Shown piece by piece: positions 1 to 64,000 of a DNA stretch of 64,000 nt. The notes under the pieces are model-generated. The model did not search any database, was not told the origin of the DNA, and saw only the letters and a program-made list of their open reading frames with translations. Source of the stretch: Thamnaconus septentrionalis. Taxonomy: Eukaryota; Chordata; Actinopteri; Tetraodontiformes; Monacanthidae. The position numbers and the translations under genes were made by a program. Position 1 is the first letter of the stretch, and the number at the start of each line of letters is the position of its first letter. Where the stretch lies: assembly GCA_009823395.1 (NCBI GenBank), contig CM020509.1:5878001-5942000 (forward strand), given 5' to 3'.

Positions 1-498
1 GCAAAGAATTTGGAAGTAATTCATTTAGTTTTAACGCCGCTCGAGCTTCACTCCTGCAATTAGCCTCGGATGCCTTTGCCAGGCAAGCCGACGAGTTCTC
101 TCCTCCTTTTATTCATGTACACAGAATGAAGACTCCAAGAATAAAGTTGACAAATGCCATTTCTGCCTGTCATCAGGAGGCACAAGGTCTGACAGTCAGT
201 CAGTCCTTGATTCTTTTTTTATTTTCACAGTCCAGAGGTGAGCAATGATGAAGCCTCCTCGCCTCTCCTCACCTTTCCCTCGTCTCCCCTCTCCGTCAAA
301 GGCGCGGGCGACATGGTGTACCGCGCGTAAGCGCGTGTGACGTGGCTCAGACGTCGAGGCGTGAGCGAGGCGCTAATTGATGCCTGCTGCGGCACAAATT
401 GCATCAGTGAAGGAACCGAATGCAGATTGAGTTGCCTGAGGAGGCCAAACGGAGAAGGCGTGCAGCAGGGAGCATGATGGATGCTGTCAACGCCTCCT

Positions 499-501
<3 letters not shown>

Positions 502-552
<51 letters not shown>
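502..552. repeat. (TG)n microsatellite
   Basis: Uninterrupted TG dinucleotide run of about 25 units in the upstream intron. Read through, it gives only Cys-Val or Thr-His repeats. Confidence 0.95.
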
Positions 553-554
<2 letters not shown>

Positions 555-2548
555 ACCCCCCACGCCATTGTCCGACTCTCACCGTATTAACTCCAGTTAC
601 CCACGCGTGCATTACACCCCTGAGATAATTTGTTTGCGTGAGCGCCTTTTTATGTTTGCCGGCAGTTTGTTGTTTAGAAGTGATGAAATATTTACCAGCG
701 AGGATTCTAATGCTGATGTTGGAGAGAGGGGAGCTGGAGTCTATGCAGATTTCAGTTCCATTATCTTTACAGAAAAGGTTTCCTCATCACGTTGTTTGGT
801 ACTCAGTGCTTACACTCATAAAAAAAAGTCATTAAACAGCAGTGATTGCATTTGCAGCCTAAATAGTCAGTATATACATATATGCGATCTCAGGCTATTA
901 TCTTGCATCGTTTTACATCATCTTGCATACATCAAGCAGAGTTGATGTTCTTCCAGCGTGAGTCACTGTAAGCAGGCTTTTTTACAATTCAGCATCTTGT
1001 GCCGCGAAGAGGTTTAGCCGTGGCGGGAACTGAACTTTTCACCTTATCAGGAGAGGAATTGTAATGTATGAAGCAGTCATCGGGAGGAAATGGTTATCAT
1101 TATGCCGTTTGGCGGAATGATGAAGCTCCTCTGGCTGGTCTCTTTCATTTTCATAAATATGCAAGATATTTGTCAAGTACATTTAAAAAAAACACAAAAA
1201 TAAAAAAATAAAATAAAATAAAAGCCCACACGCTCTCGCAGCAAGGTTTATGATGCTTTGCTCTCTGCAGAAAAGCAGGCCAGGGTGAGATATGCTCAGC
1301 CAAAAAAACCAAAAACCAAAAAAAAACCTTTGCCTTAATCTTTCGGTTTCTTTCACTGGTGGCCCTTAAAAAAGGTTATGGCTTCATTTCAAGTCAAGAT
1401 ATTTCTGAAACGACCTCCTCGGCCGCCCGCTGTAGCTGCCGTATTGTCAGCGTTGGAGCACCGGAGTGAAAGACAGCAAGAGAGTACCTTCAAAAAATGT
1501 TATTTATAATATATACCATACGTGTAATATAAATATATCTACTAGTCTGCTTTACTTGTTTTTCATTACCTACAAAATGTCAGCCTGTCAGCATGCTCAG
1601 CTAACATGATTAGCATGATATATTGGCTTTAACATCAGCCTGCTTGCGTGATTTATTAACTTATCGACATTAACATTTAGCTGGGAGCGCTGCCGTGCAA
1701 GGCCTCGCTGAACCATTAGCATGATAATGTGTTCCAGGCTTGCATGACAGATATTCCTTAATCACTTTTTCACAAAAAAACAACAACAACAACAAACAAA
1801 AAAAGACATTGTCAACCAGATGTTTTTTGTTTTTTTTGGCACGTGCAGCCGCTGCAAACGCAGACGCTTCCTCTGCTCCGAGCTGAAGGACGTGAAGCGA
1901 AGCCACTCCGCTAGAGTTAGCGTCGCATTTTATCACGTTTTTTTTTCTTCGTTATTTTAAAAAAACTGAACAAGGCTTACACTGTCAAGGCCGACTATCG
2001 GATCGTCCTTCTGCAAGAGAATTGCCTGCCAAAAAAAAAAAAAGATGCAGGGCGCGTTGCCCTCTCAAAACTGCTATTTGTTATCACATGTTGACACTTA
2101 ATGAATACAAAGTGTTGCTCAACAAGAAGCAAACGCGTGTTTGCGCAGGACGTCGCCGCACCACTGCTAGCTGATAAATTGACGCTGTTCCGGCTCGCTT
2201 GCTCGCTCGCGGGGAGGGAAACAGCCGTGGAAACAGTGCGGATGTAGGATGCAAGGAACGCCATGAAAATCCTCCGCTCCGTGGTGTTTTTCTTTCTTTC
2301 TTTCTCTCTCTTTTTTTCACGACCACGTGTTTCAACATCTGGCTTTCTCCGCCTCAAACCGGATTTTCACGCGCCCGCCCCTGCGGGACTGAGCTATAGG
2401 CTGCGTTGATGCCTTTGTTTATTTTGAACGCGGATTCCACGCAGCCAAGCTCGTTACGACGCGTGAATGGAACACCTGCAAAAATGTGACGAGAAGAACG
2501 ACGGAAAAGTTGCTTCGAGAAAGCCGCGGCTCACCGCTATGCCCACAC

Positions 2549-2571
2549 TTTTTTTTTTTTTTTTTTTTTTT
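2549..2571. repeat. Poly-T tract
   Basis: Run of 23 T. No retroposon body is evident beside it, so it is listed only as a homopolymer. Confidence 0.9.
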
Positions 2572-4197
2572 CATTTTTCTTCCATACCACAAATTTTTAG
2601 TCGACCATTGAACGTTCAAATATATTTGTGCAGTATGTGTGGTTTTTTTTGTGTGTGTGTTGTGCATGTGTGTGTATGTATTGGAGATGGGCTCCCGCAG
2701 TTTTCTTAAAACAGCCTCTGAAGAGGCGGCGGCAGAGGTATGTTTGAGTTAGACGCCTCGACAACACCACGGAGGTAAAAAAAAAAAAAAAATCAATGTC
2801 TGCCAAACAAAGTGAAATGTTAGGCTGCAGCCGATACATGACAGATGCGGCTTAGAGTGCTATTTTCCGGGGCCCGGCAAAGACGGGAAGGCGAGGCGGG
2901 GCCTGTCGACTGTTGTCAGGCGTGAGGGTGATTTTGAAGGACAGCCACAGCCGCTGACTTTGCCTGCTACTTTTAGTATTGATTAACACGCTTTGGACTT
3001 CTTGCCGGAGCAGCGGCGGAATGACGGGCGGATGCGTGCGTTTCATCTGCGTGTGTGACGGTGTGTGTGTGCAAATCTAAGGACGAGTGCACGGCAGGTT
3101 AGATATTTAAAGGCCGGTTTGGTTAATTAACTGTAGACGCGTGTCTTTCCTTCTCGAGAGACCTTAAACTCGAGACCAACCCGCGACAGTCGAGTCGTCT
3201 CCATCCGGAGGGCTCGAGTCCTCGGCTCGGTCTCTTTCATTTGGTTGCATGACCGAAAAAAAATGAAATTAAAAACTCTTGAATGAGCGGCAAAATATTT
3301 GACGGCCGACAATGCCGATAATTAACTCGGCCCTGGGTTGCGTTGCTGCTGCGGCTTGTAGCCAGCCTAGCCTGGCGCGCTAGCGGAGGGGGAGAGAGAA
3401 AAATGATGCTGGATGTGCTTCCTCATGCAAGCCTCAGTCTTCGGCGCACCAGCGGTAACCTCAGCGCACAGCCTTGAGCCATTCCACGCTGCTGATTGAG
3501 CATGCACCAAGACTCGCAGGGTTGAGTCTCAGTCCTCCCCTGCACAGAATTTTTTTTTTTCTCTCTCTTTTGCCAGAAAATTCAAAAAGCCCTGTGAGGC
3601 TGTAAGGCTTTTTTTCACTGCAAGCTTCAGTGTGTGTGTGAGTATGTGTGTGTGTGAAAAGGATTGTAAAGCCAACACGTGTGCACTGCGTGTGTAGACA
3701 TAAAGTTTATTGTCTACGCCCATTGAGGATACTGATACCTCCAAGCAAGACCCACCTTGTTGCCTTGGCGAATTGCAACCTGGCGAGCGGAGAAGAGAAG
3801 AAGAAGAAAGAGGGCAGGAAAAAAAAGGCACACCACCAATAATTCCCTACTATTATTATTCTCGACTTGTGCTCCGCGCCGCGGCTGGGAGTGATGCTGC
3901 AGCGGGGTATCAACTCACAGCCTTGGCCTCGGGAAAAGGCTCTTTGGGAAGCAGAGGGATTTTCAGCCTGTGTTCTGCGGCTCCAGATCGGCAGCCAGAC
4001 ATGGCAAGAAACTCTTTGGCAGGGAGGATCGTATGTGGGAATATGTGGGGGAGTCAGACGGGGGGAGGGATGGACGGAGGGAGGGAGGGAAGGCTTTGTT
4101 TGTTCATTACATACAGTTCACCAGATAAAAGACAGGGACAATAATCGACGGTAAGTCTGGAGGTAACGCTCGCAGTGCTGTTTCGTTTCTTTCTGTC

Positions 4198-4560
4198 TTT
4201 AAAGGTACAGTTGGTCAATTTATGCCATCTAGTGGTCAGAATTTAGATTGCATCGCTCATTCGCTCACCGTCCCTTGCCCAAGTTTGCCAGTGAACTACG
4301 GTGGGCTGCGGTGAGGACACAAATGTACACCTGAAAATTAAACGCGCCGTCAGGCAGGCTGGATTGTCCACACCGGGCTTCCTTACAAATATGACGGTGC
4401 AGATGGCAACTGTGTATATTCTTATATATATCCAAGAAACATCACTTTTTTTGCACTGCAAGTATACACTTTTATTAGTATATTTACGAGCAGTATATTC
4501 GGCTTTCACCATTATAAAAATCCAAAAATCAGGCCAAATTTTACACATTGGACCTTTAAA
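4198..4560. mobile_element. Short inverted-repeat element (MITE-like), TTTAAAGG termini
   Basis: The left end reads TTTAAAGGTACAGTTGG. The right end, reverse-complemented, reads TTTAAAGGTCCAATGTG, so the 363 bp unit has matching inverted termini. Near the left end is the phrase CATCTAGTGGTCAG, which I recall from widespread fish repeats. Its right half, reversed, aligns well with 44260-44385. There is no transposase-like frame, so it looks non-autonomous. Superfamily is not assigned. Confidence 0.75.
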
Positions 4561-4945
4561 CTAGTTCATCAGGAGACAAAATAGCAGCGGGTGGATTTTT
4601 TTTTTATTTTCCGCACAGTTGTAACTTGGCACTGATCAGAGCGCTGCCAGCTGCGATTCTCCGAGACCAAACGGCGCGCTGACAGCTTCAGTAGCCCAAA
4701 AATCTCCCAGTCTCATCCCTTGTTTTCAGTGCAATGTATCGATCGGCACCACGCACAAAAGCGCCGGGCAGCGAGCGGTAACTGGTTCTGAGTGAGCGCC
4801 TTGACGTTTAGATGTTGTTTATTACATTGTGCAGCAGGAGAGTGAGAGTGCGGCAGATTAGCCTTGAAGGTAAAGTTACAAAGAGGCCGTCAAACACGCA
4901 CAAAGATGAAGAACAATCTGCGGGAAACATAGATAGATGGCTACT

Positions 4946-5051
4946 GTAGATGGACGGAGAGATGGATGGACGGAGAGATGGACAGAGATGGATGGAGAGA
5001 TGGAGAGATGGACAGAGAGATGGACGGAGAGATAGATGGATGGATGGATGC
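4946..5051. repeat. Degenerate GATGGACGGA-type tandem repeat
   Basis: Imperfect array of GATGGA, GGACGGA and GAGATGGAC words over about 105 bp. The phase is too irregular for one clean period. Confidence 0.85.
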
Positions 5052-5151
5052 TTTGTGGATCCTAGGCTGGGAAAATTACAGCGGCGACATCAGCCGGCTA
5101 TAGATCGCTTTAAGTGGCACTTCCTGTTTATTCAGTGCGGAGTGGGAGGGA

Positions 5152-5188
5152 GGCACGGCACGGCACGGCACGGCACGGCACGGCACGG
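5152..5188. repeat. (GGCAC)n pentanucleotide repeat
   Basis: About seven perfect copies of GGCAC, each containing a possible CpG at the unit junction (ACGG). Confidence 0.9.
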
Positions 5189-8100
5189 TACAGCCCGGCC
5201 TGCAGCCCGGCGTACAGCATGTATCTCTGTCTCTTCCAGTTCTCTCACAATGGAGGTGAAAATTAGTCATCTGCGCCGGTGGAGGGCATCCATTCGAGAA
5301 CAATATGCCAAGAATTAATCAAGGGAAGATGCGCTCAGCTCTGCTCAGCTCTGCCCTCTCCTCCCCTCTTTCCCCTCCCCTACCCCCCCTCCCAACTCCC
5401 CCTTCCTGCAGATGAACGCCTGCTTCCCTTTGTCCGCCCTCCCCGCCAAAACCCGGCGATTTGCACAGGAAATGCAATTACGGAAAGCCAGTGCAAAAGA
5501 CTGCCGCCACTACAACTATGAGTGGTTTGCTTGTTGTTATTTTTTTTTTCCATGTTTTTTTTTTTTTTCTTCTTCCAGCGACCATTTTCTCAAGTGATTG
5601 GGGAAGTGAGCCGTAAATGAACGGGGAGGCAAAGCGAGCAGCTCTCCCGAGTCGCGTCTCGCCGGCCTCCCAGCCCCCGGTGGTGACGTCGGCATCGCTT
5701 ATTTCAGGCAATGACGGGAAAAAAAGGATTAATAAATGATACTCTGGTCTGTCAAACGACTCATGGTTCAGCGGCTAAAGATAGCTTGAGGTTTTCGACG
5801 GATCCTAAAAATCTGATTCTGATTGGAGCTTTTTTCAAAGCGGTGACTCCAAATAGAGAATATACCATTTTGTAGTGGTGTCCTGTATCCTGAGTAAACA
5901 CTAACCCCACAATGTATTATATATTGCAATATAAATTGTGCTCACGCCCACCCAAAGGTAGAATTGCTGAGAGGAGCCAAGTGTTTTTAATGTGGAAGAC
6001 GCTTTGTATCGTATGTTCTTCTATATATGTGTGTAAATAGCTGAATATATTTGTTTATTAATGTAGCCAACATGTGAGTGCACTATACTATACAGTTGAC
6101 TACATAGAAGCCCCTGTATAAGGAGTAGGCAGCAGGGAATGAGTGGGTGATTTCAGACATAGCCCCTAACGAGGACTGTCATGTGACTATGTGGTCATGT
6201 GAAACCTGCAGACTCCAACAAAAAACATATGGAACTAGTTTTCTTGACGTATAGCGCAAATAAAAAAAAGAAGAAAGTCTCAAACTCTCAAAAGGAAATA
6301 AATTAATTCAAAGGGAGCGGCGCTCGGAAACTGACCGACCGTCATGTGGCTTTGACCACCACTTTATAGCCACAGAGTGAAGCCAAAGAGTCAGGGGAGA
6401 CATTCCGCCAGGCAGCCGTCAACAAGCAGCAGCGACACGCTGAGGACGGAGCCATCGCTCCTCCCTGCGGAACCAAATTGTGGATTTGGCGTCTGAGACG
6501 GATCCGGAGGGGCCGACTAGTGCCGGCGCCGAGCGGAGGAATCCCCCTCCAGCGGCTCCGACCCCCCACCATTGGTTATTTACTTACTTTGCAGAGTGTT
6601 AATAATTGCAGCCCGCTGTATTTTCCCAGGGATCCAGTCGAGCGACGGGCTGAAAGTAAGAGGCTGCGGGTTGCAGCTCTACCGGTGCATCAAAGAGCAG
6701 AGCCGAACCCGCCGGGCCGGGAATTTGATTTCAGGATGGGAGCGGGTCCTCAACAGTGCCGCCGCCGCCGCTAAGGAATATTTATGATGCCGCGGCATCG
6801 GAGGTGAAAGCAAGCGGCTGTTTTCCCCGTCAGCTTTAAGGCTGGAAGGCTTCGTAATATGTCAGCGGCTGGTTTCCACTGCCAGGTTCTGGAGATCGTC
6901 GGCTCTGAGTTCAAAGGATTCACGTCCAAATGTAATTGTGGGGTTCTCCAGTGTTCCTCTGAAGGTTCTCTGGCCCTTCACAAGTTCTGTGTTGGGGAGA
7001 AGAGAGGAACATCTACGTCTGGGAAGAATTAGTTCACTATCGTTATTTTGCAGTATACAGTAGTGGAAATTTTTTTTCGGATGCCCTTAAAATTTTTATT
7101 CAATCTTTTCAGAATTTTTTTGTGTGCGTTTCAAAAGTTTGGCTGCATCAGAGGCACACAAAGAAATTGATTTTTCTTTTTGGGTTTGTTGGTAACGAGA
7201 CAGAAGATGAAAAGTACATTCTTGTAGTTCTTGTACTCTGGATGTGTTGCAGGGACGGCGTGTTGCTGAAACATCCAGTTCCTGAGGTAGACCGAACAGT
7301 GCACCTGCAGCATGTGGCTAAATGTTGGACTGCACTAAAATAAACTGCACTTGAAGACTGAGGATTCTTAGAACATTGCAGCACCTAACAAATGCATGAG
7401 GTGTCCAGAGACTTTTTTTCTGCCAGTGTGTTTACCATTAGAGAGTGTTGGCAGTGAGCCTTTTCCTCGTTTCTCTGCATTTCCCACCAAAATGTCGACT
7501 GAATTTGCAAAATGGCAAATGCCCCGACGCGCTAAAAAGCAGCTTCGATGTTTCTTTGCCATCTTTGTCTCTCAGTTGGCCAATTTTTTCAGAGAAAAGA
7601 GGAAGGTTTCCCAGGGGGACGTTCTTGCTGAAACACGCTCGCTGTTGTTCTCACAATCTCATTTCAGTCAACCAAAGCCACAACACTTGACCTTCATGTG
7701 GCAGAAACTGGAATCATTAAATCCTCCAGCAGTGATTTATATTGTTGATTCCCCTCCCCCTCTCTCACCCCCGCCCGCCTCCGCCAAAAGTATTTAAGCA
7801 GTCATTTCGTAATCAACGCAGCTTTTTGTCAAGAATGCTTTGTTCTAAAACAAACAGTAAAATATTGCACGTATCCTGCTGTGCATATTAATTTGCCAAT
7901 TCCGTGCCGGCAGTCGATGGAACCGCTAAGCGCGGCCCAGAGTGAACCCGGATCGACAGATTGATAAAGTTAATGGTTGTTTAAGCACAAATCGATGCGA
8001 ATCTTGCTCAGAACTGGCTCACTTCCCTGCAAACTGTGCCAGCTTTCAGCTCGGCAGGTTTGAGCGAATACAACGAGGAGGAAGCGCTGAGGTGTGGAGC

Positions 8101-9970
8101 CGCAGCCGCCGTCCGTCTGTGCCGCTTCAAGCTCGCAACTCTGCCCATTTTTTCTTTCGTTAACAAGGTGTGTAACGCCATCTCTCTCTCTCTTTCTTTC
8201 CCCGCCTCTCTCTTTTTCTCTCTCTGTGTCTCTACCTCTGACTCTGGACAAACTAGGAAGCCGACACTGTCCACACATGACGGAGTACAAATAAGTGTTT
8301 CTTTTCTGTCAGCGGGCTAATTGTCAAAGTAGCTTTTGGAGCAGGAGTGTAATTGCTGCGTAATCCGAGAGCTGTCAGAGAGAAGCGCCGAGCGGCCGTC
8401 TTCTGTATGATGATCCGCCATCTGCGGCGAAACCGTCACACCGAGACTGCGTCTGACTCTGCGCTGCATCACTGGCGTCTTTACAAATGAAATTAGATGA
8501 ATGGCGGCCTGGGATTTTGCAGCAAGTGCAGGGCTTGTTTGTTTTCTGTCTTTCTAACAGCCCTGTGTGGCTGCACGCAGTCTTTTATTCGATTAGAGGC
8601 TCTTCCTCGAGAAGGGAACGTCAGGATAAAACATCATCCCTCCATTTTGGGATGGCCGCCCTGAGACTAACAGTTAGAACGGGCAGGATTTAGTTGTAAA
8701 ACATTTTAAGAACGGAGCATCGTTGAGTGGAGAAGAAGAAGAAGAAAAAAGATATTTTGCTTTTGCTTTTCCTCAATAATTAATATGCACACCACTTTGT
8801 TTTTGTTTCTTTTTTTTCTCATGCAGATGATACACTGACCTCCCCGGGGGTGTTCGCTGGTTTATTTTAGTCTTAAGCCCAGCTGACAGCATTGTTTTGC
8901 GTCCCAATCAAAAAAAATAAAGAAATAATCAAACAACATCTTAATCACGCTGCTTGTTAGATCACTGCAAATTACAACTAACGCACAACCACCCTCGAAA
9001 AAAAAAAATATACATATAAAAAATAACCCTAAACTGTCATTATTAATTTCATTTCCGCCGTCACCTACGGCCCCCTCCCCCCTCCCCCCACTCCCTCTCC
9101 CTCCAGTGTAAATCCTCTGTTCGCCCAGCGAGATATGGAAATTTCCCTTCAGCTTTCATTTGCTTTCCAGAGCCGGGCTCGTATCTCCCTGTTCTGCCAT
9201 GTTTTCTCTCACCCTGTTCCAGTCAAGCAGCTTCTCCTCCTCCTCCTCCACCTCGGAAACACTGTAAATCACCTCTGTGGCCACCCGGGGGCCGAGGCAG
9301 CCGTCAGCAGGGCCGCTAGCCGTGGCGTCCGCCCGTCGAGGGGACTAGCGGCGCGGCAGACACTTTAGAGCCACACGGGAAAAGAAGGGAGGGGGAGAAA
9401 CAGAATCTCAGCCTACGTTTAATGTATGGGATGACGACTTTCTCCGGCAGGCAGCCGTTACGTAACGCTTGAAGGAACATCGCGGCGCCCCTGCAGAGAA
9501 CAAATGGCTTGAAAGACAGTGGAGTCTTTGATCAGATTGCCAGTCGGAGGAGGGATGGGGGCCCGGGCCGGGCGGGAGCAGCGAGAGCAGCGAGCGCAGC
9601 GAGAGCAGCGGCGGCGCTCTGGCAGGAAATATGATGGAAATCACGCTGCTTCTGCTCACCTCTCCTCCCACTCGAAGCCCCCCCCCCCACCCCCTACTTT
9701 TCAAAACCCCCAAGTCCCTGAAAAATTGCCAGCTCTCTTTGCAGAGTAAATCCCCCCAACGCACCCAGGGCAAGGTTGTTGAAACGCTCCTGGATCCACA
9801 GGGTTCAGGCTCCGCCCTCCTCGCAGCGAGACGCCGCCGCTGCCGAGTCGCTAAAGAGAACTGCCGCCGCCTCTCGTGGCCAGAGAGGTGTCTGCCGAGA
9901 GCGGGTTTAATAATGACACCACAACGCTTCGCCCGCCTGCGTTCTGAAGGCGAGACCTGCTCCAAACTCT

Positions 9971-10012
9971 GATAATAATAATAACAATAATAATAATACA
10001 TTTATTCTACAA
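9971..10012. repeat. (TAA)n tract followed by TACATTT
   Basis: Imperfect TAA repeat ending in TACATTTATTCTAC. The same arrangement, TAA units then TACATTT, recurs at 38576-38602. This is the look of a retroposon 3' tail in fish genomes, but no body of an element is recognisable. Confidence 0.55.
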
Positions 10013-13000
10013 AGTTGCTTGTATTTGGCTCTGCATAGGTAAGCAAACGTTGCAATGTCTTTGTCTTTGAGGGTTGCGGGAGTGTTTTGTGTGGTGACGC
10101 CTGGTTGGTCCCGTCCGTACATTAGCCACTCTAAAGCTAATGAGATTACCTTCTCCCTTCTCACAACCAATAGACTCAAATTAAATAACGGTTAACTCCT
10201 TGACTTTCCAGTGTGCGACTTCCCTTTTTCCTTTGTGACTGGAAAATGAGGTTCAAACACCAACACCATTGTTTCCGTGCGCATTTTCTCAAGCTGGTGT
10301 TTGGCCTCACTAGCATGTGCTCAGCAATTAGTTCTTAGCTCTACCTACATTAAAAAAAAATTCCAAAATGTTATGAAATATTGTAATTTGTACAAGCGGT
10401 CACAATTTCGATGTGCATTGCAAATAATTGTTTGATTATGTTTAGGCATGTTTACCAACAGACGTCCTTGTTAAATCCTACAGTCTCAGTAGAAATGTGC
10501 ACATGCTAACGCCCGCCCACAGCACTGCTTGTCAGTGACGCCGCAGCGTAGCCGTGCTGTGTGACACACATCCTGCTGGGGGGTTAATTTCGTATGAATC
10601 AAAAAGGTGAAGCCGCTCTCGTCGTGCCTCACTGCTGTTTTCATTTAAATTTGAACTTTTCAGAGTGAAGACGTCGCATCCTCAAATGTAATTATCAGCT
10701 TGAAAACAAAGGCGCCTGCTGTGATTGAAAAAGCGCCGGCCTCTGAGCTCCGTCCTCTGTTTTGATGGAATTCTTGAGAATTCAACACTTTTTTCATTTT
10801 TTTCCCCATGCAACACAATTTTCCCATTGGTGAAGTCAAAGAAAACGCCCTTTCGCTTCCATTAGCGGTTGAATCCGTCTCTTAATGGAGAGGGGAAAAA
10901 ATGGCAAAAGGTCTTTTGCAGCACTTTGTGAATATGGGGACCAGCCGCCGAGCTTCACGAGCGCAAAACGCCTTTCAATTTTGTTTCAGCGCGCCGTTCG
11001 GAACGCTGTGCAACATGACTCAAGGCTCGTCGGCGCTTTCATCAAAAAAATATAACTGTGGAGAATGGAATGTGTGAGTGTGAAGAATGGGCAACCAGCT
11101 CCAGTCCAAGAAAGGGAGTGAGTTAAAAATTGGAACTTATCTTAAAGACGTGGATGGCCTCTGCCGCTTTCAAACCGACTTCGCTTCTTCGAATGGTGGG
11201 ACTCAAAACACTTCAGCGTATCACAACTAATGCTTCCTACGGGGAATGCGCGATGTGGGCACAGTTCACTCACAAGGACTTTATTTTGTCGCTGCTCTCA
11301 GTGTTCACTGAAGCCGAGACGCGAGTCCAACTAAAGTGAGAAAAAGTTCCAAACCAAAAAAGAAGTATTTCAGATGCTTGCGCGTAAGTGGAATTACATG
11401 GGGACGCGCTCCTCCGGCTTCTCAAAGCATCATTTGATATATATTGCAGGCGCCCGCTAAGAAGGGAATGAGTCTGATTGCCTGAGTGCAGAATTAATCA
11501 CAGCGGTCCTGTAAGAGCATGTTGCTGATGGTGATGATGACAAGCCGACGTCGAGGAATCGTGCAAAGGGAGGCGTCCGTTTTGATCTGCTTTCAAAGCG
11601 CGCGCCCATAAGCCGCACAGCTGTTTCATCTGCCTTCCCAGTCACTGCGGCTGCACTTTGAAGGCCGGCTCAAATCCCAGCGAGCATGAAACTGGAGACA
11701 ATGCCAAGTTGCGTTTTTTTTTGTTTGTTTGTTTATTTTTTTCTTTAAGTCTCAATGTTTTTCGCCGGCATTTGTCCTTGGCGAACCCGGCGTTACAGCC
11801 GCTACGCAAAGGCGAGCTGTGTAATTCAAAGAGGTGAAGTGCCACCTCGCAAATATGTGGACCGACGTTCACGAGTGGGACTTCAAACGACCGGCTGCCA
11901 GCAGAGGACACGGAGAGTTCAGAGCGAACCCGTCGGCACTGACGGCCGCGCTGTTTTACGGCGTTTAACGCGTGTGAGTTTTCACCCGGCGGAGGCGTCT
12001 GTCCTGTTCCCACGTCAGGGATTAGAACGCAAACCCACTCCTGGAAGCCTCCTGCCAGCAGTGGAAGCTCCTGGCGGGGCCGAGGTGGCCGACAGCTTGC
12101 AGGAGAGTCCGGTCAAAACAGAAAAATGCAAATGGAAACGTGAGATGTGCAAACATGTGTTTGGTCTTCGCTGTTCGGAGGCCGTACTTGAAATTTATTC
12201 GAGACACAGTTTCTGGCGAAAACAAACCAGCCATTATCTCCTCGGGATTAGACTCTTTGTGTTATTCTGCTTGTGTTTACATTTGACAGCTCTCATTTTG
12301 CCGGAACAAACAATAATGGCTGTTTGTAACTTGAAAACATAAAGCAGCCTGAGACGTAATATCAAGCACAGCCACGTCAGTGCTTTGTACAAGCGGCAGA
12401 AAAAGAGAAATAAATGGGCTTGCGTTTTGTGTTGCCTACCTTTACTGAGAATAAAAAAACAAACAAACAGCCCAGTCTTTCTTTAAACACTGATTCTCTC
12501 CAACTTGCCTCAAAAACTGAGTCACTTCCTCTCACCGTGGCCGAATCCAATGTGGCTTTTGAAGCGCGGCGGGAGTGGCATTTACACCCTAAAGCTTTGA
12601 GTATGCATCCCGGAGGTTTAATTCAGCTCATGGGGGTTTCATGTTTCCATAGTTCGTCGAGGGATTAGACTGTCAGATTTGCCGCCCGTCCAATCCTTTG
12701 CTTTAGAAGGTTTAGGGGATTCCGAGAACACTGTGCTCAGCACGCCGCTTTCACCTGAAAACGTGTTCTCGTCCGCGTTACAGTCGTCGGATGCTCATCT
12801 TTTTAGCACGTTGTCAGTTATTGACTCGCGATGAGCCGAGGATGCCTCACGCTGCTTCCTCTGTATGTTCACATCCACTCGTTTTTTAAGACGACGGGCC
12901 AGATAAACTTGTACTTAACCCCGACAGTCTGGGAATGAAGAGCTTCCAAAAAGAGAGATGGAGAAAAAAAAAAACAACTTGAGAGGTGATTATTTCAAAC

Positions 13001-13130
13001 AAGCCAATCAGATTTATTCACTGTCAGTGTAGCCAGATGGTAACAGCAGCATGAGGCTCCCCATTGGTGCCAAGGGCACCATTGAATGTGACAGTGGTTG
13101 AGTTTCAATAAAGTGGATTAGTGTGGATTC

Positions 13131-13500
13131 TCAAGAATGTCGAATTAGAAAATGTGTGTGAACAGAAACCAAAAAAAAATCTGAAAAAAAACTTTTTCTA
13201 CAAAAACTTCCTCTAATTTTCCAAAAAAAAAGAAGAAGTTTTGCTTCTTTTCCACTGTTTTTCAAAACGGAGCCAATGTGAAAACTGTTGGATGGAAACA
13301 GTTTTTGTCGGATAAACTCTGGCATGGTGAATATTCAACTCGTGCGAGCAATGGGCTGTTTGTTCTGTTTGCGTCTTCTGTTTCCATAACGAGCGACCGG
13401 AGAAACGTGACTACAAGATTAATTACAGTCTGGCCAACTAACAATAATTCCTAAAATCTCTCCACTTCTCTGCAGTTTTTCTTCTTTCTTCTCGTTGTCA
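13131..13500. repeat. Dispersed repeat, copy 1 (unclassified)
   Basis: The segment contains TGAATATTCAACTCGTG, GCAATGGGCTG and CAATAATTCCTAAAATC. Counterparts in the same order occur near 16056-16190 (TGAACATTCAGCTGACG, GCAATGAGCTG, CAGTAATTCCTCGAAATTC). The two stretches look like old copies of one dispersed element. Edges are uncertain. Confidence 0.45.
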
Positions 13501-13524
13501 CTTTATATCACTTCATTTATTTGC

Positions 13525-13676
13525 ACCATACTTGCTTTTTGAAAAGACAAACTTAAAAAGTGTTGAAAATTTGCTTCTTTTTTTTATTTTTATTTTTACC
13601 ATAGTTGCTTTTTGAAAAGACAAGACTGGTCTTTATAGCAAACTTAAAAAGTGCTGAAATTTGCTGCTTTTTTTAA
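13525..13676. repeat. Imperfect tandem duplication, about 70 bp unit
   Basis: Two adjacent units share ACCATA(C/G)TTGCTTTTTG, AAAAGACAA and ACTTAAAAAGTG. The second unit carries an extra 15-20 bp (GACTGGTCTTTATAGC) between the blocks. Confidence 0.75.
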
Positions 13677-13915
13677 TTTATTTTTTTTAATGGAATCTCA
13701 ACAACTGCCTTGTAACGAGCTACGTGAGAAACAATGTCCCGTGGTGTTTAAACCGTGTCCAAAGCCACTTTAGGAGCAGACGATAAAAGTGCCATTCTTT
13801 ACGTTCTTGTCGTGAGAACAGTCGACCAGTTGGTAATGTTCCAGCATCCGTGCTGGCCTTGGAATCACAGCGGCAGAGCTGCCTTGGAAAGCTCTGTCCT
13901 GTTTATTGCGTGTAA

Positions 13916-13950
13916 CGCAGCAGCAGCAGCAGCAGCGGCGGCGGCAGCGA
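13916..13950. repeat. (GCA)n(GCG)n trinucleotide repeat
   Basis: Short GCA array followed by GCGGCGGCGGCA. It reads as poly-Ala in one frame, but there is no exon context. Confidence 0.85.
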
Positions 13951-14560
13951 ACAAGGGCAATCAACTTGCACCATGTGCCGGTAGATCAATATTTAGACAC
14001 CAAGATAAATGGATGCTGATTTACACAATATGTCATGTATCTTTGTTTGTACTGTGTAATAGGGATGTGTGTATAGAGGCGGCGGGGGTCGGAGGGGGGT
14101 AATGTATTCACTGTGGCAAGCGTGAGTACGATTAAAGAAGCGTTTTGTGTACTGGAGCTCTTCCTTCACCGAAGTCTCAACCAGAGCATCTTAATATTTA
14201 CATTAAAATGCATCCCTGCTTTCTTTTTTTCCCCTCATGTATGTATTCCACCCTCAACCCCCCACTGACGTTGTGAGGTTGCTCCAGCGTCTGCTGCTGA
14301 TTGCAGGGGGAAAAGCTGCTTCTGGCGAAGAGAGCAAAGTGGAGCTGCTGGCGGCTCTCAGGCTCATATAGCAGAATGAGACCCAGAGGTGAAGTCAAAC
14401 CATCCAGTGTTGCTAGATAATCCACATTTCTATTAGCCTACTTAGCACTTTTCTAATGGGGATCACAGTCTAGCCCAGGAGATGAGTGGGATGTCTTATA
14501 TTCATTACCACAAAGTCATGACAGCATTTAATATACATTTTATATATAGATATACATCTA

Positions 14561-14753
<193 letters not shown>

Positions 14754-15889
14754 GATGTAGCAGTTGATGGCCGGCGGATGATGTTGAAGGATTCTGGATT
14801 GACTTTGAACAAGGTGATGAGTGGATCATATTTGATTGGGTTCAACCGAACTCCGCAGTCTTTAATTAATTGTAGTCTGTGGCGGCGGCACAGCTGAATC
14901 ACGTCACTTCTCATTGGCCTCCGCTCCATTCATCTCTCAGCGTCTATCTGCCTCTCTTTGCTCTGTCTGCATGCAAATACTCGGCCGCGCAGTAAACAGA
15001 TTGAACAGCGGTCATCGCTCATAAAAGCGGCCGGTCCGGTCTTTGCTTCTGGTCAACTTTCACGCTGACAAGGCAGATGGAGCCCCTCCTAAATACATTG
15101 GATTCATTTCGCATATCCATCTGGGGAAAGAGCTGATTAAACGTTTTTGCGAAAAGAAGACCCATGGAAATCAAAAATAGAACGGCGATTGGACGAATCA
15201 GCCGACTGCTGCCTTTGGAGACAACCAATCAGATTTTTTTACTGTAGCAATTTGAGGTTTCCTGCCGGTGCGTCAGGTGATAGTAGATGCACTCTGTGAA
15301 AACATAATTTCCAACCGTGAAAGCTTTCCTGTGTCCTTCTTCTTCTCATCCAACCCACACTAATCTGTTGAGCATCAGCCAAGATTTATAGTTATTTCAT
15401 TTATGGAAGGTTGCTGCAGTCGCTTCCTATTTTGGTCACAGATGAGACGATGGTGCTTGGTTTCTTTATACTAAAATTGAGACGAGACCTTTTCCACGAT
15501 GGATGAACGAGATTTCAGATTGACCAGGTTTCAAATCTGGCCCAGTCATTTTCATTTCAGCATTCCCAATTGAAGCAGGATAGAACCTCTGCCACCGCTC
15601 CAGTAACTTTCATGGGCACGCTTGAAAGGTTATTTCATCGCAGCGGCACAAATGATATAGCGATGAAACGTGTTTCCACTCGTCGAAGTGAGTTTGTCTG
15701 CATTGATCAGCTGCTGTTGTGCATCAAAGTCCCTCGGTGGACAAATAGAGGCACAAGGGCAAGGACGAGAAATGCTTTGTCATTTAAAACTCTTGGCGGT
15801 GCAATTACCTGCGTCCTTCCAATTGACGATGCGGCAGCGCACTGCGCCATAGCGCTGCATAGAAGAATATATATATATTTACTTTCAAC

Positions 15890-16210
15890 AACAACTTTCT
15901 TGTTCAGCCTTGTAGAAAGTGTAAAACACATGGTTATGGAAACGAGTCCTTTTTTGAATTTCAAAATTTAAAATTGCAAAATTTTAATTCACCAATACAA
16001 AGTTTGTGCGCTTTCTTGGGGTTGACGGAGGTTTGCAGAATCATTTCTGACGCACTGAACATTCAGCTGACGTGGGCAATGAGCTGCTCTAGAGCAGCGT
16101 TATTATTGGCCAATGCGAGCTACAAGAATTATTTCAACCTTGTTGATCAACAGTAATTCCTCGAAATTCTCTCTCCATCTTCTGCTGCTTTTCTTCTGCT
16201 CTACCTCTGC
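15890..16210. repeat. Dispersed repeat, copy 2 (unclassified)
   Basis: Diverged partner of 13131-13500, sharing the ordered blocks given there. Similarity is moderate by eye and has not been aligned formally. Confidence 0.45.
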
Positions 16211-17705
16211 CTCTTCAGGTCACAATGTAGCGCTGCTCTGTGGCCTAAGTGCACTTGGTGTAGCCTCATCTATTCACAATAATTTCGCCTGTTTATTTCT
16301 TCATTTTTGTGAGCAAATTTTCCAAATTTTCCTTGAAATTCGCCTCACAGTTCATTGGAACCCAACGCGGGATTCCTCTCCCTGGGCAGCGTCTCATCCG
16401 CTGTAGACTGGGATGAAAAATAAGGTATAAAAGGGAAAGATCAAGGAATGGACCTTGTCCGGAGCCTTTAAAGGTAGAACCTCATGAGGAGGGACAATAA
16501 GAGGAGTTTTGCGATCCTCTGCTATTGACTGTCAGTTTGATCTGTGGCCTCGGCCCCGCAGAGGTCTTTTAAAGCAGGAACGGACAACTCCCTCTCACGG
16601 CTTTTGCAAAGGCGACTTGATTGCTTTCCGTGGAGCAGGAGCAACCGGAGAAAGGGGAGGACAAAAGACTGGGGTTTGTTCATTCAGGCAGTGTGTACGG
16701 AGACACACCGGGCAGATGGAAGCGGCGACCGCTCGCCATTCTTTCTTCTCCGGAGAGGTTCCGCACCAGCGGAATTGTGACCTGAAAGCGAGATCTATGG
16801 GAGGCTAATCCAGACGCCCGATCTACATGGCGATACTGTTTGCCATTGTGTTGGCTTTTCTCTGGAATGCTACACCGCCCAATAAACCCACCGCCCCCAA
16901 AGCAAAACAACAAACAAAGCATCTTTGAACGACAGATTAAAAACCAGGGCTAAACTGGCCCTTGAAGTCTCAACTCCACAAAAAAACAACACGCGGTCAG
17001 TGCAAAAAAAACAATCTCCTTAGAGGCACGACCCCCTGCCCCCACCCCCGGCGGCGGCGGCGAAGATGATACCCATTTGGAGCTCATCGGAGCAAATCAG
17101 AATTGTCAGCACTGTGGGATTTTTTTTTCTCTCTCTTTTTTCTCTACCTTTTTAAAGAGGGAAGATGGATAGATAATCGCCACATGCCATTCTGGGGGCC
17201 AATTACACAGCTTTGTGTGAAATTGGAAAACCTGTTCTCTCAGAGCTCTAATGGATGTTCTGGTCATTAGTCATTTGAGAGTCTTCGCCGGCTGTAATCA
17301 AACGTGAAACACTGCGTTAAGCGACCATAAAAGAACAGCTGCCACTCCCAGTGACCTTCTGTTTAAGGGAACCCAACTGTCGGCTGCGTGGCCGCCTTTT
17401 TTGCAACTATTATTGTGCGCTTTGCCATAAAAACACTCCTTGATTTTCTTTTAGTTTCTTTTTTTCTTTTTTACTTTTTTGCAGTGGTTGCATCTCATTT
17501 TAATGCGTCGCCCCCGGCCGGTGCTGTTTGCTTCCCGGGGTCCACAAATATCAAACTTCTATCGCAGCTCTGAATTTCCAATCAGCAAAACAAACTGTGT
17601 GCTTTTATTGTTGTCATTTTTTTATTTGCATATTTATGTTAATAGCTGTGAGCGAGACGCAGGCTGACCCTCGGACGCCTCCCCCCCTCTTCTGCCTCTC
17701 TGCAG

Positions 17706-17931
17706 GTGACCACCTATCCGGTCAGCAGGGCCCGCCTCCCCTCCCGCCGGCCCCGCCTCCGCACAAGACGCACCCGTCCATCACGTCGCTGAGCCGCAGC
17801 TCACTGGCCAATCAGAGGAGCCCCAGCCCGACGCCCACAGCAGGCCTGGCGGCCGACTTGCAAAGTACGGCGGAATGCGTCCAGCTGCAGGACAGCTGGG
17901 TCCTGGGCAGCAATGTGGCCCTGGAGAGCAG
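17706..17931 (+). CDS. tenm3: Teneurin exon: proline-rich end of the cytoplasmic domain
   Basis: Preceded by a CTCTCTGCAG acceptor and followed by the donor AG|GTGAGT. The exon enters with two bases of a split codon and leaves with AG, so the next exon's first G completes an Arg. It encodes about 75 residues. First comes a proline-rich stretch ([13 protein letters not shown]), an SH3-ligand type sequence; the equivalent region of teneurin-1 is reported to bind the adaptor CAP/ponsin. Then come NSLTNRR-like wording (SLANQRS) and the conserved [19 protein letters not shown] block (here [19 protein letters not shown]). That block is a family signature just before the membrane exon and makes the identification firm. 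The teneurin cytoplasmic domain contacts the cytoskeleton and may be released to the nucleus. Earlier cytoplasmic exons are outside the window. Confidence 0.93.
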
Positions 17932-19618
17932 GTGAGTGACCCGCGACCACCATGTGGGGGCGTTTGTTTTCATTTTCCACCCTCCATTTCCTCACGGCGG
18001 TTACACTTTTGTTTTTTCATCTGCGCTTTTTAAACCGCCCGCACAGTTTGATTGCCTTTATGCCTCTTTTCATTTTTTCCGACCCCCAAATGAAATCATC
18101 TCTGTTTAATCCGCTGGCCCGTTTGGATGTGCTAATAGAACAGATATTGGCCCGTATTAATAATAAAAAACGCAAAAACCCAGCAGGGTTGGCAGTGACT
18201 CACACGGTCACGACTAAAGCAGGCATGGTGCATTTCTGTTGACAAACATGAATCATCAGCTTCACAATAATGCCCGCACCTTCCTTTTTGAGGCTCCATC
18301 GTGCTGTTTACCACCGCTGAGGCTTTTTTATATATTTTTTTTCCTTCCTCCTCTCCAAAGTGACACTAATCTCTGTGGGATGGATGCTGTGTTGGCACTA
18401 TCAGGCGTGAATCTCAGCCCGTAAAAAAAAAAAACCGTAAGCGGCAAAGATATTTGTGAAGGAGGTGTGCGTCTACATCCGCACCTCACCGCACCGAGCA
18501 GGTTGCTGAGGGCAAAGCCTGGCGGTTTGTTTGTCTCCCTCGCCTTGTATGCATTGACAATCAAGTTGCTGATTGCCGAATCGGATGGGCGCGCACGCAC
18601 GGGCAGCGTGTCCCACGCGACGACCAGGGGCTCTCCGATCGATCAGCCGCCGACTGATATTCAGCGACTCCTGATCAGCTGGCAGCACTAGAGAATTAAC
18701 AGCCCCACCGCCGGCGATCTCACTGGAAGAAAATGTGTTCTTTGATGGAACACAACTGAGGCGGTAAACGTCACCGTGAAGCCAGTGAAAAAAAAACCAG
18801 AAGAGATGCAGAAGTAATGCAGTGTGCCGTCACACATGTAGGATTTAATGAAGCTAGCCAAATGTCTTTTTTTTTTTCAAAAACAAAAAACAAAAAACAT
18901 GTTATTCTAGATATAGTCAGGAGTTTTTATTGACATATTGCACATGTTCCAGCGGAATGTGGTTTGTTTCTGTGCCCTCTCAAAAATGTGGGATGTGCAG
19001 CAAAGCACTGGATTCAGCAGGAAGCTAAAAACTTGGCATTTTAGCAGGAGGAGGCTGCAAACAGAGGGCTAGCTGCAATGCTTGATGTAGATCTCTAGAC
19101 TTTTTTGACCAAAGACCTTAAAACAGAGACAGTACGGACCCTTTAAGAAACGTGACAAGCAGACGTTGCCTGCCGTGGTTGCGCCCGGCGCGTCTCTTCA
19201 TCGCTAAAAGCTGGAAAATATCCCGGCTAATGAAGTGTGGTGCACTGCGCAACTGACTCAGGAATGGCCCGGAGTAGATGATTGTATTCCAACCTGATAT
19301 TTTCCTGACACTTCACCCTCCCAACTCACCCCCCATATCCCCACCACCGGAGGCTGAGATGAATACGAACTTTGAATTTTTTTTCTGCCCGTGACAGCAG
19401 GAAGTAGCGGCGAGCGCCTCCGCTGTTCCCGCCACATCGGTGGCGGCGCTCCCGCTCTTTGCCGGCGGATGGAGACGCACCGGTGATTGAATCCTAACCG
19501 CCCAACGACCTTGAGCCATCTCGGCCCATATCGACAAAACAATATGTGCACACCTATCATCAGACGAGGCATAAATCACTATCGCCGCATGGCCGACTCT
19601 GAATCAAGTGGGTGTCAG

Positions 19619-19835
19619 TGGGTGGGGGGGGGGGTGGTTGAGGGAGGAGTTGGGGGAGGGGGGTGCCGAGGCAGCGGGGGCAAGAGGAAAAGACCCAGTT
19701 CACCGCGTAATTGCACGTGTTAGTGAAAGCACCAGGTTGGCAAATGTAAACAGGAGCTGCGGAAGGTAGTTATTAGGCCGCCTCAGGAGAGGGGGAGGGC
19801 AAGGTGGCGGAGGTGGGGGTGGGGGCCAGCAATGT
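19619..19835 (+). repeat. G-rich, quadruplex-prone tract
   Basis: Several runs of three to thirteen G are separated by short loops on the plus strand (for example GTTGGGGGAGGGGGG, and again near 19790-19828). The plus strand is the transcript-sense strand, so the pre-mRNA would carry the G runs. Confidence 0.7.
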
Positions 19836-19857
19836 CACGCCCCGCCACATATGTATT

Positions 19858-19902
19858 CAGTGGCGGAGCCAGAGATTTTTCCTCGGGGCGGCCACAGGGT
19901 GA
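19858..19902 (+). mobile_element. DNA-transposon terminus remnant (CAGTGGCGGAG type)
   Basis: Begins CAGTGGCGGAGCCAGAGATT and continues TTTCCTCGGGGCGGCC. The reverse complement of 60250-60274 matches its first 25 bases with few differences. Termini of the form CAGTGGCGGA are known from DNA-transposon repeats in fish. The other end was not found nearby, so this is a fragment. Confidence 0.5.
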
Positions 19903-20357
19903 GATCGTGACTCACAGTGTGGTGGCAAGAAGTGAAATACATGACATGACTGCTAGTATTCTAATTGTTACTGTAGTTTTTTATATTGATTAAATGTTTT
20001 CAGGGTGACATTGTAGCAGTCGACCCTCTCACCATTCCAATGAATTCGAGACCTGGAAATCTTCACCAATGCTAATATTAATAAACCTATGTCAGCTTGT
20101 TCCTACTGTCCGAGGGTTTACAGAAATGTCTTCTTTGAGACTCTTGTTTCCACCAAGAACAAAATCCAGGCCAATCATCCAGTCAGAAATACAGGACACA
20201 TATGAGATACTTACATATATTTATAGTCATACATACAAACTTATTTACTGTACATCAATCAACAAAGACGCTACTGTGAGTTGGTTGGGTTTTTGGGGGG
20301 AGTCGTGAACTTCCTGGGAATCCTCAACATCGCCACGCATTTCATCGCCCACGTGGC

Positions 20358-20358
<1 letters not shown>

Positions 20359-20418
<60 letters not shown>
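20359..20418 (+). repeat. Perfect (CAG)20 trinucleotide repeat
   Basis: Sixty bases of uninterrupted CAG on the plus (sense) strand, deep in an intron. No splice sites or teneurin-frame exon surround it, so it is not a polyglutamine tract of this gene. Confidence 0.97.
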
Positions 20419-20419
<1 letters not shown>

Positions 20420-21537
20420 TGTGGCTTTGCGCGTGCGGCCATCGTAAATAACTCCCGACAAGGCGGCTAATTGAAAGAAACGGTGAGCGTAAATCACAGT
20501 TGTTGGTTTTTTTGTTAATATATTTTCCTTTTGACGCGACCTCGCCCGGAAAAACGAGCCGCTAATTTGACAGCGTTAGTCACTCTCTACAAGCTATTAG
20601 AGGCAATTAATTGTACGTCTGTCTGTCCGTTTGTGTTTGTGTAAGTGTGTGTGTTTAAAACTGTTGGTCTTGTAAGTGTTTCTCCAAAAATAATATACAA
20701 GAAAGAAAAATCCTACTGCCACGGTGGATGTTGTCTGGCTGAGTCAATAATATCAGCCGTCTGCCTGTGATCTTGTTCAGCAGCCGTATGAAGACACCGC
20801 GCTTCCACTTTACGTCTTTCAATCAAGACCGGGCGAACAAATAAAACCCCCCCCCCAAAAAAAGAAAAGAATTCTTCTGAAGGACACACTTGTTTGTCGT
20901 CGCACAAAAGGGGGAGCGACGTCTGATTAAAATTCATTCGCTGTTATGAATGCGCCTAATGACAAGGTTGAATTGCTTTTTATCGCTGCAATCAATGTTG
21001 GTTCAACACTTCTGATCTGATCTGGCGTTTTATTCCAGCTTTTTTCTCCCCCCCTTTTTTTTTTTTTTGGCTCTATTACGGGGGAGAAAAAAAGTCCCAT
21101 TTTGAAGGGCTCATTCAGACGCGATCATGCCCGTTGAAAAGAGGCGTGCGGCTCTTTAGAATGTGTGAAATGCTTTTAATCACCCCTCCTCCCCCCTGCA
21201 ATTCACGTCCTTCCACTTGGCTCCACTTGCATGGATTTGTTTGGTTTTTTTTGTTTTTTTTGCTACCAATTCGTAGATTTACACAAATACGCGTCGGCTA
21301 TTGTCGGCGGCTCAGGTTCAAAGCGGACGACGTCAGAATGCAGAGGGACTGACACTGCAGGTTTCCGCGGACGCGAGAGCGCCAAGTGTCTCCTCGTACA
21401 TATGCAGGCTCTTAAGTGTGCCGCTCCTCTGTGTGCTTTTCTTTCTTTCTTCCCTTCCTTTTCTTCTCCGCCGCTCACATTTAATGAGATTCAGCCTGAG
21501 CAGCCGTCACAACGCTCGGCAGTGTGTCTTGTGAAGC

Positions 21538-21625
21538 GCTGGCTGCTGGCTGCTGGCTGGCTGGCTGCTGGCTGGCTGGCTGCTGGCTGCTGGCTGGCTG
21601 GCTGCTGGCTGCTGGCTGGCTGGCC
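21538..21625. repeat. GCTGGCTGCTGG minisatellite
   Basis: Tandem alternation of CTGG and CTGCTGG units over about 85 bp. Confidence 0.92.
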
Positions 21626-23740
21626 GCACGTCACAGTTCTAAATGTGCTGTCAATCCTCATCGGGTCGGTGTGTCAGGGGACTCCCTTTTTTCCCTGAAA
21701 TAAAATGATGTCCTGACTTCAGAAACATCATGCGGTGCTTTTTTTTTTTCTTTTCTTTTCCTTTCGTTCTGATGTGTTGGGATTGTTCTCGGGAGTGTGG
21801 TGGGAAAAAAAGAAACAACAATCCCCGTGTTGCTGCTGGTGGTGTGGGATGCACATGGAAACCATGAGTCACAGAGTAATGCCGACTTCAGGGGATGGAG
21901 ATTGAACTTTTTTTAGTTTTTTTTTTTAGTTTTTTTTTTTTTCCCATTCACTGCACCTGCCTCAGGATGGTACCGAGACTGATTAGTCATGTGCGGGATA
22001 TTTGCCAAGTTGCCGTGGAGTAGAAGAGGAGCTTCTAGCTGCTTGATTACCTGCCAAAGTGAAGGGTGGTTGAGACAAAGTGGCAATCCTCAAGATGTAT
22101 TTTTCCTTCCCTTCCCCAGTTTTTTTCTCGTCTTCTTTTCCGGCTTTTCGGTCTGTTTTGCCAACAATTCCTCCGGTGCCAGGCGCGCATTTGTGCGGCC
22201 GATTCCTAGAGCTCCCTATTTTATTTTTCCTCCCTATTTTAGGTTACAGTAGCTGCCTCCACTGTTGCTGCTGGCAGCGCAAAAGTGCATCTGTTTTCAG
22301 TCGATTTGGGCAGCAATTAAAATTTAGCTCTCAGGACGTGGCGAGCGAGAGCGGTGGTGACTGTTTCCGAAATTTTTTGAAATTTGCACGGGGGCCCCCG
22401 GTAGCCAAGCGCAGCAAAACCTGCCGGCGTTTGCCATTTTAACGCCTTCGCTGCCATCCTTTAATTTTAATCCTCCGTCTCCAGGCTGAGTTTGACTCTT
22501 AAATATATGCACACAAGAACCGAGATCCTCCCAAGTCTGACTTAGTCGGACTGCTTAAATATAGTTAATTCCATTCGCAAACATTTGGGCGACTCCCAGG
22601 GAGCGACTCAGGATGGCGCCACGCTGATCTCCGAAGATGGACAGGTGGGGAAAAAAAAAGATCACTTGGAAAACCTTCAGACGAGCGCAGGCTAGCTAGC
22701 ACCTGCTAGCGGACCTCCTGACGCTTTCTTCTCTTTTTTTTTTCCTCCTTCCCAATTATTCCCACTTTCACCTTGAAAATGCTAACGCTAATGGCGGCGC
22801 GCAGCTAACACGCAGATTACACATGCCGAGCGCTTCCGTCCGCATTGTTTTCCCTCGCCCGGCGTCGTCCAGCTGGAGCTTAGCCGGCCTGACAAATCCG
22901 CCCGCTGACTGTTCAGTCTTTCGTCCTCTGTGAGGATGTTTTCAAATGTCATCCCGATGACAAGCGGCGCCGAGAGCGCGAGGCAGAGCAGGGTGGCAGC
23001 CGCCTTTTGTGTCGCCCCGGCCGCCTCAATGGGACAGACGGGGCCCCGCGTTGCGCAAGACGGTCGCTGCGACGCTCGGCCATTCGCTCCGCGCACACTT
23101 TCCACTCGCCGTCTCGTTTTGTCTCCTCCTGCGCGTCTCACTCTCTTTCACTCCGCAGAGCCGCGGCTGAAAGCTGGCGGGATTAGCATAGTAATGTGCC
23201 TTGTTGACATAATCAATTACGGCTGGTCGTCCGGCGTGTATAGCCGGAGACGTTTACACTGGTCCGCTGTTTGTTAATCGTGTCCAACAGCATTTCATCT
23301 CTCGGCCCACTTTATGGGGAGGGGTGAGAGAGATAGAGTTGAAGTGGAGGCGAGTGGTGGATGGGGGGGGGTGTCTGCAGCAGAGCTAGCGCGGAGAGCG
23401 AAGAAAACGCCTAGCGCAAGAATTTAGCCTCAGCAACACGGAGGAAAATCCTACAAACTCTTCCCAGCAAAAAGGATATAAATGTCTTGTAGCTTTGTAA
23501 CTCTCCATGTTTTTTTTTTTTTAATTTAAATGTTTCTAATTAAAGTGTTTTTTTGTAGTGAATAAAAAAAGCCTCTGTTGCTCTGAGCAAAGCAGTGCTT
23601 TTAGTTTGTGCATCTTTGACTTGCACACTTGGAGACCTATGTGTAACATATGAGTTTGCACACACACACACACACACATCTGTATATGTACTTACAAGCA
23701 GATAGGTAGATATGCACCTTTATTTTATACACATACAGTA

Positions 23741-23830
23741 TAGATAGATGGACAGATAGATAGATAGATGGACAGATAGATAGACAGATATACAGATAGA
23801 TACTTTATTCATCCCAGAGAGAAATTGAAG
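23741..23830 (-). mobile_element. LINE-like 3' tail with GATA/GACA repeats
   Basis: On the minus strand the order is CAATTTCTCTCTGGGATGAA, then TAAAGTATC, then a TATC/TGTC array. This is the 3' end layout of Rex1/L2-type retroposons: AATTTC, GGGA, AATAAAGTA, then a microsatellite. A plus-strand equivalent lies at 40919-40963. No reverse-transcriptase frame is attached. Confidence 0.6.
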
Positions 23831-25713
23831 ATGTCCAGTAGCTTACATATGCACATATCTCGTACACATAATAATAAGACCTGAAAACTCACATGTACAT
23901 AATACAGAGCATGTGAATTTATTAGACCTTAATACATTGAATCTTGATATATGGAAAGCAATATTCTGCATCATCATTTGAAATGGGTCACCTCCATAAG
24001 ACAGGCTGCATACCCCTCCCCACACAGATGCACACACACACACACACACATACACAGGTGCACTTGCATGCCTGTGCCGCTCTCTGTCTGCCGCGTCTGT
24101 GATTGCGTCCATTTACACTGAACTCCCGAGACATGGCCTCCTATTTTCCCTCATGTCTGACTACACGTGTGTCGCCTGCCGACGTTGTGTAAGTTTTGAC
24201 CTCGATTCATATCAAATTGCGTGCTGCCGGGTCTGCCGCCGCCGCCGCTGCCAGCGCCGCGGCTCCGGCACAGATTGTTCCAGACTGAGGAGTCTGAGTC
24301 GCTCCAGGTTGTGCAGGCAGCCAATTGTCATTCCAGCCCCGACCGAACGGTAACCTTTAAATGGAATCCCTATCTGTCCACGACCGCGTGTGTCAATCGG
24401 GGCATCAAAGAGGCAAAAGATCCGAATCTGACATTTGTTCTCTCGTCCAGGATTGATCAGAGGAGGCAATATTCTCAGCGGGGGAGGCGGGTGGTGGTGG
24501 TGGTGGTGGTGGGGGGCAATCAGCAGCCTGGGCTGAAGGCAATGATTCAAAGCGCTGATGGCGTGCGCTGCCGCGTAGAATCAGTTCAAATTGGACTAAT
24601 TGTCTGATTAACTTCCCTCCCCGGGCTTCACTTCGGACCGACGAGTCCTTGAAAACAACATTAAGTTCCAAGTCCAAGAAAAACACAGCCGATGAACGTT
24701 TCACACACCCATCAGATAATCAGGCAGACCCTGATTAGGAAGTCTTGCCGTGCGCGGAACGCCAGGCTTCCAGATTTTGCACCCAATTAGCCGCTCTCCA
24801 GCCCTTTTAGCGCAGACTCCCATCCAGGATTAAAAAGTCTTCGCAATACTTACGCCGAGACTTCACAGATGCCGCACAAATAATTGATGAGCAAACACGG
24901 CTTTATTGGGGTTTTTTTTGGCGTATTTAAATGAGCAGTTGCCCCGGTAACTTGGATCTGCAGAACACATGAAACGGCGCCCAAATTGTGCAAGAGCAGT
25001 GTTTTGTTTTTTTTAACTTTTTCACATCTTGGACGTCAGAGCGAGAGAAGAGGATTTTCGCAGACGCAATTAATAGAAGCCGTGGTTCCACACCTTTAAT
25101 CTGTGTTTTCTTTGCATTATTGATCAGAAGCAGCCATGTTCATAAAGCACTTGCAGGCCTATTTAAGAGTGAAAGACAATTTAGAGCCTACTTTTTTTTT
25201 GTGGGCATTGGAAAGGGACACATCCACTTCAACTGCGGCGTTTTCAGTTGCACGCCGACTTTGTCCACTTCCTGGCCATCTGCGCGTGAGCCTGCAGCCG
25301 TTTTAGGTGTTAATCTGCAAAGCGGCGGCGGGAGCGGTGACGCGGCTTAATTCATTTACCTAAGAGCTTTTCACGTGGGGTTTAAAAGTTAATAGCACGA
25401 CCGCTCCTTGGTGCATTTGATTAAACCCCCCTTAATTACCCCAGGTATAATGGCCTATTAGCCGAGGTCCAGTTGTAGGAGGGCAAGTGGAAGATGATTG
25501 TTTTTATGAGGTACTTTTTTCTTCACCTCCGTCAATGTCAGGAATCCAGCCACCCCTGATCCCCAGCCACTTCCACTTCCCTGTAGGAGTCCTTCTCACC
25601 GTCGGCCGCTTCACAATCAGCCAATCAGCTGCTCGTTTGGATGTAATTTAGTATTAGTAGTCGCTGTTTTCAAACCTTTCAAACGATTCTCTCTTTTCCG
25701 CTCTTCCCGCCAG

Positions 25714-25952
25714 GCATTTCCTCTTTAAGACCGGCACGGGGACCACACCTTTCTTCGGCGCGGCCGCCCCGGGCTACACCATGGCGACGGGGACGGTTTA
25801 CTCCACGCCGGCGCGTCCTCTGCCAAGGAACAGCCTGTCCAGGGGGGCGTTCAAGTTCAAGAAGTCGCCCAAACACTGCTCCTGGAAGTGCACCGCCCTG
25901 ATTGCCGTGGGGATCGCCGTGCTGCTGTCCGTCATCCTCTGCTACTGCATCG
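25714..25952 (+). CDS. tenm3: Teneurin exon: juxtamembrane segment and transmembrane helix
   Basis: Acceptor CGCCAG|G, donor ATCG|GTAAGG. It encodes 79 full codons plus flanking split codons. Recognisable blocks are [14 protein letters not shown], then [14 protein letters not shown], then [17 protein letters not shown], a basic juxtamembrane stretch, then [19 protein letters not shown], the start of the single membrane-spanning helix. Teneurins are type II proteins, so this exon marks the cytoplasm-to-outside transition; the helix finishes in the next exon (AMQLFGL). The CSWKC cysteines at the inner face are conserved and are plausible palmitoylation sites, although that is inference. The internal ATG at 25781 is just a Met within PGYTMATG, not the gene start. 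The exon joins the previous one through a split Arg codon and the next through a split Ala codon. Confidence 0.96.
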
Positions 25953-26699
25953 GTAAGGCCAAGGATCGAGGGCAGGAAAGAAGGAGGGAGGGACTGGTAG
26001 TTCATCCATCCATCCATCCATCTAACCATTCATCCATCTGTGTGTCCATCACTGCTCATCCTGCACCCAGCTGTCTGAGGGTGATGGTGGGCAGCAGCAA
26101 GACGAATAACCTTCCACTCACAGCCACCCACGAATACAGACTATTTTGAGTTTCCATTTAGCCTAATGTGCATGTTTGTGCCGGCCAGTGGGCTCAGAAC
26201 ACCCATCACTCCACACAGGTGGACATGGAACCCGCAGCCCTTCAACTAACCATCATGACATTGGTGGATGCTGTGAGTAATAAAAGTGGAACAGCGCTTT
26301 GCAATTTTGCTAAAATGCCATGTTGCGATTACTGTGCTCATTTCAATTTGCAAAAGTCTAAATCTCCCCAAATCCCTGCCTAACAGAGGTTTTCAGATAT
26401 ATTTATATATTTTATATATATTTTTTTTTTAATTTTTTTTTTGGTCGTTTTTTGGTCTACCTGCTCATTTCTGCACCAGGTGGTCATGTGACCATAGCCG
26501 GCCAGTCCCTGGACCGCAACACACTGGTTATCTTTGCCCAACAGAAAAGGAGCCGAGAGCAAACTGGACCGTCACGTCTCAAAAACAAAACTTCTTAAAA
26601 TATTAATTCAGTCCATTTGCTCTGACAAAATGTGCAAAAGCACACAGTGCTTTCCAAAAAAAAAAGTGACTTTATTAATTGTGCAGCACTTTGGTGCTT

Positions 26700-26772
26700 T
26701 TAAATTTTTTTATTTTTTTATTTATTTTTTTTTTTTTTTTTTTTTTTATTTTTTTTTTTATTTTTTTTTCTT
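26700..26772. repeat. T-rich low-complexity tract
   Basis: Seventy bases of T runs broken by single A or C, followed by TTCTTCTTTGGG. No exon follows. Confidence 0.85.
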
Positions 26773-27440
26773 CTTTGGGAGGAAGCGCATGGAAAAAGTC
26801 GAAGCGCTTCAGACGGAAGCCCCCGAGCCAACAGAAGGACATTTGCCGGCTCGTCAGCGGGGGTCTTTTTATCTCAATGAGCGATCCCTTTATGAAGACT
26901 GATGGGCGGCAGATTTGGACTCGCTTTCAAGGAGTCCGAGCTCGATTTAGACTCCAAAAGGCTGCTTAACTGCCCGCGTATCTCCGTTCCAGGCGGGCGG
27001 ACTCTAAGCGCGCAGGCCTTTTTCATTCATCTGGCACCCTGTCAGCCTCGTCGCATGAGCGGCACGTCTCCCGCCTGCACGCCTCTCAGCCACATCCGTC
27101 CTTCAAAAATGTGCAGGTGACACCGGCTCGGCGGCTCCAATTAAAAAAAACCAGGCCACTTTCATTCCTCCTCCGCGGGTCCATTTAGAATATTCTGTCT
27201 CTCTGGCCGTGTGAAGAGCCAATCAATGGGTCGAAATTACCTGTTAACCGCGTTTTTGAATATTCCAGGCCGGCCGATTTTGTTGGCACGCGGAGCTGAG
27301 TTTTCCATTTGCGATGTCCATCGAGAGCTTTTCAGAAGGAAAAAGCTCAATACACAAGTTCATACGAGGACTGTATGGCATCGGGCTGCCGAGCTGACAC
27401 AGGCCAGAGTGGATTCAGAGGTTTTCCAGGCGGTGTTTGT

Positions 27441-27930
27441 TCAGCGTCGTTCAGACTGCCAGCCAAAATCCGATTTTTAGCCCATCCAGATTGAAATCCA
27501 ATGGCTCTTTTGTAGTCTGAACAGTCACAAATCACCTCAAATCCGATTTTTGCGAGACAGATTGAAACCGCTTTCGGGAGGTAGTTTCAAATCGCACTTG
27601 GAGAGATGAGTCCCAGTCTGAACAGCTCCAAACACACCGCTCGGTTTTGACTGTCTGTGACGTCACTCTACACGACCCAATGTGCCAGACCAGAGAGCGC
27701 CAGATGAAGTAGAAAACACCAGTCCTTGGTTAGAGGAGGGAACTCATTGGCTCATCAGTCTGTGGGGAGATACACTGTAGCTCCATTCAAGCCAAGCTGC
27801 AGGGCATCTGAACAGAGCCAGATCCCATTTGGACAATTGCTAAAAACAGTGTGGACAGTCAGCCCTAAAAATCATTTGAGAAGGAATCTGATTTGAATCA
27901 GATTCGCCTGCAGTCTGAATGCAGCCTAAG
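27441..27930. mobile_element. Inverted-repeat DNA element, long copy
   Basis: Left end GTCGTTCAGACTGCCAGCC. Right end, reversed, CTTAGGCTGCATTCAGACTG. It shares long stretches with the reverse complement of 49042-49323, including GGGAGGTAGTTTCAAATCGC, GTAGTCTGAACAGTCACAAA and AAGGAATCTGATTTGAATCA. The central ~220 bp (about 27609-27830) is absent from the other copy. There is no transposase frame. The ends suggest a non-autonomous DNA transposon, perhaps hAT-like, but target duplications are not clear. Confidence 0.75.
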
Positions 27931-27980
27931 CCGTGCCATGCAGGTGCATCAGTTCCCCCCCTGCGTCGCCCGCAGCGACT

Positions 27981-28020
27981 CGCCTCCTCTCGCCTCCTCT
28001 CGCCTCCTCTCGCCTCCTCT
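27981..28020. repeat. (CGCCTCCTCT)4 tandem repeat
   Basis: Four perfect 10-bp units, about 50 bp past the end of the inverted-repeat element. Confidence 0.95.
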
Positions 28021-28340
28021 CTCCCCGTGACTTTGCTATCTGCCGCCGCGACGGACAATCTTTGCGCGTGTCATCCAGTCAAAAGCAACCGGCGACGGAC
28101 AAGGTTGGACAGCGGCGGCGGCTGAAGCCTGACGTGCCTCTTAATCTGAGTGAAGTCTGATCCCGGCCGGGAGTGTTTCCCTGCCACCGCCCCCTCCCTT
28201 TCTGTGCAGAAATTGCAGATGCTTCGATATGATTCAGTGTGTGTCTGACTAAGCTCTTAGTCAGATATGCAGACGTGGCCCCCGGTGCGCTTCCCAGAGA
28301 GGCATTCCTCCGCCTCTCCCCTTTGACAGGAGTGTGCTCT

Positions 28341-28432
28341 CGCGCGTGCGTGTGTCCGTGTGTGTGTGTGTGTGTGCGTGTGTGTGTATGAGAGAGAGAG
28401 ACAGAGAGAGTGTGAGAGAGAGAGTGAGAGAG
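28341..28432. repeat. Compound (GT)n / (GA)n microsatellite
   Basis: CG/TG-rich start, then a GT array, then GAGA and GTGAGA units. Confidence 0.9.
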
Positions 28433-28790
28433 CCAGGTTCTGTGCATCATCGCCGCCCTTCTGATCCTCCGACTTCACAGCGGCGACGCCGGTTCATGTC
28501 CTCGGGTGTGTTGCCGCTAAAATGCGGCGAGCATTGAGGTTGAAATGGCCGGCGCAGACGGTTGCGTCCGAGCGGAAAAGCGCAACTTCGAAGAGCCCAA
28601 AAACAAAAGGAAAGCATCTCAAACGGCCCCAACTTTGAAGAGGACCCCGGCCCACCAGCCCCTTTGTTGCACGGCAAACCAGAACCGACTTGTTCTGTCA
28701 AACAGGAAGCCCTTTTATCTCCAGCAGGAAGATGAAGCGCTAATACTCATCCTCTTCCCCTGCTTTGGACTTTTTTTTTTTTCTTTTTTT

Positions 28791-28908
28791 CTTTTTTCCC
28801 CTATGAGGATGCTTTCTAGCGCTTTCGTTTTTCTTTTTTTTTTTCTTTTTTCCCCTATGAGGATGCTTTCTAGCGCTTTCGTTTTTCTTTTTTTTTTCTT
28901 TTTTCCAG
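28791..28908. repeat. 54-bp tandem duplication
   Basis: Two nearly identical units begin CTTTTTTCCCCTATGAGG and contain GATGCTTTCTAGCGCTTTCG plus a T-rich tail. A partial third start follows. It creates the repeated peptide SPMRMLSSAFVFL in an open frame with no family resemblance. Confidence 0.92.
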
Positions 28909-29635
28909 GACGTGTCAAAGCTGACTTCTCGCTAACCTTTAAAATCTTGACCACAGCAATAAACCCATTACAGATCCATCTCCGCTCGTGCCCTCGCTTG
29001 TCATCCAAGCCCTTAATCTTTACAACGGTCCCTCCTCCCCCGGCGGATACACATCTTTATTTATATATATACACACACACACACGCAGAGTATTCATCCA
29101 CCTCGGAGCCGGGGGGAAATGTAATACCGTTGTATAAGAAGAAATATGGGCTTGCTGGAAAGAGCCTGTAACCAGTGTTTTATTGGTGGTTGGGGAGTGG
29201 AAGTAGGGGGTGAGGGAGGGGGGGTGGGCCACACTCTCACAGAGGGAGAGTCATGAAAATGTTGCAGATCAATAGCAACATTCCAAATCCCTTTATTGAC
29301 TTGGAATCTTGTTGTTCATGATCTTTGCGTATGGAGATTTACGTAGATCGTTTCTGTTTTTGTTTCTTCCGCTAAGAGAGCTGCTGCTCCGTTCCCACCA
29401 ATCAGTTTCCTTCAGCTTTTGTTTATTTTTTGGCCTGTTGGTGCTTCTGCGGCGGCGGCTCAGTTCGGTTTGCTCGGGAAAAACCGAGCGCATTTGCTCA
29501 GCTGCCGCGACGTGCGACGCTTTTAGCAGATTTAATTGGTCGACACCGTCCCCATCCCAGCAAACAGCGTCTCCCTTAATTGTGGACCTGTTGAAATTTA
29601 AGGGGGATGGAGTGAATGGCCTCTTTCCAATCAAG

Positions 29636-29638
<3 letters not shown>

Positions 29639-29674
<36 letters not shown>
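29639..29674. repeat. (GT)n microsatellite
   Basis: About 18 GT units. Confidence 0.95.
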
Positions 29675-29678
<4 letters not shown>

Positions 29679-29799
29679 GAGTGGAAGCGCTCCGCAGCCT
29701 GCCTAAGGTGTCTCTCTGTGTCTTTCCACCACTTCCTCTTCCCTCTTTCATCCGCAGCCAATTCACCTGCCAGGTGCGACGACTCAAATAGCAACAGTG

Positions 29800-30160
29800 T
29801 GCACTCGCACTCGCACTCTCAGTCTCATAGCGCCGCGGTGAAAAACACGGCCACCCCTGTGCGCTGCGTAGCTCGGAGTCCGCCGCGCTCGACCCCTTTG
29901 TTCTGCCCTCTCGCCGAGTCAATATCTGATGTTTTCCAAGCAACGGTTTCTGCGACACGGTTTCGCACTCGTTCATTGAGTCGGCGAGTGAGCGCGAGAT
30001 GACGCGCAGGTCGCAGGCAAATCAAGGCCGAGCCTGCCCGAGGTGAACGGTCCCGGCGACAGCGGCGCCGGCTGCCTCCTGATTGGAGGGATTTCAGCCA
30101 TTGTGGCGATAGACGGGGGGACCAATCAGTGCGGCTTCATCACGGGCTGATTGGTCCCAG
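29800..30160. promoter_or_regulatory. CpG-dense block with CCAAT inverted repeat
   Basis: The first ~280 bp carry roughly 35 CpG by my count, far denser than the flanking intron. At 30118-30129 and 30147-30158 lie 12-bp inverted arms, GGGACCAATCAG and CTGATTGGTCCC, separated by 17 bp. A third CTGATTGG is at 30078. CCAAT motifs of this form are NF-Y sites. An intronic promoter or enhancer is possible; no transcript start can be shown from sequence. Confidence 0.4.
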
Positions 30161-33100
30161 GGGGGAAAAAAAGCACGATTTGTTTTCCTTTTTTTTTCCC
30201 TTGTCGAAACTCAATGTGAGCACGCAGCGTCCTCACAGCAAATGTTTTGGAGGGAGGACAATTCTTTTATTTGTATGAAAGATAGTTGTGCGGCTCCCTC
30301 CCTCCCTCCCCCCCAACGGGTTAGCTGTGTAGTTTATGTCCTTTATTCATTCTTCCTCCGCCCGTATTTGGGTTCCGCCGTGGTTGTTTTTAAAGTGCTC
30401 CGCAAACACAGTGGGATTGGACGGGGAATATCCATACGCTAACTCAATGTAGCTTGTTCCCCCTGGTGATAAAGGCAGATTCACTGTGCAAACAGAACGC
30501 TCACTACAGCGTCCCCTGAATCTTTAAAGCGGCGTCTCAGCAGAGGAGGCTGTTTTCTTTTTGTTTTCTTTTTCTTCACCTCCTTTACTCTAAAAGCCTT
30601 CCAGCGGCCGAGTCTGCAGGCACGCTCGTGTCATTCCATAAGATGTTCGACACCAAACCTTCTGGAAGCATTAATTGCTTTACCTTTGCCTGGTTTAATA
30701 GCCGAGGTGAGGGAGGGGGAGGGGACACGCAGCCGACGCACTCGGGCTCGAGGTACTCGTGCGCGATACACTGAAGGCCACTTGATCAAAAACAAAGCCC
30801 CTCTTGTTTGGAATCCTTCACGGGGGCCTTGCGGAGTCGAGTGGCTGAGGCAGGTGGCTCCACTCGTCAGCCGCCAGCGTCGCCGGGGAAGAACAACACG
30901 CTCTTGTGGAAATGCAGATTGCCAGAAATCCCTCGGCGATTAAGAAGAGGTGACTCGGGACTCAGATTCGGCGGCGACGGGGCCGCACACAAAACAAAAC
31001 AAACAAACTCACTAACGAGCAAACCGTGTTTTCCGGAATCCGCCTGCCGCCCCTGGAAAACAAGGACGTCTCGGCATCGATCGAGGAGGAATTGGGAATG
31101 TTTCTGGGTGGAGGCGTGCGGGTTGGGCTCCCGGCACAAAACAACGTTTGTCTCGATAATTCCGAGGTTGCCGACTTCCGAGTCGTTGTTGGCACACGGT
31201 CTGGGTCCAGATGGGCCGCCGCTCTCGCTGGTAAATGAACTAATTACAGCCGGTGATGAAGGCCGTCTGAATGGCGTCCTTAGCATATTCCAACAGAAGA
31301 CACCCAACAAGTTAAAAAGCAATTAAAGGTCTTATAAATACCGTATGAGTGAGATTCCTTTTTCCTTTTTTCTCCTCCCACTAACGCTGCGATCGCTGCG
31401 ATCGCTCCTCCGTGCGATTGCGCCAAACGTGTCGAACACGACGGGACGTTTGCGGTCCGTCCGGGGGATGTATTTCAAAACGTCCCCCGTGTTTCCTCCT
31501 CTCGTGCGTGAGCATCTGCGCCTCCCCTCCGTTGGACAACACGAGGAGGGAGGTCGGGGAGCAAACAAGAGCGCTATCAACTGGCCAATCCGTCGCCCCG
31601 ACATCGCTTACTGTCAGTGGCAGCGTTCCACTGGCCGCTTCCTGACTGCGGGAGATGACAGCGGAGCTCCTTCCCCCCCGAGTGGGAGGCTTGCCCGTGG
31701 CCTATAAATATTAATTGAGCTGGCGCCAGCCGCAGGAAGAACTTATGCAGATGCAAAAATTGGAGGCCGTTCACCTTGAAGTCATTTGTTGATGAGGTCG
31801 GCGGAGATTCGCCTTCCCGAGCGCACGGGCGCGCCGTGGAAGTTCAGAGGACTGGAGAGCCCGCTGCGCCTCCGCCAGATGATGGGGCCAGGACGGCAAC
31901 ACCGCAGGGGGTGTTTCAGCATGGAGGCGAGGTCGCACCGTAGAGTGTAAATCAGCCACAGTGGGCGCCGGTCAGGCCCCTCACAGCGGAAACAAATAGG
32001 CTCCTGCAGGGACTCGGGCCTGGACGTCACTGCAGGGTACAGTCGTTCCATGTGATGTAGCAATTATGTCAATTCAGGAAAGAAAACCATCAAAATTTAA
32101 TTCTAAATAAATCCAGAAGAAAAGCTGTCAACAAAACCCCAGTGGGTTTAAATGGATAGAAATAATTCTACTCCTTTTCCACAAAGACTCAACGTGTGTC
32201 CGTTTCCCTACAATGTGACACATGCTACATGTTTTTGTGCGCGTGCGTGTGTGTGTGCTCACCCTGCAGCCCACTGATCAGCTGCTCAGGTCTGTCGAGA
32301 AAATGTACTGAAACAAGCCGGAACCAAACTGGAAGTCGAACTGAGCGCCGCAGAGAAAAAGTCGCTGGCGGTTGCACAAGATGTGCGACGACTAGCAGCT
32401 GGACTGGTCTTAGCTTATTGTTTTTAGCTGTTGGTCCCAAACAGCTGATTGGCAGCAGTAACACCTGCTGCTGTTGGGAATGTTAGCATTTGAGCCGCTC
32501 AATTAAAATAATTGCTGGTCTGTTACCCAGATCTCCCAGCTCATTTATCAATCAAATATGTTTTTGTTTTTTTTTGGTTTTTTTTTACTCTGCGTGGATA
32601 AAACACAGCCTTGTCTGTCGTCCAGCGTCTACTTCAGATGTCTCACTTCCTTAAATTCTGGCTCAGCTCTGAGCTTTTCTTTGCTTCTTTACCATAAAGG
32701 GGTTTCCGTTCCAAAAGACTTGGCGTTAATTCCGTCCATATGGCTGTTTTCTTTTCTTTTCTTTTAAAGCGCAAGATTATGTCTCCCTTTATTCATTACG
32801 CCGCGCCTTAACCCGCATTATTTATTCTGCTGTCAATCCCTTGACAAGAGTGGGCGTCATTGTATTTATACATCTCTGGGCGTGTCGTTCAAGATTAGCA
32901 CGGCCGGAGCCAAGTGGTCACAACACGTGGCGGTGGAAATGAAAATATTTGCGCGCTTGGCGCGTCGAAAGTTGGCGCTTCATTGTGGCTGCGTTGCCAA
33001 CTAGAAGTGTTGTTTATCGTTGACGGATGTGAGAAAAAAAAAAGTCTTTGTGGAGTTCGTCTTTCGCTTTATTCTGCGGCTGCGTTAAAGTTGTAAAATA

Positions 33101-33164
33101 ACACCGACTGGGAAGGATTCAGAAAAACTGTGATAAAAAAAAAAAACGTGTGTGAAAAGTGTAC

Positions 33165-33165
<1 letters not shown>

Positions 33166-33243
<78 letters not shown>
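33166..33243. repeat. (GT)~30 then (GA)n microsatellite
   Basis: Long GT array passing directly into GAGA units. Confidence 0.95.
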
Positions 33244-34584
33244 TGGATAGCAATGCCGGCCCGACTCTGCAGTGCAGCTCAATGTCAAATCAGCATTGTT
33301 TGATTGTAATTCAAGGCTACAGAGCACTTAATCTTTCAAGCGCTACAAGTGTTTCCACCGCGGCCGCATCGAGAATATTCGGCCTTATATCTCGACAGGG
33401 GCAATAAACGATATGCTCCGTCTACTACCTTTCCTTTCCTCCCCGACGTCTCCTCTGCTCCCTTTCACATCCGATATTCTCCCCGGCTCCAAGATTATTT
33501 TGCTGCGGTCGATATTCGTCCTCCTGGTCCAGAGGAAAAAGTTCCAGATCAAATAGTCGGGAGTTGGGGGTGTGGGTGGGAGGGGGGGGGGATCAGGATG
33601 CTTACTCAGCATGTTTCCGTGGTTGTTGGTGACTTTGAGGGAACCTAACCCGCTGGGCACACCTCCGCATCCCCCCCGAAAAACAAAGAAGGCAAAAAAA
33701 CACACACACAACAAGGGCACAGTTTGATTGCATCCGGCGCCGAGACAACAAAGCGCGGCGGCCGAGCGAGAGCCAAGGCACAGCTCAGTTATGTAAGAGA
33801 ACCAAACTTCCTTGGAGCCGCTTCCTCCGCACGCTGCGAACGTCTGCCTCCACAAAAAACGGCGATTTCCGTGTCTTCCTCCGCCCCGCTGTGTCATGGC
33901 CGTGCAGCTCTGTGGCGCTTCCCTCTTTTCTCTGCTCCACCGTTTGAGACCCAACCAGTTTCCTCGCGCTAGTGAGCTGACTTCACCGCCCCGGCTCTGA
34001 TACAGGAACTGGAGGAGAGGCAGCCTGGGCCCCAATTCTAACTCTCTCCGACATATACAGTCAAACTATGGAAGATAGTTTCACACCTGTTTCTTCTTTA
34101 TCTTGACTGCTTTCTACACTGCAGATACTGAAGACATCAAATATATGAGCAAGTGTGTATATGTGGATTAATGTGGCAAAAGACAAAAAGGTTAAATACC
34201 TAAATATGTTATGTTATATAGATTTAATATGAAGGGAGGCTATTCTAGATCACACACACACACACAGTGACGGGCGGCTCCACCCTGAAGCTTCGGCTGC
34301 AGGGCTGCTGTTCCTGAAGAGACTCCGTCGGTTCTCTGTCGGTTCTCTGTCAATGCTGTGCGAACACAAAAGCTCTCGAAATGAGAAAGAAGACGAATGA
34401 AGTGATTTATGGATTATGTTGTGAGTCTGCCTGCATCACATCAGCCCCCACCCCACCACCACTCTCCCCATCATCTCCCACAGGCCTTCTAATGCATCAA
34501 AGTGACCTAATTGTTAATGTCCTTATACGTAATTGCATTCAACCCTCCCCGCTTCATGTTTGTGTGCCTGCTCGTGTTTTGCAG

Positions 34585-34707
34585 CAATGCAGCTGTTTGG
34601 CCTCAACTGGCAGCTCCAGGAGTTGGACAACCAGCCGGCGTTTGAGAACGGAGCGGTGGGGAAGACGGGGCCGACCCAGACCGTCGTGACCGCGCTGGCT
34701 GCAGACG
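34585..34707 (+). CDS. tenm3: Teneurin exon: end of membrane helix and start of the extracellular stalk
   Basis: Acceptor TTTTGCAG|CA, donor GACG|GTGAGG. The first two bases complete Ala from the previous exon, giving CIAMQLFGLNWQLQ across the junction. This matches the conserved AMxLFGLNWQLQ block at the outer end of the teneurin membrane helix. The remaining ~27 residues (ELDNQPAFENGAVGKTGPTQ and on) are the variable, polar stalk; the phrase FENG is shared with teneurin-3 as I remember it. The exon has 40 whole codons and phase 1 at both ends, so skipping it would keep the frame but remove the outer part of the helix. Confidence 0.93.
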
Positions 34708-36689
34708 GTGAGGGAGTCAAACCTCTGACCTCTGAGGTTCAGACACACACGTTGCTGCAGTCGCATGGGGAGTTTACATGTATCTGTGATTAGTCGCCAG
34801 GATTTTAATCATTTTCTGCCGGCCAGTTGGATTTCTGCTGCTTCGGATTCAATTTTGTGGCTGCTGGAGCAGCAGGCGACTGGGGAAACTGAACCGGCCA
34901 AAACTGGATTCTGGCTTTTTGGATCAACGCCTGCCTGCTCATCTATACAACCCATCGCACACCTGGGTCGTCACCCTAAAGTGGTCATGCTTCACTGCCT
35001 TGACACAGCCGGGCTGGATGAGTTGTTGCAGTCAGATCATGGTCAAATACCGTAAACCTCTAAATGCATTTAGCTTTTTTTAAATGCACCTCTATTGTTT
35101 TTTTTTTAAATGCTGATATTTTTACCGATGCCTGTCTCAGATTACAAGCCATTGACTTTTACACACTTACTAATTAATTTGTTTGGAACGTTTAGAACGT
35201 TAACAAGGCATTAAGAGGCCGAAGAACATTAGGAGCACGAAAATACAAAGTCATCAAATTAAAGGTTCAGGCGAGCGCGTGGGAGACGAATGGCGGCCAT
35301 CGAGCCGCTTGGCCCCATAAACGACAGCATGAAATACCCGCTGCTAATTTCCCCGTCAGCCCTTTGACTTTATTTAGATCTTTAACCTTCTGAATATTAA
35401 TTAAACTCATTCCAGTCTCCTTCCCGCCGCCTAATCACAAACTCGGAGCGTCACGCGTTCGACAGCCGGCGTCAGGGCCTCTGCTCCCGTTTCACCTTTA
35501 CAGCAAGCACCACCAGGTGTGGGTGTTTGAGAATGTGCGGGCACGGAGCGCTTTAATTGAGTTGAGTGGGCCGGGGCGAAGACCTTCGATTGTTTAAACT
35601 CAGCTAGATTGAAATCCTCACAAGCTGCTGTAATTGAGATAGCACACGGTGAGTTTTGAACTGTTTGAAGGCGATCAATGGCCGCGTGTAACTTTTAGCT
35701 TTTGCTTTCCATCTACACGGTAGTGGTGGTTGGTTCAGCTTAGGACAGAAATACAGTTTCCCTTCTTCCTTGCGGCTTCTGTGTGTATATTTAAAAAAGG
35801 AAAGTGCTCCTGACAACCTCCTGACATATTTGTTTTGGATTCATTACGGCGGTTGTGTTTTGTTTCATTCAACTTCATTCAACAAAATGCATATGTAATA
35901 AGTTGGTCTGGGTGCGTTGTTTTGAAAGAAATAATAATACAAAAGATCAAAATGAAACAATTTCATTGTGGTCCTTTTTGGTCCCCAATTAAGACACTGC
36001 AGGAAGCATGACTTTACATAAATATGGACATAAAAAGGAAAAACAACAGAATTTTAAACATCAAAATGTGATTAATCGCGGTTAACGATAGCACTAAAAT
36101 TAAAATATAGACGTCGTTGTGATCGCTCCCCAGATTCTGTAGTCTTTCTGCGGACACGTGCGGGATGAAACCCGGCCACCCTTCTGTCTTTGAGGCCGTT
36201 AAAGGGACGCAGCTTTTAAAACATCATTGGCGAGAAATAGTTTTGATTTGTCGTTATGGCTGCAGCAAACTAGCATTCACTAGAACTGACAGATTCCATT
36301 TAGACCTTATCGCAGCCGCAGCTCCACTCTGAGTCACCAGGAACAGAGAAAAGATGGGGATTGGTGTGTGTTCCACAGAAAGCCAATTATGTCCCGTATA
36401 TTCTTCTTTTTTTTTTCCAGCAGTGCATCATGGGATGTGGGGAACAGCCACTTTCAATCCTCTCTAGGCTTTGCGATTGCTTGAACTTAAAACATGACTC
36501 ACTTTTTCATGTTCTCATTTCCCAGTTGCATTGAGATTACAGTAAAAAAGATAAAATAAAAAAAGAAACACTGATAAAACTAGGAATTTATTGGTATTTA
36601 AGGAGCAGCGGTGGTTGATTGACACTGCAAGGCTTCATCTGTGCCAGTTTGGCTTCACGTGAAATCCTTCCGTGTTTCCGTGTCCGCAG
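34708..36689 (+). other. Intron within the stalk-coding region
   Basis: About 2.0 kb, GT-AG. AT-rich with T runs. GTGATTAATCGCGGTTAACG near 36066 resembles a fish dispersed-repeat end. No exon is seen. Confidence 0.85.
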
Positions 36690-36904
36690 GGAAGGGCAGC
36701 GTGCTCCACCAGGAGAACAGCTCCATCGACACGGGACAGGTCGACATCGGGAAGAGAGTCGGCCAGGGCGTCCCGCCGGGGGTGTTCTGGCGCTCCCAGC
36801 TGAACCTGGAGCAGCCACGCTTCCTGAAGTTCAACATCTCGGTGCAGAAGAACGCCTTGATCGGAGTCTACGGCCGGAAGGGTCTGGCACCATCTCACAC
36901 CCAG
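36690..36904 (+). CDS. tenm3: Teneurin exon: conserved extracellular stalk
   Basis: Acceptor TGTCCGCAG|GG, donor ACCCAG|GTGAGC, ending in phase 0. It encodes 71 codons with the blocks [54 protein letters not shown] and PSHTQ. These are the strongly conserved juxtamembrane ectodomain motifs of teneurins (family form PPGx[26 protein letters not shown]). Two N-glycosylation sequons are visible, NSS and NIS, which fit an extracellular location. The wording [11 protein letters not shown] and FWRSQL is closer to teneurin-3 than to teneurin-1 as I recall them. Confidence 0.96.
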
Positions 36905-38575
36905 GTGAGCTTTCAGTTTGGGGTATTTTTTATTGGTGATACTTTTCATTCAGATCTTTGTTTTGGCGTAAATTGGCACAGGCACACACATTGTATCTCT
37001 TATTAATTCAGACGGGCTTTATTTTACAAATCCATATGTAACAGAACCTGTAGACAACATCTACGAGCTCCGTTCAAAATGAAAGTGGAGAAAAACAAAC
37101 CAACTTGTGAACCAGGCAGCAACAGGTCAAGGCTTCCTATTGGTGCAGAGGGAGTGACGTGACTTGCTCAGCACTGTGATACAATGCAGTTTTTCCAAAG
37201 CCAGTCTGGAGCAAACTGCAAATATCTTGACTGCCATTTTTCACTCTCCTATAACATCCATGCTAATCTCTTTAGCAACAGCTGTCAATCAAAGGCTCAC
37301 CGCCTCATAAACCTAAACCTAATTATAATAATATCAAAAAATAATAATAATTCAGACATAAATGTCTCAAGATGGATGTCCGGGATTTCAGGTTCAACCA
37401 AGAAGCGATTCGGTGGCATTGAAAGGTAAAACAAGGACAAAGCAATAAGAAAAAAAACAAATAAGAAAGGATCTTTTTTTGTGGCCACTGCTTTTAGTGC
37501 TTGTCATATCAGCGGGACGCTTCGCTGTATGGCCTCTGTTGAAAAGTACCAGAGATAAACACTTCAGCAGCTCTGTTACAGCAGAACAAATGTGTAAAAT
37601 ATACATAACCGTAACTTCAAAGGCAGTTAAGAGAGACGTGCTGTCTCCTCCATAATAAACACTGTTTTCCTTGAAAGATTTTACGCATGCTGCATTTTTA
37701 AGCGTCCACTTTTTCCTGCTTACCAAGTGCACTCGAGATGGGCAAAAGCCATTTTCTTTGCCTCTCACCTCGACTCATTCTTATGCAGCAGCTCCCACAT
37801 GTGTGTGCGCGCAAACGCATTAATTATACATGTGGTTGCGGGGGGTGGATGCAATCCTGCAACCCGCCGTCATCTGTTGTTGCGGCTCCTGTCAGCTGTC
37901 GATGAGTCGTCACCTGTCGGCACCTTCGCAGCACCTCGGTCTTATGTGACGTATCTTCAGCAGCTTTGGAACAGCCGGAGAAGTTTGCCTATTGTGCAGT
38001 TTTCACCCCGGTAGCGTTGCGTAATGGTTATTCACTGGCGTTGAATTTATTTACTGGAATGTGGAAATGATTTTTCTCACAAATCTAAAGAATCTGGCTG
38101 CAGGCGTTTATTTAGTAGCGCAAGCCGAGCCAAAGTCTGTGAGTCAATTCAGGACTCTGAAGACTTCTCATTATTTGTCCTTTATTTAAATGTATTTTTT
38201 TCAAACTTAAAGTAAGTTGTATTTCTTAACATCTGATATAAACTTGCCTCAATTATATCAGTGGACTCTGAAGGACATTTAAAACTTACAGTACTTACCG
38301 ATGTATGCACTGGTGCATTTCTCCCACTCTCTGCTGCAGTCTCCACCAATTTGTGCGGCCGCTAAATGTGCCGTCACGTTCTCTCGGTAGCCTGTGAAAT
38401 TTCTCCGGCTGCCATTTGGACCTCAGCGGGTATTGTGCAGCCATTCTTAAAAGGTTTTCTGGCTAGAAACAGCTGCTCGCTCTACGTGGATATGACTCAG
38501 ATGGACCCAGAGCAAATTGCAGGCTGTGCTGCTCGAGCTGTCATCTTAGAAAAAAAAAAAAAAAAGCGGGATGGG

Positions 38576-38602
38576 TTAATAATGATAATAATAATACATT
38601 TC
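38576..38602. repeat. (TAA)n tract followed by TACATTT
   Basis: TAATAATGATAATAATAA then TACATTT, the same arrangement as 9971-10012. Possible retroposon tail. Confidence 0.5.
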
Positions 38603-39139
38603 GGTTGAATCACCTCAATTAGACGAAGAAGCTTTTTCGCCGTCTTGTCTCATCAACTCGTGTCTCCTGTGATGAATCAAAGCTATGCTAAAAATCACCA
38701 AAAATTATCGCAGCTGAATATGCATTTGCATTGTCAGTTTCACCAGTGGCAAAACTTGAATAAAAAAAAAAATCTAATTAATTACATTAATTAGATTAAT
38801 TATAGCCTTTGCAATCATTTAATCGGAATTAATCGGATTTTAATCGCATGTCAATATTTGAGTTGAGTTGGCGATGTTTGAGTTGCTTGGTTGTATTCGG
38901 CGCTCTGGCGTTGTTCGCTCCAGTGCTTGTATTTGCTGCAGCACTTTTCGGTGGTACTGGAGGCTTGAATTACTGCTGTGGAATGTAAACTCTTTGCGGC
39001 ACAGTTTGCAGTGAACCATCTCATCTTATCTCATCTGACTGTTTTTTGAATATAAATTTTCCATCCACCAAGCTTAGCAAGGCGGGGCTATTCGTTTCCT
39101 CCACCACCTTTGTTGTTGGTATCAGTAACTTGTTACCCC

Positions 39140-39140
39140 A

Positions 39141-39177
<37 letters not shown>

Positions 39178-39219
39178 CTACTACTACTACTACTACTACT
39201 CCTACGACTACTACTACTA
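39140..39219. repeat. (TAC)n trinucleotide repeat
   Basis: About 26 TAC/ACT units with a few CTC or CGA interruptions. Confidence 0.95.
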
Positions 39220-40918
39220 TTCCGCCTCTACTTGTCTGATGTCACTCAGTGCATCGCTATAATTTTTGTGAGTTAATTATCAAATTAACGAGATAAAGCC
39301 TGGCTCTATTTTTTATAACAATCGTTCCTTCTAAAACGTTGTGATCGGAGCCCTTTGGTCTGCAGCGTGAAGTTTTTTTGTGTTCACCTCCGGCAAACAT
39401 CCATCTGCAAACCGATGCGTTCCAGAACGTCTGCTGCGTGACTTGAATGACATCTGTGGCCGTCCGCTGACGGAGGCACTCAGACAATGGTCATTTTCCA
39501 CAGCACTTGCGTGGAAAAGCTCTCAGCGTCCCCCTCTTGACATTCTGCCCGAGTGAAGACGGGCTTCACTCAAGTGTGGAGACGTTTAGCGGCCGCCGCC
39601 TTCGTCGCTGTCGTGAGGGAGGCCGACGCGAGTGACAACAGGTCAGCCGGATTGCACTTTCAAGGTGAATAAAGGAAGGCTGCGGGTGGGAGTAGGAGAG
39701 ACGAAAAAAATCAAAGAGCAAGCGGCAACTAATTAACGCGATGCCGCTTTCGTGCCTAAGGCAATTGTTGGCGTGACGCTGTCGACGGCGGACAGTGCGT
39801 CTGCCGCGGCCGCGGCCGTGAAATGACCAATTGTTCGGGCTAGCGCGCCAAATCGATGCGTTTACTTAACTGGGCTTGAAAGACCACCAATGAGAGATAT
39901 CGATCACTCATTGTGTTCGCCGGCTGGAAGACAAGACAACTTTTAAGTGCGCGCGGCGGTTCCGACGGCTTCCTCTCGCCAGCTATCGAGCGGCCGTCTG
40001 CTCCAATGTGGGTAAAAAAATAAAGAAGCAAAACGAAAAAAACAAAAACAAACAAGTTCCTTTGTTTCGCTGACGGATGTCTTACTACGTCCTCTTCCAA
40101 AGCGCCAGACAAAGTTCACTGGATGTGAAATTAACAGGCAGCGCTCCTTCCGCCGCCTCCGTACAGCGGCAGCCGTTGAGTAGAGGCGCGTCGGGGGGGC
40201 TCTCATGCACTCGGCCGGGGGGGCGTCCAGGCCTCGTTGAGAGCTGTGTTTGATCGCCTCGGAAAAAAAAGAAGTCCACTTCGGCCGGGTTAATGTCTCC
40301 CGCGCTGCCGCGCTCCGAGGCGTGACTTGGCCCGTCCCTCCTTTAATGCTCTCCTCCCTGTCGTTTGCGAGTCAGCGGGTAGGCTGCTCGGCTCCGTGGT
40401 TGCCACAGTTTTTTCTGTTTTTTATTGCAGCTTCTCGCCCGCATCCTTCCAAAAAACTTCACCCAGTTGTGTTGTTACTAGATATTATTAGCTGTCGTCC
40501 GCGTCCCCGTCATCGGTTCTCTGGCCACAAAAAGTGCCTCAAAGTTGGGGCTGAACTTTCAAGCGGAACCGTCTTCAGCGCTGAAGCGTGGTTGGCCATC
40601 GAGTGGAGCGAACTGGGAATGGCGGTTGCCATTGAGCGAACTCCCGTCATTCTTTGCGCTTTGCTCGCTTTTACTGATCTGGTTGCAGCGTCCAGTGGTG
40701 CCTCATTCACTGCTGCACCCGTGACTGCTGGTTTTAAATTGTTTCTGCTTAATTTCAGTCATGTGCAACAACGCATCTGAGACACTTTCCTTTTCAATTT
40801 TTGACTGTCAAATGTTTGATGTTGGTATGAATATTTTATGGAAAGTCTTTACGTATCCCTGTATGATTGCTTATTTTTTATCTTGTGACATGGTTGCAGT
40901 ATGGGTGAATTAGCCTAA

Positions 40919-40963
40919 GACAAATTTCCCACTTGTGGGACAATAAAGTACATCATCATCTCA
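40919..40963 (+). mobile_element. LINE-like 3' tail
   Basis: Reads CAAATTTCCCACTTGTGGGA, then CAATAAAGTACATCATCATC. This is the AATTTC-GGGA-AATAAAGT tail layout with an ATC microsatellite end, matching the reverse complement of 23800-23830. The preceding ~100 bp could be the 3' untranslated part; no reverse transcriptase is visible. Confidence 0.6.
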
Positions 40964-43900
40964 TGGCAACGGACAACTAAGTGACAGAGTCCTGTGAAAC
41001 CGCTCCAGCGAATCTTGAAAACCTCCTAGAATTAGAAAGAGTTTGTGCGCCTTTTTGAAGTTGTTTTTGTCTTTTTTGGATGCAGAGCTAACGCACACAA
41101 TTCTTCAGATGTGCAACACCATCCTGTTATGCAACTAATTGGCACCAAACCATTGCATGGAAAGATGTCACTTAAAAAAAAACAAAAAGAAAACATAGAT
41201 TTTGTTGAAAGTTGGCTTAAAATTGTGTTTGATAAACACCGCCTGCCATTTTTTCCTGAAGTTGTTTTTCGGTCTTTTTATTTCTGTGCAGTGTTGCAGT
41301 AAATAATGTTGCTGATGAATTACCACACCTTGAGCTTCTGACTTCACCAGTGCACAACTTTCTCACGGAAAAAAGATTTGAAACAAGATTAGCTCTGTCT
41401 CGCTAATGTGTGACCACGATGTTGCTGCCTGCTGGTGAAGCACTGACATCTTCCTCTTCAGGAAAATGGGCCGAGAGCAACACCGAGCTCCATCAACATC
41501 ACCTGAAATTGTCCACGCTTGACCTTTAAAGCTGCTTCATCCCGGGAGGTTCTGACCTCACAGCTATTTGCTGACAGCTTGACCTGCGTCGAATTAGCCT
41601 GATTACCTGAGCTTGAACTGACCTTTGAGGCTCTGCGTTAGCCCCGGCTGACTGGTTCGGCTCCGCTCACGTCAGGTTCTTTCTGCTGAGCGAGCGCTTC
41701 TGATCGGACCCGGTGGAATCATCGCGAGACGTCTCGTCACCACAGGGATGATTAATGCACGGCCAATATTTGCAGCTGCTGGGGTTGACGTCAACCGCCG
41801 GCTAGTGCCTGAGTTTATCATTCTGCCATTTGTCGCTGCGCTGTCAGTCTGTTGGTTGTCAGCTCACTGCTGATTGTCAATTATTCTGATTCACGATTGA
41901 CTTGAGAACAAATGCAGTTTCTTGACAGAGCATCGGGTGAAAAGAGCCTCAGATTAAGATTAGGTTTAGGTTTGGGTTTACAGATGTGTCAGGCTCGTTT
42001 ACACAAAGGGTCACATGAGCTGGTTGTTTAATTGCAATCAATCCTTTACTTTTTAATAACTGTCTCCGTGTGATTAGTGTTATTATTCAAGACACCAATA
42101 TTCCTCCTGCATTTCCCTGGATGTGAAAATAATTACAGGCGCTGTAGTTGTGTGTTGTTATGACATAAATCAGTTTAATTTATTTATTTAGGAAGCCCTC
42201 ATTGATATACCGATATCAAACACAAGTTTCTACATTGACTTATTTAAAACTTTAAATTACATCCTTTCCGCATCCCTCTTCATCAGTCTCTCGTCTTGGA
42301 CGTTTTGTTTTGCACACTTTAAAGCGTCGAGGGCGTTGCAAAAACACCCCGGACGGTTGACAAACGTGTCTAACTGGGCTCCCGTCAAACTCGACGATGC
42401 CTCTGCCGTGAGGGACCCACTCTGTGTTTCAAGTGTCTCCTTCTCAACATGTCTCCAAATGGAACTGATAGGCTGTCGACCGTCTAATCTATAGCTCTGT
42501 GGTCCTGCAGTGGAAGATCCCTCTGCAAACAGTCTCATCATTGGATTCAACTCCAGACGCCTTTCAAAATAGAAGAGACGAGCCGCGTTGTCAATTTGTA
42601 GGCATCACACTAATAAGAAAGCCACACTCTTTTTTTTCTTTTTTCTCTGGCCGCAGCCTGGGGATTCACCTGCATCGGCTCTGCGGCTCCTCTGCAGCCG
42701 ATTGTGTGTTTTTTTCTTTCTTTTTTTTCCTTTCTGAGGGATTGCTCGGGTGTGTTAACGCCGCTTTGTGCTGCAGCGCTCGCCGCCCTTCAGCTTCGCT
42801 CAGAATGAGGTGCAGGTGTTGAGCAGGTGCCGGCAGAGCAGATGCGTCGCTACGCTCGTTTGGCTTGGCAGGACTAGCGCAGCTCTCCTCTGTTCTCGGG
42901 CAAATGAAGCTGCTGGAAGGAGGGAGAAGCGCAGAGAGTTTGTTAGGAAGGCAGTTTGCACACGAGCAAAAAGAAAGAAATTAGCCGTAAGAAGAATGTA
43001 TTATAGAGAAAGACGGAGTCCGATATAAACAATATATTGTGCGCCATATAATGTGCGTTGTGTAGCATCGGCTTACATTTGCATCTGTCAGCGTCTGTGA
43101 GAAATTCTGACCTTGACCCGCGAGGACGTATTTAATTTGAATCTGCTTTACATGTATTAGGTTCAGGCTGTGTACTGTACATGTCAGGGTTTCCTGTCAG
43201 CGTCTCAGCCGTCAATCAAACCGCTTCAGCTCGAGCTGAGAAGTCCATTAACTGCGCTGGGTTTATCTCCACTGTATTGAATTAGTCGTCTGGCCTGCAC
43301 TGTTTTTCCTCCGCGCTCGTGAAGGATCCTGCAGAGATCTGAGACACTGAGGCTTCTTAAAATGTATGCTATTCTCCTTCTAGGTCGATTGTAGTTCCCA
43401 GACATTACATATTAACTACTTCACTGTTTGTTCACATCACAAATTGTGCTTGAAAAGAAATCTTCTAGCTGTATTCAGTAATTGTGAATGTGATTCTCAA
43501 AGAAACACAAACCACCGACTGGAGTAAAGCATCAATATTTAATCAAACGTTGAAGTTGATTCAACTCATTTTGATTGTCCTGACATAACCCCGTTTAATT
43601 GCTTGCCAGTCAGGGTGAGAATTTTATTTTTAGGATTATTTTTTTTCGCCACTCTGGAGCCATATCAGCTCCATCAGTGCAAACAAGTCCCTGAACGGCG
43701 CTTTTATGCTCCAAACAACTGTCACTAGGAAAAAAACAACAACAAAAACAACATTTATTAGATTTGAATATTTGCCGTATCTGCCAAACCTAGCGTGGTC
43801 GATGCTTTGCCGCTTTCTGAGGCGCCGCTCTCCGACTGTGAACGGAATCACTTGGAGGAGCCGCGTTCAAAGCGTCTGGCGGAGAGAATGAAATAAATAA

Positions 43901-44008
43901 ACCGGAGCCTTTTGAACTCGTTTCTCTGCTGCCGCTGATTTAACGAGACTCAAATAACAATCGTCAGCCGCGTCACGTCGGTAATCCACCTTTTTTGCTC
44001 TTTTGCAG

Positions 44009-44201
44009 TACGACTTTGTGGAGCTGCTGGACGGCAGCCGCCTCATCGCCAAGGAGCACCGGACCGCCCTGGAGCCCGACCACCCGGTCGCCGTCCACCA
44101 GGCCGGGTTCATCCAGTACCTGGACTCCGGCGTCTGGCACCTGGCGTTTTACAACGACGGCCGCAACGTGGAGGCCGTGTCCTACAACACCATCGTCCAG
44201 G
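44009..44201 (+). CDS. tenm3: Teneurin exon: ectodomain segment before the EGF repeats
   Basis: Acceptor CTTTTGCAG|TAC, donor CAGG|GTGAGT. It encodes 64 codons: [18 protein letters not shown], then a linker [13 protein letters not shown], then [20 protein letters not shown] and [13 protein letters not shown]. The blocks [14 protein letters not shown] and [18 protein letters not shown] are my main reason for choosing teneurin-3 over teneurin-2, whose equivalent (YDFMERLDG) differs. Other teneurins carry a basic RxxR-type furin site in this linker. Here the linker is shorter and acidic, with no RxxR. The domain lies between the stalk and EGF1. Confidence 0.95.
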
Positions 44202-45279
44202 GTGAGTGGGACACCTGCGGCGTAGTGACGTGTTTGTTTTTCTGTTTTTTTCTTTCCTGAAAGGTCCAGTGTGTAAGATTTGGCTTAATTTATGATTTTT
44301 ATATTGGTTAAAGCTTTAACCTACTGTCCGTAAACACATGAATAAAAGTGTATACCCACAGTACAATTAAAGTAATTTGGTTTTCCTACCCATAAAACAA
44401 GGGATGCACCGATACCACCAAGGTTCAATTGTAACTACAGAGAAGCCGAACGTCTTCATTTCCGCGTCACCTTGAAGGCGAATCCATATTTATGTGGATG
44501 GGCGCCTGTTATTTTTCCCTCAGTGCCGTAACACAAGACCACACAGAGCATTGATCCTCACCGTCTAGGAGCCCGCCTGTGAAATTTCCTTGTGGGTTTT
44601 TCACATTGTGGGGGGGGGTGAAGGGTAGAGAGAGAGAAAAAAAAAACAAACAAACACTGATGTTGAGTTAAAAGTTTTTATTTTTCCATCTCCATTGGGG
44701 AGTTTCATCGATCCGGCCCTTCCAAACACAAATACCAGTGAGGTCAGGGGAGGAGGAGGGAAAAAAAGACTGGATGGCTCCCCGATGGCGGCTGCAGTCA
44801 TAACAGAAATGTTTTCCCTATCAGGACGGGGGCGTCCCGGCGGTCGGAGGGGAAATGCGGGGGGGAGGGGTGGCGGCCTTTGACGAGTGATGCCCTGTTG
44901 ACTGAGGCCGGGCGGCGTGTGCGGCGTGCGTGCAGGTGAACCTCGGCTCGAGGGAGGAAGCCAAGTGCGAGCGGCCCCGGCAGGCTGCGTGTTGTGCAGG
45001 CACCATCGCTCTTCCAGCGGGCCAGTCGCAGCAGACGGAGCAACGTGCTCGGTCTGAATGCAGCGAAGCCTCTGTTTCTCTTAACGGGCTCTGACAGGAA
45101 CAGCACGAGGGACGGCAGTTCAGCGGCTTACACACCAATATCTGCCTGAAGAAAAAAAAAAAGGGGGTGGGGGGGTGCCTCAAGTCCAAGTGGTTCACTG
45201 AGGGATTTTCAATATTTTTCCTTTATTGTGGCCACCTGACGAGCTATTGATAGTCCACTGCTTCCTTCCCTGCTCGCAG
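44202..45279 (+). other. Intron before the EGF1 exon
   Basis: About 1.1 kb, GT-AG. It holds a half copy of the TTTAAAGG element close to its donor and a G run near 44609. No exon. Confidence 0.85.
44260..44385 (-). mobile_element. Half copy of the TTTAAAGG inverted-repeat element
   Basis: AAAGGTCCAGTGTGTAAGAT, then TTTTTATATTGGTTAAAGC and AATAAAAGTGTATACCC align with the reverse complement of about 4430-4560. The other half of the element is not convincing. It starts 58 bp after the donor of the exon at 44009. Confidence 0.65.
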
Positions 45280-45381
45280 ATTCCGTCACCGAGTGCTCGC
45301 ACAACTGCTATGGCAACGGAGAGTGTGTGGCAGGTTCCTGTCACTGCTTCCCAGGGTTCATAGGGCCCTACTGCTCCAGAG
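45280..45381 (+). CDS. tenm3: Teneurin exon: EGF repeat 1
   Basis: Acceptor GCTCGCAG|AT, donor AGAG|GTAATT. 102 nt, phase 1 at both ends, so it is a skippable module. With the previous exon's G it reads [20 protein letters not shown] and then [14 protein letters not shown]. Six cysteines in EGF spacing are present (ECS, HNC, ECV, GSC, HC, YC). The wording GNGECV.G.CHCFPGF.GP.C is the classical first teneurin EGF. Teneurin EGF arrays dimerise the protein on the cell surface. Confidence 0.95.
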
Positions 45382-46275
45382 GTAATTATCCTGCTCTTTC
45401 TTTTTCCAGCTGGTGTTGCTTCTCTTGCATTTTCTTTCTTCTCACATCAGCCACCAGTCAGCAAAAAAAGGGAGAAATGTATAAATAAAATTTGAATCCT
45501 GCTTTTGAATCAGTGAAATGTCTTGTGTGTTGCGTGTTTAACGTGTTTTCTTGCACGTTTTGAATTTCATTGCAAATATCTGGAGCTTTGGCACATCATG
45601 GGTACATCACCAGGAGGGCAACAGTTTAAATGTTTTAGAATTAATTCCTTTTCATATAATTTTGATTTATAATTATCACTCACTTTAGATTTATTATTGG
45701 TTATTATGATTGCCGGGCACATGCAAGGTCACTGTTTTTGTGTTTTAATCTACAAAATCTATTTAGTGTTCCACTTTGTTTTTGAAAAGGGTTGTTATTT
45801 TTCTAGCGCGGAATAATTTATTCAGTATCTCGACACCTGAAATCAATGTTGATAGGCTTCCAGAAATGAGATGTTTTTTTTCTTTCATCATCCATCAGAG
45901 GCAACTAAAAGAAAGCCTTCTTGTTTTCTCTCAGGCTGCAGTCAGGAAGCAATTTATCAGCAGCATTAACACGTTAAGCTGCATAATCGACAAAAACTTA
46001 ATAAGGCTAAACTTCACCGAGCATTATCTCACTTCACCCAACAGAAAATTATCATTTCCTTTTCTAAAAATAGGGTTTTTTTCTAATTTGGTATCCAAAT
46101 ATAAACTATAACAAAGTCAGAATACCTTCAAAACCTGACACCCATTCCATGTATATTAGTATTTTAAAAAAAAAACTAAATTTGCTGCTGTGTAAACAGA
46201 AAGGAAGTGAAAGCTATTTGGGATTTTTGGAGATTTGGAATTTGGGAATCTTGGGATTTCTGGTAGTTTTACGAC

Positions 46276-46321
<46 letters not shown>

Positions 46322-46327
46322 TCGTAG
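45382..46327 (+). other. Short intron between EGF1 and EGF2-3 exons
   Basis: 946 bp, GT-AG, AT-rich, ending in a CT microsatellite directly at the acceptor. No exon. Confidence 0.9.
46282..46323 (+). repeat. (TC)n microsatellite acting as polypyrimidine tract
   Basis: About 20 TC units with a single G interruption run to within 4 bases of the TAG acceptor of the EGF2-3 exon. There is no other pyrimidine tract, so the repeat itself must serve in 3' splice-site recognition. Confidence 0.9.
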
Positions 46328-46522
46328 CTGCTTGTCCGGTCCTGTGCAGCGGTAACGGCCAGTACACCAGGGGGCGCTGTCAGTGCTACAGCGGCTGGAA
46401 GGGCACCGAGTGCGACGTTCCCACCTCCCAGTGCATCGACCCGCAGTGCAGCGGGCACGGACTGTGCGTGGCGGGCAACTGCGTGTGCAACACCGGCCAC
46501 AAGGGGGCGCACTGTGAGCAAG
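46328..46522 (+). CDS. tenm3: Teneurin exon: EGF repeats 2 and 3
   Basis: Acceptor CTCGTAG|CT, donor CAAG|GTAGTT. 195 nt, phase 1 at both ends. It encodes [35 protein letters not shown], then [19 protein letters not shown] and [14 protein letters not shown]2 has only five cysteines because the third position is Tyr (GNGQY). This missing partner is a hallmark of teneurins: the unpaired cysteine in EGF2 forms an intermolecular disulfide in the cis dimer. EGF3 has a normal set of six. Confidence 0.96.
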
Positions 46523-47596
46523 GTAGTTAAAAAATAAAACTTCTTCCTTTCGGATTGAAAGCGGCGGCGGCGGCAACATATTTCTGCGCGAGGCTGCCGT
46601 GGGAATCGACACAGTCCATTGGTGAAACAATTGCTGCTTTCAACTCGGCTGAGCAGATAATACCCTGGTTGCTGTTATTGATACTGCGCTTATAAATTAA
46701 CCGGCTCCGGCGCCGGCCACATGAGGCCACGGGCTGCGGCAGATTGCGCGCCGCCCGCCGGTTCACCGGCCTATTGGATGGCTCCACAGCCGGAGACACC
46801 TGTTCAAATCGATCAGTCGATGGCATCTGTTCCCATCCGCAGAGCTTCTCTCGCCCTCGTCTCACTCCTCCGGCCCTTCACTTTGAAGCGCTCAGATGTA
46901 TTGATCCCATCCGGCGCAGACAAAAGGCAATTCTCAAGCTCAGATTTACATGTGCGGTTGACCTTACAACCGGCGGGCTATTGAGTTCGCCCGGAGAAAA
47001 TGCACCGTTTTCTTTTTTTTGTTGTTGGCTTTTTCTTTTTTTCCCTTGAAGCGAAACCATAAGGGGAGGAAGGAGTAGATTTGTACGTTGAGTGAATGAA
47101 TCGATCCCGAGGGTTAGCGATCCATATCCTGGTGTTTTTGTATATGTGTACGGAAATGCACCAAAGCGAGTGCAAAAAAAGCACTGAAGCCAATTACCCC
47201 CCTTGTTAGTAATGGGATGGTTGTGTCGGTCATAATTGCTCATTATTAACTTAGATCAGCAAGTTGATCCACAAATTGTTAATAGTAATTGATTATATTT
47301 GTCTAGACAGTAATTGCGCTGCTTTTTCGCCGGGCCTATCATGGAAGATAATTACGCTGTCAGTATATCGCCAGCGCCCTGTAATAAAGCGTGGAACAGG
47401 CTGGCCCCAACGCAGAGGTGGGGGGTAAAATTACCAGCAGTCGCTGTTAAACGCTGCAAAGTGCACGAGGCTGCGGCTCACCAGCCGTCATCCGGCGCCC
47501 TCAGCCGCAGAAAAAAAGGGTTTTGGCCCGGCGGCGAAATGAGCGGGTTTGATGTTCTTTCTGTCTGAGCGCTGACACCACTGTGTGCGTCCGCAG
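46523..47596 (+). other. Intron between EGF2-3 and EGF4-5 exons
   Basis: About 1.1 kb, GT-AG. Mixed composition, with short T and A runs. No exon or recognisable repeat. Confidence 0.85.
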
Positions 47597-47797
47597 TGGA
47601 CTGTCTGGACCCCTCGTGCTCCGGTCACGGAGCCTGTCATCACGGAGAGTGCCACTGCAACCCGGGCTGGGGGGGCATCAGCTGCGAGATCCTGAAGAGC
47701 ACTTGTCCCGAGCAGTGCGCCAATCACGGCACCTTCAGCACCGAGTCGGGAACCTGCGTCTGCGACGACAACTGGACCGGAGCCGACTGCTCCATAG
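47597..47797 (+). CDS. tenm3: Teneurin exon: EGF repeats 4 and 5
   Basis: Acceptor GTCCGCAG|TG, donor ATAG|GTGAGG. 201 nt, phase 1 at both ends. It encodes [36 protein letters not shown], then [20 protein letters not shown] and [14 protein letters not shown]4 has six cysteines. EGF5 has five, with Phe at the third position (HGTF), again the conserved teneurin exception that supplies the second dimerising cysteine. An N-glycosylation sequon, NWT, sits in EGF5. The phrase CEILK matches teneurin-3 better than teneurin-2 as I recall. Confidence 0.96.
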
Positions 47798-49041
47798 GTG
47801 AGGTTTTGCTTCTTTTTGGGTTTCATCCCCAGTAGAGGCCTGGGCTTTTTTTTATGTGCCCAACTGTTGCAGGTGGCAGTTAAACGTTATATAGGGACAT
47901 GGTTTTCAGGCCGACATCTACATTGATAGTCTTCTTTTTCCTCCAAAACAAGCAACAAAATTACACAAACTAAGTAAAAGCACAAAATGTATTAAAGGGC
48001 TGACTTGTACTTGCCTTTAAAGTCGGAGACAAATGCCTCATTAACTTTTAAACAACTGTAAAAGAGTGTTTTTTTTTCGCCTGATGAATAGATTCATCGA
48101 CTTCTTAGCTTTCTTTCGGTGCTTTAAGCCAGGCTTTTAAGCCTTTTTTGCAGCTTTGTAGCCCTTTTTTGTGTCTTTCCTTTTTGGACAATTGCACCAG
48201 CACAGCGAGGCTGCCAAAGTTGGAAAATGTTCAGCGCTAAACCGCGGCTTCAGAAACAATGAAGGGGAATATTAATTCACTTCTGCTCGTTATCGGCAGC
48301 AAGGCCTTTTATGGTGTTTGGTAATTTATTGAACAACATCCTGGCAAACAGCTCCTTCATTTCTATACCGTCTTTTCTTGTTTTGCAAGAAGGTATTTAC
48401 TTCTTCCGGCAAGTCGCCGGCTTCTCCTTTTTTCTAACGTATTTATTTAAAGTGAACTCTCCCTCCTACTGTGCACAGACGGCGCAGGCACCGAGCGCCG
48501 ACGGCAGCAGATGTACGAGTTGTTTTCAACAGAGTCTGGTGCAAAATAAGAGCCTGAATTCACGATGCACCGAGACAAATGTATCATAATCATTCAACAC
48601 TGAAAGGGCAAAATATAAAGCATGTTTACTATCAAAAGTACACTTCTTTTTATTAGTTTCAGTTTTTGGTGGGTGCGAGATTTTCAAATGGATCTTAAAA
48701 TGCAGTTTTAGTGTATTTTCCTGCCACACACACACACACGGAAGTGATGATCAGTCAATAAGCAGGAATGGCCTTGGAAGGTGTTGATTGACTTGCCTGA
48801 CTGACGCTTTTATGCAAGACCTGCAGCTGCTGCTGCATTTTATTTAGTCATTTATGTCAGTTTCCTCACATCCAGCAAAGAGTAATGAATCAATAGATCT
48901 TTACCATCACTGCAATGTGTACAACAAATTAAAAAAAAGGCCACCCAGTCGGCGCATCACTCAAGTAGCAGATGTAAAGTGCACAACCAAAGAAGACGCC
49001 CATAGAAGTGATTGGCATATGGACAAAAACCCTCAAGGAAA

Positions 49042-49323
49042 CTTGGGCTGCGTTCAGACTGCAGGCGATTCTGATTCAAATCAGATTCCTTCTCAAATCT
49101 GATTCTTAGGGCAGACTGGAGAGGCTGTTTGGAGCTGTTCAGACTGAGATGCATCTGTGCCAATGCGATTTGAAACTACCTCCCGAAGGTGGTTTCAATC
49201 CGTTTTGCAAAAATCAGATTTCATGTCATTTGTGACTGTTCAGACTACAAAAGAGCCACCCGGTTTCTATCTGGATGGGCTAAAAATCAAATTTTGGGGC
49301 TGGCTGTCTGAACACGGCTAAAG
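49042..49323. mobile_element. Inverted-repeat DNA element, short copy
   Basis: Left end CTTGGGCTGCGTTCAGACTG. Right end, reversed, CTTTAGCCGTGTTCAGAC. It is inverted relative to 27441-27930 and lacks that copy's central ~220 bp, so it looks like an internal-deletion derivative of the same family. Confidence 0.78.
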
Positions 49324-50929
49324 TGTTGCTGAGGTGTAGAAGGGTTGTCGAGCTGAAACCTGAACTAAGTTCTGCCCCGCTCTGAAATTCTGTGACGAGT
49401 TACCAGGTTACTGATGGTGACGAGAGTGGTTGTGGTTTGATCTTTGCTCAGGTGACAGGAAGCTGTTGATGTTTGTTTCCAGCCAGCGCCTGCAGCCACT
49501 TAGCAGAGGTTCTTGATTCGCTTGCAGCTTTGAACCCAAATTAAACTGATAGGGACGAGGGGGAAAAAAAACGAAAAGTCAAGCTTCGCTAGGTTTGAGA
49601 CCGCGGGTGTGATCACAACCCTCATTGTCAGTTGATCAACACTTGTGGCTTTGCGCTGGTTTTTGAAACAGACCATATGTCGTCAACAAAGCTTTGGCTC
49701 CCAACTCACACCGACAAGCATATGTTCCTTTCTTTTCATTTTCTTTTTTTATTTTTCACAAACTGAGAAAAACTTTTTTTTTTATTTCCCTGGGTGTGAA
49801 AAAAGGAAAATATTTGTGAATTGTCCAGTAGTTGCTCCTGTGTTTTTTCTTTCTCTATTTCTGCTGCCTGGCTCGGCACAGAGGAGGTGACACAGTCACA
49901 TGTTCCCTCTCTTTCTCTCCCTCGGTCTCTCTTCTTTTTACCAGTTTTGTATTCAGACACGTTTCCTCTCGACACGCGTTAGGTGACATGTTGGTTCACA
50001 GGCCGGCCCCTCCCATCTGTTATCTGCGCCGGAGCCTGGGCGCGGTGATTTATGCAGCACGTCCCCCCCACAGGACAGATCCATCCTCTGCCTGGCAAAG
50101 CTGCAGATAAAGCCATGCGGCTGCACTCAATCCAGCAATTAATGGCATAAGTTGTGCTCCTGTTTTTTTTATCGTAGACAATCTGTCAGCCGTCTTCGAG
50201 CAGGTTTGATAAAAGGTCCCGTATTATTTTTTTCACGGTCAGATCTTGAATTTTTACCCCCAAACTCCAGTGAGGCCCCAGCACCATTGAAAACTTCCAC
50301 ACGTTTGGAAGGTCCTGGCTGGGATTATGGTGCCAAATCTGGGACCAAGGTTTTCTCAAGACAGTGATGTTGTTAGTATAGGCAGTAGTTATGACGTGAG
50401 AAGGGAAGTTTCTGCCACTGGTTTGTGCCACTGATTTGTTTTCTTTTTCCATCCGGAGTTAAATTAAGCAGCTCCACATAGTTAACTGAAAGCTTGAGAG
50501 ACCTCCACGACGCAGCATCTTCATCCCTTTGCAGCTGCCTGCAAAAACTCAATGTTTTTCACCTTGTTTCCTTGTTGCTGCTAAAGCAGAGCCTCCACAG
50601 GTCTAACAAGACAAAAAACCTTTTTGCCAAAATATCGCCCCTTATTATATCATGTTGAACAGCAAGTTTCCCATTGTTTCATTAAATGGGCAATTTCTGC
50701 CACTTTTATCACTATAAGAGGAAAAACTATAAAATATTACCGTCGTCTCCCAACCTCGTAAAAAGTTGCTACATCCATAAAATGTTGTCGTCATTTAAAA
50801 GGACCATTTTAATCTTTATCGGTCCCATTTTAGACTCAGGGTTACCCCCCCTCTCCCCATTGTAAAGAAGCCAACAAACACTTTATAGTCCCTTAAAACA
50901 TCACAGATCTTTAGAAATCAGCACATATC

Positions 50930-51090
50930 CCTCTGTTTACAGCCTGTTGGTAAAACTGATGCTTTGTTCAACCGTTGATGTGTTGCTGAAGGGAAGAAAA
51001 ACAAGGCGGTAGGTGTCGTCACTCGACTGGGAGAGGCATCAGTGCCCTTTGTGACATCACAAAGCGCATGTTTTATCAAACGCCTCCCCA
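50930..51090. repeat. Dispersed repeat with TGTGACATCAC, uninterrupted copy
   Basis: Contains CTGTTTACAGCCT, AAAACAAGGCGGT and TCAGTGCCCTTTGTGACATC. The same blocks occur in the same order at about 58390-58545 and 59070-59110, where another element splits them. Confidence 0.6.
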
Positions 51091-52831
51091 GAAACCGAGC
51101 AGTCAAAAGAAACGAAGGATGGATTCTCCTCATTTCTGGGTGGTTGGCCGGCAGAGGTGCATTGATCGGTGGTAATGAATGCTTGCATCACGCGGGACCT
51201 TTAAAAATGTTGGCTAATATTCTGGAGATGAGAGATGTTGCCGCGGGCTGCTCGGCTGGGCTGCGGAGACGATGGTGTTGATAAGCCAGGATTTTATTAA
51301 TTTTCCGCACGTGTCATTTCACGGAGATAACAGAGTGATCCATCTCGGCTTCGTCAGTCGCTCGGCGCCGTCGCCTCCCTAAATGCTGGCGAGCCACCTC
51401 ACCTGGGCGGGCGAAGGAGGATTCCCGGCTTAATTCATGCTGCGATTCTTCTTCAATTAAATAAACTTTAATTAACAAGAGACTAGCAGGGATCGACCGC
51501 CTGCAGCCCCGATCCGGCTCCAGTCTCGGGCGTGTTAAAGGCAGATAAACACTTTTGCGCTAATGAAAAATTGATTGCATTGGATTCTATGGGAAGGAGG
51601 TAACCCTTTGGAATCAAATGACTCTTCTCCAGAGGCACGCTTAATATTCTACAGTGTCGGCTCGACTTAATCTGAACCATCCAAGGTCTCTCCATCGAAG
51701 AAAAACTCTAATCACTGGGCTGGAAACAGAAGCAGGAGAAGCTTCGCTAGCCGAAGGGGGCGGGGCCACGCTGGCCTTGAAGAAACTCCATCAGAATTGC
51801 AGCTATTTAATCCACGACGGCGCCACAACGTCTCCCAGCTAATTTGCTCTCCCCGTAGCCGGCAGCCAACTTTTATTTAAAAGAAAAACTTTTTTCTTTT
51901 TTATTTTTGTTTAGTTATGGATGCAGGCCAAATTTTCTTAAGCATCCAGTCACTCCAGATACGAGGAGCCACTCGAGCCACTTTCCTCGAGCGCGCTGAC
52001 GCCGGCGGAAAGTTTTATGGCTCTCGTGTGGAAAAAAAAATAAAAAATTCTTTGATCGGAGCTCTTGGTTCCAGTAAATGAACATTCCTCATTCCCTTAC
52101 AAGAGCAGCGGCTCACTCTCTCACTTACCACCCATGGATTCAATCTCTTGAATCTCTTTTTTCCCCCAAGATAACAAGGATCTATAACAGCTGCTCTGCT
52201 GCTTCTGATGGTGTATCTATGTTGTACATACGTGTGTGTGTGTGTGCGTGGGTGCGTGTTTGGACTTAACATCTCTGAGTTCAGACGAGATGCAAATGAG
52301 CTCTGAGGATTTTTAAAATCTAAAGGAAAAAAGTGGCTGTTTGGGACGTTTCTAGAAATGCGAAATCATTTCCGTCCGTGTTGTTTCCCCAGCCGGCCGG
52401 ACGGCGACGGCGACGGCTTCTGTTTCCGTCGTCCGCCGTTCTTCAGCACTCAGAGGAATAAAGTGGCAGGAGAAATTACGAGTCTTTTGATAAGGATGAG
52501 CTAAAGTGGTGTCGGAAATGACAATAATAACCTGCACCACTTTGACACAGGGCTGCAAAAAGAGAGGAAATCAAAAAATAAATGCCCCAGACATTATTTG
52601 GCTGTAATTATTGAGAGAAATATGAATCGTGCGGTGAGCTTTGATGTCATTTCAGATGGAGAGGAGAAGCCTTTCCCTCCAACCGGGTCTGTTTGCTGAT
52701 AAGCTAATTAGTCCATTTTTTCCGCTGCTTTTTCCCTCCATAATAAAGATGTAATCTCAGATATCACACATCTGCTGTCAGCATGACTGAGAACATTGTG
52801 TTTCTCTTTGATGTCCCTTCGAAGGTTTGTA

Positions 52832-52838
<7 letters not shown>

Positions 52839-52900
<62 letters not shown>
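52839..52900. repeat. (TA)~31 microsatellite
   Basis: Uninterrupted TA array. Confidence 0.97.
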
Positions 52901-52905
<5 letters not shown>

Positions 52906-53052
52906 CTATCAGCATGGATTCATCACTTGTTAATCACTTCCTGTATGGCCCGAGAATAATGGATGGCACAAAAAAATGTAAGGGCCTTCGTAATGACCCG
53001 ACCCCTGCACTAAACACCCAGACTCATTTCGTACACCGATTAATCTTTTCCT

Positions 53053-53054
<2 letters not shown>

Positions 53055-53083
<29 letters not shown>
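53055..53083. repeat. (CA)n microsatellite
   Basis: About 14 CA units. Confidence 0.95.
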
Positions 53084-53088
<5 letters not shown>

Positions 53089-54229
53089 CACATTTTTATG
53101 GTAATAATTGGCTGCATTTGCAAAGTGGCAGTCAAATTACGCTTGATTTGGGATTCAGTGCTGGAAAATGTCTTGTGTCGTGCATATTCAGAACCGGGTG
53201 ATAACGACAGAGCAATAATGTCCCAAATTTTTCCCATTTCCTCTAATGCTTTTGGAATGATTTACAATTATTACACTTTATGTTCTCTTCAGACTGAATA
53301 TTTCCAAAAAACAAAAAACAAAAAACAAAAAATCAGTTCTGCATTTTTGGACTTCAGTTCTTGCAGCTTTTCCGCCCTGAATACACATCGGTGCATGGTG
53401 CACACGGTACGAAGGTAGTTTCTGTCAATGCTTAGTGCTCATAGACTCGGCCTTCTGCTTGTTCTTGCTTTGCACAGCACAATCAGTGGCGATGAGTTAA
53501 ATCAAATCCAATCTAGTCTAATGGAGTCTAAAATGACTTTATTAGTGTCATCTTGTCCCGTCTGCAGTGATGCCTCCAGAGTGTTTTCTGTTCATTACTG
53601 TGTTTTATGCCCTTTAGAGTGAAGGGTTCTAAAAGCTTTTCAGATATATGCAGATCCACTCTTATTTTATTCTAATAAGTCATTTCTATTTCTTGTTTTT
53701 CTTGTTTTTTCAGTTTCTTACACTCTAGTTTTATTTTTAACAAAATTATAGTATCTGCCCCTCATACATACTTGTTTTGTGCATTGTGTTTATACTGGAA
53801 TGGTCGTCTCACTCAATAATTTAGTATTTATACAGTAACGAAGAAGGCTCTCTTGCTGCTTTGCACACGCACTGATCAGTGAGTTTAATCTACCCTAATC
53901 CGTTTAGTCCAATCTAAACTAAAACTGACCTAACGTTGTCTGAGCTGCATCCTGCTCTGCATCCTGTTCACATTCTCATGAAAACCCTGTTCACATTTCA
54001 AACTTCTCGGCCCACTTCTTGGGAAAGCAGTCGACACTTTGCCGCGGCCACTGGGGCATTTTTCACCACTTGTCAGTCGCATCTGCAAAGAATACCAAAA
54101 TGCAGCCGCGCGGCGCTTTCCTCGCAGCAGAAGCGACGTGTCTGCGTGTTTCTTTGTGAATTTATTTATTTATTTGTGTTGTTATTTATTTATTTATGCA
54201 TTCCTATCCCCCGCCCTCCTCTCCGACAG

Positions 54230-54415
54230 AGGTGTGCGTGGTGGACTGCGGCCCCCACGGATCGTGCATCAGCGGTGTGTGTCAGTGCGAGGAGGGCTGG
54301 ACGGGTCCAGAATGCGAGCAGAGGGACTGTCACCCACGCTGCATCGACCACGGAGTCTGCCGGGATGGCAAGTGTGACTGCCACCAGGGCTGGACGGGTG
54401 AACACTGCACCATCG
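54230..54415 (+). CDS. tenm3: Teneurin exon: EGF repeats 6 and 7
   Basis: Acceptor CTCCGACAG|AG, donor ATCG|GTGAGA. 186 nt, phase 1 at both ends. It encodes [31 protein letters not shown], then [20 protein letters not shown] and [11 protein letters not shown]. Both repeats have six cysteines. The CTI end is the point where teneurin transcripts are alternatively spliced before EGF8. An AC microsatellite begins 7 bp after the donor. Confidence 0.96.
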
Positions 54416-56952
54416 GTGAGACGCACACACTCGCAGAGACACACACACACACACACACTCGACACAAGGCTACAAACTGGGGAGGGAAATGTGATGATGG
54501 GCCGACTGGAAAAGAAGGCATCTTTGGAGTGCGACAGTGCGTCAGTACTTCCAGAGATGTCGGAGCTACTTCAGCTGTGTGGAGGTGAACTCCCCTGCAT
54601 CTCCTTCACATTAATGTTTAATGCAACTGGGGCAGCGTGTGTTAATTCGTGGGATAGTTTCACTTTCCGCTGCTTGATTAAGTAAAGGATAGACTTAAAA
54701 TATGGATTCCACTCAGTGTTATTTTACATTCATTTACCAGCTGATAAAATGTGACTCTGACTCTCACCTGATTGGACGCTGACTTAATAAATTCCCGAAA
54801 TATCTTATAGGCCAGAGCTGGACATACAAATCATCCATTTGTACACAATTGCATGTAAGATCATATATTGTCGTCATGCAAACAACGAGAAACAAAATTT
54901 CTGCCCAGTTGAAGTGCAGTTTTTCACATCAGTTCATTGAAAAATGATGCAAAATGTTTCACGCGCCACATCTGTTTAGCTACGAGCATCTAATTATGGA
55001 ACTATATGTATATGTCCTATGGAATTCATCATAGTAATGCAAGGAGTTTATGCACAGAAAGTATCTCTTTCAAGTGATTGCACACTTTTACTTTGACTTG
55101 TGATCTTCTGTCCCCACAACAGAGACAAAGGGATCTGACACCCCCCCCCCCCTCCCCCGCTCTCTTTCAGTCGCCTCCTAACATCTGCAGTTCTTTTTCT
55201 CTTCCCCCCAGTCATCTATTCAGCTATTCCACCTTTCGCACCCCTGAAGTGATGCTCCGTTATTAGCGAGTCAAGGGCAGGTACTGAGGGAGCCCGCGGA
55301 GCCACGGGCAGGGCCTCTCTGGAATATCATTTCCCTGAAATGGCAGCGCTCCACCTGGCATTAATGAGGATAATGAGTCCTGAGATGTGGCTCCTCGTTG
55401 ACCCCTAACTCCGACTTCCTTGACACGACGCCCCCTGTCAAAGGTGCGGCGGTTAAACCCCTGACGCGCCGCGTCGGACGGCGCTCGCACAAGTGGCGTC
55501 CCGGCGGCCGACACTCCTGCGGAACGAGGATCCGGCCCGGTTTCAAAGTGTTGAACTCTAATTACGTATTTACAAGTTCTCCTCCAGTCCCGTCAGCAGC
55601 GGAGAGGGAGAGAGAGCCGCTCCCACGGTGCCGCTCCTCCTCGCTCTGCGTGTGTGTGTGTGTGTGTGTGTGGAGGGGTCATTTCTCTTCCTGGTAATCC
55701 TTCCTTCCTCAGGGCCGACTGTGCACCACATATATTTCCTTTTCTTAGGCTCCCATCAGGAATGCAGCGCCTCCATGCAGCTCTGGATTTTTGTATTATA
55801 TTTTTTTTTGGGGTGGGGGGAGGGGCTGAATGCTCGGCGCCTTCGCCCGTTTCTGGGCGACACAGGAGCTTATTTTGTCTTTCAAGGCCTTGAGTGACCG
55901 CTGTTAGCACAAAGCGCCTTTTAATCACATTACACGCCGCCCCGACTTGAATGGAGGACTTCCTTGGTCATTCTTTTGTCCCGAGCATCTAGATCCAGTT
56001 TTCTTTTTCTTTTTTTTCACGCCAGGCCTAATCCACCGCCGCCGCACTCTCTGCAAAATGCACTTCATGCACAAAGGTGTTTTTGACTGGCTTGCTTTCT
56101 GCACCGCTGTTATTTTCCTATTTATTTTCGGTGCCTCGCAGTTGTCGGGAGTCGCTAGAGTGGAGACGGCGGAAAAATTGGGATTTCAAAAAATAAAAAA
56201 GATCCCGGGTTGGGGAGGATGGGATGGAACACGGGGTTTTTCTAGCGACATGATGAGATGCTTTTAGGCCGGCGGGGTATTCCTTTTTTTTCTTTTTTTC
56301 TTTTTCAGAGCCGCTCCTCCAGACGAGCAGACGGCAGAATGTTGTGGTGTGTCTCGGTGTGAGGAAAGAAAACAAAGAGCGGAAGGGAAAGAAACAACAG
56401 GAAAAAAAAAAAGCAGCAGCGCCCGTCCGTCCCTGATGTGTTGCCTCGTCGAACGCAAAGCAGATGTGAAGCGTTAACAGCGAATGTGTAATCCGGCTGA
56501 ACCAAGGATCCTGAATTAATTTCTGCTTTGCCTCGGACAGACAGACAGAGTCGTATTTCGCACGGCGGCGGCGGCGGCGCTTTGGATCAGCGGCGAAGCT
56601 GCTGCAAGCCTGATTAATCGCTCTCACACTTTTTTTTTTCTTTTTTTTTTAATCAACTTCCCCATGTAAAAGTTTGCCAAAAAAACTTCTTTCTTCTCCC
56701 CTTCACTCGAGCCAAAGACGATTAATATTCTGCTTCTCGTCTGCAGCTTCTCTCCTCCGCCGGCTCTCTACTTGTGTGTTGATCTTCTCTTTACACACCT
56801 TTTATTTCTCGTTTTTTTTTTCTTCTGTCCACAACTGGTACTTACGTCCGCTCTCTTCTCCACCCTTTGTCCGTATGCCTGTCTGCCTGCCTGCCTGCCT
56901 TCTCTGTCTCTCTCCCTCGCCTTCCAACTCCCTCTCTGGCTTGCATGTGTAG
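54416..56952 (+). other. Intron between EGF6-7 exon and first microexon
   Basis: About 2.5 kb, GT-AG. It contains an AC microsatellite beside the donor (54422-54459), a C run near 55141, a GT microsatellite at 55649-55672 and a strong C/T tract with TGCC repeats before the microexon. No other exon is recognised. Confidence 0.8.
56942..56947 (+). promoter_or_regulatory. TGCATG (RBFOX-type) motif upstream of microexon
   Basis: TGCATG ends 3 bases before the AG of the microexon acceptor. It is the known RBFOX binding element. It also contains UGC close to the 3' splice site, the SRRM4-type signature of neural microexons. Function is inferred from position. Confidence 0.5.
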
Positions 56953-56973
56953 CCTTGGATTCCAGAGTATCAG
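56953..56973 (+). CDS. tenm3: Teneurin microexon 1 (21 nt) between EGF7 and EGF8
   Basis: A long pyrimidine tract ends GCATGTGTAG|CC, and the donor is TCAG|GTAACA. Both ends are phase 1. Using the G left by the EGF6-7 exon it encodes ALDSRVS with no stop and joins the EGF8 exon in frame. Vertebrate teneurins are known to carry a small alternatively spliced insert exactly here; the tetrapod form I recall begins AHYLD, so the shared A and LD support homology. The insert changes the linker between EGF7 and EGF8 and so may change dimer geometry and partner choice. The call rests on position, phase and splice signals, since seven residues alone are weak evidence. Confidence 0.72.
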
Positions 56974-57240
56974 GTAACAAGACACTTTTTTTGCCTCTTC
57001 TCACACCTTGCACAGTCTTTAGAGAGCCTCTGAACATGTGAACTCTTTCTTTTGCGAAAGCGGGAAAAAAAAAGGAAAGATAAATAAATCAGAGCAGAAC
57101 GGCCTTGGTGTGACTGGAGAGCAGCTCCGTCAAACTCGTTCACGCCAGGCTCCGCGGGCTGATTTACATGCGCAGCCGGGAGATTGAAATTAGGGCGGAA
57201 ACTGAAGCGTGCCGAAGACAACTGTAATCTCGGGGTTTGG

Positions 57241-57295
<55 letters not shown>

Positions 57296-57372
57296 AAGCT
57301 TCTTATTCAAATATTTTAAGATCAGTAATTTTTTTTTCTCCAAATGTTTCCCTTTCCTCGGTTGTGTAATAG
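56974..57372 (+). other. 399-bp intron between the two microexons
   Basis: GT-AG. Its main landmark is a pure GA array of about 21 units at 57245-57287, 86 bp before the second microexon. Confidence 0.75.
57245..57287. repeat. (GA)~21 microsatellite
   Basis: Uninterrupted GA array upstream of the second microexon. Purine-rich GA repeats can bind SR proteins. Confidence 0.97.
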
Positions 57373-57396
57373 GAGCAGTCAAGATAGGATATAAAG
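57373..57396 (+). CDS. tenm3: Teneurin microexon 2 (24 nt) between EGF7 and EGF8
   Basis: Acceptor TTTCCCTTTCCTCGGTTGTG then TAATAG|GA; donor AAAG|GTAAAT. Both ends are phase 1. With the upstream G it reads GAVKIGYK, then the next exon's DGCPGLC. The KIGYK ending matches the DKIGYK-like segment I recall after AHYLDKIVK in tetrapod teneurin-3, which makes chance unlikely. It would be used alone (8 extra residues) or with microexon 1 (15 extra residues). Splice signals are good. It is too short for standard gene predictors and could be missing from automated annotation. Confidence 0.78.
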
Positions 57397-57418
57397 GTAA
57401 ATGGAACCACCACACCCC

Positions 57419-57477
57419 TCCCCCACCCACCTCCTACACCCCCCACCCCCCCACCCCCCACTCCCACCCCCCCATTC
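57419..57477 (+). repeat. C-rich tract after microexon 2
   Basis: CCACC and CCCCCAC units over about 60 bp, starting 23 bp beyond the donor. In RNA such C runs bind poly-C proteins. Confidence 0.8.
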
Positions 57478-57590
57478 AGGGAGATTGTCCCGGGCAATCC
57501 CTCCCCGCTCTCTGTCTCCTCCAAGCACGGCGTTCTACACACCTGTTCTATGTCCGAGTCGACCATGATGTTTTTCTCCGCTGTGATCCC

Positions 57591-57626
57591 GCTCCTCCTC
57601 CTCCTCCTCCTCCTCCTCCTCCTCCC
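57591..57626. repeat. (CTC)n trinucleotide repeat
   Basis: About 11 CTC units. A second, shorter array lies at 57821-57847. Confidence 0.92.
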
Positions 57627-58389
57627 CTCCACCCCCTAAATATGTCCCCTCATTTCCTGTCCGTCTAAACTAGCTACGCACAGACCCCACCTCCTGTCTT
57701 TTTAACTCCCTGTGTCTGCCAGATTAAACGCCCAGAACTTGGTGTGGTTTAGTCGTGTTTTTTTTTTTTTTTTTTTTCCCTCTCCGGCCACTCCGTCTCC
57801 ACCGAAGCACCCCCCCACCTTCTCCTCCTCCTCCTCCTCCTCCTCCTGTTAGAAGGAATGCAGTTTGGCAACAGACACTGTGTGTTTATGTACATGCAGA
57901 GACTCTGTAGGTTCATCGTTTCCTCACTACTACCCCCCCACTACACTTTTTTCTGTTCTTCTATGTTAACTCCCTCCGTTGTCGCTGTTACTTCACATGA
58001 GTCTTTTGGAAAGTTCGCTTTCCACTTCAGTTATTTTGGTTTTTTTGGGGGGAAGGAAAAATCGTACATCATTACGCTAGTGTATAAGACAGGAAGTCCC
58101 CCTCCCTTCCTCTCTTTTTCATTGCATTTCAACACCAAATCAAAGCTTTCCAATGCTACCACCCTTCCCCTGCAAAGCCAAGGTTTTGATCAAAGAAATA
58201 AGTCACTCTTTGAAAATAGAACATCCGTAATATGTAGGCTGACCTTTGAATGAGTCATTTAACCTTTAAAGTTTCCATATTTGACCCATCTTCCAATTAC
58301 GTTTTTTTGTTCATCCTGGACCGTCAAAAAATGTATCACCCCTCTCCCCCTCCCCCACACCCTCGCCAAAATATCCAATATCATATCCG

Positions 58390-59110
58390 ATTTAGCCCGC
58401 TGTTTACAGCCTCCCACAGAAAACTGACTTCCTGCTGGAACTGATGCAATGATGGACCTTTCATGTCACGTGTGGAAGGGGACAAAAACAAGGTGGTGCG
58501 AGAGGGCGGAGCCAACAACCTGGCTGGGTGGTGATGTCACTGGCTGGGTTTCCATGACCCCTAGAATTGTGAAAAACCTAAATATCGCAATAAAAAACTG
58601 GTATTGGAAACGCCTAAACTTCCAAAAAACTCTCAAATATGGCTAAGAGGATTTGACGCTCTCATGGGGTGGTTTTTCAGACGTATCCATATAGAGGTAT
58701 ATAGCAAAAGTATCATGGAAACATTTTATTTGCATTTACGTGTCAGCAGACGTGACGTACGGGGTCATGTGACCAGTTCACTTCAAGTGAAAATGGCGCG
58801 TTATGTTTGGACGGAGGAAGATAAATATTTTTTACAAGTAATCAAAGACAAAAATATAGCAAACAAACGTAAACAAACAAAAGCAAACGTAATTGTCGGA
58901 AATCTTGCAGGACGAGATTTTACGAGAATTACGTTGTGTGTTCCGACAATTCTCGCGGGATAAGATTTTACGAGAGTTGCGGCTTCTGCGCTTCACACCA
59001 TTCAATGGAAACACCTGCAAATCGCAATTGTACTTTGACGAAATTATGAAAACATCGCTTTTATATTGCAGCTACTGTCAGTGCCCTTTGTGACATCACC
59101 AAAGACTGAT
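58390..59110. repeat. Dispersed repeat with TGTGACATCAC, interrupted copy
   Basis: Left part carries CTGTTTACAGCCT and AAAACAAGGTGGT. Right part carries TCAGTGCCCTTTGTGACATC. These blocks are close together at 50930-51090 but are separated here by about 530 bp of unrelated sequence. Confidence 0.6.
58545..59073 (+). mobile_element. Harbinger-like non-autonomous insertion with Myb-like gene remnant
   Basis: Left end GGGTTTCCATGACCCC; near the right end the inverted phrase CAATGGAAACACC. Between them an ATG at 58793 opens a 56-codon frame beginning MARYVWTEEDKYFLQVIKDK. This resembles the start of the Myb/SANT-like DNA-binding protein that PIF/Harbinger transposons encode. It stops soon after, so it is a fragment. 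The element sits inside another repeat that has an uninterrupted copy at 50930. Exact ends and the 3-bp target duplication are not resolved. Confidence 0.55.
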
Positions 59111-59610
59111 TTTCTACAGCCCTGGGTTGTAGCGCGCAAAAAGGTGGAACAAGCAAAAGAAGCAAAGCACAAACGTGTCTTCAATCTGGGTGCGTTCACT
59201 GACTGACTGGGCTGCGTTAGGGAGCAATGTGAATCTCATCTGATGGGACCTTTGAGACGCGGCTGCTAATTTCAACCTCTCCAAGATTAGACTCAGCTTC
59301 CAATGGCAGTTCCTCCCTCTGCTCATCATGTGAACGTGTTCGCAGGCCTCACCGCCGCTTTGCCCTCCGGCTCAGAGTAGCTGCACGCGCTCCCTGACAA
59401 ACAAAACTCATGTGAAACGACAGTAACTGCTCACACCCCCTTCCCCATATCTCAGAGTCCTGTCAGAGGTGTATCATACTGTACGTTCACCCAACAAAAA
59501 AAAAAAAACAACTTGTCTTCTATCATGTCTCCCTCCCCTGTTCCCCTCCCCTGACCCCTGACCCCCTGCTCCTCCTGATTTCTCCGTATCTGTGGCCCGG
59601 CTCTCTGACG

Positions 59611-59616
59611 TGCATG
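59611..59616 (+). promoter_or_regulatory. TGCATG (RBFOX-type) motif upstream of EGF8 exon
   Basis: TGCATG lies 15 bases before the EGF8 exon. It is the second such motif near the microexon cluster. Confidence 0.4.
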
Positions 59617-59631
59617 TGAATGTTTTGACAG

Positions 59632-59778
59632 ACGGCTGCCCGGGGCTGTGCAACAACAACGGCCGCTGCGTCCTCGATCAGAACGTCTGGCACTGCATCT
59701 GCCAGTCAGGGTGGCGAGGGCTGGGCTGCGACGTGGCCACAGAGACGCTCTGCTCTGACGGGAAGGATAACGAGGGAG
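59632..59778 (+). CDS. tenm3: Teneurin exon: EGF repeat 8
   Basis: Acceptor TTTTGACAG|AC, donor GGAG|GTAGGT. 147 nt, phase 1 at both ends. It encodes [35 protein letters not shown] and [17 protein letters not shown]8 has six cysteines. The METLC.D.KDNEGDGL.DC continuation, an acidic calcium-site-like motif, runs into the next exon and is typical of the family. The wording DQN.WHC.CQ.GWRG.GCDVA is closest to teneurin-3. Confidence 0.96.
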
Positions 59779-60345
59779 GTAGGTCCACGAGAAAGAATAC
59801 AAAAGATGAGGAAGAAGAAGAAGAAGCCTGGTACAAATAGTCTGTTAGCTCATGTGCACGTCTCTCTATGTGTGCGACACTGGGAGGAGTGGAAAAACGA
59901 GAAGCGACTTTGATGTGGCTCCTCGGTGACGGCGAAAAACAAACAAAACAAATCAATCATACATAAAACATCAGTGGGATATGCTAATGCCTGCGGCGGC
60001 GGGGATTGTTAAGCTGTGCGCTTTTAAAATATACAGTGGATCAATTAGAAAGACGGCTTTTTGGGAGTGTGACGCTTTCCGGAGCCAATCGGCTGCTCCT
60101 CTGTCGTAAACAGGACGCCCTTCCCAAAACACTACGGAGACACTTGGAAAAACAAAACCAGTCACGTAGTCATTCCAGGTATCTTCTTATTGCCACCACT
60201 GTGTGAGTCACAATCACACCCTGTGCCCCCCCCCACCCCCACCACCCCAGGAAACATCTCTGCCTCCGCCACTGCTCCTTGACGTCGGGCATCGTCTGTG
60301 CGTTCGACCCCTCAACCCCTCGCTGTCACCGCTTGTCTCTTCCAG
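59779..60345 (+). other. Short intron between EGF8 and cysteine-rich exons
   Basis: 567 bp, GT-AG. It holds an A-rich stretch and a transposon-terminus remnant near the acceptor. Confidence 0.9.
60250..60274 (-). mobile_element. DNA-transposon terminus remnant (CAGTGGCGGAG type)
   Basis: On the minus strand it reads GCAGTGGCGGAGGCAGAGAT then GTTTC, matching the terminus at 19858 with opposite orientation. It ends 71 bp before the following exon. Short, so chance similarity is possible. Confidence 0.4.
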
Positions 60346-60577
60346 ACGGCCTCGTCGACTGCATGGACCCGGACTGCTGCGCTCAGATGGCCTGCCAGGG
60401 TCAGATCTACTGTCGCGGCTCGCCCGACCCCGTCGCCGCCGCCATCGCCACGGCGACCGGACAGGCCCAGGGCTCCGGCGGACAGCCGCCGTCCAAGAGC
60501 TTCTACGAGCGCATCGGCTTCCTGATTGGTCCCGGCGGCAGCCACGTGGTGGCCGGGGAGAACGCCTTCAACAGCAG
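60346..60577 (+). CDS. tenm3: Teneurin exon: cysteine-rich region after the EGFs
   Basis: Acceptor CTCTTCCAG|AC, donor CAGCAG|GTATGG, leaving in phase 2. It encodes about 77 residues: DGLVDCMDPDCCAQMACQGQ, IYCRGSPDP, a variable Ala/Gly/Gln-rich linker (AAAIATATGQAQGSGGQ), then SKSFYERIGFLIGPGGSHVV and GENAFNSR. The DC.DPDCC, SPDP, SFY.RI.FLIG and HV..GE..FN motifs are those of the teneurin segment that leads into the Ig/fibronectin-like plug and NHL propeller. The Ala/Gly/Gln linker is expanded relative to the form I recall. The next exon is not in the window. Confidence 0.96.
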
Positions 60578-63500
60578 GTATGGTGGGAAAAAAATAAATA
60601 AATGAGACGGCCCTGATGAGGTGCTTGACGGCTCTTTAATTATCCGGATCACGCGGCAGCCCGCTCGCCGTCTCATTACCAGTAACTGCGTGCGTGCGTG
60701 CGTGAGTGCGCGTGTGCAGCCAGTCGTGAACGAGACGTCAGACGGTTCTGGCGTCTCTTTGTCTTTTTACAGCGTCGCTGTGACAAGTGTGTTTACAGCG
60801 TCGCTGCCACCGGTGCTCGTGTCTTCCACCAGTCAAGATGAAGCAGCAGCTCAGGAGGGAACGAGTTCCTCGTTACGGAGAAAAATAAAAAAAAATGGGC
60901 AGCAGAACCAGGATCCCTCCGGTGGGATAATGGGCCCTTAGGAAGCGTCGGCGGCTCGGCTCTCTGATTATCAACCGGCCGTCCCTCGCACATGTTTTAC
61001 CGTCGCTCCTCGTAACGGCCCCCCAACACCGACGCCACAAGCATTTTTTTCAGGGCTCTCCACGTTGACCGGCAACTCAGCGGTTAATGCATTTTTTGGG
61101 GGGGTTGTTTTTTCGCGCGTCCCGACAGACCCTCCAAGAGCTGTTGTGGATAATGGCGGGACGCGGCGAGATGGGCGTCATTAGCGGCTTCGGCTCTAAT
61201 TAAAAAATGCGATTTCGGGGTTTGAAAATGTCTGTTTGCCTCCTCGGATCAGATGGTTCCGTGGCTTTGGGACGTGACGGGACTGCAGAGCGGTTCCGCA
61301 GGGATTTCTTTCATGGACTGATGGACCCTAATGCTCATCTGTTGGAGCTCAACAGCATCCGAATGGCACCAAAGAAGGGTTCTTCGTTTTGTTTTTCTGT
61401 TTTTCCCTAAACGTTTCTCGTGTTGCCAGCGTAACTTAAACACCGGACAACACCTCTCACGGCGCGCGTTGACTTGGAGTTCCTCGATTTAGGTCAGTCA
61501 GAAGGGAGCTCATAGATTGCAGCACTCGCACATCAACAGAGCCGAGAAATACCTGCAGATAATCTCAGAATGTCTGCGATGAGTTAATTCGAAGCAGGAA
61601 GGCAATTCATTTGTTTTGCGCGCCGTCGATGTAGCAACTCGCGTTTAATGACGCGCGTCTTGGTTATTTGAAAACCCCTTGCTTGATGGAGTAATGCGGG
61701 TTTGTTTGCCCAATGAATTAAAGGCGTGATTCAATTTATACATTTGCACAGTTTGAACCGTGACGCTGAGGCGGTGAAGAACTGAAAAGTTTGGCTCGGA
61801 CCCAAACTGCGACAACGTCAGCCTCCTTTTTTTCCCTACTTCTTCTTCTTTTCCCTGGAACATGATAAACCCACTAAACTGAGATCTTGAGCGCGCTAAA
61901 TATTAAACGGCAGCTTGTGGCCATATGTTGGTGTCAAAGCCGAGCTTCTGAAAGACTTTAAGCCTTTAATCTTGTTTATACCCCCCCCAACCCCCCACCG
62001 CTTTCGCTTGTAGATACGTGAACAAAGTATGTTTTAAATGCCTCTCACAGACATTTCTACTCCGATGGCCGTGAATGGAACCTCGGCATGGATGTGACGG
62101 TTGTGCTCATTACAAACCTTTAGAAGCGCGCCGACACAATTTTTGAGTAGATAATTCAAGGTAATGATGTTGACAGGGGAAAAAAAAGAAGAAATAAATC
62201 ATTTCGTAAGCACGTGGGAAAATGTTGCCGTGAACGAATAACGTGCAAAAACTGACAGGCTTGTACTTTTTTTTTCTTCTTTCCGCCAAAAAGAAGAAAA
62301 GCTCGATGCCCTTCCACATCTGCTCGGAATCACAGGCGGGAGTTTGTTCTGCTGCTGGCGGAGGGGGAAGGAGAAAAAAAGGAGAAAAACACCATTGCCG
62401 ACTGCGTGCAGGAGGCTTTGGGAATATTTCCTCCAATAGTTTTATGTAATCCTTATGTAAATAGCACGCTTTGCTGAAAATATAGAATGAGGCCATTTCT
62501 GCCCCCCTCCCCCCAACTGAGTTCCCGGTAATCCTCGTCCTCATTGTCCTCAGCTTACTGTCGATTTTATGTCTGGCACTGGCATTAGAGCTATTGCTCA
62601 AAATACTCATTTGCCTGTGTTTTTTTTTTTTTTTTTTATCTCCTGGAAGACGTTGAGGCTTCTCAGTTGCTTGTAGTTTCTCCCCGTCGGAAACAGCATG
62701 GTGCATTTGAAGGGTTCCACAAACTGGCCGCGTCCTGCTAAGTTTCCTGGAAAAATTAATTACTTTTGCTTTTTTTTCATTCTATCTTGTAAGCACAAAC
62801 TCTGTGCGCATTCAAAATTCTTTTTGTTTTTTTTTCCTCTCCGAGGATAATAAAGCGAAAGTCAGCGGTGTGGAGTTTTAGCTTGAAGACCGGATTTTTT
62901 TATTTTTTTTGAAACATTCATTTGAAGCTGTTGGGTGAATAATTTATTGACAGCCTTTGCAGAATATACAACCATATCGGGGGGGAAAGGCAACGTTTTT
63001 TTTTCTTCTTTTTTTTAAAGCTCTGGAGCAATGCCCAAAGAGCGTCAGGACTGCTGCAGGGACTTTTATGCTCCGTCGTAAAGTATCTGACATTCCCAGG
63101 GTACAGAGATGGGAAGCAGTTAGAGGTCAGTTGCCTGATCTTATTCAAAAAAAGAGGGAAAGTCAGAAAAAGACCAAAAAAAGAGACCTTTGTGTTTCCC
63201 GGGATTGCAGCCTGAGGTTGGGTCTCACAGCTCGGCAAGTAAATTTGCAGCTGAAGAAAATAAAACACGCACTGCAGGCAGCTGAGAGTCTCCGCCGCCC
63301 TCCTCGCTGTCTCGCAGCCGCATCACGTGTCACCATGCAACACTCCCGTCGGGCTCACCGCCGCCGCCATGCAGACAGCCGCGAAAAAAAAGAATGCAAA
63401 GGTGTTTTTTTGTTTTTTTTCTAATGATTCTTCCCGAAGTTTTGGGCAGGTGGCGGCGTTTGCTTGGCTCACTGCGGCATCTGCCCGCCTTCCTCCAGGA

Positions 63501-64000
63501 TTAATGGGGACGAGGGGGGAAGAGAGTGAGAACCTTTAGCCGCAGCTTCAAGTGGCCTCGTCGCCTGAGCCGCTGCAATAAAGGATGGGGGGGGGGGGTG
63601 AGGGACCAGAGCTGTTGATCATCTGAGTCACACGCATGTAATCGACCGCAGATAAAGTGGGGAAGCTGATGACTTTTTTTTTTCTCCTCCTGCCCGCCGG
63701 TGCTGAAGGAATGCTTTAATAAAAAAATAAATAAATAGATAAAAAAATTCAGCTCTGGCTCCAGTCAAAGGTGGCCGGAGTGATTAAACGCTGATGAGGA
63801 AATCTCAAATTGTCTCCACTGCTCACCTTTAAACAAGGAGGCTGCCTTTTAAATATCAGATCACACCGCAATTTAGAAGTATGTTTTTATCCCGCCGACC
63901 TTGTATTAAATAGAGGGGGCAAAAATATTCATATTCTGTACTTATGTAAAAATATAGATGTATACAAAAAAAACTACAGATTTTGAAGTGTACATCAATA
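60578..64000 (+). other. Intron after the last visible exon
   Basis: At least 3.4 kb, starting with a GT donor. T and A runs, a GCGT repeat near 60688, no exon with teneurin similarity. The gene continues past the window end. Confidence 0.8.

Follow-up and report, generated by a model that had tools for sequence, protein, structure and literature searches.

The intron between the EGF7 and EGF8 exons of a Thamnaconus septentrionalis teneurin gene holds two microexons whose exact peptides recur in other fish. The gene lies in a 64,000-nucleotide stretch of contig CM020509.1, which we call the window. We argue that the two exons, A1 and A2, are very probably cassette microexons at splice site A of tenm3B, that they go back to an ancient two-part insert, and that they tune the EGF7-EGF8 linker. 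The parts of this that are read directly from the sequences are the exon ends, the phases, the homology, the paralogue and the range of linkers across species.

Two microexons at splice site A

The two microexons and their neighbours are placed as follows.

54230..54415, + strand: EGF6-EGF7 exon, upstream neighbour (EVCVVDCG...GEHCTI), with 61 of 62 residues as in Morone teneurin-3
56953..56973, + strand: microexon A1, 21 nt, phase 1 to 1, peptide ALDSRVS
57373..57396, + strand: microexon A2, 24 nt, phase 1 to 1, peptide GAVKIGYK
59632..59778, + strand: EGF8 exon, downstream neighbour (starts DGCPGLC, ends KDNEG), with 49 of 49 residues as in Morone teneurin-3

With its splice context A1 reads TGTAG/CCTTGGATTCCAGAGTATCAG/GTAACA (56953-56973) and A2 reads AATAG/GAGCAGTCAAGATAGGATATAAAG/GTAAAT (57373-57396). 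Both have acceptor and donor dinucleotides and neither has a stop codon. The EGF6-7 exon ends ...ACC ATC G/, leaving a single G at 54415, and the EGF8 exon opens /AC GGC TGC at 59632, so all junctions at the site are phase 1. A1 and A2 are short in-frame exons between the EGF7 and EGF8 exons, which is splice site A of the teneurins. The decisive evidence that they are real is that identical peptides stand in the same order and place in annotated fish teneurin-3 proteins. We regard the pair at 56953-56973 and 57373-57396 as confirmed by this homology. An earlier note on this DNA had claimed two consecutive, phase-matched, in-frame microexons of 21 and 24 nt encoding ALDSRVS and GAVKIGYK. Its coordinates, phases and peptides are all correct, and both peptides have exact fish homologues.

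Identity of the gene

Residues 1-950 of Morone saxatilis teneurin-3 match ten exons of the window beyond the EGF6-7 exon. They run on the + strand from the intracellular domain at about 17.7 kb to 60.6 kb, and the matched part of the gene spans 17705..60575. The remaining exons found by this match, with approximate edges, are:

17705-17932, + strand: exon
25700-25951, + strand: exon, transmembrane
34590-34709, + strand: exon
36689-36907, + strand: exon
44006-44197, + strand: exon before EGF1
45282-45380, + strand: exon
46327-46521, + strand: exon
47596-47796, + strand: exon
60345-60575, + strand: exon

Compared with Morone, six residues (ETRARL) are missing from the exon before EGF1.

Two trees, one full-length and one short, were built from 53 teneurins picked by hand out of the 180 retrieved by then (54 rows with the window). 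Clade B, or tenm3B, has support 1.0 in both, and the window gene pairs with Morone at support 0.923. The clade also includes the si:dkey-237h12.3 records of goby, carp and Astyanax. Zebrafish-type tenm3 (tenm3A) groups apart from it. Since the window gene groups with clade B and apart from zebrafish-type tenm3, these trees make it the second teleost tenm3 copy, tenm3B, and not the zebrafish-type gene. It had been called teneurin-3, which holds for the family but needs correcting for the copy. Deep branching among the two fish copies, the eel and the bony-tongues is supported at 0.079 by the full-length tree; the short tree puts clade B outside the other tenm3 with support of about 0.5. A tenm1 identity, prompted by the DGCPGLC start of EGF8, is ruled out by the trees. 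A review, consulted like all papers cited here as excerpts, gives stickleback both Ten3A and Ten3B and zebrafish a single Ten3 (PMC6510184). No zebrafish clade B protein is among the retrieved teneurin records.

Linker forms in fish tenm3B

The 280 teneurin proteins retrieved are the best 120 of 151, 398 and 152 matches, with overlap, and the third search (152 matches) used an A1+A2 query. They are representatives of 90% clusters, which hide isoforms within one cluster. Paralogue bins rest on the best BLAST match to hand-picked references. The insect protein P0018 landed in the tenm3A bin and is excluded from the 180 tenm3 records. The linker did not parse in six records (two clade B, one insect, three tenm4), and five of these were then read individually: Alosa has AHYMDKVVK-DKIGYK, P0156 has AHFLDSKIK, and the unparsed tenm4 have no A2.

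Clade B holds 33 of the 280 proteins. ALDSRVS is found exactly in 12 of the 280 (10 fish species) and GAVKIGYK in 9 (7 fish species), always in the EGF7-EGF8 linker. The flanking exons were compared with the window in 10 of the 11 species that have either peptide, Coregonus being excluded as its model diverges inside EGF8. Here 530/620 (85%) and 459/490 (94%) of the flanking residues are identical, and the A1 and A2 peptides are invariant where present; most of these proteins are computer gene models, and models guided by homology would bias toward conserved peptides. The euteleost clade B records carry these linkers:

No insert: Neogobius, Mugilogobius, Phyllopteryx, cod, burbot
A1 only: Syngnathoides, Esox, Umbra
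A2 only: Stigmatopora
A1+A2: Morone, Coregonus, Hippocampus, rainbow trout, salmon, Osmerus
A1+VKIGYK: Synchiropus (P0005, ALDSRVS-VKIGYK)
Odd linker peptides (four records): Merluccius and three salmonid models

Linkers of +0, +7, +8, +13 and +15 residues are all found, each from different species. The four lengths that independent use of A1 and A2 had been said to give (+0, +7, +8 and +15) are thus all seen among relatives, in different species. The 11 zebrafish tenm3 records have no insert (4), A1 only (2) or A1+A2 (5). An insert is missing from six of the 33 clade B records (two gobies, seadragon, cod, burbot and Chanos), and this may reflect isoform sampling or loss.

Automatic models also have odd linkers at this site (ACVIYMVVLA, GKIQ, TCMTVLSVS and others), including the salmonid and carp records P0019, P0026 and P0045. 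These are probably gene-model errors, perhaps mis-called microexons, and not new exons. They are a caution for annotation at site A.

Ancestry of the two-part insert

Teneurin-3 has AHYLDKIVK-DKIGYK in mammals (Bos, Mustela, Meriones). Sturgeon has AHYLDKIVK-ADKIGYK, paddlefish AHYLDKIVK-DKIGYK and the ray Mobula AHFLDKIVK-ADKIGYK. A1 stands alone in the records of lungfish, gar, elephant shark, eel and bony-tongues. Among the clupeiform tenm3B, Denticeps has AYYLDKVVK-ADKIGYK, and Alosa was given above. The otocephalan tenm3B have AHFLD(S/G)KIK, to which Silurus adds DWIGYR, and Chanos is without the insert. The tenm3A of cypriniform and related fish reads AHPETYVQ-GERIGFK, and that of euteleosts reads AHNPDIRVK with or without GYK. 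It belongs to the explanation that we think highly probable as a whole that an insert made of an AHYLDKIVK-like A1 and an (A)DKIGYK-like A2 goes back to the tenm3 of jawed vertebrates, and that the window exons descend from it. The inserts of these relatives are known from proteins. They would likewise be split into two exons, since zebrafish records come with and without the second part and papers give mouse A1 alone.

The likeness of KIGYK and of A..LD to a tetrapod insert, as given in the earlier note, is borne out by Meriones, Mustela and Bos. However, KIGYK is not the end of the insert as it has been described: in the excerpts of PMC11058771, PMC5851990 and PMC6608557 the published mouse insert is AHYLDKIVK alone. 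A1 does differ from AHYLDKIVK as claimed, but this is not a fish-wide change. Among the retrieved records ALDSRVS is confined to euteleost tenm3B, and other fish have the A1 forms listed above for otocephalan tenm3B and for tenm3A. Most simply, ALDSRVS would be a shortened A(HF)LDS form of A1.

The pattern IG(Y/F)(K/R) finds the A2 tail in 58 of the 180 tenm3 records, or 59 with Alosa. Outside this pattern, 8 tenm3A records end KGYK or KGFK and 4 records (Denticeps) end LGGYK. The tail is in 0/96 tenm4, 0/2 tenm1 and 0/1 tenm2 of the retrieved records, with tenm1 and tenm2 thinly sampled. A tenm4 with A2 should have ranked high because the third search used the A1+A2 query. Among the retrieved teneurins A2 appears, by sequence, in tenm3 only.

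The closest known system is insert A of mouse teneurin-3 (AHYLDKIVK, PMC11058771). It belongs to the same family and is a small in-frame insert in the same EGF7-EGF8 linker, and its presence or absence alters subunit arrangement (PMC11058771). The mouse insert is single and 9 residues long. In the window gene, a fish copy, there are two microexons, of 7 and 8 residues; A1 is divergent and A2 has a tandem acceptor. The mammal, sturgeon, paddlefish and ray records have the same two-part insert in the same order as fish tenm3B, but with 9 + 6 or 7 residues where fish tenm3B has 7 + 8 (or 6). This A1+A2 form is known from protein records and not from a paper. The teneurin-2 insert A (PDB 9g2f, 9g2h) is also 9 residues long and sits at the same linker, but its sequence, GRQTAGTET, has no evident likeness to the tenm3 insert and it lacks A2. 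In receptor phosphatases of the ptprd type two microexons, meA and meB, likewise tune a synaptic adhesion receptor (named in PMC12626420). That is another gene family, and the comparison is one of logic only.

The literature that we searched, as text without figures or supplements, yielded no paper on a second site-A exon. KIGYK occurs in 0 of 5.39 million such texts. The labels A2B1 and A2B0 do not appear alongside teneurin among the matches listed, and no paper was found that has teneurin, microexons, SRRM4 and EGF together. The mouse isoform study is reportedly that of Berns et al. 2018. As far as we have searched, A2 is a variant of a known site that is real, old, already in public protein databases and unstudied.

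A tandem acceptor at A2

The acceptor of A2 is not a single site, a feature missing from the earlier note's account of the second microexon.

57370..57378, + strand: tandem acceptor TAG/GAG/CAG of A2, NAGNAG-type, consecutive NAG triplets
57385..57387, + strand: further TAG within A2, which would leave 9 nt coding GYK

The three acceptor choices give 24, 21 or 18 nt, that is GAVKIGYK, AVKIGYK or VKIGYK, all in frame. The 18-nt product VKIGYK matches the Synchiropus tenm3B protein. Sturgeon ADKIGYK and paddlefish DKIGYK fit a like slippage. In tenm3A, GYK follows A1 (AHNPDIRVK-GYK) in euteleosts such as Poecilia, Sparus, Monopterus and Syngnathus. The records P0144, P0153, P0157, P0161 and others have GYK or GFK after a 9-residue A1, and other records lack it. 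This GYK/GFK may be a 9-nt microexon. From the sequences we infer that VKIGYK, the sturgeon and paddlefish forms with and without A, and the GYK forms arose by acceptor slippage. The tandem acceptor would add the +13 form that is seen in Synchiropus and possibly +6 and +14 forms.

How the linker would be tuned

The scheme that we favour would work as follows. A1 and A2 would be included separately, and with slippage at the A2 acceptors this would give linkers of +0, +7, +8, +13 and +15 residues, perhaps also +6 and +14. Linker length would most likely affect two contacts, the docking of EGF6-7 on the YD shell and the pairing of EGF8 with the partner subunit's ABD domain. The docking and pairing state would in turn influence dimer arrangement and adhesion, with the fish cassette setting the spacer in more steps.

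The analogy is mouse Ten3 with and without A1. Without insert A, EGF6 docks in a groove that lies between the YD shell and the ABD of its own subunit. Once the 9-residue insert is present, the structure no longer resolves EGF6-7, and EGF8 is able to extend a beta sheet with the ABD of the partner (PMC11058771). For cell adhesion in vitro, an insert at A or B is reportedly necessary (PMC13269823). On this analogy linker length most likely affects adhesion. In Thamnaconus septentrionalis A1 and A2 would be regulated separately, and an effect of A2 is predicted. It must be said that the insert may have a modest effect, because the cryo-EM maps of four A/B isoforms of mouse Ten2 are strikingly similar (PMC13269823) and all Ten3 isoforms are compact with calcium (PMC11058771). 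In zebrafish 45 microexons were removed, most with little or no larval phenotype (PMC12626420). The literature searched yielded no experiment on A2.

One can argue instead that only A1 is used independently, that A2 is minor or an obligate companion of A1, and that site A is the two-state switch of the published accounts. A2 without A1 is indeed rare, found in 1 of the 180 tenm3 records (Stigmatopora) and in 0 of the 11 zebrafish tenm3 records. The excerpts of the papers treat site A as one insert, and there is no UGC upstream of A2. However, A1 often stands without A2, as in Esox, Umbra and Syngnathoides among others, and therefore A2 is not tied to A1. A2 also ranges from rays to mammals, and GAVKIGYK is invariant in the 7 clade B species that have it. 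We consider this alternative unlikely.

It is also doubtful, in our view, that the microexons act through the inserted residues themselves, for example with the basic KIGYK as a new binding epitope, and not through linker length. The G-Y/F-K end does recur in both fish copies and in mammals despite varied lengths. A1, however, is highly divergent among copies and lineages (AHYLDKIVK, AHPETYVQ, AHNPDIRVK, ALDSRVS), and this fits what one expects of a spacer. The published model, as excerpted, also has mouse A1 as a spacer (PMC11058771).

That A1 and A2 are chance splice-like stretches of the intron is next to impossible and is ruled out by homology, since annotated proteins from 10 species (A1) and 7 species (A2) have the exact peptides, in matching order and at the matching place. 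What favours chance is the number of open in-frame AG..GT candidates of 9-30 nt, 99 in the 5,215 nt of intron covered, and therefore splice-like ends alone are weak evidence. Three of the 99 survive a crude filter (YAG, pyrimidine tract and GTRA donor), and A1 and A2 are two of the three. This is weak support because the filter was chosen after A1 and A2 had been seen.

Wider reading

The preferred reading, in which cassette microexons tune the linker, can be carried further, if tentatively. Tenm3 alone among the teneurins might have had a site-A spacer with at least three states (A1, A2 and a sliding acceptor) since early jawed vertebrates. The two copies left by the genome duplication of fish would then have received different spacer sets, with hinge length helping to separate the adhesion code of one copy from that of the other, and A2 would act in the mammalian brain as well. 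In euteleost tenm3B the spacers are of 7, 8, 13 or 15 residues. In tenm3A they are of 9 or 12 residues in euteleosts and of 8 or 15 in cypriniforms. The subunit arrangement and the adhesion of teneurin-3 reportedly change with insert A (PMC11058771), and teneurin-3 helps set neuronal connections. The published structures and tests, as far as the excerpts go, used teneurin forms without insert A or with the 9-residue A1. If A2, which is old and specific to tenm3, is used in neurons, then the set of isoforms tested so far is incomplete in mammals and fish. The fish copies offer a natural series of linker lengths on which the spacer model can readily be tested.

Signals in the intron

The region upstream of A1 has one further feature.

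56942..56947, + strand: TGCATG, which holds UGC, 6 to 11 nt upstream of A1 and after a UC-rich tract at about 56880-56938

The TGCATG at 56942 is also an Rbfox-type hexamer. A pyrimidine fraction at least that before A1 together with TGC is found at 0.4% of the 1747 YAG sites of the window. SRRM4 microexons have a UC-rich tract and a UGC immediately before the acceptor (PMC12626420). This layout is present upstream of A1, and by analogy it may point to neuronal inclusion of the microexons. The UGC is absent upstream of A2, where the region is pyrimidine-rich. The plus strand of the window carries 14 TGCATG hexamers. The site-A intron has three of these, and one copy at 59611 lies just 5' of the EGF8 exon.

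No Rfam family matches the window at its gathering score. A (GA) repeat of about 23 copies lies at 57241-57287, between A1 and A2. An RNA stem between the CU-rich tract before A1 and this repeat was rejected: the two do pair when folded, but the fold is not exceptionally stable (z -0.95, with 2/20 shuffles as good). The intronic stretch 58740-59060 consists of two similar halves (GACGAGATTTTACGAGAATT, GATAAGATTTTACGAGAGTT) and by eye resembles the remnant of a mobile element.
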